A DNA stretch of 64,000 nt. It comes from Anaerolineaceae bacterium (GTDB taxonomy: Bacteria > Chloroflexota > Anaerolineae > Anaerolineales > Anaerolineaceae). Of this stretch, positions 1 to 64,000 are shown one piece after another. The stretch covers positions 1,054,001 to 1,118,000 of the forward strand of contig JARKPB010000008.1 of the NCBI GenBank assembly GCA_029975475.1. Direction: 5' to 3'. How positions within the stretch are numbered: the stretch's first letter is position 1; every line of letters starts with the position of its first letter. The position numbers and the translations under genes are program-made. The notes beneath the pieces are model-generated. The model worked only from the letters and a program-made list of their open reading frames with translations, searched no databases and was not told where the DNA came from.

Positions 1-1
1 G

Positions 2-37
2 AAACCGCGGCAGGATGTACTCCAGCAGCAGGCGTGA
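2..37 (+). CDS. possible 3' end of an unidentified upstream gene
   Basis: The second plus-strand frame stays open from the window edge and stops with TGA at 35-37, after eleven codons with mostly G/C third positions. The terminator about 100 bases downstream would fit a plus-strand gene ending here. The fragment is too short to identify, and the reading is a guess from codon pattern and context. Confidence 0.2.
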   Translation, partial: KPRQDVLQQQA

Positions 38-131
38 ACTTTCTAATCATTGCCTGGCATGCAGCGCAAAGCCTTGATCCAGTTGTTGGAAGATGTAGAG
101 ATAAAAAAAATATTAACCTCAGGGCAGTAAT

Positions 132-160
132 AAAAAAAACCCGCTTTCGCGGGTTTTTTT
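132..160. terminator. bidirectional intrinsic terminator
   Basis: A five-base-pair G+C stem (CCCGC/GCGGG, 140-144 and 149-153) with a TTTC loop is flanked by an A run on the left and a T run on the right. It can therefore end transcription in both directions. On the minus strand it lies just after tRNA-Gln; on the plus strand it would end whatever gene enters from the left. Confidence 0.85.
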
Positions 161-168
161 ATATCAGG

Positions 169-239
169 CTGGGGGCAAAGGATTCGAACCTCTACAAACA
201 GATCCAGAGTCTGCTGTCCTGCCGTTAGACGAGCCCCCA
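169..239 (-). tRNA. tRNA-Gln (anticodon CTG)
   Basis: Read on the minus strand, the 71-base sequence folds into a full cloverleaf. It has acceptor stem TGGGGGC/GCCCCCA, a D arm, an anticodon stem GCAGA/TCTGT around the loop CTCTGGA (anticodon CTG), and a T arm with the TTCGAAT loop. The weak first pair U1-A72 is typical of glutamine tRNAs. The discriminator is G, and the following CCT means that the 3' CCA is not encoded. It has its own promoter upstream and a terminator downstream. Confidence 0.95.
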
Positions 240-253
240 AACTTGCGACCGAT

Positions 254-282
254 ATTTTACCACCGTGCCGCGCGAATGTCCA
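254..282 (-). promoter_or_regulatory. promoter of tRNA-Gln
   Basis: On the minus strand a -35 box TGGACA (277-282) lies 17 bases before a -10 box TAAAAT (254-259). The -10 box also carries the extended-10 TGG directly upstream. Predicted start is near 247, a few bases before the mature tRNA 5' end at 239. Both boxes match the sigma-70 consensus at five of six positions. Confidence 0.75.
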
Positions 283-302
283 GTATTCACCCTCAAATCG
301 TT

Positions 303-1667
303 TTATCCGCGGATTCGGGCTAGCGCGGATTTGACGGCTTTTAACCGCTCGCCGTGCAGCGGATAAAAATACAGCACCACAACCGCCAGAAAAGCTCCGA
401 TCGCCGGCGGAACGGACATAAAGAAACGGAATCCTTCGGCGACACTATCCGGCTGAACCGCCAGCAGCGGATTGTAGCCAAAGCGCTGACTCACCCACGA
501 AAAAACCTGGGCAGACAGCGCATAACTGAGGGTGACAATAAAGCCGCCCATGCCAAAATACATCCCCTCGCGGCGCTGCCCGGTTTTTATTTCATCATCA
601 TCAATCACATCCGAAAGGATCACGTCTCCCATCAATAACAAACCTGCCAGGCCGACCCCGACCAGAGCGCTGGTCAGCACAGCGGCGAGAATGGTCTGGA
701 CAAACATCAGCGGCAGCACCGAGACGCCCAGCACGGCATAGGCAATCATCAATGTTGTTCGGGCTTCCAGGCGGTTTGCCAGCAATTTTTGCCACGGCCA
801 CAGCGCCAGGGCAGCCACCACAAAGGCGGTTGCCAGGATGATGGAGGTCAGACCCGGATCCGCGCCAAGGCTGTACTTGGTGTAAAAAGCCATACCGGTG
901 GACAGCGTGGCGGTAGCAAAATGGCGCATCGCCTGGGCGATCACGACCAGCAGAAAACTTTTGTTGAACAACGTCGCCTTGAGCGCGACCCAGACATTGA
1001 CGCTCGCCGCCTCCACTGAACTGCTGCGCTCAAACATCCCGCGTAAACTGAGGAACAATGCCGCGGCGGAAAGTACGCCCAGAAATGCCCCCATCACCGG
1101 CCAGCCCCACCACTTTGCCAGCAAGGTTGGCATGGCAGCGCCAGCGAGCAGCCCGACCGTCATGAAGATGTTCATGCGTACCGCTACAGCTGTGCGGTCT
1201 TTGTATTCATCAAACATCTCAGGTAATAAAGCGTAATAGGCTGTCTGAACCAGCGTGGCCAGGGTTTCAAAGAGGAACAGAACAACAGCAAAATAGATCA
1301 ATAAACCGACCGGATTCGTCCGGCCGTCCATCGGAGCGAAGAAAAGCAGGGCGAAAAGTAAGGCGTAGGGAAAAGTGCCAAATAGAATGTAGGGAATTCT
1401 TCTTCCCCAGCGCGACCGGGTGCGGTCGCTGATATATCCGACCACCGGATTATTAAGCGCATTGTAAATTGAATAAAAACTCATGACCGCTGCCGCCCAC
1501 ACCGGGTTAAGATGGCGCACATCCGCATAGAAAAACAACAGCACTGCGCCAACCGCCTGGTACGGAATCGAGCAGCCCAGATTTCCCAGCCCGTACAACC
1601 AGCGCTGGGCATTGGTAAGATTCAGGCTGGTTGTGTTGACCACCTGGTGAGCAAGTTTTATCCGCAT
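303..1667 (-). CDS. GPH-family sugar:cation symporter (MFS)
   Basis: A membrane transporter of about 454 residues with roughly twelve hydrophobic segments. The motif DRTRSRWGRRIPY in the first cytoplasmic loop is the signature of the glycoside-pentoside-hexuronide (GPH) branch of the major facilitator superfamily, which couples sugar or glycoside uptake to Na+ or H+. The substrate cannot be read from sequence. The frame is open to 1730, but a strong GGGAGGG at 1671-1677 points to the ATG at 1667 (or 1670). It follows gltX on the same strand and may be the last gene of the mre-min operon. An unrelated transporter with a short leader is also possible, since the gap to gltX is about 70 bases with this start. 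Confidence 0.85.
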   Translation of the reverse strand: MRIKLAHQVVNTTSLNLTNAQRWLYGLGNLGCSIPYQAVGAVLLFFYADVRHLNPVWAAAVMSFYSIYNALNNPVVGYISDRTRSRWGRRIPYILFGTFPYALLFALLFFAPMDGRTNPVGLLIYFAVVLFLFETLATLVQTAYYALLPEMFDEYKDRTAVAVRMNIFMTVGLLAGAAMPTLLAKWWGWPVMGAFLGVLSAAALFLSLRGMFERSSSVEAASVNVWVALKATLFNKSFLLVVIAQAMRHFATATLSTGMAFYTKYSLGADPGLTSIILATAFVVAALALWPWQKLLANRLEARTTLMIAYAVLGVSVLPLMFVQTILAAVLTSALVGVGLAGLLLMGDVILSDVIDDDEIKTGQRREGMYFGMGGFIVTLSYALSAQVFSWVSQRFGYNPLLAVQPDSVAEGFRFFMSVPPAIGAFLAVVVLYFYPLHGERLKAVKSALARIRG

Positions 1668-1737
1668 CATCCCTCCCAGAATGAAAATCAGCGGGTTGCC
1701 GCCCACAGCCCGCTGTATACAGCTGATCACAGAGATT

Positions 1738-3228
1738 TTATGACAGTTTCTTTAATACCGCTACCGCATTTTCCATCCGTTTTATTACAATTTCTTTACC
1801 AATAATTTCCATGCTTTCAAATAACGGCGGGCTGACCCGCTGACCGGTTACCGCCACGCGGATAATACCAAAAACCTGTTGCGGGGTTTTTCCGCTGCGC
1901 TCAACCAGAGCGCGTAAAGGTTGTTCCGCCTGATGCACGGTTAATTCGGGCAATGACCGGATAATTTCCAAAGCCTGTTCCGCCAGTTCAGCGGATTCTG
2001 CCGGCGTTAGCCCTTTGGCGACCAGATCTTCCCCTGCCGGAACCACTTCATCCTTGAAGAAGAAACCGGCCATTTCCACGCTGTCATCCAGGGTGTTTAA
2101 CCGCTCTTGAATGATCGGCACAATTTTCTCAAGCCGGTCATCATCCACCTGATACCCCGCAGCGGTCAGGAAAGGTTTGACGCGTTTCGCCAGCTCCGGC
2201 ACACTCAATGAACGGATGTAATAACCATTAAAATAGTCAAATTTAGTGAAATTTATCGCGGCCGGAGAGGGATTTAATTTATCGAGGCTGAATTTTTCCA
2301 CCAGGTCGGAAAGGCTGAAGATCTCGGTGTGGTCGTCATAACTCCAGCCCATTAAGGCGACCCAGTTGACCACAGCTTCGGGCAGGTAACCCAGGGCTTC
2401 AAGATCTTTCACAAAAATGGAGTGCCCGTCTTTGATCAATTCGGCGGATTCGCGTTTGCTCATTTTCCCTTTTCCGCTCGGCTTCAGGAAAACGGAAAGG
2501 TGAACCCATTCCGGTTCTGGCCAGCCAAAGGCGCGGATGATCAGGGCGTGAAGGGGTAAAGACGGCAGCCACTCGGAGCCGCGAATAACGTGGGTGATTT
2601 TCATCTCATAATCATCAACCATTGCGGCGAGATGATATAACGCCCAGCCGTCTGATTTGACCAGAATATAATCGTCAATGGTTCGGTTTTCAACAGTGAT
2701 CTCGCCGCGCAGCGCATCGCGAACCGTCGTGACACCGCTTTTCGGGGTCTTAAAACGGATGGTGTATTTTTCGCCTGCCGCCGCCCGCCTGCGAGCCTCA
2801 GCGAGCGGTATTTCCCGGCACAAACCGTCATACAGCGGCGGTTGTTTTTGCTTCTGCTGTTCTTCCCGCAATTTGGATAATCGCTCAGGAGAACAAAAAC
2901 AGTAATAGGCCTGGCCGCTTTCCACCAACTGCTCGGCGTATTTCAAATAAATTTCCTTGCGCTCAGACTGGCGGTAAGGGCCGTACGGACCTCCCTTATC
3001 CGGGCCTTCGTCCCAGTCCAGGCCTAACCAGCGCAGCCCGTTCATCAATTCTTCTTCCGCGCTGGGAACGTAGCGTTTGAAATCGGTATCCTCGATGCGC
3101 AAAACAAACTGCCCGCCTGTTTTGCGGGCCAGTAAATAATCGTATAAAGCTGTGCGGGCGCTGCCCAGATGCATATGCCCGGTGGGTGATGGGGCAAAAC
3201 GTACCCTGGCGGGTTTTTCCATGCTCAT
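1738..3228 (-). CDS. gltX: glutamyl-tRNA synthetase
   Basis: This class I aminoacyl-tRNA synthetase charges tRNA-Glu in the cytoplasm. In many bacteria without GlnRS it also charges tRNA-Gln for later amidation. At 496 residues it has the usual bacterial length. The HIGH-type motif reads PSPTGHMHLGSART near residue 12, and the KMSKR loop is present as GKMSKRES near residue 255. A zinc-like Cys cluster (CFCS) near residue 109 lies in the expected insertion. The start at 3228 has GGAG seven bases upstream, overlapping the end of rodA, whose stop is at 3231. Position directly after rodA suggests co-transcription with the cell-wall operon. Whether it is discriminating or non-discriminating cannot be told here. 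Confidence 0.97.
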   Translation of the reverse strand: MSMEKPARVRFAPSPTGHMHLGSARTALYDYLLARKTGGQFVLRIEDTDFKRYVPSAEEELMNGLRWLGLDWDEGPDKGGPYGPYRQSERKEIYLKYAEQLVESGQAYYCFCSPERLSKLREEQQKQKQPPLYDGLCREIPLAEARRRAAAGEKYTIRFKTPKSGVTTVRDALRGEITVENRTIDDYILVKSDGWALYHLAAMVDDYEMKITHVIRGSEWLPSLPLHALIIRAFGWPEPEWVHLSVFLKPSGKGKMSKRESAELIKDGHSIFVKDLEALGYLPEAVVNWVALMGWSYDDHTEIFSLSDLVEKFSLDKLNPSPAAINFTKFDYFNGYYIRSLSVPELAKRVKPFLTAAGYQVDDDRLEKIVPIIQERLNTLDDSVEMAGFFFKDEVVPAGEDLVAKGLTPAESAELAEQALEIIRSLPELTVHQAEQPLRALVERSGKTPQQVFGIIRVAVTGQRVSPPLFESMEIIGKEIVIKRMENAVAVLKKLS

Positions 3229-3230
3229 AT

Positions 3231-4343
3231 CTAAGCTCCAGTTATATCTTCGGTAGTCTTTCTGCGGGCCGCGACCGACTCAACCAAACCGACAGCGAAA
3301 TAAAGCGTGACCAGCGAACTGCCGCCGTAACTGATGAACGGCAAAGTCAGGCCGGTAACCGGGATGATGTTCAGGTTGACCCCGATGTTTACGCTGGTCT
3401 GAAAGAATATTAAAATCGCCACCCCGTAGGCAATTAAAGACCCGTATGGATCGGCAGCCAGACGCGCAGCCCTCAGGCATCGTATTATAACAAAAACCAG
3501 CAAGCCGACAATCACAACCGTTCCGACAAATCCAAACTCTTCCGCCATGGCGGCGAAAATAAAGTCCGTGTGACGAACCTTGAGGAAGCGAAGCTGCACC
3601 TGAGAGCCGCTTCCGTAACCCTGCCCAAGAAGCCCGCCATCACCGATGGTGATGCGCGCCTGCTCGACGTTGTAGTTATCACCGTGCCGCGCATTTGGAT
3701 TCGGGAAAATAAAATTTATCACCCGCTCTTGCTGGTATTGTTCCAAAAAGGGAAAGAGCGCCCCGGCGGCCACGATAGCCAGCAAAAGAAAAATGATTAA
3801 ATATTTTGGGGGCAGGCCGCTAATCCACAGCATCGAAGCCCACATGACCATGATCACAATGGATGTGCTCAGATTCGGCTGCAGTAAAATCCAGACCACC
3901 ACGGCAGCGGTCATCGCGAAACTGCGCAGAATCCAGCGCAGATTTTTTTCGGAATGGATATTGCGCGCGAAGTAATCCGCCAGGACCATGATCATGGCGA
4001 TTTTCGCCAGTTCTGCCGGTTGAATATCAATAATCCCAAAACTCAGCCAGCGGGCCGCACCAAACCTCGCCTGGCCAGTTAAGAAAATCACGACCAACAG
4101 GGCAACAACCACGATGTACATCGGCTGAGCCAGGGTTGACCAGAGATGATAGTCAATCAAGGTCGTGATGAGAATCACCGCCAGACCAATCGCGGCAAAA
4201 ATCGCCTGACGGCGGTCATATCCCGCCAGGTCAATATTGCCGGCGATCACCGAGCGGATCATGACCACCCCGAATACAGATAAGATGACAACGGCCCCTA
4301 ACAACCAGAAGTCAAAATGCCGCCATAATTCAGTTCGCCGCAT
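3231..4343 (-). CDS. rodA: RodA/FtsW-type SEDS peptidoglycan polymerase
   Basis: An integral membrane glycosyltransferase of the SEDS family, 370 residues with about ten membrane segments. It polymerises lipid II glycan strands together with a class B penicillin-binding protein. Conserved SEDS features seen are the loop around ARWLSFGIIDIQPAE (near residue 97) with its essential-type acidic region, and the C-terminal GLTLPFISYGGSSL. Its genome partner is evidently mrdA in the same operon, so RodA is more likely than FtsW or SpoVE. No clear ribosome-binding site precedes the ATG. The gene begins 11 bases after minE, and translation may be coupled. Confidence 0.92.
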   Translation of the reverse strand: MRRTELWRHFDFWLLGAVVILSVFGVVMIRSVIAGNIDLAGYDRRQAIFAAIGLAVILITTLIDYHLWSTLAQPMYIVVVALLVVIFLTGQARFGAARWLSFGIIDIQPAELAKIAMIMVLADYFARNIHSEKNLRWILRSFAMTAAVVVWILLQPNLSTSIVIMVMWASMLWISGLPPKYLIIFLLLAIVAAGALFPFLEQYQQERVINFIFPNPNARHGDNYNVEQARITIGDGGLLGQGYGSGSQVQLRFLKVRHTDFIFAAMAEEFGFVGTVVIVGLLVFVIIRCLRAARLAADPYGSLIAYGVAILIFFQTSVNIGVNLNIIPVTGLTLPFISYGGSSLVTLYFAVGLVESVAARRKTTEDITGA

Positions 4344-4354
4344 ACCGTTAACTT

Positions 4355-4624
4355 TTAGCCCGCCCTCCGTTTCCGAGGGGCTTTAATTGGAATATCCGCG
4401 ACCAGACGCTGCTCGCGTCCATCCTGCGCCATCTGGATGCGGACCGATTGAGGGTCAATTTCGACATAGCGCGATATCGCGCGCAGCAAATCATCCTTCA
4501 GCTGTTCAAGCTCCTCGGAATTCAAATCCGTGCGATCATGGATCAACACCAGTCGTAACCTTTCCTTGGCCGCGTTTGCGCTTTGAGGGTCTTTCCCTGT
4601 GAGCCGATCCATCCAGCCTGGCAT
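4355..4624 (-). CDS. minE: MinE, cell-division topological specificity factor
   Basis: A small protein of 89 residues, normal for MinE. It stimulates the MinD ATPase at the membrane and drives Min oscillation, keeping the division site at midcell. The N-terminal anti-MinCD region contains RLRLVLIHDRTDL, the segment that switches between helix and strand when it meets MinD. The C-terminal half is the dimeric topological domain. The frame is open to 4681, but GGAGGGG six bases before the ATG at 4624 fixes the start, one base after the minD stop. MinD and MinC lie immediately upstream in the same operon. Confidence 0.93.
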   Translation of the reverse strand: MPGWMDRLTGKDPQSANAAKERLRLVLIHDRTDLNSEELEQLKDDLLRAISRYVEIDPQSVRIQMAQDGREQRLVADIPIKAPRKRRAG

Positions 4625-4625
4625 G

Positions 4626-5426
4626 TTATTCCCCTCCAGAGAAAATCTTGGATAAACGGTGGAAGAAATCAGATTTTTCATCTAAGTTGAGGAAAGGCAC
4701 TTTCTCGCCCTTTAATCGCCGGGCGATATTCTGGAAAGCTTTTCCTGCTTTTGTTTTATCGTCCAGGGCAACCGGCTGGCCGCGGTTGGTGCTGACCACC
4801 ACACTTTCGTCTTCCGGGATGATCCCGATTAACTCGATGGCCAGCAATTCCAGCACATCCTCACCGGTGAGCATATCACCGCGTTTCACCATGTTGATAT
4901 TCAATCGGTTCAGGATGAGTTTCGCGGGACCTTTTTCTTCGGCTTCGATCAAGCCTATGATGCGGTCAGCGTCGCGAACCGCGGACACTTCCGGGTTGGT
5001 GACGACGAGAATCAGATCCGCCGGGGCGATCACATTCCGAAATCCGCGTTCGATTCCCGCGGGCGAATCGATCAGAATCCAGTCGAACTCAGGCCGCAGC
5101 TCGTCGCAAACGCGGACCATATCGCTGGGCGAAACGGCGCTTTTATCGCGGGTCTGCGCGGCCGGGATCAGATACAGTTCATTCAGACGTTTATCGCGGA
5201 TCATCGCCTGGCGCAAGCGGCAGCGCCCTTCGACCACATCTACAAGGTCGTAGACAATGCGGTTTTCCAACCCCAAGACAACATCCAGATTGCGCAAACC
5301 GATATCGCCATCAATGCAGACAACTTTATCCCCGGCGAGCGCGAGAGAAACAGCCAGATTTGCGGTGGTGGTTGTTTTTCCTACCCCGCCTTTCCCTGAT
5401 GTAATGGTTACAACGGTTCCCGGCAT
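4626..5426 (-). CDS. minD: MinD, septum-site-determining ATPase
   Basis: A membrane-associated ATPase of the ParA/MinD family, 266 residues. It recruits MinC to the membrane and is released by MinE. The deviant Walker A motif SGKGGVGKTTTT starts near residue 9, followed by a switch region VVCIDGDIGLRNLD and the DSPAGIE Walker B region. The C terminus FFHRLSKIFSGG is a short amphipathic helix, as expected for the membrane-targeting sequence. GAGG precedes the ATG by seven bases. The order minC-minD-minE is the classical one. Confidence 0.96.
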   Translation of the reverse strand: MPGTVVTITSGKGGVGKTTTTANLAVSLALAGDKVVCIDGDIGLRNLDVVLGLENRIVYDLVDVVEGRCRLRQAMIRDKRLNELYLIPAAQTRDKSAVSPSDMVRVCDELRPEFDWILIDSPAGIERGFRNVIAPADLILVVTNPEVSAVRDADRIIGLIEAEEKGPAKLILNRLNINMVKRGDMLTGEDVLELLAIELIGIIPEDESVVVSTNRGQPVALDDKTKAGKAFQNIARRLKGEKVPFLNLDEKSDFFHRLSKIFSGGE

Positions 5427-5446
5427 TTAATACCTCGTATTCTGAA

Positions 5447-6124
5447 TTATTTGATCTTCCAGGTTTCAAATACGATCTGGCTGTCTTTGACCAGCGCCAT
5501 CACCGTATTTTGTTCTTTTTTATCCGGGCTGCGGCTGGCTTCGATCTCGCCTATGCGCAATAAAGAAGGTTCCATAAACAGCGCGCACACCACTGCCCCT
5601 TCTTCCTCAATCCCGGCGCGAACGCTCCCTTTCAGTTTTCCCCACACGACCACGCTGCCGCCGGCGACGATTTCAGCCCCCGGATTGACATCCCCGATGA
5701 CGACAACGTGCCCGCGGCTGGATACGCTGAAACCGGACCGCAGGGTTCGCTGCAATAAGACCGCATTCTCACCTTCCAGGCTGGTATCCAGCGGTTTTAT
5801 CGTTCTTTCGGGTCTGGGGGTTGAAATCCGCGTGGCCAGGCCAAGCATCTGCGCTGTCTGTTCGGTTACCAGGCTCTGGCTTAAAACTGCCCAAAGGGTT
5901 ATATTGCGGTCCGCCAGTCGATCCCTTAATGTCCCTAACTCTGCGGCGTGCAGCACGCGGTTGCCAACCTCCAGCGCCAGCCTGGCCCCCTGAAAGAAAG
6001 CGCTGTTTTGCTCTATCTGGTCTAGCAATTGCTGAAAGATGGACTGCCAGTCGCCCTCACCCAGCGTAACCAGCAAACCTTCCCGGATGCCCTTGATCTG
6101 TACGGCCTGTGCTGTTTTTTCCAT
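5447..6124 (-). CDS. minC: MinC, septum-formation inhibitor
   Basis: MinC blocks FtsZ assembly away from midcell and acts with MinD. The protein has about 225 residues: an N-terminal domain starting VQIKGIREGLLVTL, a variable linker, then a C-terminal beta-helix region (VVIGDVNPGAEIVAGGSVVVW) that dimerises and binds MinD. The frame also permits a GTG start at 6154 inside the end of mrdA, with GGAG four bases upstream. I prefer the ATG at 6124 because family members begin close to the VQIKG strand, but both starts are possible. The overlap with mrdA implies tight operon coupling. Confidence 0.9.
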   Translation of the reverse strand: MEKTAQAVQIKGIREGLLVTLGEGDWQSIFQQLLDQIEQNSAFFQGARLALEVGNRVLHAAELGTLRDRLADRNITLWAVLSQSLVTEQTAQMLGLATRISTPRPERTIKPLDTSLEGENAVLLQRTLRSGFSVSSRGHVVVIGDVNPGAEIVAGGSVVVWGKLKGSVRAGIEEEGAVVCALFMEPSLLRIGEIEASRSPDKKEQNTVMALVKDSQIVFETWKIK

Positions 6125-6141
6125 CCGTCCGCCATGCCCGG

Positions 6142-8214
6142 CTAAAAGCCGCACTCTTCTCCAGCGTCGATATTTTTCAGGCAGAAATAGGCTTCCATCG
6201 TCCGGCGCACGATCGGCGCGGCGAAAGTCGAACCTTCTTTCCCATTATACACGAAAGCCACAACGACAATTTCCGGGTCATCAAACGGGGCGTAACCGGC
6301 GAACCAGGCGTGGGCTGGCCACTTGCCAAAATCACACAGGTTATTCTGGCGGGCGATGTCGTCACAATATTCTGCGGTTCCGGTCTTTCCGGCCGCCGGG
6401 ATCGGGAAACCGTTAAATTGCACCGATGCCGTTCCCTGCGTAACCACCAGACGCATACCCTGCTGGGTCAGTTCAATCGTCCACGGTTCAACCGATTTTT
6501 TCTCTCCGGTAGGGATATTGTTTTCATCAAAAATATTGATGACTTTGTCCTTGGTGATATCCCTGACCTGAACCGGCGAATTCTTAAACACCACCTGACC
6601 ATCCGAATCACGGATCTCTTTGATCAGGGTCGGCTTCATCATCACACCGTCATTCGCGATGGTCGCAGTCGCCACCGCCATCTGCAGCGGCGTTGCCAGG
6701 ACGAAACCCTGTCCCTGCACGGAGATGTAGGTATCGCCGGTGGACCAGTTTTCGCCAATATTCAAACGTTTCCAGGTGGGATCGGGAATCAGTCCTTCGG
6801 CTTCGCCCGGCAGCTCGATACCAGTGGCCGAGCCGTATCCGAGGGCTTTGGCATATTCATCAATTCGCCAGATACCCAGCCCGTTGCCAGGGACTTCCGT
6901 GCCGAAACCGCCGCCGACTTTCATAAAATACACGTTGCAGGATTCTTGAATTCCTTTGAGGAAATTCACCTGACCGTGGCCCTCCGCCTTATGGCAGACA
7001 TAGCGGCGCGGTCTTCCGGGGTCGTTTTCATAAAATCGTTCCGTAACCGTGATTTCTCCGGGATCTTCGACCACATAGTCAGGAGTAACGACTCTTTCAT
7101 TCAAAACTCCGATCGCTGTTGGCAGCTTAAAGACAGAACCCGGAGGATATTCACCGGAAATCGCGTGGTTTAACAGCGGCTTGTAAGGGTCGTTATACAA
7201 CTGGTTGTAGTAATAAGCAGGGATGAAACGCGCCAGGCGGTTATTCTCATAACTGGGATAATTCACCATGGCGAGGATTTCACCGGTTTTGGGGTTCATG
7301 ACGATCACGACTCCCTGAAGGGAGATGATTTTCCCCAGGCGGTTATTCCAGTAGTTCAATTCAGATACCAGCGCTTCGCGGGCGGCAGCCTGAAGGCGGG
7401 TGTCAATCGTCAGGTAAATATTCTTTCCGGGAACGGCCGGGACGGGGGGTTCCAGATCGCGAATCACCTTTCCAGAAACGTCCACCTCAACCACCCGGCG
7501 GCCAGGCGAACCTTCGAGTTCATTATTCATCGATAGTTCCACCCCGGCGAAACCGACCTTATCTCGCCCGGGTAAAAATCCGCGGTCGCGATATTCCTGT
7601 TCCTGCGAAGCCGGGATCGGCCCCAGAAAGCCGATCACCTCTGCCGTCAGGTCGCCCGTCGGGTAATCCCTGACCGGTTCGATTTCCACGTCCACACCCG
7701 GCCAGTCGCTGGATTTTTCACGAATGATTTTCGCAGTTACTTCATCAATGTCGCAGGCGACCCTGACCGGTTTAAAAGGCGCCAGCGAGTTTTGGATGTA
7801 AACGATTTCGGTAATGCCCAGATTATTCAGACAGGGCGTGAAATTTTTCACCGTGTCGTCATTGATCGTTCCCCTGGATACCGGGATCTTGATTACCTTT
7901 GAAAGCTGGCGGTAAATTTCCTGGACCGAGCCGGTATCTTCTGGCAGTTCGGCAGGTGTGATCACGACATTGTAGGATGGCACATTTCGAGCCAGGATCG
8001 TGCCGTTACGATCATAGATATTGCCGCGCTGGGTGGGGAGACTTTGAAAACTGGTGCGGTTTTCCTCTGCCTGAGCCTGATATATTTCCCCGTCAACGAT
8101 TTGGATCACAAATAAACGATAGGTATAAAAGGAAAAGATCAACGCCAGTAAGGCATAGATGACCCAGTAGCGCCACTGTTCATTGTTAAAGTTAAGAAAA
8201 TCCAGCTTTTTCAT
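6142..8214 (-). CDS. mrdA: penicillin-binding protein 2, transpeptidase of the elongasome
   Basis: A class B PBP of 690 residues that cross-links peptidoglycan during side-wall growth. It has one N-terminal membrane anchor (about residues 15-36) followed by a dimerisation domain and the transpeptidase domain. The active-site serine is in PPGSVFKLP (SxxK) near residue 362, and the KTG motif appears as AAGKTGTAEY near residue 607. It starts with ATG four bases inside mreD, with GAGG seven bases upstream. Placement between mreD and the min genes, with rodA further down, supports elongation rather than septation. It is somewhat longer than the E. coli protein, with an extra segment after the KTG region. 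Confidence 0.95.
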   Translation of the reverse strand: MKKLDFLNFNNEQWRYWVIYALLALIFSFYTYRLFVIQIVDGEIYQAQAEENRTSFQSLPTQRGNIYDRNGTILARNVPSYNVVITPAELPEDTGSVQEIYRQLSKVIKIPVSRGTINDDTVKNFTPCLNNLGITEIVYIQNSLAPFKPVRVACDIDEVTAKIIREKSSDWPGVDVEIEPVRDYPTGDLTAEVIGFLGPIPASQEQEYRDRGFLPGRDKVGFAGVELSMNNELEGSPGRRVVEVDVSGKVIRDLEPPVPAVPGKNIYLTIDTRLQAAAREALVSELNYWNNRLGKIISLQGVVIVMNPKTGEILAMVNYPSYENNRLARFIPAYYYNQLYNDPYKPLLNHAISGEYPPGSVFKLPTAIGVLNERVVTPDYVVEDPGEITVTERFYENDPGRPRRYVCHKAEGHGQVNFLKGIQESCNVYFMKVGGGFGTEVPGNGLGIWRIDEYAKALGYGSATGIELPGEAEGLIPDPTWKRLNIGENWSTGDTYISVQGQGFVLATPLQMAVATATIANDGVMMKPTLIKEIRDSDGQVVFKNSPVQVRDITKDKVINIFDENNIPTGEKKSVEPWTIELTQQGMRLVVTQGTASVQFNGFPIPAAGKTGTAEYCDDIARQNNLCDFGKWPAHAWFAGYAPFDDPEIVVVAFVYNGKEGSTFAAPIVRRTMEAYFCLKNIDAGEECGF

Positions 8215-8711
8215 GCTTCAACCTCTTCCGGGTAAACTACCCACGCCAGGTCTCTGACCAGCAAAAATACCGGCAGAGCAAACATCGCGTTGAGCACCAG
8301 AGATGGGAAGGTAACCCGGCTTAATCCTGTCGCGATACCAATATTGACTCCGGTCACCATCAAAACGAGCAGATAGATCCCGTGCTGCATCAGCGTACCC
8401 ACAAAGATTACCATAAAAAGAGCCAGCAGGGGAGATTGCCAAAAACGGCGCTGCAAGACCCTGGCAAGAGCCATTACCAGACCGTAAGTAACAAATGGAA
8501 CAAAGGGCGGCAGCGGGGTTGTCAGCGCCGCGATCCCGGCGGCAGTCAATGCCCAGATCCAGGCCGTCCAGCGTTGATCCAGCAATCCCCAGGCGGCCAG
8601 CAGTAAAAGCAAAATATCCGCCGAACCGCTCAGCAGCTGGATTCGGCTAAAAACGGCCATTTGCAACATACCGGCCAGGATCAGGATCGGAAAAGCCAGC
8701 AGAGCGCTCAC
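8211..8711 (-). CDS. mreD: MreD, rod-shape-determining membrane protein
   Basis: A 166-residue hydrophobic protein with about five membrane segments and little sequence conservation, as usual for MreD. Identification rests on size, hydrophobicity and its place between mreC and mrdA. It links MreC to the RodA/PBP2 elongasome in the membrane. The start is GTG at 8711, three bases after the mreC stop. No good ribosome-binding site is visible, so translation probably depends on reinitiation from mreC. Confidence 0.85.
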   Translation of the reverse strand: MSALLAFPILILAGMLQMAVFSRIQLLSGSADILLLLLAAWGLLDQRWTAWIWALTAAGIAALTTPLPPFVPFVTYGLVMALARVLQRRFWQSPLLALFMVIFVGTLMQHGIYLLVLMVTGVNIGIATGLSRVTFPSLVLNAMFALPVFLLVRDLAWVVYPEEVEA

Positions 8712-8714
8712 AGG

Positions 8715-9560
8715 TTAGGGATTGGTAGGCGGAATCAGGGGGGTGAAATCCACCGGTTTAAAGTTGGTGATCACCAGGATCGCCTGAAGGTTGTTTAGAT
8801 CAACCGCCGGTTCAACCTGGGCAGTTTGAAATAAATCCGTGTCGCGCTTGCGCACGCTGACCACCTGGCCAATTAGAATATCCGGGGGATAAGACCCCCC
8901 TAACCCGCTGGTCAGAACGAGATCGCCCACTTCGACTTTCGCGTCTTGCGGGATCATTTCCAAAATCAGCTCGCCGGTTGTGGAACCGCTCAATTGCGCA
9001 TCCACCCTGGCATTTTTTAATTTAACATTGATGAATGAACCGGGGTCGGTGATCAATTGAACCCGCGCTGCGCTGGCAGAGACGGCGTCCACCCGGCCCA
9101 CAAGGCCGTTCTGGGTGACCACGGGCATGCCGTGGCGGATGCCGTCGTCTGAACCATGATCAATAAAGACATACAGCTGAAAGGGACTTAAATCACGCCC
9201 AATCACCGCGCCAGCCACGTACTGGTTCTCAGGACGCGCGCGGGCGAAATCCAGCAAGGCGTATAACACTTCTGCCTGCTTGACTTGCTGCTCCAGAACC
9301 ACAATCTTGGATTGTAAATCCGCGACCTGAGCGGAAAGCCGGGCGTTCTCCTGGCGCAGTGCTGCGACATCGCGGGGTATCGTAAAAAACTCAAACACCG
9401 CGTTCGCGCGGATCGAGATCCAGCGCTGGATCGAAACGAACGGACTCAACGCGTTACTGAAAAGGGGTTGTAAGATACCGCTAACCGCTAATGCAAGGAC
9501 CCCGATGACAACAAGCGCGATAGCGGCCGATTGCCACGAACCTGGGGATTTTGGTTTCAT
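8715..9560 (-). CDS. mreC: MreC, rod-shape-determining protein
   Basis: A 281-residue protein with one N-terminal membrane segment (about residues 11-32), a coiled coil (about 65-97, ENARLSAQVADLQSKIVVLE region) and two periplasm-type beta domains. Conserved MreC stretches include GAVIGRDLSPFQLYVFIDHG and GLVGRVDAVSASAARVQLI. MreC activates PBP2 and organises the elongation complex. It sits in the standard mreB-mreC-mreD order. The ATG at 9560 has only a weak GGAA upstream. Confidence 0.94.
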   Translation of the reverse strand: MKPKSPGSWQSAAIALVVIGVLALAVSGILQPLFSNALSPFVSIQRWISIRANAVFEFFTIPRDVAALRQENARLSAQVADLQSKIVVLEQQVKQAEVLYALLDFARARPENQYVAGAVIGRDLSPFQLYVFIDHGSDDGIRHGMPVVTQNGLVGRVDAVSASAARVQLITDPGSFINVKLKNARVDAQLSGSTTGELILEMIPQDAKVEVGDLVLTSGLGGSYPPDILIGQVVSVRKRDTDLFQTAQVEPAVDLNNLQAILVITNFKPVDFTPLIPPTNP

Positions 9561-9595
9561 ATAATTATTCCAATATCAACAACCGGTCAAACCAC

Positions 9596-10660
9596 TTAAC
9601 CTCTGGATTGGGTTCGGTCAAGATCGACCAGGAATTCGCTGTAACGGTCCAGATCTTCCAGAACCAGCCCGGCGCCCCTGGCGACACAGGTCATTGGATC
9701 TTCAGCCAGCCAGACGCGTAATTTCAACTCGTCGCTCAGGCGTTCTGCCATCCCCTGCAGCATCGCTCCTCCGCCAGCCAGACAGATGCCGGTGTCAATC
9801 AAATCTGATACGATTTCCGGAGGAACTTCGTCCAGGGCATCTTTAATTGTCTCGATAATCACCTGAACTGAAGTGGAAATCGCGTCGCGCATTTCCACCG
9901 ATGAAATTTCAATCGCCTCTGGCAGGCCGGTGACCAGATTCCGGCCGCGCACCACCATGGTCTTCTCGGTAGGCATTGGAAACGCAGAACCGATGATCAC
10001 CTTGACCTGTTCGGCCATTCTCTCGCCGATAAAGAGGTTATATTTGTTGCGGATGTACTGAACAATATCCTGATCCAGCTCATCACCGGCAACCCGCAGC
10101 GACCGTGAGACCACTATGCCGCCCATTGAAATCACCGCGACCTCGGTTGTGCCGCCGCCAATATCCACCACCATGCTGCCGCGAATCTCAGATACCGGTA
10201 AGCCAGCCCCAAGCGCGGCTGCGCGAGGCTCTTCAATGAGATAAGCTTCGCGCGCGCCAGCGGCCATGGCTGCGTCATACACCGCCCGCTTCTCGACCTG
10301 AGTTGCGCCAGAAGGAATCCCGATCACGACCCGGGGCCTTGGCAAGGGAACAATCGACTGCTGATGGGCTCTACCAATAAAATATCCCAGCATGGCCTGG
10401 GTAATGTCAAATTCTGAGATGACCCCGTCGCGCAGCGGGCGGATCGCGATGACATTCGCCGGGGTTCTCCCAACCATTTCTTTTGCCTGAGCGCCAATCG
10501 CCAGCGGCCTGCGTGTGCGTTTGTCAATCGTTACCCAGGAAGGTTCGTTGATGACAATTCCCTTGCCGCGGACGTTTACCAGGGTATTGGCGGTACCCAG
10601 GTCTATGCCAATGTCGAGGGAAAACAGCCCCATCAACCAGTTGAGTGGATTAAACGCCAA
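9596..10660 (-). CDS. mreB: MreB, actin-like rod-shape protein
   Basis: An actin-fold ATPase of 354 residues that forms membrane-bound filaments and directs side-wall synthesis. The phosphate-1 motif reads DIGIDLGTANTLV near residue 17, the phosphate-2 motif VVDIGGGTTEVAVIS near 166, and the adenosine motif CLAGGGAMLQGM near 296. The N terminus MAFNPLNWLMGLFS is hydrophobic and amphipathic, suiting membrane attachment. Translation starts with TTG at 10660, chosen because AAGGAG lies seven bases upstream. A TTG start for a gene of this rank suggests a set expression level. First gene of the operon, with an extended -10 promoter about 50 bases upstream. Confidence 0.96.
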   Translation of the reverse strand: MAFNPLNWLMGLFSLDIGIDLGTANTLVNVRGKGIVINEPSWVTIDKRTRRPLAIGAQAKEMVGRTPANVIAIRPLRDGVISEFDITQAMLGYFIGRAHQQSIVPLPRPRVVIGIPSGATQVEKRAVYDAAMAAGAREAYLIEEPRAAALGAGLPVSEIRGSMVVDIGGGTTEVAVISMGGIVVSRSLRVAGDELDQDIVQYIRNKYNLFIGERMAEQVKVIIGSAFPMPTEKTMVVRGRNLVTGLPEAIEISSVEMRDAISTSVQVIIETIKDALDEVPPEIVSDLIDTGICLAGGGAMLQGMAERLSDELKLRVWLAEDPMTCVARGAGLVLEDLDRYSEFLVDLDRTQSRG

Positions 10661-10708
10661 ATTGGAACTCCTTCGGGTTATTCAGCGTAGAACGCAAAAT
10701 CGAAAATC

Positions 10709-10717
10709 ATTATACCA
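10709..10717 (-). promoter_or_regulatory. extended -10 promoter of the mreB operon
   Basis: The minus strand reads TGG directly before TATAAT (box 10709-10714), a perfect -10 with the extended-10 dinucleotide. Predicted start is near 10702, giving an untranslated leader of about 42 bases. A TTGACA is present at 10739-10744 but 24 bases away, too far for a normal -35. Confidence 0.7.
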
Positions 10718-10793
10718 TAGCGCCCCTCTTACCAATCCTGTCAAGGGCATTGTTTACAGTGTTGGTAAAAGTCAGCCGGGCGATCTTTCTCGC

Positions 10794-10822
10794 TTGACAG
10801 CCAGAATCTGAACCGCTATAAT
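10794..10822 (+). promoter_or_regulatory. consensus sigma-70 promoter of tRNA-Gly
   Basis: TTGACA (10794-10799) and TATAAT (10817-10822) are separated by 17 bases: both boxes and the spacing match the housekeeping consensus exactly. Start of transcription would be near 10829, a few bases before the tRNA. This is the strongest promoter in the window. Confidence 0.9.
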
Positions 10823-10833
10823 ACCACTCACCA

Positions 10834-10905
10834 GCGGGTGTCGCCAAGCGGTAAGGCAGTAGCTTCCCAAGTTACCATTCGTGGGTTCGAGTCCCATCAC
10901 CCGCT
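10834..10905 (+). tRNA. tRNA-Gly (anticodon CCC)
   Basis: A complete cloverleaf with acceptor stem GCGGGTG/CACCCGC and an anticodon stem GTAGC/GTTAC holding the loop TTCCCAA (anticodon CCC). The variable loop has five bases and the T loop reads TTCGAGT. The discriminator is T, as is usual for bacterial glycine tRNAs. CCA is not encoded. Its own promoter and terminator make it a single-gene unit between the divergent mre operon and the signalling block. Confidence 0.96.
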
Positions 10906-10906
10906 C

Positions 10907-10937
10907 AATCCCTCACAATGTGAGGGATTTTTTATTT
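10907..10937 (+). terminator. intrinsic terminator of tRNA-Gly
   Basis: A ten-base-pair stem (AATCCCTCAC/GTGAGGGATT, 10907-10916 and 10920-10929) with a three-base loop runs into a T-rich tail. It begins directly after the tRNA. Confidence 0.9.
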
Positions 10938-11002
10938 TCCGCCTGATCACATTACATTATCCTTACACTTTGTCCAGAAATGAAATAGAAAGAATCGCTT
11001 TA

Positions 11003-11011
11003 TGCTAAAAT
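11003..11011 (+). promoter_or_regulatory. extended -10 promoter for the signalling block
   Basis: TGC followed by TAAAAT (box 11006-11011) makes an extended -10. No good -35 is seen at the right distance. Predicted start near 11018 would leave a leader of only about 15 bases before the ATG at 11033. Confidence 0.5.
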
Positions 11012-11032
11012 CCAATGGGAGACTTGGGCGTT

Positions 11033-11059
11033 ATGGATCAAATGGATCAAATGGATCAA
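11033..11059 (+). repeat. three tandem copies of a 9-bp unit in a start region
   Basis: The unit ATGGATCAA occurs three times in a row, encoding Met-Asp-Gln three times at the N terminus of the first receiver protein. Each copy offers an in-frame ATG. Such a repeat can gain or lose units by slippage without shifting the frame. Confidence 0.9.
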
Positions 11060-11431
11060 AAGAAAACCATCATGCATATTGAAGATAACTTTGACAACCG
11101 CATGCTGATTCGGCGGTTGCTTCAATCGGATGGCTATGATGTCCTGGAAGCGGAGAACGCAACCAACGCTTTAAAAATATTGCAGACCACCCGGCCAGAT
11201 CTGATCCTGATGGATATCAATATGCCGGATATCGACGGCTACACCCTGACCAATTATTTAAAAAATCAGGAAACCACAGCCAACATCCCAATCCTCGCCA
11301 TCACTGCCAATGTGATGCGCGGCGACCGGGAAAAAACTTTTGCGGCTGGCTGCGACGGCTACATCGAAAAGCCGATTGACATTGATGATTTTTTAGAACG
11401 AATAGCCTGGTACACCCGGCGAGCGGATTAA
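11033..11431 (+). CDS. single-domain response regulator (CheY-like)
   Basis: A stand-alone receiver domain of 132 residues with no output domain. Acid pocket residues are in HIEDN, the phospho-acceptor is Asp61 in LILMDINMPDIDG, the switch Thr is in AITAN, and the conserved Lys is in YIEKPI. It would receive phosphate from a histidine kinase and pass it on or bind a target. The frame opens at 11015, but the promoter position favours ATG 11033. It is the first gene of the block and is followed nine bases later by another receiver protein. The likely phosphodonor is the hybrid kinase at 23437-28413, though that is inference. Confidence 0.88.
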   Translation: MDQMDQMDQKKTIMHIEDNFDNRMLIRRLLQSDGYDVLEAENATNALKILQTTRPDLILMDINMPDIDGYTLTNYLKNQETTANIPILAITANVMRGDREKTFAAGCDGYIEKPIDIDDFLERIAWYTRRAD

Positions 11432-11440
11432 GGACAAAGA

Positions 11441-11929
11441 ATGTACGCGATTTTTCATGCCAAATCCACTTTTTTTTGGCATTATGACGCGCCCGGAGGC
11501 AGCCTTTTTCCCATTCCATCTCACAGCAATCCCCGCGAAAGCACGGTCCTGGTTGTTGAAGATAATGTCAGTAATTTTGTTTTGATCGCCCGCATGCTGG
11601 GTTTCCTGGGCATTCATTGTGAATGGAAGACCTCAGGCTATGAGGTCGTCGAATACGCGGATACCCTTCCGCACCTGGACCTGATCCTGATGGATATCCG
11701 CCTGCCGTATGAAGATGGGTACGGCGCATTAAGGAAAATCCGTCAGTCGCCCCGCTTGAAAAATGTGCCGGTGATCGCTGTAACGGCTGAAGGCGGACGC
11801 GAGCAGCTGAATAAAGCCCGTGACGCCGGGTTTAATGGGTTTCTAGCCAAGCCGCTGGATCCGGACCGGTTTCCGGATCAGATTTTAGATATCCTGAATG
11901 GAATCCCTGTATGGGATTTGAATGAATAA
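11441..11929 (+). CDS. single-domain response regulator with N-terminal extension
   Basis: A second receiver protein, 162 residues. About 34 residues of unassigned, aromatic-rich N terminus (MYAIFHAKSTFFWHYD) precede the receiver, which begins STVLVVEDN. The phospho-acceptor is Asp85 in LILMDIRLPYEDG and the conserved Lys is in FLAKPLD. AAGGA six bases before the ATG supports the start and so the extension. No output domain is present. It resembles its upstream neighbour enough to suggest an old duplication. It is followed 16 bases later by the first multi-GAF membrane protein. Confidence 0.87.
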   Translation: MYAIFHAKSTFFWHYDAPGGSLFPIPSHSNPRESTVLVVEDNVSNFVLIARMLGFLGIHCEWKTSGYEVVEYADTLPHLDLILMDIRLPYEDGYGALRKIRQSPRLKNVPVIAVTAEGGREQLNKARDAGFNGFLAKPLDPDRFPDQILDILNGIPVWDLNE

Positions 11930-11945
11930 AGATTAAGGAGCTAAG

Positions 11946-14900
11946 ATGACGGTATCGGACCAGACCTATTCGGAAGAGCCAAAGCCAAAAGGGCGATCCA
12001 GTCTTGTTCGTCTGGTGGTTATCGTCATGCTGGCGATGGCGCTGTTCCCGATTCTTATCATCGGCGCGGCAGCCTACGGGCGCTCAAATGAAGTTGTGCG
12101 CGAGCAGACTCAGGTTGAGCTCACCCAGGCCGGAAACAATATTTACAGGCAGCTGCTCACATTAAAAACTGCGCAGGACAAAGCCCTTGAAGCGATTCGC
12201 CAGCAAACCGGCTTTATCCCGGATGTCAAATTGGTGATTTCCGAAGCGCGCTATGATCCAAATTTCACCATCGCTTTCCTGCGGCTAAAGGGGTATTTTC
12301 AGAACAATTCCGTGGGTCCGCTTGAACCGATCTTTGACAAAATTTTTCTGGTTGATACCAACGGAAAAGTCCATGTCACAACCGACTTAACTTTCATCGA
12401 TTCCAACGTCAGCGAAGACCCGCTTTTTCAAAAGCTGCTCTCCGAAGATCAATCGGCCATCTGGTTTAATCCGGCTCCTTATTATCCCAACCGTCTGGCG
12501 ATCGCTACCAGTCAGGCCGTGGTAAACGAAAATGGTTCGAGGATCGCGACCCTGGTCGGGATTGCGGTTCCCCGGTTGCCGGTTAACCTTCTGGCGACTT
12601 TTTCCATCTTCTCGCCCAACGCGCGCGGGTATTTTTTCACCGCGAACAACCAGATGGTTACCGCGGATAAAGAGAGTCTGCAGGCGATCCAGATATCCGC
12701 GCAGCCCGATCAGAAAGAAAAATTGCTCAACCGGATTCAATCTTACCCGGAGGGCGGAACCGAGCAATTTGATTCTTATAACGGAAAACCGGTACTGGCA
12801 TATCTGAAATGGTATCAGGATCTGAACGCGGGGCTGGTCATCGAAATCCCGGCTGATGAAGTCGTCGCCCAGGTTCAGATCTTCACACCGTACAACACCA
12901 TTCTGCTGGCGATCCTCCTGTTTATCTCCGGTCTGATTGTGTATCTTGCTGGCATCCAGCTGGTCAACCCGATTAACCAGCTGTCTCAAAAAGCGCTGGC
13001 ATTCGCATCGGGAGATTTTAGCCAGCGCGCAGATGAAAGCCGCAAAGACGAAATTGGGTTACTGGCCCAGTCGTTCAATAAAATGGTCGAAGAAATCTCG
13101 ACTCTCTACCGTTCGATGGAACAGAAAGTTGAAGACCGCACCCTGCAGATGCGCACCGCCTCTGAAATTGCGCAGGCTGCGATTTCTTCCACCAATCGGG
13201 AAGACATTCTTTACCGCACGGTTCAGCTCCTTACCGAACGATTTGATTTTGATTACGCCGCAATTTATTTGCTGGATGAAACCGGCACATCCCTTGTATT
13301 GAAAGGCGCCAGCCAGAAAGGCGAAGAAGAAACATCCTTCCGTGAGCTGCGGCTGCCGTTGATTTCTCAGAATATCCTCACCTGGGTGGCGGCCAACAAT
13401 AAGACCCGCATCGTCAGCGACCTGTCTGATGAAAGCGGTAACCTTGACCACCTAATTCCAGGGGCAAAGTCAGAACTGGCTGTGCCAATTATTCTGGAAG
13501 ACCAGCTGCTGGGTGTGCTGGATATTCAATCCTCACGGCCGGCCAGTTTTGACGCGGATACCGCCGGTGTTTTTCGCGCTCTGACCAGCCAGGTCGCTGT
13601 CGGTTTGCGCAACGTGGACACCCTCGAATCAACCGAGATCAACCTGCAGGAAACCACCCTGCTCTACCGGGCGAGCCGACAAATCACGCAGTCAAAAGAT
13701 GAAATTGAAATCGCAGAAATCCTTGCGGCAACCCTGTCGCAGACTCCCTACGTCAGCTTCCTGCTGGCGATCGAACCGGATCACCTGCGGTTGTTAACCC
13801 TCACAGACAGCCGCGGCGGGAAGAGCGACAGTGCTTATAAAGGTATTCGCCTTCCTCTGCAAAAGGGCAGCACGCATCTGGAAGAAGGCGCGATCACCAT
13901 TATCAATAACCTCAAAGCCCCTTCGGAATTCGATAATCTATTATCATTTTTTGACCGCCGCGGCTGCACTTCAGCAGCCTTGATCCCGATCCTGGAGGGC
14001 GGCCGCGCCGCCAAAATCCTGGCGCTGGGTTCACGTTCAGCCACACCGCTGAGTATGACCGCCTTACAGCCATTTGCCAACCTGGCAGAAGTCATCGGGA
14101 CAACGTACGAACGCTTTAATGTCTTGCGGACTCTGCGCCTGCGGTTAAACGAGCTTCAAACCCTTGCCTCCGTATCAGAGGCGATTTCATCACAAACCGA
14201 TTTGCTGGCTTTGTACCAGACCCTGCATCACAAAATTCAAGAAGCGGTGGGCGGCGAGGTCGGATTTGTCCTGGCAACCTATAATGCCGCTGAGAATATG
14301 GTAGATATCCCGTACATATATGAAGGCGGCGAGGTATCCCGGGTGGCTCCCTTCCCGCTGGGCGAGGGGTTGACCTCCTATGTCATCCGCGAATGTAAAC
14401 CCCTGCTGTTAAGTGGAGACATTGAACGGTCAGCAGCTGACCTGGGCGTTAAGATCGTTGGACAACCCGCCCGGTCCTGGCTGGGAATACCGCTGATGGT
14501 CGGCGGCAGTGTCATTGGCGCATTGGTGATCCAAGATGCCGAACAGGAAGACCGCTTTGGACAGGCGGAACTGGATCTGCTAAACACGCTCGCGCCCCAA
14601 ATCGCGACTTCAATTCGAAATGCCCAGCTGCTCGAAGAAATGCAGAAAGCGCTGTCGGCCTACGACCAGGAACGCTTCTTGCTCAACTCGCTCATGGATA
14701 ACACGCCGGACCAGATTTACTTCAAAGATCAAACCGGGACTTATCTGCGCGTCAGCAATTCGATGGTCAATGCCCTCGGCCTTAACTCACCGGCTGACAT
14801 TATCAACCACAACGATTATGAGCTGTTTGGCGAAGAGGCTGGAGAAGCATCCTATCAGGAGCTTGAATACCTGCTCCAACAGGGCGAACCGAAAGAAGAA

Positions 14901-16259
14901 GTGGTGGAAACCGTTTCAGAAGATGGACAGACCACTTTCTGGAATCAAGTCACTCAAATCCCGCTGTTTACCGAAGACGAACAGCCATACGGTATCCTGG
15001 GCATTCAACGAGACATCACCGGTTTGAAGATCGCCGAAAATATTGCCCAGCAGCGCGCCCAGCAGGTCCGCACAGCCGCGGAAATCGCCCGCGACACTTC
15101 CGGCACGCTTGACCTTTCGGAACTGCTGCAAAAATCCGTCAATCTGGTGCGCGAACGATACGGTTTCTACCACGCCTCAGTCTTCCTTCTGGACGCCATC
15201 GGCGAGTACGCGGTCCTTGAAGAATCAACCGGCGAAGCAGGCGCCCGAATGAAAGGCGCAGGCCATAAGCTGGCGGTCGGTTCTCAATCCATCGTCGGTC
15301 AAACCACCGCGACCGGTGTTCCGCTGGTGGTCAACGATGTCCGCCAGGACCCGACCTACTATCCCAACCCGCTGCTGCCGGAGACGCGTTCAGAGGCTGC
15401 GATTCCGCTCAAGGTTGGCGATCAGATTATCGGCGCGCTGGATGTCCAGAGCCGCAGGGTCAACGCTTTTAGCGAAGAGGACATCAGCATTCTGCAAATT
15501 CTCGCGGACCAGGTCGCAGTCGCGGTCACCAACGCCAACCTCTTTACGCGCACTCAGGAACAAATTTCCAAACACCGCATGCTCCACCAGATTACTTCAG
15601 CAGCCTCGTCATCCGATACCGTCCAGGAAGCCCTGGAAAAAGCCGTCCACGGGCTGCACCTGGCGCTGGGGAACGACCGCATCGGCCTGTTCATTGCCCG
15701 ACCGGATGGGTTATTAGAGATGAGGTACCACGCCGGGTATATTGAGCTGGGAGAGGAACCGATCACCGTTCAACCCGGTGAAGGAATCGTCGGCCAGGTG
15801 GCACTCAACCGCCGCGCGATGCTGGTCAGGGACAGCCAGGCTGAACCGCAGTACATTCCAATTGACCCCAACGTTCGCTCGGAGCTGGCTGTTCCGGTGG
15901 TGTACCGCGACGAACTCATCGGTGTGCTTAATCTGGAATCGGTCGAACCCGCTGCCTACGACGAAAGCGATACTGAAATTATGACCTCGCTGGTAGCCAA
16001 CCTCGCCTCGGTTCTCTCTAACCTCCAGTTGCTGGGGCAGATTCGCCAGCAGGTTGAACGCCAGCGCCAGATCTTCGAAATAACCAGTAAGATCCGTCAA
16101 TCCGTGGATATTCAAACCATTCTGGAAACTTCGGCCAGCGAACTGGCAAAAGCATTAAAAGCGCGGCGGGCAGCCATTCAGGTGACCACCGACATCATCG
16201 AAAAACCGATGACCTCCGATTTAAGCGGCAAAAATAACGGTAAGGAGCGGCTATCATGA
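11946..16259 (+). CDS. membrane multi-GAF/PAS sensor without kinase domain
   Basis: A 1437-residue sensor. Domain order by inspection: membrane segment 20-43; Cache-like outer domain 44-315; membrane segment 317-340; HAMP 341-392; GAF about 410-560; degenerate GAF about 575-722; GAF about 735-893; PAS about 905-1035; GAF about 1050-1200; GAF about 1210-1365; then only the first helix and strand of another GAF (1372-1412) before the end. GAF hallmarks such as RSEAAIPLKVGDQIIGALDVQS are clear. No HisKA, HATPase, GGDEF or methyl-accepting domain exists, so it cannot signal by a known catalytic output. It overlaps the next gene by four bases. It probably binds small ligands and passes the signal to a partner in the block. 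Confidence 0.88.
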   Translation: MTVSDQTYSEEPKPKGRSSLVRLVVIVMLAMALFPILIIGAAAYGRSNEVVREQTQVELTQAGNNIYRQLLTLKTAQDKALEAIRQQTGFIPDVKLVISEARYDPNFTIAFLRLKGYFQNNSVGPLEPIFDKIFLVDTNGKVHVTTDLTFIDSNVSEDPLFQKLLSEDQSAIWFNPAPYYPNRLAIATSQAVVNENGSRIATLVGIAVPRLPVNLLATFSIFSPNARGYFFTANNQMVTADKESLQAIQISAQPDQKEKLLNRIQSYPEGGTEQFDSYNGKPVLAYLKWYQDLNAGLVIEIPADEVVAQVQIFTPYNTILLAILLFISGLIVYLAGIQLVNPINQLSQKALAFASGDFSQRADESRKDEIGLLAQSFNKMVEEISTLYRSMEQKVEDRTLQMRTASEIAQAAISSTNREDILYRTVQLLTERFDFDYAAIYLLDETGTSLVLKGASQKGEEETSFRELRLPLISQNILTWVAANNKTRIVSDLSDESGNLDHLIPGAKSELAVPIILEDQLLGVLDIQSSRPASFDADTAGVFRALTSQVAVGLRNVDTLESTEINLQETTLLYRASRQITQSKDEIEIAEILAATLSQTPYVSFLLAIEPDHLRLLTLTDSRGGKSDSAYKGIRLPLQKGSTHLEEGAITIINNLKAPSEFDNLLSFFDRRGCTSAALIPILEGGRAAKILALGSRSATPLSMTALQPFANLAEVIGTTYERFNVLRTLRLRLNELQTLASVSEAISSQTDLLALYQTLHHKIQEAVGGEVGFVLATYNAAENMVDIPYIYEGGEVSRVAPFPLGEGLTSYVIRECKPLLLSGDIERSAADLGVKIVGQPARSWLGIPLMVGGSVIGALVIQDAEQEDRFGQAELDLLNTLAPQIATSIRNAQLLEEMQKALSAYDQERFLLNSLMDNTPDQIYFKDQTGTYLRVSNSMVNALGLNSPADIINHNDYELFGEEAGEASYQELEYLLQQGEPKEEVVETVSEDGQTTFWNQVTQIPLFTEDEQPYGILGIQRDITGLKIAENIAQQRAQQVRTAAEIARDTSGTLDLSELLQKSVNLVRERYGFYHASVFLLDAIGEYAVLEESTGEAGARMKGAGHKLAVGSQSIVGQTTATGVPLVVNDVRQDPTYYPNPLLPETRSEAAIPLKVGDQIIGALDVQSRRVNAFSEEDISILQILADQVAVAVTNANLFTRTQEQISKHRMLHQITSAASSSDTVQEALEKAVHGLHLALGNDRIGLFIARPDGLLEMRYHAGYIELGEEPITVQPGEGIVGQVALNRRAMLVRDSQAEPQYIPIDPNVRSELAVPVVYRDELIGVLNLESVEPAAYDESDTEIMTSLVANLASVLSNLQLLGQIRQQVERQRQIFEITSKIRQSVDIQTILETSASELAKALKARRAAIQVTTDIIEKPMTSDLSGKNNGKERLS

Positions 16260-17947
16260 ACTTCTTCCGCAGCCTTAATCCAAACGTTCCCCCGCCAGAG
16301 ATCGCTTCCAAAGGCGAATTGATGATCTGGCGCGAGCGCATCCTGCAATATTTTGGGTTTATCGGCCTGGGAATCGCGGCCTTTGCCTATGTCGCCTTGC
16401 TCGCGCCGGCGCTCAGCACCAATCAACGCGGGTTCATCATTCCATACGCGGTCATCATGGCATTTTTCGCCCTGCTGGTTTTCCTGAGACGGCTGCCGTA
16501 TGGTTTGCGCGCAAACGCGCTGCTGATCGCCACCCTGGCTGCTGCGGTGGTCTCGTTTATCCAGTTTGGTCTGTCAGGAAACGGCCGCACACTTTTACTG
16601 ACCTATACCGTTCTGGCCGCGGCTTTGCTGGGGGTGAACGGCGGTTTGAACTCGCTGGGGGTCAGCATGATCGTCATGTTTATCTTTGGCTTTGGCATGA
16701 CCACCGGCTTCATCCCCAAACCCAGTGTCGAAGTCATGGCGAATTCTGGTTTTGCCCGCGACTGGCTGCTGGGCAGCGCTTTTGTTGCCATCGGAGCCAT
16801 TCTCGGTATTACCTCTACCGGCGTGCTGATTCGCGGTCTTCAGACCAGCCTGACCAAAGGGCAGGATTTGACCAAAGACCTCGAAAACCAGCGCTCAATT
16901 CTGGAACTGCGCGTCTTTCAGCGCACGCAGGACCTGCAGCGCCGTCTGGTTCAAATCCGTACAGCCGCAGAGATTTCGCAATCCATCATCAGCGTGCTTG
17001 ACCCTGAAACCCTGCTTCAACAGGTGGCCGATCTGGTGAAAGAACGGTTCGACCTGTATTATGTCGGCGTGTTCCTGCTGGATGAAAAAGGCGAAAACGC
17101 GGTACTGCACGCCGGTACCGGAGAGGCCGGCCAAAAAATGTTGGAAGCCGGCCACTACCTTTCCGTTGGGGGTACTTCCATGATTGGCTGGGCGATCTCG
17201 AACCGCCGCGCCAGAATCGCCCTGGATGTCGGTAAGGATGCGGTGCGTTTTAACAACCCTTATTTACCGCTCACCCGCTCGGAATTGGCTCTGCCCATTA
17301 TCAGCCGTACAGAGGCTATCGGCGCGTTGACCATTCAGTCGGAAAAAGAGAACGCGTTCGATGAAGATGATATTTTGGTGCTGCAAGGGATCGCCGACAG
17401 CCTTGCCACCGCGCTGGAAAACGCGCGTTTGTTCAACCAGGCTGAAAAGAACCTGGAAGAGATTTCCGCCCTCAATCAGGCTTACCTGTATGAATCCTGG
17501 AACCAGATTTTGCAGACATACGGCCCCATTTCTTACAGTTTTACCAATCGAGATGTGGTCAAACGGGTGCAAAATCCAGCGGCAGGTAAATACCCGCTGC
17601 GTCTGCGCAATCAAACCATCGGTTACCTTTCAATCGAAGGCTCGGAAGAGACCTTCAGCGAGGCTGACCTGGCATTGATTGAAGCTGTCACTTCGCAGAC
17701 AGCCCTGGCGCTCGAAAATGCCCGCCTCCTGGAGGAAAGCCAGCGCCGCGCCTCTCAGGAACAGATGATTAACAAACTGAGCGAAGAATTTTCAAAGGCT
17801 GGCGACATCGAAGCCATTCTAAGGACGGCGATCTCAGAATTAAAGCAGCTTCCGTCTGTGAGCGAAGTCAGCGTGCAGATGATCCCACCTGAAGATGAGG
17901 TCGAAACCATCGTTTCTGCCGGTGGGAACGGGAGGAATAAAGCATGA
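16256..17947 (+). CDS. six-TM GAF-domain membrane sensor
   Basis: A 563-residue protein with about six membrane segments (residues 32-192), a coiled coil (about 195-232) and one full GAF domain (about 236-392). A short degenerate GAF-like module (about 395-492) carries the pattern LNQAYLYESW. A half GAF ends the protein (about 503-545). The membrane part is not a domain I recognise; it resembles an integral-membrane sensing module. No enzymatic output is present. The start overlaps the previous stop by four bases (ATGA) and the end overlaps the next gene likewise, so the genes are translationally coupled. Close paralogue of the following gene in both layout and sequence. Confidence 0.87.
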   Translation: MNFFRSLNPNVPPPEIASKGELMIWRERILQYFGFIGLGIAAFAYVALLAPALSTNQRGFIIPYAVIMAFFALLVFLRRLPYGLRANALLIATLAAAVVSFIQFGLSGNGRTLLLTYTVLAAALLGVNGGLNSLGVSMIVMFIFGFGMTTGFIPKPSVEVMANSGFARDWLLGSAFVAIGAILGITSTGVLIRGLQTSLTKGQDLTKDLENQRSILELRVFQRTQDLQRRLVQIRTAAEISQSIISVLDPETLLQQVADLVKERFDLYYVGVFLLDEKGENAVLHAGTGEAGQKMLEAGHYLSVGGTSMIGWAISNRRARIALDVGKDAVRFNNPYLPLTRSELALPIISRTEAIGALTIQSEKENAFDEDDILVLQGIADSLATALENARLFNQAEKNLEEISALNQAYLYESWNQILQTYGPISYSFTNRDVVKRVQNPAAGKYPLRLRNQTIGYLSIEGSEETFSEADLALIEAVTSQTALALENARLLEESQRRASQEQMINKLSEEFSKAGDIEAILRTAISELKQLPSVSEVSVQMIPPEDEVETIVSAGGNGRNKA

Positions 17948-19665
17948 TCAGCCGCGAAAAAATCACTGAGCGATTGAAAGTTCCGCGCATCAATATGCCG
18001 GACGAAGTACGCGCCATTCGCGCGCGGATTATTCAATTTGTGTTGAATGCGGCTGCTTTAATTGGCGCACCGATATATTTTATCAACCTGTACACAGCCA
18101 TCTCGAACCGCAACATTATCGGAGCGGTCGTTTTCACCGTCAGTTATTTTGTGGTTGTCGCTCTGGCATTCGTTCGCTTCATCCCCTTCGAAGTCCGGGC
18201 GATGCTGACCGTATCCATCTTCATGCTGCTCGGGATCATCGAATCCATCCAGAACGGGCTTTCAGGCGGCGGGCGCAACATTTTACTGGCTTTTATTATT
18301 CTGGGCATCACCCTTATCAGCACCCGCGTGGGTATCGCAGCCTACATTATTGGGGTCATTACGCTGCTCGTTTCCGCGGTTGGGTTCTCAATGGGCTGGC
18401 TGGCTGTTCCGCCGATCGAAGTCAACGGCGGCTCAACCAACCCGCTGCAGTGGGCTTCAGCGATTTTGATGTTTTTGCTGCTTTCCTCCAGCGCAGCGGT
18501 TGCCCTGGCGACCTTACTGGGCGACTTAAACCGGATTTTGACCCGGCAGCAGGATTTGACCCAGCAGCTGCAGAGCGAGCGCGATCTGCTCGAGTCGCGC
18601 GTTGAAAGCCGTACAGCCGAGCTGCAGCGAAAAACTGCTCAGCTTGAAGCAGCCATGCGGACTGCGCGTGAAATCAGTATGATTCAGGATCCAGCCGTCT
18701 TGCTTCAGAACGCAGTGGATTTGATCCGCGAATATTTCAGTTTTTATCACGCCGGTATCTTCCTGGTGGATGAAAATAACGAATATGCGGTGCTCCGCGC
18801 TGCGACCGGAAAAGCGGGCGAGCAGATGATCGCTAACAAGCACCAGTTGAAAATTGGCATGGAAGGGATTGTCGGTTACGTGGTTTTTCGCGGTATTCCG
18901 CGCATTGCGCAGGAAGTCGAAGGCGACGCGGTTCACTTCAAGAACCCTTACCTGCCAGATACGCGTTCTGAAGTCGCCCTGCCGCTTCAGGTTGGCGGAA
19001 AGGTCATTGGCGCGCTGGATGTCCAAAGTGTTGAGGAAGGCGCCTTTCAGCAGGAAGATTTGCAGGTGCTGCAGTCCATCGCCGACCAACTGGCAGTGGC
19101 GATTGACAAAGCCCAGCTGGTCTCAAACCTGCAAGCCCAGATCAACCAGCTTGAGTCGGAATATCAGGCGTTTACGCGCCGATCCTGGCGGTATCACCTA
19201 AAGAAATCTTCCCGCCATTACGCGTTCCGGGTTGAGCAAAACCAACTGTTGACCGAATTCCCGATTCGACCAGAAGCCAGACGAGCCCTGGATCAGCATC
19301 AAATTATCCTGTCTACTTACGGCGAGGATGAGGAAGATAAGAAAGCCGCGCTGGCTGTCCCGATCCGGATGCGGGATGAGACCCTGGGTGTGATCAACCT
19401 GCGCTTTGATGCCCCATCCGTTCCAAAAGAGATTATTGATATGGTGGAAGTAACCACCAACCGCCTGGCGCTCGCGCTAGACAACGCCCGCCTGCTGGAA
19501 GACGTGCGCGAGCGCGCAGAACGAGAACGCCTGGTAACGGATATATCAGCCAGCGTCCGCGCCTCTACCGATATTGAAAAGATCTTAATGACCGCCGCGG
19601 AACAAATCGGGCAGAAGATGGGTGTCCGCGAGGTGCGCGTCCACTTAAAGAGTGAGAAATCATGA
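17944..19665 (+). CDS. six-TM GAF-domain membrane sensor, paralogue
   Basis: 573 residues with the same layout as its neighbour: about six membrane segments (residues 30-195), coiled coil (195-235), full GAF (about 238-392), a Trp-containing degenerate module (about 400-520, YQAFTRRSWRYH) and a terminal half GAF (about 528-568). The full GAF ends in SEVALPLQVGGKVIGALDVQS, typical of GAF beta strands. There is no kinase or other output domain. It overlaps the upstream gene by four bases. It most likely arose by tandem duplication and may form mixed oligomers with the other GAF proteins through the coiled coils; that is inference. Confidence 0.87.
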   Translation: MISREKITERLKVPRINMPDEVRAIRARIIQFVLNAAALIGAPIYFINLYTAISNRNIIGAVVFTVSYFVVVALAFVRFIPFEVRAMLTVSIFMLLGIIESIQNGLSGGGRNILLAFIILGITLISTRVGIAAYIIGVITLLVSAVGFSMGWLAVPPIEVNGGSTNPLQWASAILMFLLLSSSAAVALATLLGDLNRILTRQQDLTQQLQSERDLLESRVESRTAELQRKTAQLEAAMRTAREISMIQDPAVLLQNAVDLIREYFSFYHAGIFLVDENNEYAVLRAATGKAGEQMIANKHQLKIGMEGIVGYVVFRGIPRIAQEVEGDAVHFKNPYLPDTRSEVALPLQVGGKVIGALDVQSVEEGAFQQEDLQVLQSIADQLAVAIDKAQLVSNLQAQINQLESEYQAFTRRSWRYHLKKSSRHYAFRVEQNQLLTEFPIRPEARRALDQHQIILSTYGEDEEDKKAALAVPIRMRDETLGVINLRFDAPSVPKEIIDMVEVTTNRLALALDNARLLEDVRERAERERLVTDISASVRASTDIEKILMTAAEQIGQKMGVREVRVHLKSEKS

Positions 19666-19690
19666 GATGGATCATGGTGCCGGAGGGAAA

Positions 19691-22675
19691 ATGAGCCTTA
19701 CGCAAATTTCTGAGCCAGCTGGCGGATCCTTCACACCATCTACCGGGCGGATAGACCGCGATCGTTGGCTAACTTCGATTTCCGCGGTGCTCGGGATCAT
19801 CTCGCTAACTTTATTTATCATCCTGCTGTTCGCCACCATCCAGAATCCAATCTGGCAGATGTTTTTGCTGTCGGCGACATTTGCCACCTTATTTCTCACC
19901 TGCGCTTTCATTGGCACGCGCCTCTGGGCGGCATCTACGACGATCCGCGGAATCACCCTGATCGGGGTTGTATTTTTAGCGACCATGGTAGTCTCTACCA
20001 TCGTCCAGGACATCGGCATTCTGGTTTCGCTGATTGTGATCATCTTTACCATCATCATGGCCTCGACCGCCATGGCAAATCTCTACAGCGACCATATCAC
20101 CCTGGCCGGTCTGGTGGTAGCGATGATAAACGCCCTAACGGGCGTCCTGCTGCCGATTGATCAGGTTTCCTTCCCCGCCCTTACGCTGCTCACACCGGTC
20201 ATTCTGGCGGTCATCGTGATGATCTACATCGTCCTGATCGTGATTGAGTTCGTCTCGGCGACGATACGAATTAAATTGATCACAGTTTCACTGGCAATTG
20301 TTCTTTTCCCGCTGATTTTACTTTCATTCATTCAATCAGCCTTCCTCCAAAACGCGATTAGCGCCCAAAACCAGCAGGCTTTTCGGTTGGTCGGCGCGCA
20401 GGTAGCCCGCCGGGTGGATGATTTCATCAACGCCAACCTCACGCAATTGGAAAATCAGGCCGCTCTGCCGGTATATGCCCGCTATTTACAGCTGCCCAGC
20501 AATCAACGCAAAAACAGCCCTGAAGAAGCGGAAATTCGTTCCATTTTTACCTCGCTCGAAGCAGCTTCAACCAGTTACCGCCCCAGTTTCGCGATCTTGA
20601 ATTCATTTGGAATCAATATCTTTGATTCCAATCCCCTGTACCAGGGAAACCTGGAAGGTAACGCCCCTTATTTTTCGGAACCGGTACGAACAGGCAGAAC
20701 CTACTCTTCGCCGGTGGTATTTTCTTATAACGCGCCGTATATTTACTTCAGCACCCCGATCCGCAATGAGCGTTCTCAGATCATCGGCGTGCTGCGCATG
20801 CGCTATGACGCGCTGATCCTGCAGTCGCTCATGCAGGATTATGTCGGGATTATCGGCAGCCGATCCTACCCCGTTCTACTGGATGAAAACCTGATTCGGA
20901 TCGCCGACACCATCCGCCCCAACCTCCTTTACCGCAGCATGAAAACGCTGGATCAAAACACCGCGGCGCAGTTAACCGCTAACAAACAGGTTGACCCGGA
21001 TTTCAATCTGGCGGACCTGTCCAGCCCTCAGCCTGATGTTGTTGCCGCGATTGAAAATTTGACGATTACACCCTTTTTCAATACTGAATTTCATTCCGCC
21101 GGAAGCAAGCATACCGAGGCAGGAATTGTGGTGCGCACCAGTACAAAACCCTGGTATGTGTTGATCCTGCAGGAAACGACCGCGCAGGAATTAATCAGCC
21201 AGAATCAGCAAAAATTATCCACCGTAATCGCAGCGATCCTTGCTGGTATGGTTGGATTAATCACCGCGTTTTCATCCACGGTGTTCAGCCAGCCAATTCT
21301 AGATCTGGCGAACATCGCCCGCCGGGTTGCCGGCGGCGACCTGAGCGCCCGGGCGAAAATTCAAAGCGGTGATGAAGTTGGTGAACTGGGCACCACCTTT
21401 AACAGCATGACCACCCAGTTAAGCGAATTCATTACCGAACTGGAAGCCCGCGTTGAAGAGCGTACGCGAGAACTGGTGAAGCAGAACGAAGCGCTCATCT
21501 TCCGCTCGCGCCAGCTGCAAACCGTATCGGATGTTGCCCGCGGAGTCGCAACCGCGCAGGCGCTCGAATCCCTGCTGCTCTCCGTGACTCAGTTGATTAG
21601 CGAACGCTTCGGTTTCTACCACGTGGGTATTTTCCTCATTGATGAACGCAATGAATTCGCGGTCCTGCGGGCGGCAAACTCTGAAGGCGGCAGACGCATG
21701 CTCGCCCGACAGCACAAACTCAAAGTTGGACAGGTGGGTATTGTGGGTTATGTCACCGGCAAAGGTCAACCCCGCATCGCCACAGATGTTGGTGAGGACG
21801 CGGTATTCTTTAACAACCCGGATCTGCCGCTTACCCGCTCAGAAATGGCGCTGCCTTTACGCGCCGGCAACCTAGTCATTGGCGCGCTGGATGTGCAGAG
21901 CACCGAATCCAACGCTTTTCAGCCTGAAGATATCGAATTGTTCACCATTCTGGCCGACCAGGTGGCGATCGCGATTCAGAACAACCTCCTCTATGACGAA
22001 ACCCGCCGCGCGCTGGATGAAACCCAGCGCTTGTACCGGCAGTATTTGCAGCAGGAATGGGCTTCGGAACTGGCCGCGCGGCGAAAAACGCGCTTTGTTT
22101 ACTCGCAAATGGGCACAGCTCCGAGCGATCAGGATGTGCCTGAAATCAGCCGGGTGATTGAATACGGACAACTGTATATTGATTACCGGGAGGAAGAAAA
22201 CGAAGTCCGGTCGGTTCTGGCTCTGCCAATTAGCCTGCGCGGAGAAACCATCGGCGCCATTCTCATGCAGGAGAGCGCCGCGCAGAAACGAGAATGGAGC
22301 AGCGAGGAGATTCTTGCCGTTCAGAGCATCGCGGACCAGGTCGCTGTCGCGCTGGAAAACGCGCGTCTGTTTGAACAAACCGTCCGCCGCGCTGATCGAG
22401 AAAGAAAGGTGCTTGAAATTACCAGCAAGATCCGCTCTACCAACGATCCGCAAATGATGCTGCAGATCGCGGTCGAAGAATTGCAGCAGTCTTTGAAAGC
22501 CAGCCGGGCGCAAATATTACTGCAGATCCCTGAGGAATTATCCGGGGCGGTGGAGAACGGGAATAACGGTCATTTGCCTGAAGCTGAAATTTCCACAGCG
22601 TCAGCAGATACCGATGACGGAAAGACCCATGATGATGAAGACATCCCGTCTCCAGACCCAGACGTAAACAACTAG
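19691..22675 (+). CDS. membrane Cache-HAMP-GAF sensor without kinase domain
   Basis: About 994 residues. An N-terminal bundle of six or seven membrane segments (about residues 25-218) is followed by a Cache-like outer domain (about 220-500), another membrane segment, HAMP (about 528-582), coiled coil and a full GAF (about 615-770). Then come a Trp-containing degenerate module (about 778-892, YRQYLQQEWASEL) and a half GAF (about 902-944), with an acidic tail at the end. The frame opens at 19652 inside the preceding gene, but GGAGG four bases before the ATG at 19691 favours this start. It combines the multi-TM anchor of the two smaller paralogues with the Cache-HAMP arrangement of the 1437-residue protein. 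No catalytic output is present. Confidence 0.86.
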   Translation: MSLTQISEPAGGSFTPSTGRIDRDRWLTSISAVLGIISLTLFIILLFATIQNPIWQMFLLSATFATLFLTCAFIGTRLWAASTTIRGITLIGVVFLATMVVSTIVQDIGILVSLIVIIFTIIMASTAMANLYSDHITLAGLVVAMINALTGVLLPIDQVSFPALTLLTPVILAVIVMIYIVLIVIEFVSATIRIKLITVSLAIVLFPLILLSFIQSAFLQNAISAQNQQAFRLVGAQVARRVDDFINANLTQLENQAALPVYARYLQLPSNQRKNSPEEAEIRSIFTSLEAASTSYRPSFAILNSFGINIFDSNPLYQGNLEGNAPYFSEPVRTGRTYSSPVVFSYNAPYIYFSTPIRNERSQIIGVLRMRYDALILQSLMQDYVGIIGSRSYPVLLDENLIRIADTIRPNLLYRSMKTLDQNTAAQLTANKQVDPDFNLADLSSPQPDVVAAIENLTITPFFNTEFHSAGSKHTEAGIVVRTSTKPWYVLILQETTAQELISQNQQKLSTVIAAILAGMVGLITAFSSTVFSQPILDLANIARRVAGGDLSARAKIQSGDEVGELGTTFNSMTTQLSEFITELEARVEERTRELVKQNEALIFRSRQLQTVSDVARGVATAQALESLLLSVTQLISERFGFYHVGIFLIDERNEFAVLRAANSEGGRRMLARQHKLKVGQVGIVGYVTGKGQPRIATDVGEDAVFFNNPDLPLTRSEMALPLRAGNLVIGALDVQSTESNAFQPEDIELFTILADQVAIAIQNNLLYDETRRALDETQRLYRQYLQQEWASELAARRKTRFVYSQMGTAPSDQDVPEISRVIEYGQLYIDYREEENEVRSVLALPISLRGETIGAILMQESAAQKREWSSEEILAVQSIADQVAVALENARLFEQTVRRADRERKVLEITSKIRSTNDPQMMLQIAVEELQQSLKASRAQILLQIPEELSGAVENGNNGHLPEAEISTASADTDDGKTHDDEDIPSPDPDVNN

Positions 22676-22685
22676 CGAGGGAAAC

Positions 22686-23468
22686 ATGGCCTACGTAATT
22701 TCGATAGCCAATGAGAAGGGCGGAGTAGCCAAAACAACCACGACCGTTTCCCTGGGGGGAGCCATCGCTGAAGTTGGCCAACGTGTTCTGCTGATCGATC
22801 TGGATGCGCAGGCGAACATGAGCCTGGCGCTTGGATTTGAGCCCGGAAAAGTGGCGAACACGATCGTATCCGCTTTTCTGGAAAATAGACCGCTTTCAGC
22901 TCTCTGGCAGCCAAGTCAGGTTGAAAACCTGTCCGTGATCCCCTCGAATTCCGAGATGGGACTGGTGGAACGCATGCTGCCGACCCGGCCAGCTTATGAA
23001 GAGACCCTGCGGCGGGCGCTGCAGTCAGAGCCGATCCCGTTTGATTTCATTTTGATCGATTGTCCGCCGTTTTTAGGCGCGGTCACTTTTAACGCATTAA
23101 CCGCCTCAAATTTGTTAATTATGCCCACCCAGGCGGAATATTTTTCAATTTACGCCCTGCGCAATATGATGAGCCTGATTCGGCGAGTTCGAGCCAAAAG
23201 CAACCCGCGCTTGACCTACCGGCTGCTCTTAACCATGTTTGACCGCCGCAACCGCATTCACCGCACGATGAATGAGCAGCTGCATACAACTTTTGAATCG
23301 GGTGTGCTAACCAGCTTGATCGAAATTGATACCAAGCTGCGCGAAAGCCCAATCGCTGGTGTTCCAATTATGCTTCACGCGCCTAAGAGCCGTTCGTCCC
23401 TCCAGTACCGCGCTCTCGCCCAGGAGATTATAGATTATGTCAAAGAAACAGCTGCAGAACCGGCTTGA
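22686..23468 (+). CDS. ParA/MinD-family partitioning ATPase
   Basis: A 260-residue P-loop ATPase with the deviant Walker A motif NEKGGVAKTTTT near residue 9, switch region LLIDLDAQANMSLALG near 36 and Walker B region FILIDCPP near 120. Such proteins bind DNA or membrane in the ATP form and position plasmids, chromosomes, carboxysomes or chemoreceptor arrays. No parB gene or parS-like site is visible here. It overlaps the hybrid kinase gene by 32 bases and follows the GAF sensors by ten. It therefore probably belongs to the signalling system, perhaps placing the array in the cell, rather than to chromosome segregation. That role is inference. Confidence 0.88.
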   Translation: MAYVISIANEKGGVAKTTTTVSLGGAIAEVGQRVLLIDLDAQANMSLALGFEPGKVANTIVSAFLENRPLSALWQPSQVENLSVIPSNSEMGLVERMLPTRPAYEETLRRALQSEPIPFDFILIDCPPFLGAVTFNALTASNLLIMPTQAEYFSIYALRNMMSLIRRVRAKSNPRLTYRLLLTMFDRRNRIHRTMNEQLHTTFESGVLTSLIEIDTKLRESPIAGVPIMLHAPKSRSSLQYRALAQEIIDYVKETAAEPA

Positions 23469-26400
23469 AAACCTGTTCGTAACCTTAGAAGAACAGGTCC
23501 TCCCCCCGCCTGTCGCTGAAGCACCAGCGGCGCTTAGCTGGTCCTGGGAAGTCAACGCGCAGGGCATTTACACCCAGGTATCTCCCGAAGTCAGCGAAGC
23601 CCTGGGCTACCAGCCAGCGGAGTTCATCGGGAAACACTTTACGGATTTCAGCCTCCATCCTTCCTATGGTCCGAAAATCCAGAATTTGCTTGACCAGGAA
23701 TTGCTGCCCAACGAGATGGATGTCAGCCTGCGAAAAAGCGATGGGGAGTGGATTGGCGCCCGGCTGCACATCTTCCGGCAGCCAGGCAGCGACGGCTCAG
23801 CCGGTCTGCGCGGCTTTTTTCAGATCATTGATCAAGTCCCGTTTCAACCTGGCCCAGCGCCAGACAGCGCTGCCAGCCGGCAGCCGCTGCGCGCTGGCGG
23901 TCCGACGGTTCCAATTATCCAGTCCGCGACGGGCATCGCTTATGCCAACGGGAAATACATGCCCGCCCAACAGCTTTGGTCGCGGGCAGCGAAACGCGGT
24001 CTGGCGGCCAATGACCTAAGCATTCAGCAGGGCCACGCGAAAGAACCCGCCGCCATCGCGGTTCCGGTCAAGGTCCGCGAACAAACCGCAGGCATCCTGG
24101 AAATTGTGGATGACAACCGCTCCAGGGAATGGTCTGAGGATGACCGCCTGCTGGTCCAGGAAGTTGCCAACCAACTGGCGCTGGCCCTGGAAAATGCGCA
24201 GCTGTATGCCGCCGTCCAGCAGGAGCTGGGCGAAAGAATTCGCGCAGAACAGGAAATTTTGCAGCGTAACAAAGATCTGGCCAGCCTGAACCAGATTGGT
24301 CAGGAGCTTTCGCGGCTTACTGACACAGAGGAGATTTTTCGTCTGGTGTATTCCACGATTGGAAGCATCACCGATAACCGCAATCTGATCATCGCCCTGC
24401 AGGAGAAAAATTCCCCCCTGATCTCTTACCCGATTTATTGCGTGGATGGAAATCTGGAAGCGGTCGAGCCCACCCTGGCAGGAAACGGCCTGATCGAGTT
24501 CGCGCTCAAATCTACTGGAATCCTCTCGGTCAACAGCCGGGTTGAAGAAATCCTGCGTCGGGAAAATGTGTTAGAGCCAGCGCGGATCCCGCTGTCCCTG
24601 CTTGGGATCCCATTTACCATCGGCACGCGCGCGCGCGGTGTGGTGGTCATCCAGAACTTTGAGAAGGAAAACGCTTTTGAATCGCTTTCCGTCGATCTGA
24701 TTTCCACCATGATGGCGCAGGCCGCCACATCCCTGGAAAACGCTTACCTGTTTGCTGAAATTCGCTCCGCGCTTTCCACCCTTGAGACCAGAGAGCGCTA
24801 CCAGGCGAATGTCGCCCGCTCGGTAGCGGCGCTGACCCAGTCTGGCCTGAATGCGCTTCCGCTGGTACTTGAAAATCTGGCTGAAGCAGCCCAGGCGAAT
24901 CGGGTTTCTTTTGGACGCGCTGTTGAAGAAGACGGCAATGATTTCTGGCAAATTGAAGCCATCTATAAATCAGAGCGAAGCGAGGGTCATCTCCTCACCC
25001 TTCCGGTCCGCCTGATGATGGATGAATTTGCCGAGCTGTATCATCAAATTCATGAGACGGGCTTTTACAACGCTTCGGTTTTGAAAATGCCCAAGGGAGA
25101 GCGCGAGTTTTTCCTCTCCCTCAACACGGGTACTGTGCTGGCGCTGGCGATTTCCGGGGAACACGGAAAACCGCATATCCTTTTATTTGAAAATGCGCAG
25201 AAAGACCGCGAATGGCGGCGTGAGGAGATCAGCGTCTTACAGGTGGCCGCTGATGCGATCGCCAATACGCTGGTGCGCGAAGGACTGGTTGAGCAGATGC
25301 AATCCACGCTGGAAGAAACCGAAAATCTGTACGCAGCCAGCCATCGTCTGGCTCTGGCAGCCGATTTTCAGGAAATGGTGGCTGCCATCGCCACCGGTTT
25401 GCGCGTGGCGGCCATTAACCGCGGGATTCTTATCCTGTTTGATCACGATGCGGTCGGGAAGGTCAACCGTATGCACGTTGTTGCCAACTGGTATTCCGGT
25501 AAGGGAACACCGCCCCCGCCGGTTGGCACGGATTATATGCCGGCGATTTACCAGCAAATCTTCCTGGCTCCCAGCCCGGTGTTCATTGACAACCTGCAAG
25601 ACCCATCCGTGGAACGGGCTGTCAAGGACATCTTTTTACAGCAGCGCGTCGGCGCGATGGCTATTTTGCCGCTGTGGGCAGGGAAGCGCCAGCTCGGAGT
25701 GATGCTGCTGGAATCCGAAGAGCGGCATATCTTTACCAGCCGAGAGATCCGCTCCTTCCCTCCGCTGGTTGACCAGATGGCCACATCCGTGGATAACCTG
25801 CGGTTGTTTGAGCAGACCCAGCAAGCCCTGGCTGAAACAGAACAGCTTTATAAAATTACCAACGGCATTTCTCAGGCGCAAGACGCGCAGGACCTGGCCC
25901 GCCTGGTAGCCGAAAACATCCTGCCGCGCAACGCCGACCGCGTGACCCTCTTCGCGGTGACCAACGGTCCGGACGGGGAACCTTCGGATCTGGAAATAGT
26001 CGGCGGGGTTGATATTCGCGGAGAACAGGTGGTTCTTGGCGAGAAAATTCCCATCGCCAGTTTCCCCCTGGTGCGCTCGCTGGTCAGCGACACGCTCATG
26101 GTAGCGGATATCACCACCTATGAGGTTGATCAGGCCACGCGCCGAACCCTGCAGCAAATGAACATGAGCGCGATTTGTTTTGTGCCGCTGCGTTCAGGCG
26201 GGCGGCCAGTCGGTTTGCTCTTGATCTCATCCCGCCGGCCAGGCGAATTTGATAAAGACGAGATCCACCTCCTGCAAATTGTGGGTAACGGGATCACCGT
26301 CGCGCTCGAAAAACAAAAACTGCTGAGAGAAGCCCAGCGCCGCGCGCTTGAACTTCAAACGGCTGCCGAACTCGCCCGCGATACATCCAGCACCCTGGAG

Positions 26401-28413
26401 CTGGATGAACTGCTCAAACGCTTTGTCAATTCCGTCCGAGAGCGGTTTGGTTTCTATCATGTTTCGCTCTACCTGATGGATGAAAAAGGCAGCAACGCCG
26501 TTATCCGCGAAGCGACCGGAGACGCCGGCCGGGAGATGCGCGAAAAAGGGCACAAAGTCACCGTGGGCTCTCGCAGCGTGATTGGCAATGTGACCCAGCG
26601 CGGTTCCAGTGTCGTGGTGAATGATGTCAAAACTTCTCCGCTGTATACGCCGAACCCCTTGCTGCCGGAAGTTCGTTCAGAAATCGCCCTGCCCCTCAAA
26701 TCAGGCAAGAACATTATCGGCGTTCTGGATATTCAAAGCAATCAACGCAACGCATTTACCCAGGATGATGTGACCGTTCTTCAAATTCTGGCGGACCAGA
26801 TATCAATCGCGATTGAAAACGCGCGCGCTTATGAACTGTCGCAAAAAGCCTTTGAGGATATGAAAGAGGTGGACCGGATCAAGACGCAGTTCCTCGCCAA
26901 CATGTCGCACGAACTGCGTACACCTTTGAACTCGATTATTGGGTTCTCCAAGGTCATCCTCAAGGGTATTGACGGGCCAATCAATGACATCCAGAAACAG
27001 GACCTGACATCCATTTACAATTCCGGTCAACATCTGCTGAACCTGATCACAGATATTCTTGACCTGTCGAAACTGGAAGCGGGCAAGATGGAACTGCAGT
27101 TCACGGATGTGAATATTGGCGATCTGGTGACCAGCGTCATGTCAACCGCCGTTGGTTATGTGAAGGAAAAGCCGGTCAAGCTAATCCAGAATGTGCCCGC
27201 CAACCTGCCAATCGTCAAGGCCGACCAGACCCGCATCCGCCAGGTGCTCTTAAACTTCCTCTCGAACGCGGGCAAATTCACCGAAGAAGGCTCGATCACC
27301 GTCGAAGCGGAAGTGCTCAACCCGGACGGTAAAAAACCCGAAGTGATCGTAAAAGTGATTGATACCGGTCCGGGCATCGCCCAGCAGGATCAGGTCAAGC
27401 TTTTCCTGCCCTTCTCTCAGGTAGACGATTCCCCGACCCGCAAAACGGGGGGTACCGGGCTGGGTCTATCCATTTCACGGCAATTGATTGAAATGCACGG
27501 CGGACGGATTGGCCTGCTGTGGAGTGAACCGGGCAAAGGCAGCTGCTTCTATTTCACCCTGCCGTTGACAGTGATGAAAGAACAGGAATTGCCGCGTGAA
27601 GAGCCGATGCAGGAAAATGTGATTCTATGCATTGACGACGACCGCCAGGTGATCAGCCTGTATGAAAGGTACCTCGAACCGTATGGATATAACGTCGTCG
27701 CGCTGACCAATCCAAAAATGGCGGTCGAGCGGGCGCGCCAGCTGCAGCCGCTGGCCATCACCGTGGATGTGATGATGCCGGAAATGGACGGGTGGCAGGT
27801 GATGCACGAATTAAAGAACGATTATTTCACCCGCCAAATCCCGGTCATCGTCTGCAGCATTATGGAAGATCAGGAAAAAGGCTTCAGCCTTGGCGCGGCG
27901 GATTACCTGGTCAAACCATTTTTGCAGGAAGAATTGATCCTGGCGATTAACCGCCTGAATAAAGAAGGAAAAATTCAAGATATTCTGGTGATTGATGACA
28001 GCGAAGATGACCGCCGTCTGGCTCAAAAAATCCTTGAAAACGAAAAGCGCTTCCACGTCCGGCTGGCGAACAGCGGAAGAGAAGGATTGGAAGAAATAAA
28101 AACCGCCTGCCCGGACGCGGTCGTGCTGGACCTGTTCATGGAAGATATGGATGGTTTTCAGCTGCTGGAAGAGCTGCGCAGCGAAACACTGTACCGCAGC
28201 CTGCCGGTGATCATCCTCACCAGCGCGGATTTGACTCCGGAACAGCATAAAATGTTAAGCGAGTTCGGCAGTCAAATGCTGCAAAAAAGCGCATTGAAAG
28301 AAAAGGAATTGCTGCTCACCCTGAATGAAGCCCTGGCAAAGATTTCCCCATCCGCGCGGCGTCAGAATATGCACACCACCAAACCGCTGCCCGCAACGAA
28401 TTCTCTAAAATAA
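23437..28413 (+). CDS. multi-GAF hybrid histidine kinase with two receiver domains
   Basis: A soluble 1658-residue sensor kinase. Order: PAS (about 31-132), degenerate GAF (about 160-265), a series of full GAF domains (about 285-1125), HisKA with phospho-acceptor His1158 in ANMSHELRTPLNS, HATPase (about 1265-1380, DTGPGIAQQ and GGTGLGLSIS boxes), receiver 1 with Asp1444 and receiver 2 with Asp1565. No membrane segment is seen. The last GAF (FGFYHVSLYLMDEKG) is nearly identical in style to GAFs of the membrane sensors. This is the only protein of the block with kinase machinery, so it is the probable hub that reads the kinase-less GAF proteins. GGAG lies nine bases before the ATG, inside parA, showing coupling. 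Confidence 0.93.
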   Translation: MSKKQLQNRLENLFVTLEEQVLPPPVAEAPAALSWSWEVNAQGIYTQVSPEVSEALGYQPAEFIGKHFTDFSLHPSYGPKIQNLLDQELLPNEMDVSLRKSDGEWIGARLHIFRQPGSDGSAGLRGFFQIIDQVPFQPGPAPDSAASRQPLRAGGPTVPIIQSATGIAYANGKYMPAQQLWSRAAKRGLAANDLSIQQGHAKEPAAIAVPVKVREQTAGILEIVDDNRSREWSEDDRLLVQEVANQLALALENAQLYAAVQQELGERIRAEQEILQRNKDLASLNQIGQELSRLTDTEEIFRLVYSTIGSITDNRNLIIALQEKNSPLISYPIYCVDGNLEAVEPTLAGNGLIEFALKSTGILSVNSRVEEILRRENVLEPARIPLSLLGIPFTIGTRARGVVVIQNFEKENAFESLSVDLISTMMAQAATSLENAYLFAEIRSALSTLETRERYQANVARSVAALTQSGLNALPLVLENLAEAAQANRVSFGRAVEEDGNDFWQIEAIYKSERSEGHLLTLPVRLMMDEFAELYHQIHETGFYNASVLKMPKGEREFFLSLNTGTVLALAISGEHGKPHILLFENAQKDREWRREEISVLQVAADAIANTLVREGLVEQMQSTLEETENLYAASHRLALAADFQEMVAAIATGLRVAAINRGILILFDHDAVGKVNRMHVVANWYSGKGTPPPPVGTDYMPAIYQQIFLAPSPVFIDNLQDPSVERAVKDIFLQQRVGAMAILPLWAGKRQLGVMLLESEERHIFTSREIRSFPPLVDQMATSVDNLRLFEQTQQALAETEQLYKITNGISQAQDAQDLARLVAENILPRNADRVTLFAVTNGPDGEPSDLEIVGGVDIRGEQVVLGEKIPIASFPLVRSLVSDTLMVADITTYEVDQATRRTLQQMNMSAICFVPLRSGGRPVGLLLISSRRPGEFDKDEIHLLQIVGNGITVALEKQKLLREAQRRALELQTAAELARDTSSTLELDELLKRFVNSVRERFGFYHVSLYLMDEKGSNAVIREATGDAGREMREKGHKVTVGSRSVIGNVTQRGSSVVVNDVKTSPLYTPNPLLPEVRSEIALPLKSGKNIIGVLDIQSNQRNAFTQDDVTVLQILADQISIAIENARAYELSQKAFEDMKEVDRIKTQFLANMSHELRTPLNSIIGFSKVILKGIDGPINDIQKQDLTSIYNSGQHLLNLITDILDLSKLEAGKMELQFTDVNIGDLVTSVMSTAVGYVKEKPVKLIQNVPANLPIVKADQTRIRQVLLNFLSNAGKFTEEGSITVEAEVLNPDGKKPEVIVKVIDTGPGIAQQDQVKLFLPFSQVDDSPTRKTGGTGLGLSISRQLIEMHGGRIGLLWSEPGKGSCFYFTLPLTVMKEQELPREEPMQENVILCIDDDRQVISLYERYLEPYGYNVVALTNPKMAVERARQLQPLAITVDVMMPEMDGWQVMHELKNDYFTRQIPVIVCSIMEDQEKGFSLGAADYLVKPFLQEELILAINRLNKEGKIQDILVIDDSEDDRRLAQKILENEKRFHVRLANSGREGLEEIKTACPDAVVLDLFMEDMDGFQLLEELRSETLYRSLPVIILTSADLTPEQHKMLSEFGSQMLQKSALKEKELLLTLNEALAKISPSARRQNMHTTKPLPATNSLK

Positions 28414-28425
28414 CAAGAAGGATGA

Positions 28426-30117
28426 ATGGCATCTCATTTTATTGTTGAATGTCTGGATTGCGGGCACAAAGCTGCCTTTATCCCCAGCAATCCCATTTGC
28501 CCGAAATGCGGCAGCCCCTGGCGCGAAGCCCGATATGATTTTGCCACGCTGGCTCACAGTCTGCCGCTGCAACTTCCAGGACGTCCTTTTGACATCTGGC
28601 GCTACCGCGAGCTGCTGCCTGTTCGCTCCCCCAGCCCGGATTTGTCGCTGGGAGAAGGCGGCACGCCGCTGATCCGGGCTGGAAATCTGGGGCTAATGCT
28701 GGGATGCCCAAATATTTTTATTAAAGACGAACGTCAGGGACCGACAGCGTCCTTCAAAGATCGACAGGCGGCCGTGACCATCGCGGCGATTAAAGAGGCC
28801 GGCATTACCGAAATGGTCGTCGCTTCCACTGGCAACGTGGCGATCGCGTATTCAGCCTACGCGGCGCGGGCGGGGATCAAATGCTGGGCGTTTCTCACCA
28901 GCCTGGTGCCGGCAGCGAAAATGCGCGAAGTCGCCCTTTACGGCACCCAGGTGATTAAAATCACCGGGTCATATGACCAGGCAAAGCAGATCGCGGCTGA
29001 ATTTGCTGCACAGCGCGGGTTCTATCTGGACGGCGGAGCAAAAAGCGTTCCCAACATCGAGGCGATGAAGACCATCGCCTTTGAAATCGCCGAACAAATG
29101 ACCGCGCTGTTGGGACCGCCGTCAATAAATAACGGGAATGGTCAAACCGCACCGTGGCGAACCCCGGACTGGTATATTCAGTCCGTCAGCGGTGGCATGG
29201 GACCGCTGGGGGTGATCAAGGGCTTCGCTGAGTTGAGCGCGATGGGTTTGATCGACAAAATTCCTAAATTTGGGATCATTCAGGCTGACGGGTGCGCCCC
29301 GATGGTCCACGCCTGGAAGCAGAAAAAAGACACCGCCCAGCCGATTCTTGCGCCAAACACCCTGATTCACACCCTTGCCACGGGCGACCCGGGCAGGACA
29401 TACACACTTCTCCATCAGCGCATCAGCCGGCTCACATCGGGAGCGTTTGAAGCGGTAACAGACGAAGAGGCTTTTCGAGCGATGCATTTTCTGGCAAAAA
29501 TGGAAGGGCTGTCCGTCGAGCCAGCCGCGGCCCTGGCTTTTGCCGGGCTGGTAAAACTGGTCCGCTCCGGAGAAATCAAACCCAACGAAACCGTTGTGGT
29601 CAATTGCACCGGGCACACGATGGCGATCGAACGCAACATCCTGGGTGAAGGGTGGGCCAAAGACTTGGATGTTGAAAAAGCCTCCTCGATGGAAGAATCG
29701 GCTGAAGACGGCCTGCTCGCCGCCCTGACGCATGTGGCGATTGACCGCTTCCCGCGCATCGCGATCGTGGATGACAACCCCGACGTTCGCCGGTTAATCC
29801 GCCGGATCCTGCAGGCGCAGGGAGATTACACCCTCTTCGAGGCGACCAACGGCCGCGAAGCGGTTGAACTGATCACCAATGAGCTGCCCAACCTGGTCAT
29901 CCTGGATTTGATGATGCCCGAACTGGACGGGTTTGGGGTCATGGACGCTCTGCAGAACAATCCGGATACCGCCGATATTCCCATCATTGTGGTAACCGCG
30001 AAGGAGCTGACCCCCGCGGAAAAGAACCGCTTGAAAGGACACATCCAGACCTTAATGCAAAAAGGCGATTTTATGAGCGATGACCTGATGGATGAGGTAA
30101 AGGCGCTGCTGGGCTGA
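28426..30117 (+). CDS. threonine-synthase-like PLP enzyme fused to a receiver domain
   Basis: 563 residues. Residues 1-35 form a zinc-ribbon-like start (CLDCG and CPKCG). Residues about 70-430 are a fold-type II PLP enzyme closest to threonine synthase: the PLP lysine is Lys111 in GPTASFKDRQ, followed by ASTGNVAIAYSAYAARAG and the phosphate loop SVSGGMGPLG. Residues about 445-563 are a complete receiver domain (RIAIVDDNPDVRR, phospho-acceptor Asp494 in VILDLMMPELDG, Thr in VVTAKE, Lys in LMQKGD). The gene begins 12 bases after the hybrid kinase, so phosphorylation of a metabolic enzyme by that kinase is plausible. The substrate could be O-phosphohomoserine, but another PLP reaction is possible. 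The fusion is continuous; no stop or frameshift separates the parts. Confidence 0.88.
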   Translation: MASHFIVECLDCGHKAAFIPSNPICPKCGSPWREARYDFATLAHSLPLQLPGRPFDIWRYRELLPVRSPSPDLSLGEGGTPLIRAGNLGLMLGCPNIFIKDERQGPTASFKDRQAAVTIAAIKEAGITEMVVASTGNVAIAYSAYAARAGIKCWAFLTSLVPAAKMREVALYGTQVIKITGSYDQAKQIAAEFAAQRGFYLDGGAKSVPNIEAMKTIAFEIAEQMTALLGPPSINNGNGQTAPWRTPDWYIQSVSGGMGPLGVIKGFAELSAMGLIDKIPKFGIIQADGCAPMVHAWKQKKDTAQPILAPNTLIHTLATGDPGRTYTLLHQRISRLTSGAFEAVTDEEAFRAMHFLAKMEGLSVEPAAALAFAGLVKLVRSGEIKPNETVVVNCTGHTMAIERNILGEGWAKDLDVEKASSMEESAEDGLLAALTHVAIDRFPRIAIVDDNPDVRRLIRRILQAQGDYTLFEATNGREAVELITNELPNLVILDLMMPELDGFGVMDALQNNPDTADIPIIVVTAKELTPAEKNRLKGHIQTLMQKGDFMSDDLMDEVKALLG

Positions 30118-30150
30118 TCGGGGTAACCGGTTAGCCGCCAGGGAGACTGT

Positions 30151-31104
30151 ATGGAAAGAAACATGCGCGCCAAAGGAATCTCGGCTGCGCTGGCGTCAGC
30201 GGTCTTCCTGGGCGTCTCCCCGGTGTTTGGTAAACAGGCCATTCTTCTGGGGTTCTCTCCGTTAGCGGTTGTGACCATCCGAACCGGTCTTGCAGCGCTG
30301 CTGCTCGCCCTGGTAATCCTCATTATCAATCGAAAATTCTTTTATATTTTTCCGGTCGGCTTAATTGGCTGCGGTATCGCCGGATTAATCAACGGGTTGG
30401 GATCAATCCTGTATTACTCCGCCCTGGCCCGTCTGGATACCAGTGTGGCCCAGCTGCTGTACGCGTTTTACCCGCTTTTCGTGGGGATCTGGCTGTTCAT
30501 TGACCGCCAGCCGCTGAACCGAATCACCGTGCTCAGGCTGGCGATGGCTCTACCCGGAGCTTATTTGCTCATCAGCGCGGCGGAACATCGGATCGACTGG
30601 ATCGGCGCAGTGATGATGATTGGGTCAGCAGTGCTGTATGCGCTGCACCTGCTGGTCAATCAGCGTATTTTATGGGAAGCGCCAGCCCAAACTGTCACAT
30701 TCTATACCTTGCTTGCCATGACCGCTACCGTGGCGGTCGGCTACATCATTTTTGACCGCACGCTGCCGGCTGCGGGAACCTCATGGTGGCCGGTCACGGG
30801 GCTGGCATTAATCACCGCCTTTTCCCGCCTGTCGTTATTTATGGGCGTCAAACGGCTGGGAGGACTTCAGACCGCGATTATTGGTCTGAGCGAGTTGATT
30901 GTCACAATGGTACTGGCAAGAATTATTTTAGGGGATTCGCTGACCTTAATTCAGTGGATCGGGGCTTTCCTGATTGGAGCCAGCATCGTCCTGGTCGGTT
31001 TTGACAAACCCACACCCGAGAAGCGCCATTCAAAAGGCTTCCTTTCCTGGCTAAACCCGGCTTCGATAGACCCCAATGAAATCCCATGGCAGGTTCAAAA
31101 ATAA
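30151..31104 (+). CDS. EamA/DMT-family exporter
   Basis: A 317-residue membrane protein with about ten hydrophobic segments in two EamA repeats. Each repeat has the typical pattern, for example SPLAVVTIRTGLAALLLA in the first and LGDSLTLIQWIGAFLIG in the second. Members of this family export amino acids (RhtA exports threonine and homoserine) and other metabolites. AGGGAG six bases upstream supports the ATG. It lies 33 bases after the threonine-synthase/receiver fusion on the same strand, which makes an amino-acid substrate attractive but unproven. Confidence 0.87.
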   Translation: MERNMRAKGISAALASAVFLGVSPVFGKQAILLGFSPLAVVTIRTGLAALLLALVILIINRKFFYIFPVGLIGCGIAGLINGLGSILYYSALARLDTSVAQLLYAFYPLFVGIWLFIDRQPLNRITVLRLAMALPGAYLLISAAEHRIDWIGAVMMIGSAVLYALHLLVNQRILWEAPAQTVTFYTLLAMTATVAVGYIIFDRTLPAAGTSWWPVTGLALITAFSRLSLFMGVKRLGGLQTAIIGLSELIVTMVLARIILGDSLTLIQWIGAFLIGASIVLVGFDKPTPEKRHSKGFLSWLNPASIDPNEIPWQVQK

Positions 31105-31119
31105 ACCTGGCAGCAGGTT
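31096..31119 (-). terminator. terminator of the 31.1-33.5 kb two-component operon
   Basis: Minus-strand stem AACCTG/CAGGTT (31104-31109 and 31114-31119) with a four-base loop is followed by TATTTTTG. It overlaps the stop codons of both convergent genes. On the plus strand no T run follows at once. Confidence 0.45.
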
Positions 31120-31879
31120 ATTCACCGTCTTTTTCCGCCTCTTCATTTTTCTCAGGAAAGTCAAAAATATATCCCGTTCCGCGCACATTGCGAATCCACT
31201 TCTCCCCTTCCGGAATAGCCTGGAGTTTCTTTCGCAAGCGCGACATCACCGGGCGCAAAATTTTGCCGGCTTCTTCCGAATCAACCCGGTAATTTTGAAC
31301 CATCCAGACTAAATCGCTGCTGGACAGGACCGTGTTGCGAGATTCCCAAAGGATCTGGATTAACCGCGCTTCGGTGGACGTCAGGAAAACCGCCTTTCCT
31401 CCGTAATAAATCGCGCGTTTGACCAGATCCACCTGGATCTTTTTATTGACGGTGAAATTCTTGACAGCGGAGGATTTCTTTTCTGCTTCAGCAGAGTTTT
31501 GCTCAGCAGCCTGCGGCGCTGCCAGGGCTTTTTCGACCGCTCGAAGGATTTCAGGCGGAGCGGCCGGCTTAAGCAAATAATCTGTCGCGCGGTAGCGCAG
31601 CGCTTCGATCGCGGTGTCCATTGAGCCAAAGGCGGTGATAATGACCACCGCCAGTTTCGGATACAACCCGGAACACTGCTTCAAAACCTCCATGCCCCCC
31701 ATGCCAGGCATCTTTAAATCGAGAATCATTAAATCATACGGACGCCGGGCAAGTTCTTGCACTGCTTCTTCCCCGCTGCCAACCGCCACAACTTCATAAC
31801 CCTGCAATTGCAAAATCTTTTGCAGGGTTAACCGGGCAACGGCTTCGTCGTCAACTACCAGCAATAAACCGTTCGCCAT
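31118..31879 (-). CDS. response regulator with winged-helix DNA-binding domain
   Basis: A 253-residue OmpR/PhoB-type regulator. The receiver domain has Asp54 in LMILDLKMPGMGG and the switch and Lys motifs (ITAFGS, LLKPAA). A linker of about 30 residues leads to a C-terminal winged helix (about 150-240) with LTSTEARLIQILWES, as in OmpR-type domains, and the wing RNVRGTGYIFD. GGAGGA upstream of the ATG at 31879 decides the start within a longer frame. The gene overlaps its kinase by 29 bases, so the two form a pair. Targets are unknown. Confidence 0.9.
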   Translation of the reverse strand: MANGLLLVVDDEAVARLTLQKILQLQGYEVVAVGSGEEAVQELARRPYDLMILDLKMPGMGGMEVLKQCSGLYPKLAVVIITAFGSMDTAIEALRYRATDYLLKPAAPPEILRAVEKALAAPQAAEQNSAEAEKKSSAVKNFTVNKKIQVDLVKRAIYYGGKAVFLTSTEARLIQILWESRNTVLSSSDLVWMVQNYRVDSEEAGKILRPVMSRLRKKLQAIPEGEKWIRNVRGTGYIFDFPEKNEEAEKDGE

Positions 31880-33473
31880 CCTGTCCTCCAACGGGTAGTC
31901 GGATTTCAAAACATGCCCCGGAAGCATTTTGGGGCGGAACCAGGCGCAGCGTTCCTTTATGCGATTCTATAATACCATAGCTGACGGATAAGCCCAGACC
32001 GGTGCCGTTGGCCTTTCCGGTGATGAACGGTTCAAAGATTTTTTCGGCGAGGTCGGGAGGAACACCGGGACCGCTGTCCTCGACTCGAATGACCAGCTGG
32101 CGTTCTTCAATCTCTGCGGACAGCCAGATCTTACGCGCTGATCCTTCTTGGGATTCCATCGCCTCAATGGCGTTGATAACCAGGTTGAAAATCACCTGTT
32201 GAATTTGATCCCGGATCATCGGCACTTTTGGCAGCTGTGTTCCAACATCCAAAACCAGGTCGATATGCTTGTCCCGAAGCGTCGGTCTGACAATTCCCAA
32301 AAGACGTTCGATTAATTCCTTAACATCCACTGGTTCCTGCTGACCTTTTCCTGGCCTGGAAAATTCCAACATCTGCTGAACCAGTCTGGCCAGACGGTTG
32401 ACTTCATTTTGAGCCAGTTCAATGAATTCTTGCTGCTGTTTCTGATCGATATCATCGCGGGTCGCGAGATGAAGGCAGTTGCGAACCGATTGAAGCGGGT
32501 TGTTTATTTCATGGGCGACCGAAGCAACCAGACGGCCGACCGCCGCCATTTTTTCCGACTGAACCAGAGCATTCTGAGATTCTTTAACGCGTTCCAGGGC
32601 TTCTCGTTGCGCCTGGTAAAGGCGGGCGTTTTCCAGGGCGACCACAGACTGGCGGGTGAGGATGGTCATCATATCAACATCGGCATCATTATACCTGGGC
32701 TTATTTCTCGACCGCGCAGCGATAAACAGGTAAGTATGGTCGCTTTTTAATACCGGCACGCTGAGTAAATATCCCCATCCATGCTCCCGTATCCATTCAG
32801 CCAGTTCCAGTCGTTCGGTGGTCTGGGCTTCTGTAATTTCTACGGTTCCGCGCCTGCCAATGTCATCCAGGTAATTCCGAACCGCCACCTCGGGTTGATT
32901 TCCATGGTCGCTCAGACCGGTCAGGAGCTGGTAGGTCTGGTCGCAATGTTCATAAATTCCGACGCCATCCGCCTGTAAAAAGCGGCCGATGGTGAACCGA
33001 ATCATCTCCAGCAAGATGGAAGGGGAGGTTTGAGCAACCAGCGTTTCGCTCAGGTCAAAGAGCGGGCGAATAATGCGCAGCCGATTCGCATCTTTCCGCT
33101 GGCGGGCTTCTTCCAGAATCTGGCGGGTGGTCTCCACCAGTTCCGCGCTGTTGTTGAACGGCTTAAGCAACAGACCGTTGACCCCTTTGCGTAACGCTTC
33201 GATGGCTGTATCAATAGTGCCAAAGCCAGTCATCATTAGGACCGGCACTTCTGGCTGTATTTCTCGCGCCCGGGCGATCAGTTCAAAGCCATCCATCTGG
33301 GGCATGCGAATATCTGTCACCAGCAGATCGAAGGGATGGGACCGCATAACCGACAGGGCATGATGTGGATCGGTAGAAGTTGAAACGGTATAACCGGCGC
33401 GCTCCAGAACTACCTGGCAAAGTCGGACAATGCCGGTTTCATCATCAACCACCAGAATATGCGCATCTGCCAT
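31851..33473 (-). CDS. receiver-GAF-histidine kinase
   Basis: 540 residues, soluble. An N-terminal receiver (Asp54 in LLVTDIRMPQMDG) comes first, then a GAF domain (about 135-288), HisKA with His321 in SVAHEINNPLQS and a HATPase domain (about 415-525, VEDSGPGVP and GTGLGLSVSYG). A receiver placed before the kinase means the kinase itself may be controlled by another phosphodonor. The next gene on the same strand is its DNA-binding regulator. It has its own -10 upstream and is transcribed towards the GAF block, with which it shares GAF usage. Confidence 0.9.
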   Translation of the reverse strand: MADAHILVVDDETGIVRLCQVVLERAGYTVSTSTDPHHALSVMRSHPFDLLVTDIRMPQMDGFELIARAREIQPEVPVLMMTGFGTIDTAIEALRKGVNGLLLKPFNNSAELVETTRQILEEARQRKDANRLRIIRPLFDLSETLVAQTSPSILLEMIRFTIGRFLQADGVGIYEHCDQTYQLLTGLSDHGNQPEVAVRNYLDDIGRRGTVEITEAQTTERLELAEWIREHGWGYLLSVPVLKSDHTYLFIAARSRNKPRYNDADVDMMTILTRQSVVALENARLYQAQREALERVKESQNALVQSEKMAAVGRLVASVAHEINNPLQSVRNCLHLATRDDIDQKQQQEFIELAQNEVNRLARLVQQMLEFSRPGKGQQEPVDVKELIERLLGIVRPTLRDKHIDLVLDVGTQLPKVPMIRDQIQQVIFNLVINAIEAMESQEGSARKIWLSAEIEERQLVIRVEDSGPGVPPDLAEKIFEPFITGKANGTGLGLSVSYGIIESHKGTLRLVPPQNASGACFEIRLPVGGQDGERFIAGS

Positions 33474-33505
33474 AGGCTCCCCTTTGCTGCATTAATCTTC
33501 AGTTT

Positions 33506-33511
33506 ATTATA
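33506..33511 (-). promoter_or_regulatory. -10 box upstream of the receiver-GAF kinase
   Basis: A perfect TATAAT on the minus strand, with a weak CTTTCA 17 bases upstream (33529-33534). Predicted start near 33499, giving a leader of about 26 bases. Confidence 0.5.
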
Positions 33512-33538
33512 CGGTAATCCGCAGTATCTGAAAGCAGT

Positions 33539-33567
33539 TTGACCGATCCGGCAATCTGGCGCATAAT
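33539..33567 (+). promoter_or_regulatory. promoter of the isochorismatase-family gene
   Basis: TTGACC (33539-33544) and CATAAT (33562-33567) are 17 bases apart, each five of six to consensus. Predicted start near 33574, about 23 bases before the GTG start. It lies back to back with the kinase promoter. Confidence 0.7.
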
Positions 33568-33596
33568 TTTGAAATTGAACATGCGGAGATCAGTAC

Positions 33597-34178
33597 GTGG
33601 AACCCTTATACTTGCCAGACCAACAGCCCACCGCCCTGCTGGTGGTGGACATGCAAAATTACTTTTTTAAGGATCCCCAGCGGGCAGCCTTGCTTCAACC
33701 GGTCCTTCCGAGAATCAATGCGTTGACAGCGGCCTTTGACCAGGCGGGCTTGCCGGTTATCCAGGTGCTCAGCGCTTACCGACCGGACCGCTCAGACTGG
33801 GATTTACGAATGCTGCAGGAAAATCACCCCACTTTGCTGCGCGGAAGTGAGGAGGCGGCGCTGCTGGACGAACTGCGGGTTCGCCGGCGGCACCATCAGG
33901 TGATCAAGACGCGCTATTCCGCCTTTTTTAAAACCCGCCTGGCATGCTGGCTGCGCAAACGCGGGATCGGGCGCGTGGCGGTTTGCGGCGCTTACACGCA
34001 TTACTGCGTCAATGCGACAATATTTGACGCCTATGCGCATAATTTCGTCCCCTGTCTGGTGCTGGATGCGGTTATCTCCCCGCTGCCGGACGAAGCCGCG
34101 CTCATGGTCGAGCGCATGCGGCGCAACGGTTACCATCTTTTCACCAGCGGCGAGTTAATCCGCTCTCTCGCCCTTTAA
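33597..34178 (+). CDS. isochorismatase-family cysteine hydrolase
   Basis: A 193-residue cytoplasmic hydrolase of the isochorismatase/nicotinamidase superfamily. The catalytic triad is visible as Asp18 (ALLVVDMQNYF), Lys104 (VIKTRYSAF) and Cys137 (CGAYTHYCVNAT). The start is GTG at 33597, with GGAG eight bases upstream; an earlier ATG at 33581 is out of frame. Family substrates range from isochorismate to nicotinamide and ureidoacrylate, and nothing in the neighbourhood settles the choice. It is a single-gene unit with its own promoter and a terminator directly after its stop. Confidence 0.9.
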   Translation: MEPLYLPDQQPTALLVVDMQNYFFKDPQRAALLQPVLPRINALTAAFDQAGLPVIQVLSAYRPDRSDWDLRMLQENHPTLLRGSEEAALLDELRVRRRHHQVIKTRYSAFFKTRLACWLRKRGIGRVAVCGAYTHYCVNATIFDAYAHNFVPCLVLDAVISPLPDEAALMVERMRRNGYHLFTSGELIRSLAL

Positions 34179-34204
34179 AACAAAACAGACCTTTCGGTCT
34201 GTTT
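34175..34204 (-). terminator. terminator after tRNA-His
   Basis: A nine-base-pair stem AAACAGACC/GGTCTGTTT (34183-34191 and 34196-34204) with loop TTTC. On the minus strand it is followed by a T-rich tail, so it ends the tRNA-His transcript. It may also slow plus-strand transcription from the hydrolase gene. Confidence 0.8.
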
Positions 34205-34208
34205 AAGG

Positions 34209-34281
34209 GGTGGCTGATGGGGGTCGAACCCACAACCCTCGCATCCACAGTGCGATGCTCCGCCATTGAGCTACAGCCACC
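34209..34281 (-). tRNA. tRNA-His (anticodon GTG)
   Basis: Minus-strand cloverleaf with acceptor GTGGCTG/CAGCCAC, anticodon stem TCGCA/TGCGA around CTGTGGA (anticodon GTG) and T loop TTCGACC. The extra G at position -1 (34281) faces the discriminator C (34209), the identity pair needed by histidyl-tRNA synthetase, so it is encoded in the DNA. It lies 29 bases after hisS on the same strand. Confidence 0.96.
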
Positions 34282-34292
34282 AGGCGACCCAG

Positions 34293-34321
34293 ATTGTACC
34301 ACAGCGGTAATCAGCCCGCAA
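34293..34321 (-). promoter_or_regulatory. promoter of tRNA-His overlapping the end of hisS
   Basis: Minus strand: TGG then TACAAT (34293-34298) as an extended -10, with TTGCGG (34316-34321) 17 bases upstream across the hisS stop codon. Predicted start about five bases before the tRNA. The tRNA can therefore be made alone as well as by read-through from hisS. Confidence 0.6.
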
Positions 34322-35582
34322 GCCTGGTCTTGATGTATTCCGCAACCTTTTCCCGCGCGACAGTCTCCTGGGTTCGCTCTGACAGATCCTTCACGGTCGC
34401 TGTTCCAGCCATCACCTCATCCGGTCCGACAACCAGCACAAAGCGAACCCCAATTTTGTCGGCAAATTTGAACTGGCGGGGCAATTTTTGCGCGTCAGGA
34501 TAGGTCACAACGTTCAGCCCAGCGCCGCGCAGGTCAGCTGCCAGACGGGCGGATTCGGGGGATAGACTTTCGTCAAACACAGTGACCAGTATTTCCGCTG
34601 GGGTACCGCCGGCAGCCGGCAGCAGACCAAACTTTTCCAGAACCACCTGGATCATCATATCGCCCATCGCAAAACCGACCCCGGGTAACGGGTCACCGCC
34701 GACATCGGATACCAGGTTGCCGTAATGCCCGCCGCCAAGGATCGAGCGCCCTTCTTTGGTGATTTCCTTTGCCTCGAAGACCACCCCGGTGTAGTATTCC
34801 AAACCGCGGACAATGCGCGGTTCATAAGCAACATAATCAACCGCTCCTGCCGCTTTCAAGATTTCAAACACGCGCGTCAGGCGGGGAGATTGCTTCCAGG
34901 TTTGTTTGTCTTCAAGCAGCTCGGCCAGTCCAGCCAGCATGTTATCGCTGAAACCCTCTTCAGCCGCGTACGCTTTCCAGGCTTCCGGGCTCATTTTTTC
35001 GCGGCGGTCAATCAAGTGCAGGGCTTTCTTCTTGAGTTCAGCCGGGATACCCAGACGGTCAAATTCAGCGTCCATCAACTGGCGGTCATTAACGAAAACC
35101 TGAACCTGATCCGGGGCCAAACCAACTGCGCGGAAAAAATCAGCGCAGATAGCGATCAACTCAGCGTCCGCCTCCGGGCTGTCCACGCCGATCAGGTCAA
35201 TATTCCATTGAAAGAATTCGCGCGAACGGCCTTTTTGCGGTTTTTCATAGCGCCAGAAGGGACCAAACGACCACCAGCGCAGGGGGTAAAGGAGTTCTCC
35301 CTGTTTCTGAGCGACCATGCGCGCCAGAGAGGGCGTCAGCTCAGGCCGCAGGGTAATTAATTCACCGCCGCGGTCCGGAAAGACAAAAGCCTGTTCTTTA
35401 ACCAGTTCCTCGCCCGACTTGGCAGCATACAGCTCAATTTTCTCCAAAAATGGGCCGTCATACTCTTCATACCCGTAGGAGCGGGAGACGCGGGTGATAT
35501 GGTGATACAACCAGTTGCGGATTGCCATTTGCTGCGGATAAAAATCACGCGCGCCCTTTACAGTTGAAACGATCGTTTTCAT
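34311..35582 (-). CDS. hisS: histidyl-tRNA synthetase
   Basis: A class II aminoacyl-tRNA synthetase of about 423 residues that charges tRNA-His. Motif 1 region begins VKGARDFYPQQMAIRNWL, motif 2 is seen around FGPFWRYEKPQKGRSREFFQWN, a histidine-binding motif lies near RGLEYYTGVVFE, and motif 3 is represented by GVGFAMGD. The C-terminal anticodon-binding domain ends the protein. The frame opens at 35678, but AGGA eight bases before the ATG at 35582 and the extended -10 at 35610-35618 fix the start. Its own tRNA follows at once. Confidence 0.95.
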   Translation of the reverse strand: MKTIVSTVKGARDFYPQQMAIRNWLYHHITRVSRSYGYEEYDGPFLEKIELYAAKSGEELVKEQAFVFPDRGGELITLRPELTPSLARMVAQKQGELLYPLRWWSFGPFWRYEKPQKGRSREFFQWNIDLIGVDSPEADAELIAICADFFRAVGLAPDQVQVFVNDRQLMDAEFDRLGIPAELKKKALHLIDRREKMSPEAWKAYAAEEGFSDNMLAGLAELLEDKQTWKQSPRLTRVFEILKAAGAVDYVAYEPRIVRGLEYYTGVVFEAKEITKEGRSILGGGHYGNLVSDVGGDPLPGVGFAMGDMMIQVVLEKFGLLPAAGGTPAEILVTVFDESLSPESARLAADLRGAGLNVVTYPDAQKLPRQFKFADKIGVRFVLVVGPDEVMAGTATVKDLSERTQETVAREKVAEYIKTRLAG

Positions 35583-35609
35583 ACCATCCATCCTGGGCAG
35601 TTTCGTCTG

Positions 35610-35618
35610 ATTATAACA
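35610..35618 (-). promoter_or_regulatory. extended -10 promoter of hisS
   Basis: Minus strand TGT followed by TATAAT (35610-35615). Predicted start near 35603, about 20 bases before the chosen ATG. This rules out starts further upstream in the open frame. Confidence 0.65.
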
Positions 35619-35679
35619 AATCCTTCCCTGCCAGAAAAAATTGGTCGATGGATTGGCGCAAAAATTGGCTGCTCTCATT

Positions 35680-35685
35680 TATAAT
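35680..35685 (+). promoter_or_regulatory. candidate -10 box for the DRTGG-PHP operon
   Basis: A perfect TATAAT on the plus strand in the gap between divergent hisS and the DRTGG gene, with TTGGCG 21 bases upstream as an imperfect -35. Predicted leader is about 50 bases. Moderate support only. Confidence 0.4.
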
Positions 35686-35743
35686 TAGGTATCTGGATAC
35701 GAGAATCCGATTTTTTAGCCATACTCTTTTCAAACAGGCTGCC

Positions 35744-36103
35744 ATGAACGTTAAAGATGTAATCGCAATTGTCAACGGGAAATTACTGAATCCCAGCGCG
35801 GACCTGGACCGGGAGATTAAAGGCGGCTGCGGTGCGGACCTGATGAGTGATGTGCTGGCCTCGATTCAGCCTGAGGCGGTTTTACTCACCGGTCTGGCCA
35901 ATCCCCAGGTCGTGCGGACTGCCCAGATGGCGGATGTCGCCGCGATTGTGCTGGTTCGCGGAAAACAACCCCCGCAAGAAACCCGCCTGCTGGCAGAAGA
36001 AGAAGGCATCCCCCTGATCACATCGCCGTATGGAATGTTCGAATTATGCGGCCGCCTTTTCCAGGCGGGGCTAAAAAGCCTGGAATCCCCGGTTAACGAA
36101 TAA
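35744..36103 (+). CDS. DRTGG-domain protein
   Basis: A 119-residue soluble protein consisting of one DRTGG-type domain, the small domain also found in HPr-kinase-related and phosphotransacetylase proteins. Conserved pieces are GGCGADLMSDVLA, VLLTGLANPQVVRTA, and IPLITSPYGMFELCGRL. No kinase motif is present, so no enzymatic function can be assigned. The frame opens at 35522, but the first ATG compatible with the domain start is 35744. In Clostridia such genes are known beside NuoE/NuoF and [FeFe] hydrogenase genes. Here the same gene set precedes a [NiFe] hydrogenase. The next gene starts two bases later. Confidence 0.8.
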   Translation: MNVKDVIAIVNGKLLNPSADLDREIKGGCGADLMSDVLASIQPEAVLLTGLANPQVVRTAQMADVAAIVLVRGKQPPQETRLLAEEEGIPLITSPYGMFELCGRLFQAGLKSLESPVNE

Positions 36104-36105
36104 TC

Positions 36106-37113
36106 ATGGATCAAGAACCCTCGCGCTTTAAGGGAAAAATTATTACCGATCAGATGGCGGAAGACATCACCCGGGTCGAAGAACTGGCGTACGACCTGAG
36201 GATTTCAGAGGTGATGACCCGCGATGTGGCCACCCTGTCTCCCGATCAACCTATGCGCGACGTTCTGGAAGTCTTTCGCACCGTCCGTATTTCCGGAGCG
36301 CCGGTTACCCGCGGAAACGAACTTGTGGGGATTGTGTCGATTGAAGATTTAATTCAGTGCCTCTCAAAAGCCGACCTGGATGCCCCGGTAAAGAATTACA
36401 TGACCACCCAGATGATTACCATCCGGGATACCGACACGGTGGTGGAAGCGCTGAAAATTTTCGTCAATTTACGCTTTGGGCGTCTGCCGGTGATGGATGA
36501 AAACGGCCAACTGGTCGGGATTCTGACCAAGGGCGATGTCACCCGGGGTATCTTAAAAGCGCTGCAAAAAGATTATCAAGAGGAAGAGGTCAGGCGCTAC
36601 CGCGCCCGACATCTCTTTGAGGATATTGAATCGGACCGCACCAGCCTGATCCTGCGGTACAACATCCGGCATCTGGATTTCACCCACGGCGGCGCGGCAT
36701 CCAGCCAGATCAAGCGGGCATTGATCCGCCTGGGCGCATCCCCCAAAGTGGCCCGCCGCGTTGGCATCGCGGTTTATGAAGCCGAGATGAACCTGATCAT
36801 TCACACCAACCACGGGGGCATTATCCGGGTTGAAATTGAACCCCACCAGATCTCCATCGACGCCTATGATGACGGCCCGGGCATCAAAGATATCGAACTG
36901 GCGATGAAACCCGGATACTCAACTGCCACCGAAGCGATCCGGGAACTGGGATTTGGCGCCGGGATGGGACTGGTCAATATCGCCCGCTGCATGGATTTCA
37001 TGAAACTGGAATCTTCTGAAGAAACCGGCACCCATCTCAAAATGAAAGTATTCCTAAAGGAAGAAGATAAAGTTGGCGAAGGCTACGCCGCGACCAAGGA
37101 GGCTGCAGCATGA
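36106..37113 (+). CDS. CBS-pair protein with HATPase (anti-sigma-like) domain
   Basis: 335 residues. Two CBS domains (about residues 33-85 and 95-150) form an adenosine-nucleotide-sensing pair. A GHKL ATPase domain (about 195-310) follows, with N box EAEMNLIIHTNHGG, G1 DDGPGI and a glycine box FGAGMGLVNI. There is no HisKA phospho-acceptor domain, so it resembles anti-sigma serine kinases more than histidine kinases. It lies between two DRTGG genes and overlaps the second by four bases. A role as an energy-state-responsive switch for the hydrogenase genes is plausible but is inference from context. Confidence 0.85.
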   Translation: MDQEPSRFKGKIITDQMAEDITRVEELAYDLRISEVMTRDVATLSPDQPMRDVLEVFRTVRISGAPVTRGNELVGIVSIEDLIQCLSKADLDAPVKNYMTTQMITIRDTDTVVEALKIFVNLRFGRLPVMDENGQLVGILTKGDVTRGILKALQKDYQEEEVRRYRARHLFEDIESDRTSLILRYNIRHLDFTHGGAASSQIKRALIRLGASPKVARRVGIAVYEAEMNLIIHTNHGGIIRVEIEPHQISIDAYDDGPGIKDIELAMKPGYSTATEAIRELGFGAGMGLVNIARCMDFMKLESSEETGTHLKMKVFLKEEDKVGEGYAATKEAAA

Positions 37114-37454
37114 CACTTGACCAGATCATCCAATCACTCAACTTGACCGTGGTTACCGAACCGCAGGACTTCGCTTCCATCACACCCAGCGGAGGTTATA
37201 CCTCCGACCTGCTCAGCTGCGTGATGGCTGGCGCGAAAAGTAAAAATATCTGGGTTACCATCCAGTCGCATGCGAATATTATTGCGGTCGCCGCATTACT
37301 GGATCTGGCAGCGATTATCATCACCGAAGGAGCGGAACCCAACCAGGCCACGATCCAGAAAGCAAATGAGGAAGGAATTGTCCTGCTGACCACCCGCATG
37401 CAATCCTACGAGACCGTCGGCAGATTGTGGGAGCTGGGTGTCAGACTTGGTTAA
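37110..37454 (+). CDS. DRTGG-like small domain protein
   Basis: 114 residues and a second, diverged DRTGG-type domain (GGYTSDLLSCVMAGAKSK, then IIAVAALLDLAAIIITEG). It overlaps the CBS-HATPase gene by four bases (ATGA) and the PHP gene by 17, so all are translated in concert. No catalytic motif is seen. The pair of DRTGG proteins on either side of an anti-sigma-like ATPase suggests a partner or substrate role, unproven. Confidence 0.78.
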   Translation: MTLDQIIQSLNLTVVTEPQDFASITPSGGYTSDLLSCVMAGAKSKNIWVTIQSHANIIAVAALLDLAAIIITEGAEPNQATIQKANEEGIVLLTTRMQSYETVGRLWELGVRLG

Positions 37455-38226
37455 TGAGGGTGTGCAAAGCCCTTTGAAACTGTTTATTGCCGAATTACAC
37501 GTTCACACCGTCCTATCCCCCTGCGCTGAAGTGGAGATGATCCCGCCGTTGATCATCCAGGAGGCGCAGGAAAAAGGGATCAATTTACTGGCAATCACAG
37601 ATCACAACGCGATCGCGAATGTGGCGGCAGTGCAAAAAGCCGCGGAAGGCAGCGGCATCACAGTACTGGCGGGTATCGAGCTGCAGACGCGGGAAGAAGT
37701 GCATTCGCTGTGCATATTTGATCAGTTGGACCGTCTAACGAACTTTTACAACCAAATTACCCCCTTAATGCCGCCGCTGGCCAACCAGCCCGATCATTTT
37801 GGCGAACAGTTTGTTGTCGATGAGACAGGCGACTTTATTCGCAGAGAAGACCGCCTTTTACTCACATCCGCCGATCTGTCGCTGGATGACGCCTTTCGCA
37901 TGGTTGAAGGGCTGGGCGGGTTATTCATTCCCGCGCATGTGGACCGTAAAGCCTTCGGGCTGCTGCAAAATCTGGGGCTGGTTCCCCCTGATCTGGCCAT
38001 CCCGGCGCTGGAAGTCTCGCGGCATGTAAATATCGAGGCGGCATATCAATCCTTCCCACAGCTGCGCGGATATCCATTGATCCAAAGCGGGGATGTTCAC
38101 CGGCTGGAAGAATTTCTGGGGGTAAATGAATTCTACATGCAAGACGCAACGATAGCGGAATTGAAACTGGCGCTGGCACATCAGCAGGGCCGCCGGTTAA
38201 AAATCGCTCCCGCCCCTTACCGGTAA
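37438..38226 (+). CDS. PHP-domain metal-dependent phosphoesterase
   Basis: 262 residues with PHP motifs: ELHVHTVLSPCAE (motif I, near residue 18), LLAITDHNAIAN (motif II), GIELQTREEVH (motif III), PAHVDRKAFG and SGDVHRLEE near the C terminus supplying further metal ligands. Such enzymes hydrolyse phosphoesters; the small-protein group includes nucleotide phosphatases. The start is GTG at 37438 with GGGAG five bases upstream. It is the last gene of the DRTGG-CBS-DRTGG-PHP unit and lies 194 bases before the hydrogenase genes. Confidence 0.85.
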   Translation: MSDLVNEGVQSPLKLFIAELHVHTVLSPCAEVEMIPPLIIQEAQEKGINLLAITDHNAIANVAAVQKAAEGSGITVLAGIELQTREEVHSLCIFDQLDRLTNFYNQITPLMPPLANQPDHFGEQFVVDETGDFIRREDRLLLTSADLSLDDAFRMVEGLGGLFIPAHVDRKAFGLLQNLGLVPPDLAIPALEVSRHVNIEAAYQSFPQLRGYPLIQSGDVHRLEEFLGVNEFYMQDATIAELKLALAHQQGRRLKIAPAPYR

Positions 38227-38330
38227 ATGGATTGATACCGTATATTTTTTGAAAAAAAGAAAAAGAAAAGGAGATTGTGATAAAAAGCACTAATGAGACA
38301 AACCGCATCACTTTCAATGACATTTGGTAA

Positions 38331-38376
38331 TTGACCGCCTGAAAGTTGGCATAGTAAACTCAACTTGGCTAGTAAA
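38331..38376 (+). promoter_or_regulatory. candidate hydrogenase promoter with direct-repeat operator
   Basis: TTGACC (38331-38336) is 18 bases from TAAACT (38355-38360), a fair sigma-70 match. Over and just after the -10 lies a near-perfect direct repeat: TTGGCATAGTAAA (38346-38358) and TTGGCTAGTAAA (38365-38376), about two helix turns apart. A regulator binding both copies would block or gate initiation. The repeat is seen; the function is inferred. An alternative -10, TATATT at 38379, has no matching -35. Confidence 0.45.
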
Positions 38377-38420
38377 GGTATATTCTACCTATTTCATCCA
38401 ATTAATGTTTGGAGCAGCAA

Positions 38421-38945
38421 ATGACTATCTCCACTGAAACCACCCTTCTCATAGACCCTACCAGAGACCCGGAAAAGAAAGCTGTAATAGACCGCATCAT
38501 TGATGAAAACGCCCACCTGCCCGGGGCCGTTATGGTCATCCTGAATGAACTGCAGGCAAATATCGGTTTCGTCTCTGAACCGCTGCAGCAGTATGTGGCA
38601 GACCGCCTGCGCGTCCCGGTCAGTAAAGTTCACGGCGTGATTTCGTTTTACTCCTTTTTTACCACCACGCCGCGCGGAAAACATGTGGTCAAATTTTGCA
38701 TGGGAACCGCCTGTTATGTTGGCGGAACGCCGCAATTAATTGAGAAAGCCAAAGCAGTCCTGGGAATTGCCCCCGGAGAAACAACCCCGGACGGCAACAT
38801 CACCCTGGAAGAATGCCGCTGTGTGGGCGCCTGCTCCCAGGCTCCAGTAATGGTGATCGATGAGGAAGTGATTGGGCGCGTCAAACCCAATAAACTTCCG
38901 CAATCATTAAAACCGCTCATGGAAGACAGCGGGACAGAAAATTGA
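38421..38945 (+). CDS. nuoE: NuoE-like [2Fe-2S] diaphorase subunit (first set)
   Basis: 174 residues; a helical start and a thioredoxin-like [2Fe-2S] domain, as in NuoE, HoxE and HydC. Cluster ligands are in CMGTACYVGG and CRCVGACSQAP. It passes electrons near the FMN of its NuoF partner. ATG 38421 is preferred over an upstream TTG because GGAG lies six bases before it. It is the first gene of the long hydrogenase operon and overlaps the following HATPase gene by four bases. In HydABC-type enzymes the homologue is HydC. Confidence 0.9.
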   Translation: MTISTETTLLIDPTRDPEKKAVIDRIIDENAHLPGAVMVILNELQANIGFVSEPLQQYVADRLRVPVSKVHGVISFYSFFTTTPRGKHVVKFCMGTACYVGGTPQLIEKAKAVLGIAPGETTPDGNITLEECRCVGACSQAPVMVIDEEVIGRVKPNKLPQSLKPLMEDSGTEN

Positions 38946-39496
38946 AAGAAATTTCCCTGCACTTGCTGGATATCGCTGAAAACAGCGTGGCGGCTAAAGC
39001 CAGCAACATTAACATCACGGTTATTGAAGATATCCATGCAGACCGCCTGGTGATGGTGGTCGAGGATGACGGCAAGGGCATGGATGCGGAAATGGTGAAA
39101 AAGGTGGTTGATCCATTTGTAACCACCCGCACCACACGCAAGGTCGGCCTCGGAATTCCCTTGCTGAAAGCCGCCGCAGAGGCCTGTAACGGCTACTTAA
39201 CAATTGAATCCGAACTGGGCAGAGGCACCCGATTGGAGGTCGTTTTCCAGCGCTCGCATATTGACCGCATGCCGGTCGGAGATCTGGCGACCACCCTTCT
39301 TCATCTTGTCATCGCCTACCCTGAAATTCACTGGGTATTTAAATATCAGGTGGACGATAAAGTCTTTCTTTTTGACGACGCTCCAATCAAACGCGAACTG
39401 GAAGGAATCCCCCTGAGCGACCCGGACATTCTTTCCTACCTGCGGGCAGAGATCGAAAACGGCATTGGTGAGATAAAGCCAGCCGATTCTTGGTAA
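38942..39496 (+). CDS. orphan GHKL ATPase inside the hydrogenase operon
   Basis: 184 residues. An N box LDIAENSVAAKA, G1 box EDDGKGMD and G2 box KVGLGIPLLK define a histidine-kinase-type ATPase fold. No dimerisation/phospho-acceptor domain or sensor is present. The last 80 residues match nothing I recognise. The start is TTG at 38942, overlapping the NuoE stop. Homologues are found in the same position in clostridial [FeFe] hydrogenase operons, so a conserved but unknown role with the diaphorase is likely. Serine phosphorylation or assembly are both possible. Confidence 0.82.
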   Translation: MKEISLHLLDIAENSVAAKASNINITVIEDIHADRLVMVVEDDGKGMDAEMVKKVVDPFVTTRTTRKVGLGIPLLKAAAEACNGYLTIESELGRGTRLEVVFQRSHIDRMPVGDLATTLLHLVIAYPEIHWVFKYQVDDKVFLFDDAPIKRELEGIPLSDPDILSYLRAEIENGIGEIKPADSW

Positions 39497-39527
39497 CAAC
39501 ATATCATCCAAATTCAGGAGATCTACC

Positions 39528-39896
39528 ATGACAACGATTAAAAGTCTCGAAGATTTGAAGAAACTGCGCGAACAGGCGCTGGAAAAACGGAAAGCCAAGA
39601 GCGCCTCGGGTTCCACCCAGGTGATTGTGGCGATGGGCACCTGCGGGATCGCGGCGGGCGCGCGCGACACGATGAAAGCCATCCTTGAAACCATCGAAAA
39701 AGAAGGCATTTCTGACATTATCGTTACTCAGACGGGCTGCATCGGCCTTTGCGAGCGCGAACCGATTGTCCAGGTGGTCGTTGGCGAAAATCCGAAAGTC
39801 ACCTACGGAAAGGTCACTCCTGAAGTTGCGCGGCAAATCATGCATGACCATATTCAGAACGGAAAAATCGTAGAAAACCACGTCATCCCGATGTAA
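39528..39896 (+). CDS. small thioredoxin-like [2Fe-2S] ferredoxin
   Basis: 122 residues: a charged helical start (about 30 residues) and a thioredoxin-like ferredoxin domain. Cysteines are visible in MGTCGIAAGA and QTGCIGLCEREP. The same fold occurs at the N terminus of NuoF-like HydB proteins. It probably carries electrons to or from the diaphorase. It sits between the orphan ATPase and NuoF, again the order known from clostridial operons. A clear AGGAG precedes the ATG. Confidence 0.85.
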   Translation: MTTIKSLEDLKKLREQALEKRKAKSASGSTQVIVAMGTCGIAAGARDTMKAILETIEKEGISDIIVTQTGCIGLCEREPIVQVVVGENPKVTYGKVTPEVARQIMHDHIQNGKIVENHVIPM

Positions 39897-39940
39897 TTGC
39901 CCATCGGGCTGGCTTAAAACTTGTTTTACAGGAAATTGAT

Positions 39941-41722
39941 ATGAAGTATTACCGCTCCCATGTATTGGTCTGTGTTGACCCGGAGTGCCTGCGAAAAGGC
40001 GCGCATGATGTGGTGGACGCGCTGCAGGACGAACTGGTCGCTACAGGCCTGATTGACGAAGTTCAGGTACTGGAAACTTCGCGCATTGGCGCATGCGCTG
40101 ACGGGCCAGAAATGATGGTTTATCCCGAAGGCATTCATTATGCCGGGATGACCGTAGATGATATTCCTTACCTGGTTGAAGAACATTTTCTCAAAGGCCG
40201 CGTTGCGAAAAAATTCCAGTTAACCCAAAAAGCAGAAGCCGTTTCGGAACTTGGCGCCCCGACTGCCAAAGAAGTCCGGGTGGTGCTGCGCAACAGCGGC
40301 AAGATTGACCCAGAAAATATTGAAGATTACATCGCCGAAGACGGGTATTCCGCGCTGGCCAAGGTATTAACCAGCATGACCCCCGAAGAAGTGATCGAAG
40401 AAGTCCTGGCATCCGGTCTGCGCGGCCGCGGCGGAGCGGGATTCCCGACGGCGAAAAAGTGGTCGTTTTGCCGCGCCAGCGAAGCAACCCCCAAATATGT
40501 GCTCTGCAATGCCGATGAAGGGGATCCCGGGGCATTTATGAACCGCCAGGTTCTGGAAAGCGACCCGCACGCGGTGATCGAAGGCATGACCATCGCCGCT
40601 TACGCCATTGGTTCATCGCAGGGGTATATCTACTGCCGCGCTGAATATCCAATCGCCGTGCGCACGCTGCGCATTGCCATCCAACAGGCGCGTAATTTTG
40701 GCCTGCTGGGCAAAAACATCATGGGGACAGATTTTTCCTTCGATCTGGAAGTTCGGATGGGCGCGGGCGCTTTTGTCTGCGGCGAAGAAACCGCGTTGAT
40801 GGCTTCTATCGAAGGCAAGCGCGGAGAACCAACCCCCCGTCCGCCGTTCCCGGCAGTCAAAGGTCTGTTCGGCAAGCCCTCCAATGTCAACAACGTGGAA
40901 ACCTACGCGGTTGTTCCGCAGATTATTAACAAAGGCGCTGCCTGGTACGCGTCCATGGGGACCGAAAAGAGCAAAGGAACGAAAACCTTTGCCCTGGCGG
41001 GCGATCTCAAGCACACCGGCTTGATCGAAGTCCCCTTCGGCATCACCCTGCGGGAGATCATTTACGATATCGGCGGCGGGATCAAGAATGACAAAGCCTT
41101 CAAGGCTGTTCAAACCGGCGGACCGATGGGCGGCTGTTTACCGGCGGAATATTTAGACCTGCCGATGGACTATGAAGCCCTGGCGAAGGCCGGCTCCATT
41201 ATGGGTTCGGGCGGTCTGGTGGTGATGAGCGAAGATTCGTGCATGGTGGATATTGCCCGTTTCTTCATGGAATTCACCCAGGACGAAAGCTGCGGGAAAT
41301 GCGTTCCCTGCCGGGTTGGCACCCGCCGGATTCTGGACATCCTCGAGCGTATCTGCGCGGGCGAAGGCCGGGACGGTGACATTGAAACCCTGCAGCAGCT
41401 CTGTAATGAGATTCGGACCACCAGCCTCTGCGGGCTTGGACAGGGCGCACCGAACCCGGTGGCGAGCACCCTGGAGCATTTCCTGGATGAGTATAAAGCG
41501 CATATTTACGAAAAGAAATGCCCCGCCAAGGTCTGCAAAGCCCTGATCCGGTACGAAATCATTGACGGACCCTGCACCGGCTGTACCGTGTGCGCCCGCA
41601 ACTGCCCGGTCAACGCGATCAGCGGTGAACGGCGGATGACGCATCATATCGACCCGGACATCTGCATTCGCTGCGGAATTTGTATGCAGGTCTGTAACTT
41701 TAACGCGATTGAAATTAACTGA
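39941..41722 (+). CDS. nuoF: NuoF/HydB-like NADH- and FMN-binding subunit with extra Fe-S domains
   Basis: 593 residues. The N-terminal thioredoxin-like domain keeps cysteines (CVDPEC, GACADGP). The FMN/NADH domain has RGRGGAGFPTAKKW near residue 161 and ADEGDPGAFMNR, then an SLBB domain. The N3-type [4Fe-4S] motif is ESCGKCVPCRVG near 448. Two C-terminal [4Fe-4S] ferredoxin motifs are CTGCTVCARNC (near 546) and CIRCGICMQVC (near 576). This full set matches HydB of electron-bifurcating hydrogenases. It is the flavin site where NADH would meet the complex. Compare the stripped paralogue at 42294-43931. Confidence 0.93.
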   Translation: MKYYRSHVLVCVDPECLRKGAHDVVDALQDELVATGLIDEVQVLETSRIGACADGPEMMVYPEGIHYAGMTVDDIPYLVEEHFLKGRVAKKFQLTQKAEAVSELGAPTAKEVRVVLRNSGKIDPENIEDYIAEDGYSALAKVLTSMTPEEVIEEVLASGLRGRGGAGFPTAKKWSFCRASEATPKYVLCNADEGDPGAFMNRQVLESDPHAVIEGMTIAAYAIGSSQGYIYCRAEYPIAVRTLRIAIQQARNFGLLGKNIMGTDFSFDLEVRMGAGAFVCGEETALMASIEGKRGEPTPRPPFPAVKGLFGKPSNVNNVETYAVVPQIINKGAAWYASMGTEKSKGTKTFALAGDLKHTGLIEVPFGITLREIIYDIGGGIKNDKAFKAVQTGGPMGGCLPAEYLDLPMDYEALAKAGSIMGSGGLVVMSEDSCMVDIARFFMEFTQDESCGKCVPCRVGTRRILDILERICAGEGRDGDIETLQQLCNEIRTTSLCGLGQGAPNPVASTLEHFLDEYKAHIYEKKCPAKVCKALIRYEIIDGPCTGCTVCARNCPVNAISGERRMTHHIDPDICIRCGICMQVCNFNAIEIN

Positions 41723-41728
41723 TCATCC

Positions 41729-41761
41729 CCGCGGATGCGGCCGGCCAGGCTGCATCCGCGG
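41729..41761 (+). other. strong hairpin between nuoF and the second nuoE
   Basis: A perfect ten-base-pair inverted repeat CCGCGGATGC/GCATCCGCGG (41729-41738 and 41752-41761) with a 13-base loop, starting seven bases after the nuoF stop. No T run follows, so it is not a classical terminator. RNA processing or mRNA protection at the 3' end of the first set is possible. Confidence 0.6.
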
Positions 41762-41798
41762 ATGGTAAGCCTCACTTCATTGCCAAAGGAGTTCGATC

Positions 41799-42278
41799 AT
41801 GACCGTTGAAATCCCAGATAGTGATGCCATCAAACAGGCGGTAAAGAACGCATTTAGCAAGCACGGCACCACAGTGGATGAATTAATCCCGGTGTTGAAT
41901 GATATCAACCGCGCCCTGGGTTATCTGCCGGCGCAAGCGCTTCAGGAAGTCAGCACCACCCTGCGCGTTCCGAAAAGCCAGCTGTTCTCGGTTGCTTCTT
42001 TCTATCAGATGCTGTCTACCAAACCGCGCGGGAAGCACGTGATCCAGTTTTGCGAATCCGCGCCCTGCCATGTGGTTGGAGGACGAGAAGTATGGGACGC
42101 GGTATGCGATCACCTCAAAATTGAGGACGGACAGACCACCCCTGACGGGATGTGGACATTACTCACCGTCAGCTGCCTTGGCGTCTGCGGCGTTGGCCCG
42201 GTGATGGTCGTAGATGATGATATGTACGGGAATGTTACCCCCGCTCAGGTTCCAGAAATTCTGGCCCGTTACAGTTAG
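41799..42278 (+). CDS. nuoE: NuoE-like [2Fe-2S] diaphorase subunit (second set)
   Basis: 159 residues with the same architecture as the first NuoE: a helical start and a [2Fe-2S] domain with ligands in CESAPCHVVGG and CLGVCGVGP. All four cysteines are kept. A good AAGGAG precedes the ATG. It pairs with the NuoF-like gene starting 15 bases downstream. Two NuoE/NuoF sets in one operon suggest either two alternative diaphorases or one larger complex. Confidence 0.9.
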   Translation: MTVEIPDSDAIKQAVKNAFSKHGTTVDELIPVLNDINRALGYLPAQALQEVSTTLRVPKSQLFSVASFYQMLSTKPRGKHVIQFCESAPCHVVGGREVWDAVCDHLKIEDGQTTPDGMWTLLTVSCLGVCGVGPVMVVDDDMYGNVTPAQVPEILARYS

Positions 42279-42293
42279 CCCAGGAGATATGCA

Positions 42294-43931
42294 ATGAAAC
42301 ATACGCGCGCAATGGTTTTGGTATCTGGCGATCCTTTGAGCCTCGAACGCGGGGCGATGGACGTATATAACCGCCTTCAGGATGAAATCAAAGCCTTTGG
42401 TATTGACCAGGAAGTGAATGTGACTCTGGTTCCTGAACTCGGCCGGCACGACGCCGCGCCGCTGGTGGTGGTATACCCGGAGGCGGTGATCTACGGACCG
42501 GTCAAACCAGAAAATGTCCACTATCTGGTGGAAGAGCATCTGTATAAAGGCAGGGTCGCGGCTGAACTTCAGGCATCGGTGAAGGAATTAAGCGGTAAGA
42601 TCGCCTGGTTGACCGCCCGCAAGGGCACGCTGCCCGCTGAACAGCGAATTGTTCTGGAAAGGGCCGGATTAATTGACCCGACCAGCGTTGAAGATTATAT
42701 TGTTCATGACGGTTACCAGGCGCTCGGGAAGGTGCTCGCTGAAATGAAACCAACCGATGTGATTGACCTGGTTTCAAAGTCCGGCCTGCGCGGGCGCGGC
42801 GGGGCGGGTTTTCCCACTGGCACTAAATGGGGCTTCGTCGCCAAGGCGCCCGGTTCGCCAAAATATGTGATTTGCAACGCGGATGAAAGCGAACCCGGCA
42901 CTTTCAAGGACCGCTTATTACTGGAAGGAGACCCCCACTGCCTGGTGGAAGCCATGGTGATCGCCGCTTATGCCGTCGGGGCCAGCGAAGGATATATTTA
43001 TGTCCGCGGTGAATATTCACTGGCGCAAGAACGACTTCACCTGGCGATCCTGCAGGCGAAGGAAATGGGTTTTCTGGGCAAGAACATCTTCAACACCGAC
43101 TTTTCCTTCGATTTGCACATCCATTCCGGAGCCGGGGCTTACATTTGCGGCGAAGAAACCGCGCTGATCGAATCCATTGAAGGCAAAACCGGTCAACCGC
43201 GTTCGCGCCCGCCCTTCCCCACCACCCATGGCCTGTGGGGCAAACCCACGCTGGTCAACAATGTGGAAACCCTGGCGAATATCCCGGCGATCATCCGCCA
43301 CGGTGCAGAATGGTACCGCTCCTTTGGCACCCCCTCCAGCCCCGGGACCAAAGTCTACACCATCCTCGGTAATGTCAATATGACCGGGCTGATCGAAGTC
43401 CCGATGGGTATTACCCTGCGCGAAGTGATTACAATCTACGCAAAGGGTATGAAAGACGGCAAAGCCTTCAAATTTGCCCAGACGGGCGGCTCCAGCGGTT
43501 CGGTAATCCCGGCCAGTTTGCAGGACACCCCGATGGATTTTGATTCTTTCAATAAGGCGGGAGTGTCGCTTGGTTCAGGCGCGTTGTTGATCTGCAACGA
43601 AGACAACTGCGTTGTGGATATGGCCAAAGTGCTGCTGAATTTCTTCCGCAAAGAATCCTGCGGAAAGTGCAACCCGTGCCGGATTGGCTGTCAGCGGTCC
43701 TGGGAGATACTCAACGCCATCTCGGAAGGACGCGGGAAGATGGAAGACCTGCCGGTTTTGATGGAATTAAGCGCCAATCTGGCAAACCTGTCAAATTGCG
43801 GCCTGGGCCAAACCGCCGGCACGCCGATCCATGATATCCTGACGCATTTCCGGGCAGAAGTTGAGGCGCATATTCGTCTGAAAGTCTGTCCCGCCGGCGT
43901 TTGCCGAATGCGCGAAAAGGTTTTACGGTAG
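42294..43931 (+). CDS. nuoF: NuoF-like NADH-binding subunit lacking accessory Fe-S clusters
   Basis: 545 residues. The FMN/NADH motif RGRGGAGFPTGTKW, the SLBB region and the N3 motif ESCGKCNPCRIGC are intact. However, the N-terminal thioredoxin-like domain has lost its cysteines: SGDPLSLERG and GRHDAAP stand where the first paralogue has CVDPEC and GACADGP. The C-terminal ferredoxin domain is absent. It could therefore carry electrons only through FMN and one [4Fe-4S] cluster, like a plain NuoF or HoxF. AGGAG seven bases upstream supports the ATG. It lies just before the formate/nitrite channel gene. Confidence 0.92.
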   Translation: MKHTRAMVLVSGDPLSLERGAMDVYNRLQDEIKAFGIDQEVNVTLVPELGRHDAAPLVVVYPEAVIYGPVKPENVHYLVEEHLYKGRVAAELQASVKELSGKIAWLTARKGTLPAEQRIVLERAGLIDPTSVEDYIVHDGYQALGKVLAEMKPTDVIDLVSKSGLRGRGGAGFPTGTKWGFVAKAPGSPKYVICNADESEPGTFKDRLLLEGDPHCLVEAMVIAAYAVGASEGYIYVRGEYSLAQERLHLAILQAKEMGFLGKNIFNTDFSFDLHIHSGAGAYICGEETALIESIEGKTGQPRSRPPFPTTHGLWGKPTLVNNVETLANIPAIIRHGAEWYRSFGTPSSPGTKVYTILGNVNMTGLIEVPMGITLREVITIYAKGMKDGKAFKFAQTGGSSGSVIPASLQDTPMDFDSFNKAGVSLGSGALLICNEDNCVVDMAKVLLNFFRKESCGKCNPCRIGCQRSWEILNAISEGRGKMEDLPVLMELSANLANLSNCGLGQTAGTPIHDILTHFRAEVEAHIRLKVCPAGVCRMREKVLR

Positions 43932-43951
43932 GAGACCTGGAGCAAGAAAGA

Positions 43952-44845
43952 ATGAGCGCTGAAACTGGCGTGGATGCCTTGCTCCCAGCCGAAATTGCCC
44001 GCAGAGCAGAATCGATCGGGGTAAAAAAGGCCGGGATGTCCTTCTGGAACGTGTTTGTGCTGGCTGTCCTGGCCGGGGCGTTTATCGCTCTGGGCGCGGT
44101 CTTCGCCACCACGATCACGGCAGGCAGCTTCACCACCAGAGGCGCGGATAACCTTTCGGTTTCAACTACTGTGATTCCTTACGGCTTTACCCGATTGATC
44201 GGCGGACTGGCGTTCACCCTCGGGCTGATTCTGGTCGTCGTTTCTGGCGCCGAATTGTTTACCGGAAATAACCTGATCGTGATGGCTTTCATGGCAGGAA
44301 AAATCAGCCTGGCAAAGGTGCTTGAAAACTGGGGAATCGTTTACCTGGGAAATTTTATCGGTTCGATCCTCACCGCCGGGCTGGTATTTCTATCCGGTCA
44401 ATATACCTTTGGCAGCGGCGCTGTCGGCATCAACGCCATCAATATTGCCGCTTCCAAGGTGCATTTCACCTTTCTTCAGGCGCTGATCCTGGGCATTCTC
44501 TGCAATGCGCTGGTTTGCCTGGCAGTCTGGATGACATACGGCGCGCGCAGCACGATTGACAAGATCGCCGCGATCATACTGCCGATCACAGCCTTTGTGG
44601 CTGCCGGTTTTGAGCATTCAATCGCCAATATGTACTATCTGCCGGTCGCCCTGTTCATCACGCAATTCGACCCGACTTTTCTTTCAGAACACGCGCTGAA
44701 GGTGAGCGGGGATCTGACCTGGGGCAACTTTCTTTTCGCCAATCTCCTGCCGGTGACGATTGGGAACGTGATCGGCGGGGCTGCGCTGGTCGGGCTGGTG
44801 TACTGGTTCGTATACCTGCGCGGAGATAAACAAACTGAACCTTAA
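43952..44845 (+). CDS. formate/nitrite transporter (FNT family)
   Basis: A 297-residue membrane channel with six membrane segments. FNT features seen include GAFIALGAVFATTI in the first half and NALVCLAVWMTYGARS and GFEHSIANMYYLP in the second, the latter carrying the central His of the pore region. It moves formate, nitrite or related monovalent anions as pentamers in the inner membrane. The open frame begins at 43901, but GGAG nine bases before the ATG at 43952, outside the nuoF stop, fits better. Formate is the likely substrate because fdhD follows three bases later. Confidence 0.88.
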   Translation: MSAETGVDALLPAEIARRAESIGVKKAGMSFWNVFVLAVLAGAFIALGAVFATTITAGSFTTRGADNLSVSTTVIPYGFTRLIGGLAFTLGLILVVVSGAELFTGNNLIVMAFMAGKISLAKVLENWGIVYLGNFIGSILTAGLVFLSGQYTFGSGAVGINAINIAASKVHFTFLQALILGILCNALVCLAVWMTYGARSTIDKIAAIILPITAFVAAGFEHSIANMYYLPVALFITQFDPTFLSEHALKVSGDLTWGNFLFANLLPVTIGNVIGGAALVGLVYWFVYLRGDKQTEP

Positions 44846-44847
44846 AA

Positions 44848-45645
44848 ATGACAGACCGGGCATTTGAGGCATTTGACTATATCGAGTGCCGCATGAGCGG
44901 GCACTGGCAGCCTGCCAGCGGACCAGTCATTTGCGAACAACCGGTCGGTCTTACCGTCAACGGGAAGGTCTGGCTGACCCTGGTCAGCTCTCCGTTTGAC
45001 CTCGAAGCGCTAGCTGTTGGTTTTCTGTACAACGAAGGAGTCATCGCCAGCGTGGAAGAAGTCGCGGATATACGCACCTGCCCGACTCTGGACAATGTGG
45101 ATGTCTGGCTGACCCACGCCGCCGAACCGCCTGCCCGCTGGCTGCGAACCTCGGGATGTATGGGCGGAATGACGGTCGAAAAGCCGGAACAGGCCAATCA
45201 CATCCCGCAGCGGGATGAGAAATTTGAACCTTCACAACTGGTTGATCTCTTTCGCAGGTTTAGCGCTTCAGCGGATTTGCACCATCAGGCAGGCGGGCTG
45301 CATGCCTCTGCCCTCTCGGATGGCCAGCAGATTCTAGCCCTTGCGGAAGACATCGGCCGCCACAATACCCTGGACAAGATCGCCGGCAAGCTGCTCCTTG
45401 ACCGAATCGAAGCGCAGCAGCGGTTGATCCTCACCTCCGGGCGGATCAGCTCGGAGATGATCCAAAAGTCAGCCAGACTGCGGGCAGAAATGGTCATCTC
45501 GCGGACCGCGCCGACATCCACGGCGGTAAACCTGGCGCGAGCATGGGGCATCACCTTAATCGGGTATGCCCGCGGTGACCGCTTTACAATCTATTCACAT
45601 CCGGGACGGGTTTTACTGAACGCCCAGGAACAAAGTGGAGGATAA
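44848..45645 (+). CDS. fdhD: FdhD, formate dehydrogenase sulfurtransferase
   Basis: 265 residues. FdhD passes sulfur from a cysteine desulfurase to the molybdenum cofactor of formate dehydrogenase. The conserved loop is RTSGCMGGMT with Cys104; the second Cys of the CxxC seen in E. coli is Gly here. GLHASAL and EDIGRHNTLDK are further family motifs. The gene begins right after the FNT stop. No catalytic formate dehydrogenase gene with an active-site Cys or Sec lies in the window, so its client must be encoded elsewhere. Confidence 0.92.
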   Translation: MTDRAFEAFDYIECRMSGHWQPASGPVICEQPVGLTVNGKVWLTLVSSPFDLEALAVGFLYNEGVIASVEEVADIRTCPTLDNVDVWLTHAAEPPARWLRTSGCMGGMTVEKPEQANHIPQRDEKFEPSQLVDLFRRFSASADLHHQAGGLHASALSDGQQILALAEDIGRHNTLDKIAGKLLLDRIEAQQRLILTSGRISSEMIQKSARLRAEMVISRTAPTSTAVNLARAWGITLIGYARGDRFTIYSHPGRVLLNAQEQSGG

Positions 45646-45692
45646 GCGCAGAAAAGAATCGTTAATTTTTCCTGCATTCGAGAAGGAGCAGG

Positions 45693-45743
45693 ATGTTTAG
45701 TGAAGAAACTTGCAAAAAAGGCATTTTAAGGAGTAGAACATGA
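45693..45743 (+). CDS. candidate 16-residue leader peptide
   Basis: A short frame MFSEETCKKGILRSRT begins four bases after AAGGAG and ends with TGA overlapping the ATG of the next gene. That gene has its own AAGGAG inside the short frame. The arrangement would let translation of the peptide control access to the downstream site. Small size means chance cannot be excluded. Confidence 0.35.
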   Translation: MFSEETCKKGILRSRT

Positions 45744-47644
45744 TCCAAGTCACAATCGACGGCAAGGAATATGAAGTTCCTGAAAATATTACTGTCCTGC
45801 AAGCGGCACGTCTGGCGGGAGTCACCATCCCCACCCTGTGTGACCACCCTGAACTGACCCCCTACGGCGGCTGCCGTTTGTGCCTGGTTGAGGTGGAAGG
45901 AGCCCGGACCTTACAGCCATCCTGCACGCTGCCAGTTTCGCCCAATATGAAGATTAAAACGGACAATGAGCGCATCAAGGAAGTCCGCAAGTTTGTGTTA
46001 AGCCTGATTTTCAGTGAACGCAACCACTTTTGTCCCTACTGCCAGGTAAGCGGCGGAGATTGCGAATTGCAGAATTCAGCTTACGCCCAGGGGATGACCC
46101 ACTGGCCGCTTTCGCCCAATTACACCAACTTCCCGGTGGATGCCTCTCACAAGTATATTGTGCTGGATAACAACCGCTGCATCCTCTGCCGCCGCTGCAC
46201 CCGCGCCTGCTCCGAGCTGGTTGGAAATCATACCCTAGGAATCGAGGAACGCGGCTCGAACAGCATGCTCACCGCTGACTTCGGCGTTCCCCTGGGTGAG
46301 TCATCCTGCGTCTCCTGCGGTATGTGCGTAACCCTCTGCCCCACCGGCGCGTTAATTGACCGCTGGTCCGCTTATAAAGGTCATGAAGACCAGGCGGTGA
46401 AAACCAAATCGGTGTGCACGGCCTGTTCGGTTGGCTGCGGCATCGAAGTCCTGGTTCGCGACAACAACGTTATCCGCGTGGACGGCGACTTTGAGCATCC
46501 GCTGAACCGCGGGGTTGTTTGTGAATTTGGGAAATTCAGCCCGATGGTCGAAGACCGCGAACGCATCACCAGCCCGATGATTCGCAAAGACGGCAAGCTG
46601 GTTCCGGTATCATGGGACGAGGCACTCAAAGCCGCGGTTGACGGTTTGCTGGCCAATAAAGCCAGTCTGGGCGCGCTGGTATCCAGCCGCCTGCCGGTCG
46701 AAAGCCTCTCAGCGGCTAAAGATTTGTTCACCGAAGTAAACGCCAAATTTATCACCACCCTCGAAGAAGGCGCCGCGACCGCCGCTCTCTCGGCTTATGC
46801 GGAAGAGAATCACAACGCTTTTGAAAGCAAGCTGGAAAAGTTAAAGGCGGCTGATTTTGTGCTGGTCTTTGGGGATGAAATCCTCGATGACCACCAGGTG
46901 GCCGGTTTCTTCATCAAACGCAATTTGAGCCGCGGAACCCGCATGGTGGTGATCACCCATCATGACAGCAAACTGAAAGACCGCGCGGATGTCATTCTGG
47001 CCAGTAAAGCCAAATCCGCCGATGTCATGGCAGCGCTGGCGAAAGGTTTTGAAAACCAGCAGAAAATTGAAGAGATTGCCAAAGCGATTTCAGCTTCAAG
47101 CGAATCGCTGGCCGCGGCGGTGAAACTGCTCTCCGCCGCCAACTGGCCGGTGGTTGTGCTGGGCAGCGACGTGAGCGCCGACCTGGTTCGCGAGGCAGAT
47201 CATTTGATGAAAAAGGTCAATGGATCGCTGATTTCACTCAAAGGCGGCGCGAACAGTCTGGCAGCCGCGCAGCTGCATCTGGATGGCCCCATCACCGAAA
47301 CCGCGGCCGTTTTCGCCGCTCTGGGTGACGAACGTCCGAGCCAGAGAGTGGTTCAAAAACTGGAGAAGGCGCAGTTCCTGGTCGCCTGCGCCAGCTATGC
47401 TTCTCCGGTGAGCGCGCGCGCCAATGTTGTCTTCCCGGTCAAAAACTGGGCGGAAACCGAAGGACATTATCTTAACCTGGATGGACGGCTGCAGTCTGCC
47501 CAGGCCTGCGTAAGCGCCAGAGAAGGCGTTCTGGATACCCTCGAGGTCATTCAGGCGTTGGCGAAACAATTCGGCGTAAAACTCACCGGCAGCTGGAAGA
47601 AAGAATTGACCAAACGCCAGGCTATGGTTGCGCTGGAAATTTAA
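45740..47644 (+). CDS. NuoG/HydA-like multi-cluster Fe-S subunit of the hydrogenase
   Basis: 634 residues. [2Fe-2S] ferredoxin domain with Cys34, 45, 48 and 62; NuoG-type cluster (NHFCPYCQVSGGDC, residues 95-108); two [4Fe-4S] clusters (CILCRRCTRAC at 147 and CVSCGMCVTLC at 190); a further [4Fe-4S] in CTACSVGC (226) plus Cys261. The remainder is a shortened molybdopterin-oxidoreductase fold (from PMIRKDGKLVPVSWDEAL) without a catalytic Cys or Sec, as in NuoG. It probably wires the catalytic [NiFe] subunits to the diaphorase. A HoxU-type subunit would lack the C-terminal half, so this is closer to HydA of HydABC-type complexes or to a formate-dehydrogenase-derived subunit. Confidence 0.9.
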   Translation: MIQVTIDGKEYEVPENITVLQAARLAGVTIPTLCDHPELTPYGGCRLCLVEVEGARTLQPSCTLPVSPNMKIKTDNERIKEVRKFVLSLIFSERNHFCPYCQVSGGDCELQNSAYAQGMTHWPLSPNYTNFPVDASHKYIVLDNNRCILCRRCTRACSELVGNHTLGIEERGSNSMLTADFGVPLGESSCVSCGMCVTLCPTGALIDRWSAYKGHEDQAVKTKSVCTACSVGCGIEVLVRDNNVIRVDGDFEHPLNRGVVCEFGKFSPMVEDRERITSPMIRKDGKLVPVSWDEALKAAVDGLLANKASLGALVSSRLPVESLSAAKDLFTEVNAKFITTLEEGAATAALSAYAEENHNAFESKLEKLKAADFVLVFGDEILDDHQVAGFFIKRNLSRGTRMVVITHHDSKLKDRADVILASKAKSADVMAALAKGFENQQKIEEIAKAISASSESLAAAVKLLSAANWPVVVLGSDVSADLVREADHLMKKVNGSLISLKGGANSLAAAQLHLDGPITETAAVFAALGDERPSQRVVQKLEKAQFLVACASYASPVSARANVVFPVKNWAETEGHYLNLDGRLQSAQACVSAREGVLDTLEVIQALAKQFGVKLTGSWKKELTKRQAMVALEI

Positions 47645-47672
47645 TACCGGTAAAAAAAGAGAGGAGGAAACA

Positions 47673-48215
47673 ATGGCAAAACCCAAGATTGCTTCGGACT
47701 GGATGTGCGGATGCGCTGGCTGCCACATGTCCCTGCTGGATATGGATGAACGCCTGGCCCTGGTGGCTGAACTGGCCGATTTGCGTTCGACCCCGATCAC
47801 GGACCTGAAAGAACCGGATGAAGGCGGGGTGGATGTCGGCGTTCTGGAAGGCGGAATTAACAACACCGCCAACGAAGAAGTCGCCCATAAATTCCGCAAG
47901 CGCTGCAAGATCCTGGTAGCGCTGGGCGATTGCGCTGTTTTTGGCGGTGTGCCCGCGATGCGCAATTTCTTTGACCTGCAGGATTCGCTGCGCCGTGCTT
48001 ATGTAGAAGCGGAAAGCGTGGATGAAAGCGGGCATATCCCCGATGATCCCGAGCTGGCTCAGATGACCAAAGTCCGCGCCATCCAGGACGTCGTCAAAGT
48101 GGATTATTTCGTTCCGGGCTGCCCGCCCAGCGCGGATGTGATCTTTTACGTGCTGTCTGAACTCGCCCAGGGCCGCAAACCCGAGCTGAAGGATGATTTG
48201 ATTCAATGGCATTAA
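47673..48215 (+). CDS. hoxY: [NiFe] hydrogenase small subunit (HoxY type)
   Basis: 180 residues, short as in cytoplasmic group 3 hydrogenases and without a twin-arginine signal. The proximal [4Fe-4S] cluster ligands are in MCGCAGCHMS (near residue 11), LGDCAVFGG and VPGCPPSAD. It passes electrons from the [NiFe] site to the NuoG-like subunit. The longer frame from 47628 is rejected because GGAGG lies five bases before the ATG at 47673. It is followed by the large subunit 13 bases later. Confidence 0.93.
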   Translation: MAKPKIASDWMCGCAGCHMSLLDMDERLALVAELADLRSTPITDLKEPDEGGVDVGVLEGGINNTANEEVAHKFRKRCKILVALGDCAVFGGVPAMRNFFDLQDSLRRAYVEAESVDESGHIPDDPELAQMTKVRAIQDVVKVDYFVPGCPPSADVIFYVLSELAQGRKPELKDDLIQWH

Positions 48216-48228
48216 TGGAGGTATGAAA

Positions 48229-49656
48229 ATGGTAGCGCAAAAAATAACGATTGAACCTGTAACCCGGATTGAAGGCCACGCCAAGGTCACCATTCGCATG
48301 AATGAGCAGGGCAGCGTGGATCGTGCATATCTCCATGTCAATGAATTCCGCGGTTTTGAAAAATTCTGCGAAGGCCGCCTGGTTCAAGAAATGCCGCAAA
48401 TCACCCCCCGCATCTGCGGCATCTGCCCGGTGAGCCACCACCTGGCGGCGGCGAAAGCTGGCGACGACCTGTTTTCCTGCCCCCCGCCCCGGCCCGCCTC
48501 GCTGCTGCGCGAACTGATGCACATGGGCCAGGTGATTCAGAGCCACGGAATGCATTTCTTCGAACTGGCCGGTCCTGACCTGCTGCTCGGTTTTGACACC
48601 GACCCGGCGACGCGCAATGTTGTCGGCCTGCTGAATGCCAACCCTGAGCTGGTGGTGAAAGCCATTAATCTGCGGAAATTTGGTCAGGAGATTATCCACA
48701 TCCTCGGCGGCCGCCGGATTCACCCCGTGTTCGCTGTTCCGGGCGGGGTCAATAAAGCCCTAAAACCCGCCGAGCGGGACACCATCCTTGCCGGGATTGA
48801 CGAAAGCATCGCCACGCTGAAGATCGGGCTGGACATCATCAAGAAATGGGCCGCTGACAACATGAAGGTGATCAACGAGTTCGCGGTCTTCCCGACCGGT
48901 TATTTCGGTATGGTGACCCCGCGCAACGGTCTGGAACTGTACGACGGCAATATCCGCCTGATCGACTCAACCGGAAAAGAGCTGGTGAAATTTGACGGGC
49001 GAAATTATCTGGACCACATCGCCGAGCATGTTGAGAGCTGGTCTTACCTGAAGTTCCCCTATTACAAACCGCTGGGATACCCCAAAGGCGTTTACCGTGT
49101 GGGTCCGCTCGGCCGTTTGAACGCCAGCGATCTGCTGGAAACACCGCTGGCAAACGAAGAGCACAAGTTATTCAAACAGCTGAATGGCGGTAAACCGGTT
49201 GAGAACACGCTGTATTACCATTACGCCCGCCTGATTGAAGCCCTCTTCGCTACCGAACGCGTGCGTATGCTGCTGGATGACCCGGATATTCTCAGCACGG
49301 ATATTCTTAACACCAGACAGGTGAATAAAGGCTCGGGCGTCGGCATCATCGAAGCCCCTCGCGGAACCCTGTTCCACCATTACACCGCGAATGAGAATAA
49401 CCAGCTGACCAAAGTCAACCTGATCGTTTCAACCGGGCACAACAACTGGGCGATGAGCGAGGCGGTGGATAACGTCGCCAAAACCTACGTCAAAGGCCCG
49501 GATGTGAAAGAAGGTATGCTGAACCGGGTTGAAGCGGCGATTCGCGCCTACGACCCCTGCCTGTCCTGTTCCACCCACGCCGTCGGGCAGATGCCCCTTG
49601 AGCTGACTTTTGTGGACGCGCAGGGCAACCTGATTGAAACCGTAACCCGCGGATAA
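48229..49656 (+). CDS. hoxH: [NiFe] hydrogenase large subunit (HoxH type)
   Basis: 475 residues. The L1 motif RICGICPVSHH (Cys63, Cys66) and L2 motif DPCLSCSTHAVG (Cys444, Cys447) bind the Ni-Fe site. The chain continues 25 residues beyond His450; family knowledge says a protease removes this tail after nickel insertion. Lack of a signal and HoxH-like motifs place it with cytoplasmic, NAD(P)-linked group 3 enzymes. GGAGG is one base from ATG 48223 but seven from ATG 48229, so the latter is chosen. The whole operon suggests a multimeric enzyme comparable to bifurcating HydABCSL-type [NiFe] hydrogenases. Confidence 0.95.
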   Translation: MVAQKITIEPVTRIEGHAKVTIRMNEQGSVDRAYLHVNEFRGFEKFCEGRLVQEMPQITPRICGICPVSHHLAAAKAGDDLFSCPPPRPASLLRELMHMGQVIQSHGMHFFELAGPDLLLGFDTDPATRNVVGLLNANPELVVKAINLRKFGQEIIHILGGRRIHPVFAVPGGVNKALKPAERDTILAGIDESIATLKIGLDIIKKWAADNMKVINEFAVFPTGYFGMVTPRNGLELYDGNIRLIDSTGKELVKFDGRNYLDHIAEHVESWSYLKFPYYKPLGYPKGVYRVGPLGRLNASDLLETPLANEEHKLFKQLNGGKPVENTLYYHYARLIEALFATERVRMLLDDPDILSTDILNTRQVNKGSGVGIIEAPRGTLFHHYTANENNQLTKVNLIVSTGHNNWAMSEAVDNVAKTYVKGPDVKEGMLNRVEAAIRAYDPCLSCSTHAVGQMPLELTFVDAQGNLIETVTRG

Positions 49657-49680
49657 CTCCCGGAGAACCTCAAGCGATTT

Positions 49681-49709
49681 GAGCGGTGTCCGGGTTCCGG
49701 ACACCGCTC
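49681..49709 (+). other. 13-bp perfect hairpin after hoxH
   Basis: A perfect inverted repeat GAGCGGTGTCCGG/CCGGACACCGCTC with a three-base loop lies 24 bases after the hoxH stop and 11 before the protease ATG. Only TCTTAA follows, not a T run. It is strong enough to stabilise the 3' end of the structural-gene mRNA or lower expression of the downstream genes. Confidence 0.7.
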
Positions 49710-49720
49710 TCTTAAGACCT

Positions 49721-50245
49721 ATGTACACACCGACTCCTTTACTGGTTATTGGCTACGGCAACATGGACCGTCAGGACGACGGCGTCGCCTGGCACGTCCT
49801 GGCGAGCACAGCGCAAAATCTCAAGATTGAATTTCCGCCCGAACCCGGTGAAGCCGTTTGCGCGGATAACGGCCAGGTTGAATTTATATTTCAACTGCAG
49901 CTCACTCCGGAACTGGCTGAAACCATCGCACAGCGAAAAGCTGTCTTTTTCGTGGATGCGCATACCGGAAACATCCCTGAAGAATTACAGATCGTAAAAA
50001 TTTCTGCGGGGTTCCAAAAGTCCCCCTTCACCCACCACATGACCCCAGAAACAGCCCTCAGCATGGCGGAAATGATCTACCATCGCGCCCCGGACGCGTA
50101 TCTTTGCTCGGTGCGCGGCTACGAATTCTTATTTTCCACGAAATTATCCGAACGCACTGCAGCACTGGCGCAAGAAGCAGCCTCTCAATTAACCGGATTG
50201 ATCAAACGCTATCTCGAGGATACCCCTCCCCATGCATCCGGTTAA
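49721..50245 (+). CDS. hydrogenase maturation protease
   Basis: 174 residues. The start LLVIGYGNMDRQDDGVAW is the nickel-binding G-N-x-x-x-x-D-D-G-V/A motif of HyaD/HycI/HoxW endopeptidases, and Asp in FVDAHTG and His in THHMTPETAL match the other nickel-site positions. It would cut the C-terminal tail of the large subunit. The frame opens upstream at 49679, but that would place the hairpin inside the gene, so ATG 49721 is preferred. No good ribosome-binding site is visible. In the 112 bases after the gene, GGTGAC occurs twice (50275 and 50292) as a short direct repeat of unknown meaning. Confidence 0.88.
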   Translation: MYTPTPLLVIGYGNMDRQDDGVAWHVLASTAQNLKIEFPPEPGEAVCADNGQVEFIFQLQLTPELAETIAQRKAVFFVDAHTGNIPEELQIVKISAGFQKSPFTHHMTPETALSMAEMIYHRAPDAYLCSVRGYEFLFSTKLSERTAALAQEAASQLTGLIKRYLEDTPPHASG

Positions 50246-50357
50246 TCGCCCTGGTGATGTTTTGCCCGATCAAGGGTGACACATACCACTAGGTGACCTC
50301 TACTGAGAATGATAAAAACAAAGTAACCGTAAAGAAGGATTTTGCAGGATCTCACCC

Positions 50358-50843
50358 ATGTATTCACAGGCAGATGTCATTCAAACCATCCGCGGCCTGC
50401 CCTGGTTTCTGGAGTTGACAGATAAGCAGGTTGAAGCGCTGGCGCGGATTTCTTCGCATACCCGCCTGGATCCCGGGCAGATACTTTTTAACGAAGGCGA
50501 TCAGAAAGAAAACGTCTATATCGTCCTGGAAGGACAGATTTCGGTTGAAAATCTGGTTCCGGGTTTTGGCCCGGTGCGGATCACCACCGCAGAAGCGCTG
50601 GATGTGCTGGGCTGGACAACCATGACCCCCATGGTACGCCAGCGCACCGCCACCACCCGCGCGATTTCAGCCTGTCTGCTGCTGGAAATCAACGGGCCCT
50701 CGTTAAAGGATTTGTGTGAAGAGGATCACGACCTGGGGTATATCATCATGAAACGGCTGGCCAACATCGCCGCCGGCTCCCTGCTGGCAACCCGCCTGCA
50801 GCTCTATGATCTGATTATCCAGACCCAAATCGCACGTTCCTGA
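50358..50843 (+). CDS. stand-alone cyclic-nucleotide-binding domain protein
   Basis: 161 residues: a CRP-type beta-roll (about residues 18-125) with ILFNEGDQKENVYIVLEG, then a helical tail. The phosphate-binding cassette with the Arg-Ser/Thr pair is not well conserved (TTAEALDVLGWTTM), so the ligand may not be cAMP. There is no DNA-binding helix-turn-helix, so it is not a CRP/FNR regulator. It sits between the hydrogenase protease and hypA. It could gate the hydrogenase or a partner protein; evidence is only positional. Confidence 0.8.
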   Translation: MYSQADVIQTIRGLPWFLELTDKQVEALARISSHTRLDPGQILFNEGDQKENVYIVLEGQISVENLVPGFGPVRITTAEALDVLGWTTMTPMVRQRTATTRAISACLLLEINGPSLKDLCEEDHDLGYIIMKRLANIAAGSLLATRLQLYDLIIQTQIARS

Positions 50844-50883
50844 TTTTTTTTACCCATTTTAGAGAGATTCTTTATCCAATTGG

Positions 50884-50892
50884 TATTATAAT
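50884..50892 (+). promoter_or_regulatory. -10 box next to the hypA start codon
   Basis: TATTATAAT lies at 50884-50892, containing TATAAT (50887-50892) and, shifted, TATTAT preceded by TGG. Transcription from it would start at about 50896-50899, on or beside the hypA ATG. No ribosome-binding site precedes the ATG, so a leaderless mRNA is suggested. Confidence 0.55.
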
Positions 50893-50898
50893 CCCAGC

Positions 50899-51243
50899 AT
50901 GCATGAATTATCTGTAACCGAGAGCATCTTAAATATCGCCCTGCAAAATGCAAAAACCCATTCCGCTGCCAGAGTCACCGCCATCAACCTGGTGATCGGG
51001 CCGCTGGCCTCGATTGTGGATGACTCGGTTCAATTTTACTGGGATTTAATCAGCGAACATACCATCTGTCAGGGAGCGAAATTGAATTTCAACCGGCCGC
51101 CGGCGAAAATCCGCTGTCAGAATTGCAATCACGAATATGAAATCACCCGGGAATTAATTCCCTGCCCGGAATGCCAGAGCATGAACCTGAGCGTGCTGAG
51201 CGGCAATGATTTTTTTGTTGACAGCATAGAAATTGAGAGGTAA
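50899..51243 (+). CDS. hypA: HypA, hydrogenase nickel chaperone
   Basis: 114 residues. It delivers nickel to the large-subunit precursor with HypB. The N-terminal Ni-binding MHEL is intact, and the zinc domain has CQNC and CPEC pairs (residues about 74-95). Length is normal. It is the first gene of the hyp cluster and appears to be leaderless, judging by the -10 box seven bases upstream. hypB follows after nine bases. Confidence 0.95.
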   Translation: MHELSVTESILNIALQNAKTHSAARVTAINLVIGPLASIVDDSVQFYWDLISEHTICQGAKLNFNRPPAKIRCQNCNHEYEITRELIPCPECQSMNLSVLSGNDFFVDSIEIER

Positions 51244-51252
51244 ATCAACCCG

Positions 51253-51924
51253 ATGAGTTCTCTGAAAGTTCCAATTGTCCAGCGGATCCTTTCCGCAAAT
51301 GAAACCCTGGCCGAGACTGTCCGCCAGCGGTTTGACGACCACGGCATCTTTGCGATTAACGTGATGGCCTCGCCCGGCGCGGGCAAAACCAGCCTGATCC
51401 TGAGGACGATTGAAAAACTTGCTCCCACTTATCGTATCGCCGTCGTGGAGGGGGATACTGCCCCGGTAACCATTGACGCGGACAAAGTGGCGAATCGCGG
51501 CATACCAGCGGTTCAAATCAACACCGGCGGCGACTGCCATCTGGACGCCAGCATGATGGACAGCGGCCTCAATCAACTCCCGCTGTCAGACCTGGACCTG
51601 ATCATCGTTGAGAATGTCGGCAATTTAATCTGCCCGGCGGCCTTTCAGCTTGGCACCCACGCCAATGTCTTAATCGCCAGCATTCCCGAAGGGGATGACA
51701 AACCTTATAAATATCCGGCGATCTATCAGGGACTGGATGTCCTCCTGATCAGCAAGCTGGATCTGCTGCCTTACATTGACTTTCGCATGGACTATTTCAA
51801 ACAAGGCGTGGAAGCCTTAAACCCCGGCCTGGTGACATTTGCCACATCCGCGAAAACAGGCCAGGGACTGAATGAATGGGCAGAATGGCTGTCACAAAAG
51901 ATTCAGGCACACCGCCAGCGCTGA
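51253..51924 (+). CDS. hypB: HypB, GTPase for nickel insertion
   Basis: 223 residues. The P-loop is MASPGAGKTSL near residue 37. The metal/GTP switch region is NTGGDCHLDASM (near residue 95) with Cys and His ligands, and ENVGNLICP and ISKLDLLPY follow. There is no N-terminal His-rich or CXXCGC nickel store, so it is a minimal HypB. It works with HypA to load nickel. Its end overlaps hypF by 49 bases. Confidence 0.95.
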   Translation: MSSLKVPIVQRILSANETLAETVRQRFDDHGIFAINVMASPGAGKTSLILRTIEKLAPTYRIAVVEGDTAPVTIDADKVANRGIPAVQINTGGDCHLDASMMDSGLNQLPLSDLDLIIVENVGNLICPAAFQLGTHANVLIASIPEGDDKPYKYPAIYQGLDVLLISKLDLLPYIDFRMDYFKQGVEALNPGLVTFATSAKTGQGLNEWAEWLSQKIQAHRQR

Positions 51925-54203
51925 AGCAGGCATTGCAAATCAAGGTGCGCGGGATCGTCCAGGGGGTCGGGTTCCGGCCCTTTGTTTATGCCCAGGCGGT
52001 CCGGAATAACCTGCGCGGGTGGGTGCGCAATACCTCCAGCGGGGTGGATATTCATCTGGTGGGCGATTCAGAAGGAATAGACGCTTTTCTGACCGCCCTG
52101 CGCCAGGAACCCCCTCCCCTGGCGCGGATTGACGAGATTCTCACTGAGGCGGTTGAACCGGGTCCGTTCCGCGATTTTTCGATCCTGGAAAGCCAGCCAG
52201 TGCCGGGCGAATTCCTGCCGGTCTCGCCGGATGTCAGCCTGTGCAGCGACTGTCAGCGAGAGCTGCTGGATCCGGCAAACCGGCGCTACCGGTATCCCTT
52301 TATTAACTGCACAAATTGCGGTCCGCGGTTTACCATTACGCGGGCAATCCCATACGACCGGCCCAATACCACGATGGCCGCCTTCCCGCTCTGCCCCGCA
52401 TGCCAGGCGGAATACGATGATCCGCTGAACCGCCGCTTTCACGCCCAACCCATCGCCTGCCCGGAGTGCGGACCGCAGGTGCGGTTCGAGACAGCCGGAC
52501 AGTCAGCGCTGGATGGCGAATCTGCCCTGGCTGCCGCTGCCGCCGCGCTGCGGCAGGGGAAAATCATCGCGGTCAAAGGTCTGGGGGGGTATCATCTGGC
52601 CTGCGACGCCCACAACCGCGAAGCGCTGCGAACCATGCGGGAGCGCAAGCGGCGCTCGGCAAAACCCTTCGCAGTGATGGCGGCGAACACAGCCGTGGTA
52701 GAAAAATATTGCCTGGTGAGCGAAGAAGAAAGGTTGCTCCTCGAAAGTCCAGCCCGCCCGATACTGCTGCTGCAAAAACGCCCGGGCGAATTGCTGCCCG
52801 ACGAGATATCACCGGGGCAAAATACCCTGGGGTTTATGCTCGCTTACACACCGCTGCATGTTCTGCTGCTCAACGACTGCGCCGGGTTCACCGATGTGCT
52901 GGTCATGACCAGCGCCAATCTTGGGGAAGAACCGATCGTCTACCGGGATGAGGACGCCTCTGCCCGGCTGGCTGACCTGGCGGACGGCCAGTTGAGTCAC
53001 AACCGGCCTATCTACATGCGAACGGATGATTCAGTCGCCAGGGTCATTCAAGGCAAACTGTATCCTATTCGCAGAGCGCGCGGTTACGCGCCGGATCCTG
53101 TGCGGCTCCCATTTGAGGTAACTCCGCTGTTAGCTGCCGGGGCAGAATTAAAAAACACCTTCTGCCTGACCCGCGACCGGTACGTCTTCTTGAGTCACCA
53201 CATCGGGGATATGGAAAATTATGAAACCCTGCAATCTTACCGGGAAGGTGTCGGACACTATAAACGCTTGTTTCACATCGACCCGGAATGCATTGTCTGC
53301 GATCTTCATCCAGATTACCTCGCCTCTCGACAGGCTCGCGCAGACGCGCAGGAAAACGGGCTGCCCCTGATGGAGGTCCAGCACCACCACGCGCACCTGG
53401 CAGCCTGCCTGGCTGACAATGGGTGGGAAACAGATCAAGCCGTGATCGGTTTGACTTATGACGGCACCGGCTACGGGACGGACGGAACCATCTGGGGCGG
53501 CGAAGTCCTGGTCGGCGCCTACAGCGGCTATCAACGCAGATTTCACCTGGAAGCGGTTCCCCAGCCCGGCGGCGATCTCTCCGTGCGCCATCCCGCACGG
53601 ATGGCGCTGGCGCACCTCTGGGCTGCCGGTCTGGACTGGCCTTCCGATTGTGCGCCAGCCCAGGCGCTTTGCTCAGAAGAACGGACAGCCTTGCGGCTGC
53701 AGCTTGAACGAAGGTTGAACACACCCCTGACCAGCAGCATGGGGCGTCTTTTGGATGCCGCCGCTGCACTGGCGGGTGTGCGGCAAAAAATAAGTTACGA
53801 AGGTCAGGCAGCCATCGAATTTGAAGCTCTGGCAGACTGGGATGAATCCGGCGGCTACCCGCTGACGCTGGATCACCAGATCATCCGGCTCAATCAATTC
53901 TGGCAAGCCTACCTGAGCGACCTGCTGGCCGGGGTTCCTGTATCTATCCTCTCCGCCCGCGTGCACCAATCCATCATCCAGATTTCCGTGGACATTTGCG
54001 AACGCATCCGCGCCGAGGAAAATATCCAAACGGTTGCGCTCAGCGGAGGGGTGTGGCAAAATCGGTATTTGTTAGAACATACCACGAACGCCCTGACCCG
54101 GCGCGGGTTCAGCGTCCTGCTTCACCGTCAGGTTCCAGCCAATGACGGCGGTATCAGCCTCGGACAGGCGGTCATCGCTGGCTGGAAATTGAAAAATCTT
54201 TAG
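51876..54203 (+). CDS. hypF: HypF, carbamoyltransferase for cyanide ligand synthesis
   Basis: 775 residues, normal size. Order: acylphosphatase domain (about 20-105, VRGIVQGVGFRPFVY), two zinc-finger motifs (CSDCQREL ... CTNCGPRFT and CPACQAEYD ... CPECG, about 120-210), YrdC-like domain (about 220-400) and Kae1-like domain with HHHAHLAACL (near 500). It transfers carbamoyl from carbamoyl phosphate to HypE. The ATG at 51876 lies inside hypB; ATG 51885 is also possible. Confidence 0.96.
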   Translation: MGRMAVTKDSGTPPALKQALQIKVRGIVQGVGFRPFVYAQAVRNNLRGWVRNTSSGVDIHLVGDSEGIDAFLTALRQEPPPLARIDEILTEAVEPGPFRDFSILESQPVPGEFLPVSPDVSLCSDCQRELLDPANRRYRYPFINCTNCGPRFTITRAIPYDRPNTTMAAFPLCPACQAEYDDPLNRRFHAQPIACPECGPQVRFETAGQSALDGESALAAAAAALRQGKIIAVKGLGGYHLACDAHNREALRTMRERKRRSAKPFAVMAANTAVVEKYCLVSEEERLLLESPARPILLLQKRPGELLPDEISPGQNTLGFMLAYTPLHVLLLNDCAGFTDVLVMTSANLGEEPIVYRDEDASARLADLADGQLSHNRPIYMRTDDSVARVIQGKLYPIRRARGYAPDPVRLPFEVTPLLAAGAELKNTFCLTRDRYVFLSHHIGDMENYETLQSYREGVGHYKRLFHIDPECIVCDLHPDYLASRQARADAQENGLPLMEVQHHHAHLAACLADNGWETDQAVIGLTYDGTGYGTDGTIWGGEVLVGAYSGYQRRFHLEAVPQPGGDLSVRHPARMALAHLWAAGLDWPSDCAPAQALCSEERTALRLQLERRLNTPLTSSMGRLLDAAAALAGVRQKISYEGQAAIEFEALADWDESGGYPLTLDHQIIRLNQFWQAYLSDLLAGVPVSILSARVHQSIIQISVDICERIRAEENIQTVALSGGVWQNRYLLEHTTNALTRRGFSVLLHRQVPANDGGISLGQAVIAGWKLKNL

Positions 54204-54214
54204 GAGGTAGTGCG

Positions 54215-54463
54215 ATGTGTCTGGCAGTTCCCGGAAAAATCTCTGAAATTTACAAAAGCGGCGACATCTTAATGGGCAAGGTGGATTTTGGCGGCGTGAT
54301 CCGCGAAGCCTGTTTTGAAGCCATCCCTGAGGCAAAAGTCGGCGACTGGACGATCGTTCACGCCGGTTTTGCGTTAAATCTGTTGAGCGAAGAAGACGCG
54401 CGCGCTACCCTGGACGCGCTGAATGAAATTGCGGACATTGACGCCGAGTTAAATAAGGAATAG
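54215..54463 (+). CDS. hypC: HypC, hydrogenase assembly chaperone
   Basis: 82 residues. It starts MCLAVPGKI, with the essential Cys2 that carries the Fe(CN)2CO unit with HypD. GGAGG precedes the ATG. Length and beta-barrel pattern are standard. It lies 11 bases after hypF and three before hypD. Confidence 0.96.
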   Translation: MCLAVPGKISEIYKSGDILMGKVDFGGVIREACFEAIPEAKVGDWTIVHAGFALNLLSEEDARATLDALNEIADIDAELNKE

Positions 54464-54466
54464 TGG

Positions 54467-55564
54467 ATGAATATTAACCAGGAATTCCGCAATGCCCGGC
54501 TGGTTCAGGCGGTGGTCGATAAGATTCGCCAGACGGCTACCCGTCCCTGGGTCATCATGGAAATTTGCGGAGGGCAGACCCACGCATTTATGCAAACTGG
54601 TCTTGACCAGCTGCTGCCCGCCAGCATCGAACTGGTGCACGGACCCGGCTGCCCGGTATGCGTTACTTCTCTGGAATTAATCGACAAAGCCCTGGCGATT
54701 GCCATGCGCCCCGATGTGATCTTTACTTCGTTCGGGGATATGCTGCGGGTTCCCGGTTCACGCGACGATCTTTTTTCCATCCGCGCCAGAGGCGGAGACA
54801 TCCGCGTGGTGTATTCCCCGCTCGATTCTGTCCGAATTGCCCGCGAGAATCCTGAAAAACAGGTGGTTTTTTTCGCCATTGGCTTTGAAACCACTGCCCC
54901 GGCCAACGCCGCCGCATTGCTTCAGGCAAAAGCGCTGGGATTGAAGAATTACTCTCAACTGGTCTCTATCGTGCGGGTTCCGCCCGCCATGCATGCCATT
55001 CTCGGTTCGCCAGGAAACCGTGTGCAGGGCTTTCTGGCCGCCGGGCACGTTTGTTCAGTGATGGGCACGCGTGAATACCCGCCTATCGCCGCCCGCTATC
55101 ACGTACCGATTGTCGTCACCGGATTTGAACCGCTTGACCTGGCCCAGGGCCTTTTAATGTGCGTTCAACAACTGGAAGCCGGGCTCGCTGAAGTTCAAAA
55201 CGCCTATACCCGGGTGGTTCAGGAAGAAGGGAACCCGGCGGCTCTGAAAATGCTCGCCAGGGTTTACCGTGAAGTGGACCGCAACTGGCGCGGGATTGGG
55301 ACGATACCCCTCAGCGGCTGGGGCTTGACCCCGGAATTCGCCGGGTTCGATGCCGAAAACCGTTTTGACCTTAAAGAAATTCAGACCCGCGAGTCAGAAA
55401 TTTGCATCGCCGGCCAGATTCTTCGCGGGCTGAAAAAACCGCATCAATGCCCGGCCTTTGGAAATCCCTGCTCGCCTGAAAATCCGCTTGGGGCTCCGAT
55501 GGTGTCTTCTGAAGGCGCCTGCGCTGCCCATTACCGCTACGGCCGGGAGATAGAGAAGAAATGA
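54467..55564 (+). CDS. hypD: HypD, scaffold for Fe(CN)2CO assembly
   Basis: 365 residues. Family motifs are [11 protein letters not shown] (near 29), [10 protein letters not shown] (near 64), [14 protein letters not shown], and a C-terminal [4Fe-4S] region with [20 protein letters not shown] and the following Cys. With HypC it builds the iron-ligand unit. GGAAT precedes the ATG. hypE starts four bases before the stop (ATGA), so translation is coupled. Confidence 0.96.
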
Positions 55565-56628
55565 GCGAAAGCATCCAGATGCAAGGGCCGGTCTGCCCGA
55601 TACCGCTGCGCCATAATGAACGAATCGTGATCGGCCACGGCAGCGGCGGAAAAATGACCCATGATTTAATCGCGCAAGTCTTTCAACCGTATTTTTCCAA
55701 CCCTGCGCTGAACGCGGGGAATGACTTCGCGGATGTCAATCCGGACGGACACCGCTGGGCTATCACCACCGACTCGCATATTGTTCAGCCCCTGTTCTTT
55801 CCCGGTGGGGATATCGGCCGTCTGGCGGTGTGCGGGACAGTCAACGACCTGGCAGTATCCGGCGCGCGGCCGCTTTATCTGACGGCCGGCTTCATCCTGG
55901 AAGAGGGCCTGGAGGTCGCTGTCCTTCAGCGCGTATTGGATTCGATGCGCCTGGCGGCGGAAGAAGCCGGGGTGAACATCGTGGCCGGAGACACCAAAGT
56001 GGTGGAAAAAGGCAAGGCGGACGGTTTGTTTATTAACACCGCGGGGTTTGGGCTGATCCCTGCCGGCCGGCAAATTTCAGGCCAGATGGCTGCACCGGGA
56101 GATGCGGTTTTGATCTCAGGATCACTGGGGGACCACGCGGCGGCAGTGCTAACCGCCCGCGGGGAGATGGGATTTGACGCGCAAATCGAATCGGACGTCG
56201 CACCGTTAAACGGTTTAATTGAAGCTCTTCTAGAAGCCGCACCCGATACGCACGTCCTGCGCGACCCGACTCGCGGCGGCCTTGCCACAACGTTAAATGA
56301 AATCGCCTGGCAGAGTCAGGTGAACATCCTTCTCCAGGAAAACCAGCTCCCGGTTAAACCCGTGGTGCAGTCGATTTGCGACATGCTCGGATTTGACCCC
56401 ATGTACATGGCCAACGAAGGCAAACTGGTCGTTATCCTGCCGGCGGAACAGGCCGAGGCCGGGCTGGCCGCGATGCGAAGCCACCCTTACGGGCGGGACG
56501 CGGTCCGGATCGGGCAGGTTGAACCCCCGCGGGCTGGCGACCAGCCAAGAGTATTAATGCGCACCGAAATCGGTGGCACCCGCCTGGTCGATATGCTCGC
56601 CGGCGAGATCCTTCCCAGGATATGTTAA
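55561..56628 (+). CDS. hypE: HypE, carbamoyl dehydratase
   Basis: 355 residues of the PurM/ThiL-like ATP-binding fold. [13 protein letters not shown] (near 22) is the nucleotide region, [14 protein letters not shown] (near 237) is a family motif, and the C terminus ends in PRIC, the cysteine that is carbamoylated by HypF and dehydrated to thiocyanate. The complete PRIC tail means the enzyme should be functional. It is the last hyp gene, and the nusA promoter begins about 30 bases later. Confidence 0.96.
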
Positions 56629-56657
56629 CCGGTACAGGGTTCAGCCTTGATCACCTC

Positions 56658-56686
56658 TTGCCCTGCGGCGGTATGTATGTTAAAAT
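56658..56686 (+). promoter_or_regulatory. promoter of the nusA-infB operon
   Basis: TTGCCC (56658-56663) and TAAAAT (56681-56686) are 17 bases apart, and TGT before the -10 makes it extended. Predicted start near 56693, leaving about 84 bases of leader before nusA. Confidence 0.65.
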
Positions 56687-56715
56687 AAAGGCACATTTCG
56701 TTATAGTCAACGACG

Positions 56716-56740
56716 AAAAGTGGGCATCCCCCACTTTTTG
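56716..56740 (+). terminator. terminator-like hairpin in the nusA leader
   Basis: AAAAGTGGG/CCCACTTTT (56716-56724 and 56730-56738), loop five bases, with the T run partly in the stem and a further TTTTG/TTT after. It may end the hypE transcript. Because it lies downstream of the nusA promoter, it may also act as an attenuator of nusA. Confidence 0.7.
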
Positions 56741-56776
56741 TTTATGTAGCATGAAAACTGGTGGAGATAGAAAGGC

Positions 56777-58666
56777 ATGAAGAACGAATTTACCCTGGCT
56801 TTCAATGAAGTTCTGGAAGAAAAGCAGCTGCCGAAAGATATTATTCTTAAAGCGCTCGAATCTGCCATGGTTTCCGCATATCGGCGCTCAATTAACGGTT
56901 CAACCGCCCAGCTGGTTGAAGCCAAGGTGGATATCGAAACCGGAAAGGTGACCATCTTTGCGGAAAAAGAGGTGGTTGAAGAAGTCCAGGACGACCGCAC
57001 CGAAGTTTCGCTGGAAGTCGCGAGGAAATTCGACCCGGAAGCAGAAATCGGTGGCATGGTGCTGGTTGAATCCACGCCAAAAGATTTCGGGCGCGTCGCA
57101 GCCCAGACCGCGCGGCAGGTCATTCAACAGCGCATCCGCGACGCGGAACACCAGTCGCAGCTGTCATTTTTTGAGAAACAACTGGGTGAAATCGTCAGCG
57201 GCCTGGTTCAGGCCATTACCAGCCAGGGGTTGACCATCGGCATGGAGATGAAAGCAGAAGGCACCATGCCGCGCAAAGAAATGATTCCGGGCGAACGCTT
57301 CCGCATTCACGACCGTGTGCGCGCGTTAATCGCGGAAGTCAAAGAAACGCCGCGCGGTCCTCAAATTATCCTTTCCCGCACCCACCGGAACTTCTTACGC
57401 CGGCTGCTTGAAAACGAGGTTCCTGAGATTTATCACGGAATTGTTGAGATCCGCTCGATTGCCAGAGAACCCGGCCAGCGCGCCAAAGTCGCCGTTTCCA
57501 CAACGCAATCCGGCATTGACCCGGTGGGCGCCTGCGTCGGTCTGCGCGGCGTGCGCATCCAGACCATCGTGCGTGAACTGCATGATGAAAAAATCGACGT
57601 CATTGAATGGAACGCTGACCCGGCGGTGTTCATCGCCAAAGCCATCTCACCCGCCAGGGTGACCGGGGTATACCTTAACGAAACCTCCGCCAGCGGCAAG
57701 ACGGCTACGGTGGTCGTGCCAGAAGACCAGTTGAGCCTGGCAATCGGCCGCGACGGGCAAAATGCCCGCCTGGCTGCCAAACTGACCGGCTGGCGAATCG
57801 ATATTAAGAGCCTGCCGGAAGCCGCCACCGAAGTTCTGGGAAAACTCACCAGCGACCCCGAGTACATGCCGCTGGCCGAAGCGGAAACCGAAAATATCGC
57901 CCGGATGGAAGAACTGCTTGCCAAGAAAGCCGAAGGCCGCCCGCTCAATCCGGAAGATTACGACTTTATCGGCCGCTTCGTGGATCGTATTGAAAAGAAA
58001 GTCAGCCAGAAACAGGCGCCGCTGATCGAAAAAGAAAAAGCTTCGGCTGAAATTTTGGAAGTTATCCCCGCCAGCAGCGTGGAGGTCAACATTCTTGATT
58101 CTGGCCTTCCGGAGCATATTGCGTTCATTCTGCAAGAAGCCGGCCTGGAAACCGTCGGCCACCTGGCGACGATCATGCTCAAACAGCCGGATGATATTTT
58201 ACGGCTGCAGGGCATTGGTCCCAAGGCAATGGCAGAAATCAACCGGTTCATGGAAAACCTGAAAGCCCAGCGTGAGGCTGAAGCTGCCGCTCCGGCCCCT
58301 GTGGAAGCAGCAGAAGTTGAAGAACCCGCGGCTGCCGAACTGGTTGAAAGTGGTGAGAAAGCCGCCTTAACTCCCGAACTTGAAACTGAAGCCGCCGAGG
58401 TTGAGGCTGGTCTTGAACAACGACCCAGCGTCGAGACGGAAGAGATTGAGGGCAAATCGCTGGAAGAGATCTTTACGCTCAAGCCAGACGTATTTGAAGC
58501 CGCCAAATTCATTGATGCCGTTGATGATGACACCGTAGAAGGCGGCAAGAAGGGAAAGAAAGGCAAGAAATTTGTCGAGATTACCTACGATCCTGACCGC
58601 GACGTGACCATCGCCAAGAAAAAACATAAAAGAGGCGGTATGGACTGGGCGGACTGGGACGAATAA
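56777..58666 (+). CDS. nusA: NusA, transcription elongation and termination factor
   Basis: 629 residues, longer than typical. N-terminal RNA-polymerase-binding domain (1-130), S1 domain (about 135-205), two KH domains (GACVGLRGVRIQTIV near 250 and AIGRDGQNARLAA near 320), a helix-hairpin-helix region (about 445-495, LQGIGPKAMAEINRF) and an acidic Ala/Glu-rich tail (about 505-590). It ends in lysine-rich GKKGKKGKK and MDWADWDE. The tail of about 130 residues after the helix-hairpin-helix is unusual and looks disordered. The operon lacks rimP, which normally precedes nusA. Confidence 0.95.
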   Translation: MKNEFTLAFNEVLEEKQLPKDIILKALESAMVSAYRRSINGSTAQLVEAKVDIETGKVTIFAEKEVVEEVQDDRTEVSLEVARKFDPEAEIGGMVLVESTPKDFGRVAAQTARQVIQQRIRDAEHQSQLSFFEKQLGEIVSGLVQAITSQGLTIGMEMKAEGTMPRKEMIPGERFRIHDRVRALIAEVKETPRGPQIILSRTHRNFLRRLLENEVPEIYHGIVEIRSIAREPGQRAKVAVSTTQSGIDPVGACVGLRGVRIQTIVRELHDEKIDVIEWNADPAVFIAKAISPARVTGVYLNETSASGKTATVVVPEDQLSLAIGRDGQNARLAAKLTGWRIDIKSLPEAATEVLGKLTSDPEYMPLAEAETENIARMEELLAKKAEGRPLNPEDYDFIGRFVDRIEKKVSQKQAPLIEKEKASAEILEVIPASSVEVNILDSGLPEHIAFILQEAGLETVGHLATIMLKQPDDILRLQGIGPKAMAEINRFMENLKAQREAEAAAPAPVEAAEVEEPAAAELVESGEKAALTPELETEAAEVEAGLEQRPSVETEEIEGKSLEEIFTLKPDVFEAAKFIDAVDDDTVEGGKKGKKGKKFVEITYDPDRDVTIAKKKHKRGGMDWADWDE

Positions 58667-58681
58667 AAAGAGAGAAAGCAG

Positions 58682-59041
58682 GTGGCCGCGAAGACCGGAC
58701 GAAAAAGCAAGCATATTCCCCAGCGAACCTGTATTGGCTGCCGTGAGGTGCTTTCCAAACGGCAGCTGATCCGCCTGGTTCGCACCGGTGAGGGAATCGT
58801 GGTGGATCCAACCGGAAAACTGGCTGGACGCGGGGCTTACCTGCATAATCAAAAAAGCTGCTGGCAATCGGCCTTGAAAGGCGCGCTGGCGCATGCCTTA
58901 AAAACTGAATTAACCGAGCAGGATAAGCAAAAACTCCGCGCTTATCTTGACTCGTTCCCTGAGGAAACCGGCGAAGATGAAAAAGCCGGGGGAACACCTG
59001 AAAAATCGGGTGATTTAGGAAATGCTCCCATGACGGTGTAA
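58682..59041 (+). CDS. rnpM: YlxR/RnpM family RNA-binding protein
   Basis: 119 residues. The YlxR core has IPQRTCIGCREVLSKRQLIRLVR and GRGAYLHNQKSCWQSAL, with the two conserved Cys-containing pieces. In B. subtilis the homologue modulates RNase P. The C-terminal 35 residues are a charged, low-complexity tail. The start is GTG at 58682 with only a weak purine-rich upstream region. It stands between nusA and infB as in most bacteria. Confidence 0.9.
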   Translation: MAAKTGRKSKHIPQRTCIGCREVLSKRQLIRLVRTGEGIVVDPTGKLAGRGAYLHNQKSCWQSALKGALAHALKTELTEQDKQKLRAYLDSFPEETGEDEKAGGTPEKSGDLGNAPMTV

Positions 59042-59073
59042 CCGTTCCCCCGCGCGTCTTCCCGGATGTTCCT

Positions 59074-59114
59074 GGATGGCAATTCCATCCCGGCAGGCGG
59101 ACTAATCTGCCTGC
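59074..59114 (+). other. two hairpins in the ylxR-infB gap
   Basis: GGATGG/CCATCC (59074-59079 and 59085-59090, loop five) is followed by a nine-pair stem GCAGGCGGA/TCTGCCTGC (59093-59101 and 59106-59114, one G-T pair, loop CTAA). Neither has a T run. They form a structured leader before the infB ribosome-binding site. Confidence 0.5.
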
Positions 59115-59157
59115 TGCCATCTGACCAATGCGGACACAAAACAGCCGGGAGGACATT

Positions 59158-60939
59158 ATGAGCGAAACAACCAAAAAAACCATAGAACTGCCAAATTCAA
59201 TTTCGGTGCGAGACCTGGCCGCACTTACTTCTGCCAGCCCGATCCAGATCATCAAGATCTTGATGAGCAACGGGGTCATGGCGAATATTAATCAGGTGAT
59301 TGATTTTGACACCGCCGCGATTGTCTCGACCGAACTGGGGTTCGAGGCCAAACAGGAAACCTACGACGAGGCACCGGAAATCGAAAGCGGTGAAGTGCCC
59401 TTATGGCGCCGCATCATCAGCGATGAAGATCCGAAAATGTTGATCAAACGGCCGCCGGTTGTCACGATTCTGGGACACGTGGATCACGGGAAGACCACAC
59501 TGCTGGATGCGATCCGCCACACGAATGTGGCCGGCGGAGAAGCCGGCGGAATTACCCAGCACATCGGCGCCTATCAAATCGAACATAAGGGGCAGTTGAT
59601 CACCTTTCTGGATACCCCAGGCCACGCGGCTTTCACTGCGATGCGCGCGCGGGGCGCTCAGGGAGCGGATATCGTGGTTCTGGTTGTGGCTGCCAATGAC
59701 GGCGTGATGCCGCAAACGAAAGAGGCGATTGCGCATGCGAAAGCGGCCCGCGTCCCGATCATTGTGGCAATGAATAAAATCGATCGGCCGGACGCCAATC
59801 CGGATTATGTAAAACAACAGCTGGCAGATGCCGGCCTGGTGCCGGACGAGTGGGATGGTTCCACCATTGTGGTCCCGGTATCCGCCAAACAAAAAATCGG
59901 GCTCGAAGATTTGATGGAAGCCATCCTGCTGGTGGCGGATAACACGGAAATTAAAGCCAATCCCAACGGAAAAGTCATCGGAACGGTGATTGAATCGTCG
60001 GTCGACCGCGCTAAAGGGGTGATGGCGACTTTCCTGGTGCAAAACGGAACGCTGGCAATGGGAGATATCGTCGTCGCGGGGCTGGTGTTTGGACGCATTC
60101 GGGCGATGTTTGACCACCGCGGGAAAAAGATCATGAAAGCCCCGCCATCTACCCCGGTGCAGGTAATGGGGTTAAGCGATGTGCCCCCGGCCGGAGAATT
60201 GTTCCAGGTGGTCGAAAGCGATCGAGTCGCCCGCCAGATCATCGAGGAGCGGAAAATGAAAGCCAGCTCTGAAAGCGGGCCTGGTCCCAAAGCCACGCTG
60301 GAAGAACTTTTTAGCCGTTTCCAGGCTGGCGAAGTGAAAGAATTAAGATTAATTGTTAAGGCTGATGTTCAGGGATCGCTGGAACCGATCATTAACTCGC
60401 TGAATGAACTGAGCCAGCCTGACCTCAAAATCAATATCCTTCAGGCGGCCACCGGCAATATCAGCGAGAACGATATCATGCTGGCAGCTGCTTCGCATGC
60501 CATCGTGATCGGTTTTAATGTCCAGCCCGATTCAGCCGCCCGCAGCCTGGCGGATTCAGAAGGCGTTTCGATCCGCCTGTACGACATTATCTACCGCCTG
60601 ACGGAAGACGTGGAAAAAGCGATGAAAGGTATGCTCGAACCTGAATTCCGCGAGGTTCCGGTGGGTAAAGCAGAGGTGCTGGCGGTCTTTAAGATCACCA
60701 AGGTCGGCAACATCGCCGGGTGTAAGGTGCTGCAGGGAGAAGTTCGCCGCAACGGCAAATTCCGCGTTCGGCGCGGTGATACCATCCTGCATGATGGCGA
60801 ATGCTCATCTCTTAAACACGAAAAGGATGATGTGCGGGAAGTGCGCACCGGTTTCCAGTTCGGGATCAGCCTGAAGAATTTCAATGATTTTCAACCCGGC
60901 GATATTCTTGAATGTTACACGATTGAACGCAATGGTTAA
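59158..60939 (+). CDS. infB: translation initiation factor IF-2
   Basis: 593 residues, a short IF-2 without the long N-terminal extension of enterobacteria. An IF2N-type domain (about 10-60) precedes the GTPase domain with [16 protein letters not shown] (near 101), DTPGHAAF and NKID motifs, then two beta-barrels and the C2 fMet-tRNA domain. It guides initiator tRNA to the 30S subunit. GGGAGG five bases before the ATG at 59158 decides the start over an upstream in-frame ATG at 59128. Confidence 0.97.
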
Positions 60940-60962
60940 ATCCACTGCGAAGTGAGGGAGAG

Positions 60963-61334
60963 ATGCCTTCTAAAATCCGCATTCAGCGAATTAATGACCG
61001 CATCCGGCAGGATCTATCCGAACTGCTCGTCATGGGCAAGATCAGCGATCCGCGCCTTCTGGGTGTGACGGTTACCGATGTCAAAGTGGACCGCGAATTA
61101 ACCTACGCAGATATTTATGTCTCGGCGGTAGAAGGGCACGAGCGGGCAAAAGAAGTTCTGGCAGGGTTCGAAAGCGCTTCAGGGCTGATCCGGCATACCC
61201 TGGCCGAAAGCCTGCAGCTGCGGAATTTTCCCCGGCTGAGATTTCACTGGGACCCGACCCCTGAGAAAGCTGACCGGATTGAAGCATTGCTAAAACAAAT
61301 TCATGAAGAACGGGGCAAGCAAAAATCAGTATGA
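60963..61334 (+). CDS. rbfA: RbfA, ribosome-binding factor A
   Basis: 123 residues, KH-type fold, acting in 30S maturation. RINDRIRQDLSELLV at the start and LGVTVTDVKVDRELTYADIYVS are family stretches, and the C-terminal part has RHTLAESLQLRNFPRLRF. AGGGAG precedes the ATG closely. It overlaps nrnA by four bases. Confidence 0.95.
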   Translation: MPSKIRIQRINDRIRQDLSELLVMGKISDPRLLGVTVTDVKVDRELTYADIYVSAVEGHERAKEVLAGFESASGLIRHTLAESLQLRNFPRLRFHWDPTPEKADRIEALLKQIHEERGKQKSV

Positions 61335-62311
61335 TAAACCTTGGTACGATCGATCAGGAGATCATTCGCGCCATTCAACAGGCGAACAGCATAGCGATCA
61401 TTTCTCACATCCGACCAGACGGCGATGCGCTTGGGTCTTTGCTGGGAATGGGTTTAAGCCTGGAACAAACGGGGCTTCAGGTCCAGATGGTGCTGGCAGA
61501 CGGCGTTCCGGCCAGTTTTCGCCATTTGCCCGGAGCAGAAAAAGTTGTCCGCCGAATTACAGGAGAGGTAGACCTCACCGCCGTCCTGGACTGTTCGGAT
61601 TTGAACCGCACTGGCGGGGTGCTGGAAGACCGGCCGGTGGATATCAATATTGATCATCACATTACCAACCTGAATTTTGCCAGGTTCAACCTGGTCCTCC
61701 CTGAAGCGGTGGCCACATCCGCCATTTTGGCCAGCCGAATGCCAGCCTGGGGGCTGCCAGTTACCGAAGCGGTGGCTAAATGTCTGCTCAGCGGACTGGT
61801 GAGCGACACGCTCGGCTTCCGCACCCCCAACGTGACCGCCCAGGACCTGCGCCTGGCCGCTGACCTGATGGACGCCGGTGCGCCAAACCTTTCCGAGCTT
61901 TATCAACGCGCGCTGGTCAGAAGGTCCTTTGAAGGCGCCCGGTACTGGGGATGCGGGTTAAGTAAATTACAGCGGAAAGGCCGGCTGGTGTTCACCACCC
62001 TGAGTCTATCCGACCGTGAAATCGCCGGGTATAATGGCAATGATGACGCGGATTTGATCAACATGGTCCAGACGGTTGAGGACGCCGATATCACACTGGT
62101 ACTGGTGGAACAGCCGGGCGGAAAGGTGAAAGTGAGCTGGCGCGCGCAGCCAGGTTTCGATGTCTCCCGACTGGCGTTAAAATTCGGCGGAGGCGGGCAC
62201 CCGGCCGCCGCCGGCGCAGAAATTAATGGTTCGCTGGAAGAAGCCAAGAAAATCATCATCAACGCCAGCCTGGAAGCGCTGGAGGCTTCACAATCCGGAA
62301 ATGGGAAGTAA
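61331..62311 (+). CDS. nrnA: DHH-family nanoRNase / pAp phosphatase
   Basis: 326 residues. DHH motifs: RPDGDALGSLLG (near 28), LDCSDLNRTG (near 86), NIDHHITN (near 106, the DHH itself), SGLVSDTLGFR, and the DHHA1 GGGGHPAAAG (near 290). It degrades short oligoribonucleotides and dephosphorylates pAp. In many Gram-positive and Chloroflexi genomes it sits between rbfA and truB, as here. Confidence 0.93.
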   Translation: MINLGTIDQEIIRAIQQANSIAIISHIRPDGDALGSLLGMGLSLEQTGLQVQMVLADGVPASFRHLPGAEKVVRRITGEVDLTAVLDCSDLNRTGGVLEDRPVDINIDHHITNLNFARFNLVLPEAVATSAILASRMPAWGLPVTEAVAKCLLSGLVSDTLGFRTPNVTAQDLRLAADLMDAGAPNLSELYQRALVRRSFEGARYWGCGLSKLQRKGRLVFTTLSLSDREIAGYNGNDDADLINMVQTVEDADITLVLVEQPGGKVKVSWRAQPGFDVSRLALKFGGGGHPAAAGAEINGSLEEAKKIIINASLEALEASQSGNGK

Positions 62312-62347
62312 AACTTTCCTCCAATCAGGAAGTCAGGGGAGTTTTAG

Positions 62348-63259
62348 ATGAACGAAAACGAATATGACTTAAAAAACGCTATCTCAGGCGTGCTTGTGGT
62401 GGATAAGCCAACCGGGATGACTTCGCATGATGTCGTTCAGATTATTCGGAACGGCACCGGCATTCGCCGCGCCGGCCACACCGGCACGCTGGATCCCCGC
62501 GCTTCGGGCGTTCTGGTGGTGTTGATTGGTCCCGCTGTACGGCTCTCCGAATATGTCTCGGCATCCGATAAACGCTACCAGGCAATAATCCGCCTGGGTA
62601 CAAGCACGGATACGTATGACTCGGATGGAAAGGTCGTGGATACGCGGCCGGTTGAAGACATATCTGAGGAGCAATTTAACACCGTTTTACAGAGCTTTGT
62701 CGGTGAAATAGAACAGGTTCCGCCGCCCTACTCCGCGATCAAAATAAAAGGCCGCCACGCCTACGATATGGCTCGCAACGGGGAAGAAGTTGAGTTGACC
62801 CCCAGAAAGATTCAGGTCTACAGCCTTGAACTCCTGGAGTGGGAATCGCCCGAAGCTGTGGTGGATGTTTATTGTTCGTCGGGCACATATGTCCGCTCGC
62901 TGGCGCATGATCTGGGCGAAAAACTCGGCTGCGGAGCGACTTTAACCGGCCTGCGGCGCACCAAAAGCGGACGTTTCACGCTGCGGGACGCCGTGCCGCT
63001 GCGGAAATTGCGGGATTCATTTCAGGACGGCACCTGGTACCAGTTCCTGATCCCGGCCGCTGAAGCCCTGTCTGACTGGCCAGCGGTGGAATTGACCAGC
63101 GAAGAAGTGGATGCGCTGCGCCACGGCCACCGCATCCCGGCGAGAGAAACCCAGGAAACCCGGGCAAGAGGCATCAGCGAGGCCGGTGAACTGGTGGCTT
63201 TGATGACCCTCGACCCTGAAACCCGCGAATGGCAGCCCAAGAAAGTATTCTTCTCGTGA
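62348..63259 (+). CDS. truB: TruB, tRNA pseudouridine-55 synthase
   Basis: 303 residues. The catalytic Asp49 is in GHTGTLDPRASG, and KPTGMTSHDVV and SGTYVRSLAHDLG are further family motifs. It converts U55 in the T loop of tRNAs. A PUA-like C-terminal region completes the protein. GGGGAG lies in the short gap after nrnA. ribF follows after nine bases. Confidence 0.96.
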   Translation: MNENEYDLKNAISGVLVVDKPTGMTSHDVVQIIRNGTGIRRAGHTGTLDPRASGVLVVLIGPAVRLSEYVSASDKRYQAIIRLGTSTDTYDSDGKVVDTRPVEDISEEQFNTVLQSFVGEIEQVPPPYSAIKIKGRHAYDMARNGEEVELTPRKIQVYSLELLEWESPEAVVDVYCSSGTYVRSLAHDLGEKLGCGATLTGLRRTKSGRFTLRDAVPLRKLRDSFQDGTWYQFLIPAAEALSDWPAVELTSEEVDALRHGHRIPARETQETRARGISEAGELVALMTLDPETREWQPKKVFFS

Positions 63260-63268
63260 ATTGAGCGA

Positions 63269-64000
63269 ATGACCCGCATCCCAGCCCTCCAACCCGGCCT
63301 TCTGGAACGTTCGCATCTAACCATCGGCACTTTTGACGGCGTCCACCGCGGCCATCAGAGCCTGATCCGCACGCTTGTTGAAGGCGCCCGCGCAGCCAGC
63401 CTGCCGGCAGCGGTGATCACTTTTTTCCCCCACCCGGTTGAAGTAATTCGGGGCATTCGGGAGAATAATTACCTCAGCGACCCTCAGGAAAAAACCAGGC
63501 TTCTGCAAAACCTGGGGGTTAATCAGGTGATCACCCTGGATTTTACAGCCGAACTGGCCGCTTTAAGCGCGGAGGAATTTACCCACCAGATCAGACAATC
63601 CCTCAACTTCACACGCCTGGTCATCGGTCCAGATTTTGCCCTGGGAAAAGGCCGGGAAGGTCATTCAGCCTGGCTTCAGCAGGACGGCGAAAAACACGGT
63701 TATGAAGTGAAAATCTTGCCCCCGCTGGAAGATTCGGGCGGAAAAATCTCCTCATCCGGCATTCGTCAGCTGCTGGAAAGCGGCAATGTGTCTGCCGCAG
63801 CCAGCGGTTTAGGCAGACCCTACCGTTTGAGCGGCGAAGTGATCCTGGGAGACCAGCGCGGCAGGACGCTTGGATTCCCGACCGCCAACCTGAACGTATG
63901 GCCGCGTCAGCTGCTCCCGCGGAACGGTGTCTACGCCGCCCGCGCCTTTCTGGGCGAGGAAAGCTTTGTCTGTTTCACCAATATTGGTACCCGGCCGACC
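63269..64000 (+). CDS. ribF: RibF, bifunctional riboflavin kinase/FAD synthetase (5' part)
   Basis: An open frame of 244 codons from the ATG at 63269 to the window edge with no stop, so the gene is cut by the window. FAD synthetase motifs are GTFDGVHRGHQSLI (near 22), GPDFALGKGREG and SSSGIRQLLESG. The riboflavin kinase domain begins with GEVILGDQRGRTLGFPTANL. A further 60-80 residues are expected. Last visible gene of the nusA operon. Confidence 0.93.
   Translation, partial: MTRIPALQPGLLERSHLTIGTFDGVHRGHQSLIRTLVEGARAASLPAAVITFFPHPVEVIRGIRENNYLSDPQEKTRLLQNLGVNQVITLDFTAELAALSAEEFTHQIRQSLNFTRLVIGPDFALGKGREGHSAWLQQDGEKHGYEVKILPPLEDSGGKISSSGIRQLLESGNVSAAASGLGRPYRLSGEVILGDQRGRTLGFPTANLNVWPRQLLPRNGVYAARAFLGEESFVCFTNIGTRPT

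Follow-up and report, generated by a model that had tools for sequence, protein, structure and literature searches.

The window, a 64,000-nucleotide stretch of the genome of an Anaerolineaceae bacterium, carries a single uninterrupted frame with an ATG start that encodes a 563-aa protein in which a PLP enzyme resembling threonine synthase is followed by a receiver domain (Table 1). Pfam assigns residues 74–396 to PALP (PF00291, E 4.5e-65) and residues 445–556 to Response_reg (PF00072, E 6e-20), and this domain search bears out the enzyme–receiver fusion that a sequence-only reading of the locus had described. The residues to which that reading had pointed are also in place: Lys111 lies within SFKDRQ, and the receiver has Asp494 at the position given, with T524 and K546 as its Thr and Lys. 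In the predicted model (mean pLDDT 83.7), enzyme and receiver are each folded, and the last 17 residues fall below a pLDDT of 50. The Cys4 N terminus, judged from its motif, would bind zinc.

As had also been read, a hybrid histidine kinase is encoded immediately upstream, its gene stopping 12 bases before the start codon of the fused gene; this kinase is intact, with an H-box (H1158), an N-box, G-boxes and two receivers. Further upstream, four GAF-rich sensor-like genes, in which no HisKA, HATPase or other output was found by Pfam, may feed this kinase, and are assigned to the system by neighbourhood only. Beyond the EamA transporter gene, on the opposite strand (31118-33473, −), lie genes for an OmpR-type regulator, which is found at the same position in 47 of 73 named loci, and a REC-histidine kinase. 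Farther on (36106-38945, +) is a series of genes for CBS-HATPase, DRTGG and PHP-domain proteins that leads into one for a thioredoxin-like [2Fe-2S] ferredoxin (38409); together they resemble a hydrogenase-linked set.

Table 1 Features of the fused gene and of the genes around it
Feature	Position	Strand	Basis
Four sensor-like genes (HAMP-GAFs-PAS; MASE11-GAF twice; dCache-HAMP-GAF)	11946..22675	+	Pfam
ParA/MinD-type ATPase	22686..23468	+	Pfam; two genes upstream of fused gene
Hybrid histidine kinase PAS-GAFs-HisKA-HATPase-REC-REC; H1158, D1444, D1565	23437..28413	+	Pfam, motifs
PLP enzyme (threonine-synthase-like)–receiver fusion, 563 aa	28426..30117	+	ORF and Pfam
Cys4 zinc-ribbon-like N terminus (C9, C12, C25, C28)	28450..28509	+	Motif, invariant in 109/109 homologues
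Fold-type II PLP catalytic domain, residues 74–396	28645..29613	+	Pfam and structural alignment of model
Lys111 codon, predicted Schiff-base lysine	28756..28758	+	Invariant, 109/109
Inter-domain linker, residues 397–444	29614..29757	+	Middle variable, helix 428–434 conserved
Receiver domain, residues 445–556	29758..30093	+	Pfam
Asp494 codon, predicted phospho-acceptor	29905..29907	+	Invariant, 109/109
Thr524 codon, receiver	29995..29997	+	Thr or Ser in 109/109
Lys546 codon, receiver	30061..30063	+	108/109, one gap
EamA (DMT) membrane transporter	30151..31104	+	Pfam PF00892, E 5.5e-25; directly downstream

Spread and conservation of the fusion

Full-length homologues with both domains occur in other genera at 57–76% identity, the range spanned by the 29 such matches that were aligned from 60 relatives of the source genome. 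A scan of named genomes, from which the best 80 loci were taken, found the fusion in cultured Longilinea, Bellilinea, Anaerolinea, Thermanaerothrix, Levilinea and Ornatilinea strains, and the labels of those 80 loci are nearly all Anaerolineae or Chloroflexi/Chloroflexota. When the PLP half alone served as query, 212 of 400 genomes of the order proved to hold the clade, as did 42 of 400 genomes drawn from the phylum, some of them outside the class. Among the matches listed from the order and phylum searches, each clade member sits in an open frame of at least 519 aa (the shortest, at 519 aa, is close to the end of a contig) and none is a lone enzyme; these searches were judged by frame length, and the receiver itself was verified in 109 proteins. 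Within the clade, the enzyme half appears from these sequences always to be fused. Many independent genomes with the full-length fusion rule out an assembly artefact or a frameshift; the sequence-only reading had allowed that the fusion might be absent in all relatives, and full-length homologues instead proved abundant, cultured strains included.

Conservation was assessed in a set of 109 non-identical fused proteins. K111 and the STGN loop (S134-T135-G136-N137) are invariant in all of them and, together with the PF00291 match, mark the fused protein as a fold-type II PLP (PALP) enzyme. D/E449, D450, D494 and T/S524 are likewise present in all 109 and K546 in 108, so that the receiver has the acidic pair, phospho-acceptor Asp, Thr/Ser and Lys of a response regulator; this conservation rules out a pseudogene or a degenerate receiver. 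In the tree, the enzyme domains of the fused proteins group together to the exclusion of stand-alone paralogues and of the solved threonine synthases, with a support of 0.935 at the node holding 108 of the 109 and of 0.595 at the node that adds the most divergent member (L161).

Three loci considered as unfused (L111, L149 and L169) were rejected as such because a longer antisense frame had masked them and their tblastn matches are nearly full length, and supposed plasmid-borne copies were set aside as matches to the enzyme half only, at ~34% identity. At one locus (L072:8897-10471, +), the first ~230 residues of the fused enzyme stand in frame with an EamA-like transporter, a joint that is probably a local deletion or misassembly. 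A literature search, with the main response-regulator output-domain reviews outside its coverage, found no threonine synthase–receiver fusion.

The enzyme half and its relation to threonine synthase

The nearest solved relatives of the enzyme half, by sequence and by predicted fold, are threonine synthases (Z 36–42 for the model against their structures), and the fused protein might accordingly be an ordinary member of that family, making threonine from O-phosphohomoserine with its flux tuned by receiver phosphorylation. A TIGR00260 score of 164.4, barely under the cut-off of 167.1, also favours this view, but the protein lies below the curated cut-offs of the threonine-synthase models: its best NCBIfam match, PRK08197/NF006050 (residues 7–400), scores 261.9 bits against a cut-off of 303, and the remaining threonine-synthase models listed are not passed either. 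The cysteate synthase model TIGR03844 gives 113.6 bits, its cut-off being 324.9. NSxNPxR and GNAGN, each found in four of four solved threonine synthases, occur in none of the 109 fused proteins, all of which carry SFKDRQ and SGGxG(P) together with an invariant G204. Residues T88, N154, S155, R160 and N188 of Thermus thermophilus ThrC (1v7c), which form the substrate-phosphate site, align in the 109 proteins with V/A, G, mostly A, mostly S/A/C and G, respectively; in the loop 154–160 the HMM and MAFFT alignments differ by one gap placement, the motif being missing in any register. Position 206 is Arg or Lys in 98 of the 109 and could provide a new anion contact.

Two stand-alone proteins of the source genome do pass a threonine-synthase cut-off, that of PRK08197 (L069) and that of TIGR00260 (L070), and the fused gene is therefore unneeded to explain threonine synthesis. 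The stand-alone paralogues that pass the PRK08197 cut-off do so at 581 and 578 bits and form a clade separate from the fused enzymes. Homoserine dehydrogenase is present in the same genome and no GHMP homoserine kinase scores above the TIGR00191 cut-off, so O-phosphohomoserine may come from another kinase family. In a paralogous fused clade, the fused gene is followed by a lone receiver gene and, at several loci (L066, L064, L167 and L168), by a stand-alone threonine-synthase-like gene, in most cases beyond the lone receiver gene; the one such protein scored, from L167, passes the PRK08197 cut-off. This adjacency counts in favour of an ordinary threonine synthase and hints at a link to threonine-family metabolism.

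With the phosphate-site motif and the GNAGN loop replaced in all 109 proteins, scores under the curated cut-offs and other proteins of the genome passing them, the activity on O-phosphohomoserine that the sequence-only reading had expected is not upheld, and we consider an ordinary threonine synthase quite unlikely. The name ‘threonine synthase’ is probably wrong for the fused enzyme, which is best read as a PLP subfamily related to threonine synthase, with intact PLP chemistry and a different substrate pocket. With such a pocket, O-phosphohomoserine held in the customary manner is an improbable substrate; the substrate is probably an amino acid or a derivative of one.

Candidate phosphorylation control

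Neighbourhood fractions come from 78 named loci that were picked as closest relatives, and describe the main clade. The gene that best matches the window kinase by BLAST, which is what counts here as the kinase, lies directly upstream on the same strand in all 77 of these loci with flank, and in the full set of 109 an H-box and a G2 motif occur together in 99 of the upstream genes. The median gap between kinase gene and fused gene is 20 bases; the kinase keeps its place in distant relatives, and is absent from the adjacent position in a few of them (L068, L164 and L166). An EamA gene lies directly downstream in 74 of 76 named loci, and in 56 of 67 the second gene upstream encodes a ParA-like ATPase.

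Since fusion, intact catalytic and phospho-acceptor residues and a conserved upstream hybrid kinase coincide, phosphorylation control is the natural reading, and we think it reasonably probable that the fused protein is a response regulator with a PLP metabolic enzyme as its output, its activity set by phosphorylation from the adjacent kinase. The kinase-less GAF proteins of the same gene string would possibly pass signals to the hybrid kinase, which is the probable phosphodonor and would phosphorylate Asp494 of the fused receiver. The conserved linker helix would then relay the receiver change to the PLP domain and switch its turnover of a small amino-acid-like substrate, and the EamA transporter may move the substrate or the product. 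Linker length is almost constant and the helix E-G-L-L-x-A-L (428–434) nearly invariant in the 109 proteins, a pattern more suggestive of a coupling element than of a loose tether.

Against a phosphorylation switch, the two receivers of the neighbouring kinase may themselves take the phosphoryl group, the three distant loci named above have no adjacent kinase, and the aromatic switch position is occupied by Leu or Val. Canonical receivers usually bear an aromatic residue at this position, three residues before the receiver Lys, although receivers vary there; in the fused proteins position 543 is Leu in 95 and Val in 11 of 109 (L543 in the window protein), and signalling to the output may therefore be non-standard. 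The missing aromatic residue and the frequent ParA-like gene would also suit a receiver that is a structural or docking module, tethering the enzyme to the kinase cluster, perhaps with the ParA-like protein positioning it, and providing no phosphorylation switch of catalysis. We regard this as very unlikely because the acidic pocket, Asp, Thr/Ser and Lys are under strong constraint that docking alone does not need.

That the fused gene nearly always lies beside hybrid kinase and sensor genes, and that main-clade neighbourhoods are without dedicated pathway genes, could also mean that the PLP domain works as a ligand-binding sensor or is a pseudoenzyme. An amino acid bound there as an aldimine would then decide whether the receiver takes up phosphate, and the protein would serve the phosphorelay as a sink or connector gated by a metabolite. 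However, the catalytic lysine, the PLP-binding loops and the pocket's own residues are invariant, as in a working enzyme, and a transporter gene is conserved alongside, which makes this an unlikely explanation. Under the preferred reading of an enzyme controlled by phosphorylation, a more elaborate circuit can be envisaged, although we think it improbable: a signal-gated synthase, with new PLP chemistry, would make a small amino-acid-derived compound that EamA exports and the GAF/PAS neighbours sense, the making of the signal itself being under phosphorylation control.

Comparison with known systems

As a rule, receivers control transcription or second-messenger outputs; in the fused protein, the direct target of the receiver seems to be a PLP enzyme of amino-acid metabolism, which suggests a metabolic reaction switched directly by an environmental signal. 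If true, this would offer a tractable system in which to study how a phosphorelay controls amino-acid metabolism, in an arrangement of fusion, kinase gene and transporter gene that is kept across a phylum. The fused PLP subfamily is likely to be labelled ‘threonine synthase’ from similarity alone.

The fused enzyme shares with ThrC (2d1f, 2zsj, 1uim/1v7c and 6cgq/6nmx) the fold, the Schiff-base lysine of SFKDR, the STGN loop and ~30–35% identity over the PLP domain, but differs in having SFKDRQ, the invariant G204 and SGGxG(P) in place of NSxNPxR and GNAGN, as well as an extra N-terminal Cys4 motif and a C-terminal receiver. PRK08197/NF006050, with its Cys4 N terminus, is the best-scoring NCBIfam model, yet the fused enzyme stays below its cut-off and in a clade apart from the stand-alone paralogues that pass it. 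Cysteate synthase (CapA2, 9k3c) is alike in PLP fold and N-terminal region (Z 40.5), whereas identity in the structural alignment is 23% and the solved protein has no receiver.

Receivers joined to enzymes are known from KaiC-REC, REC-glycosyltransferase, thioredoxin reductase and pyruvate phosphate dikinase, and both bacteria and archaea are reported to have metabolic enzymes that carry a receiver, with the archaeal fusions confined to a family or genus (PMC5847659). The present fusion resembles these enzyme-output regulators in placing a receiver, and with it environmental control, on an enzyme; however, none of those described there is a PLP enzyme and, in contrast to the archaeal cases, the fusion described here occurs in more than one class of its phylum and in most cases has a kinase gene beside it. 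A receiver on a metabolic enzyme is thus already known as a kind, and the PLP-enzyme version is new and unusually widespread.
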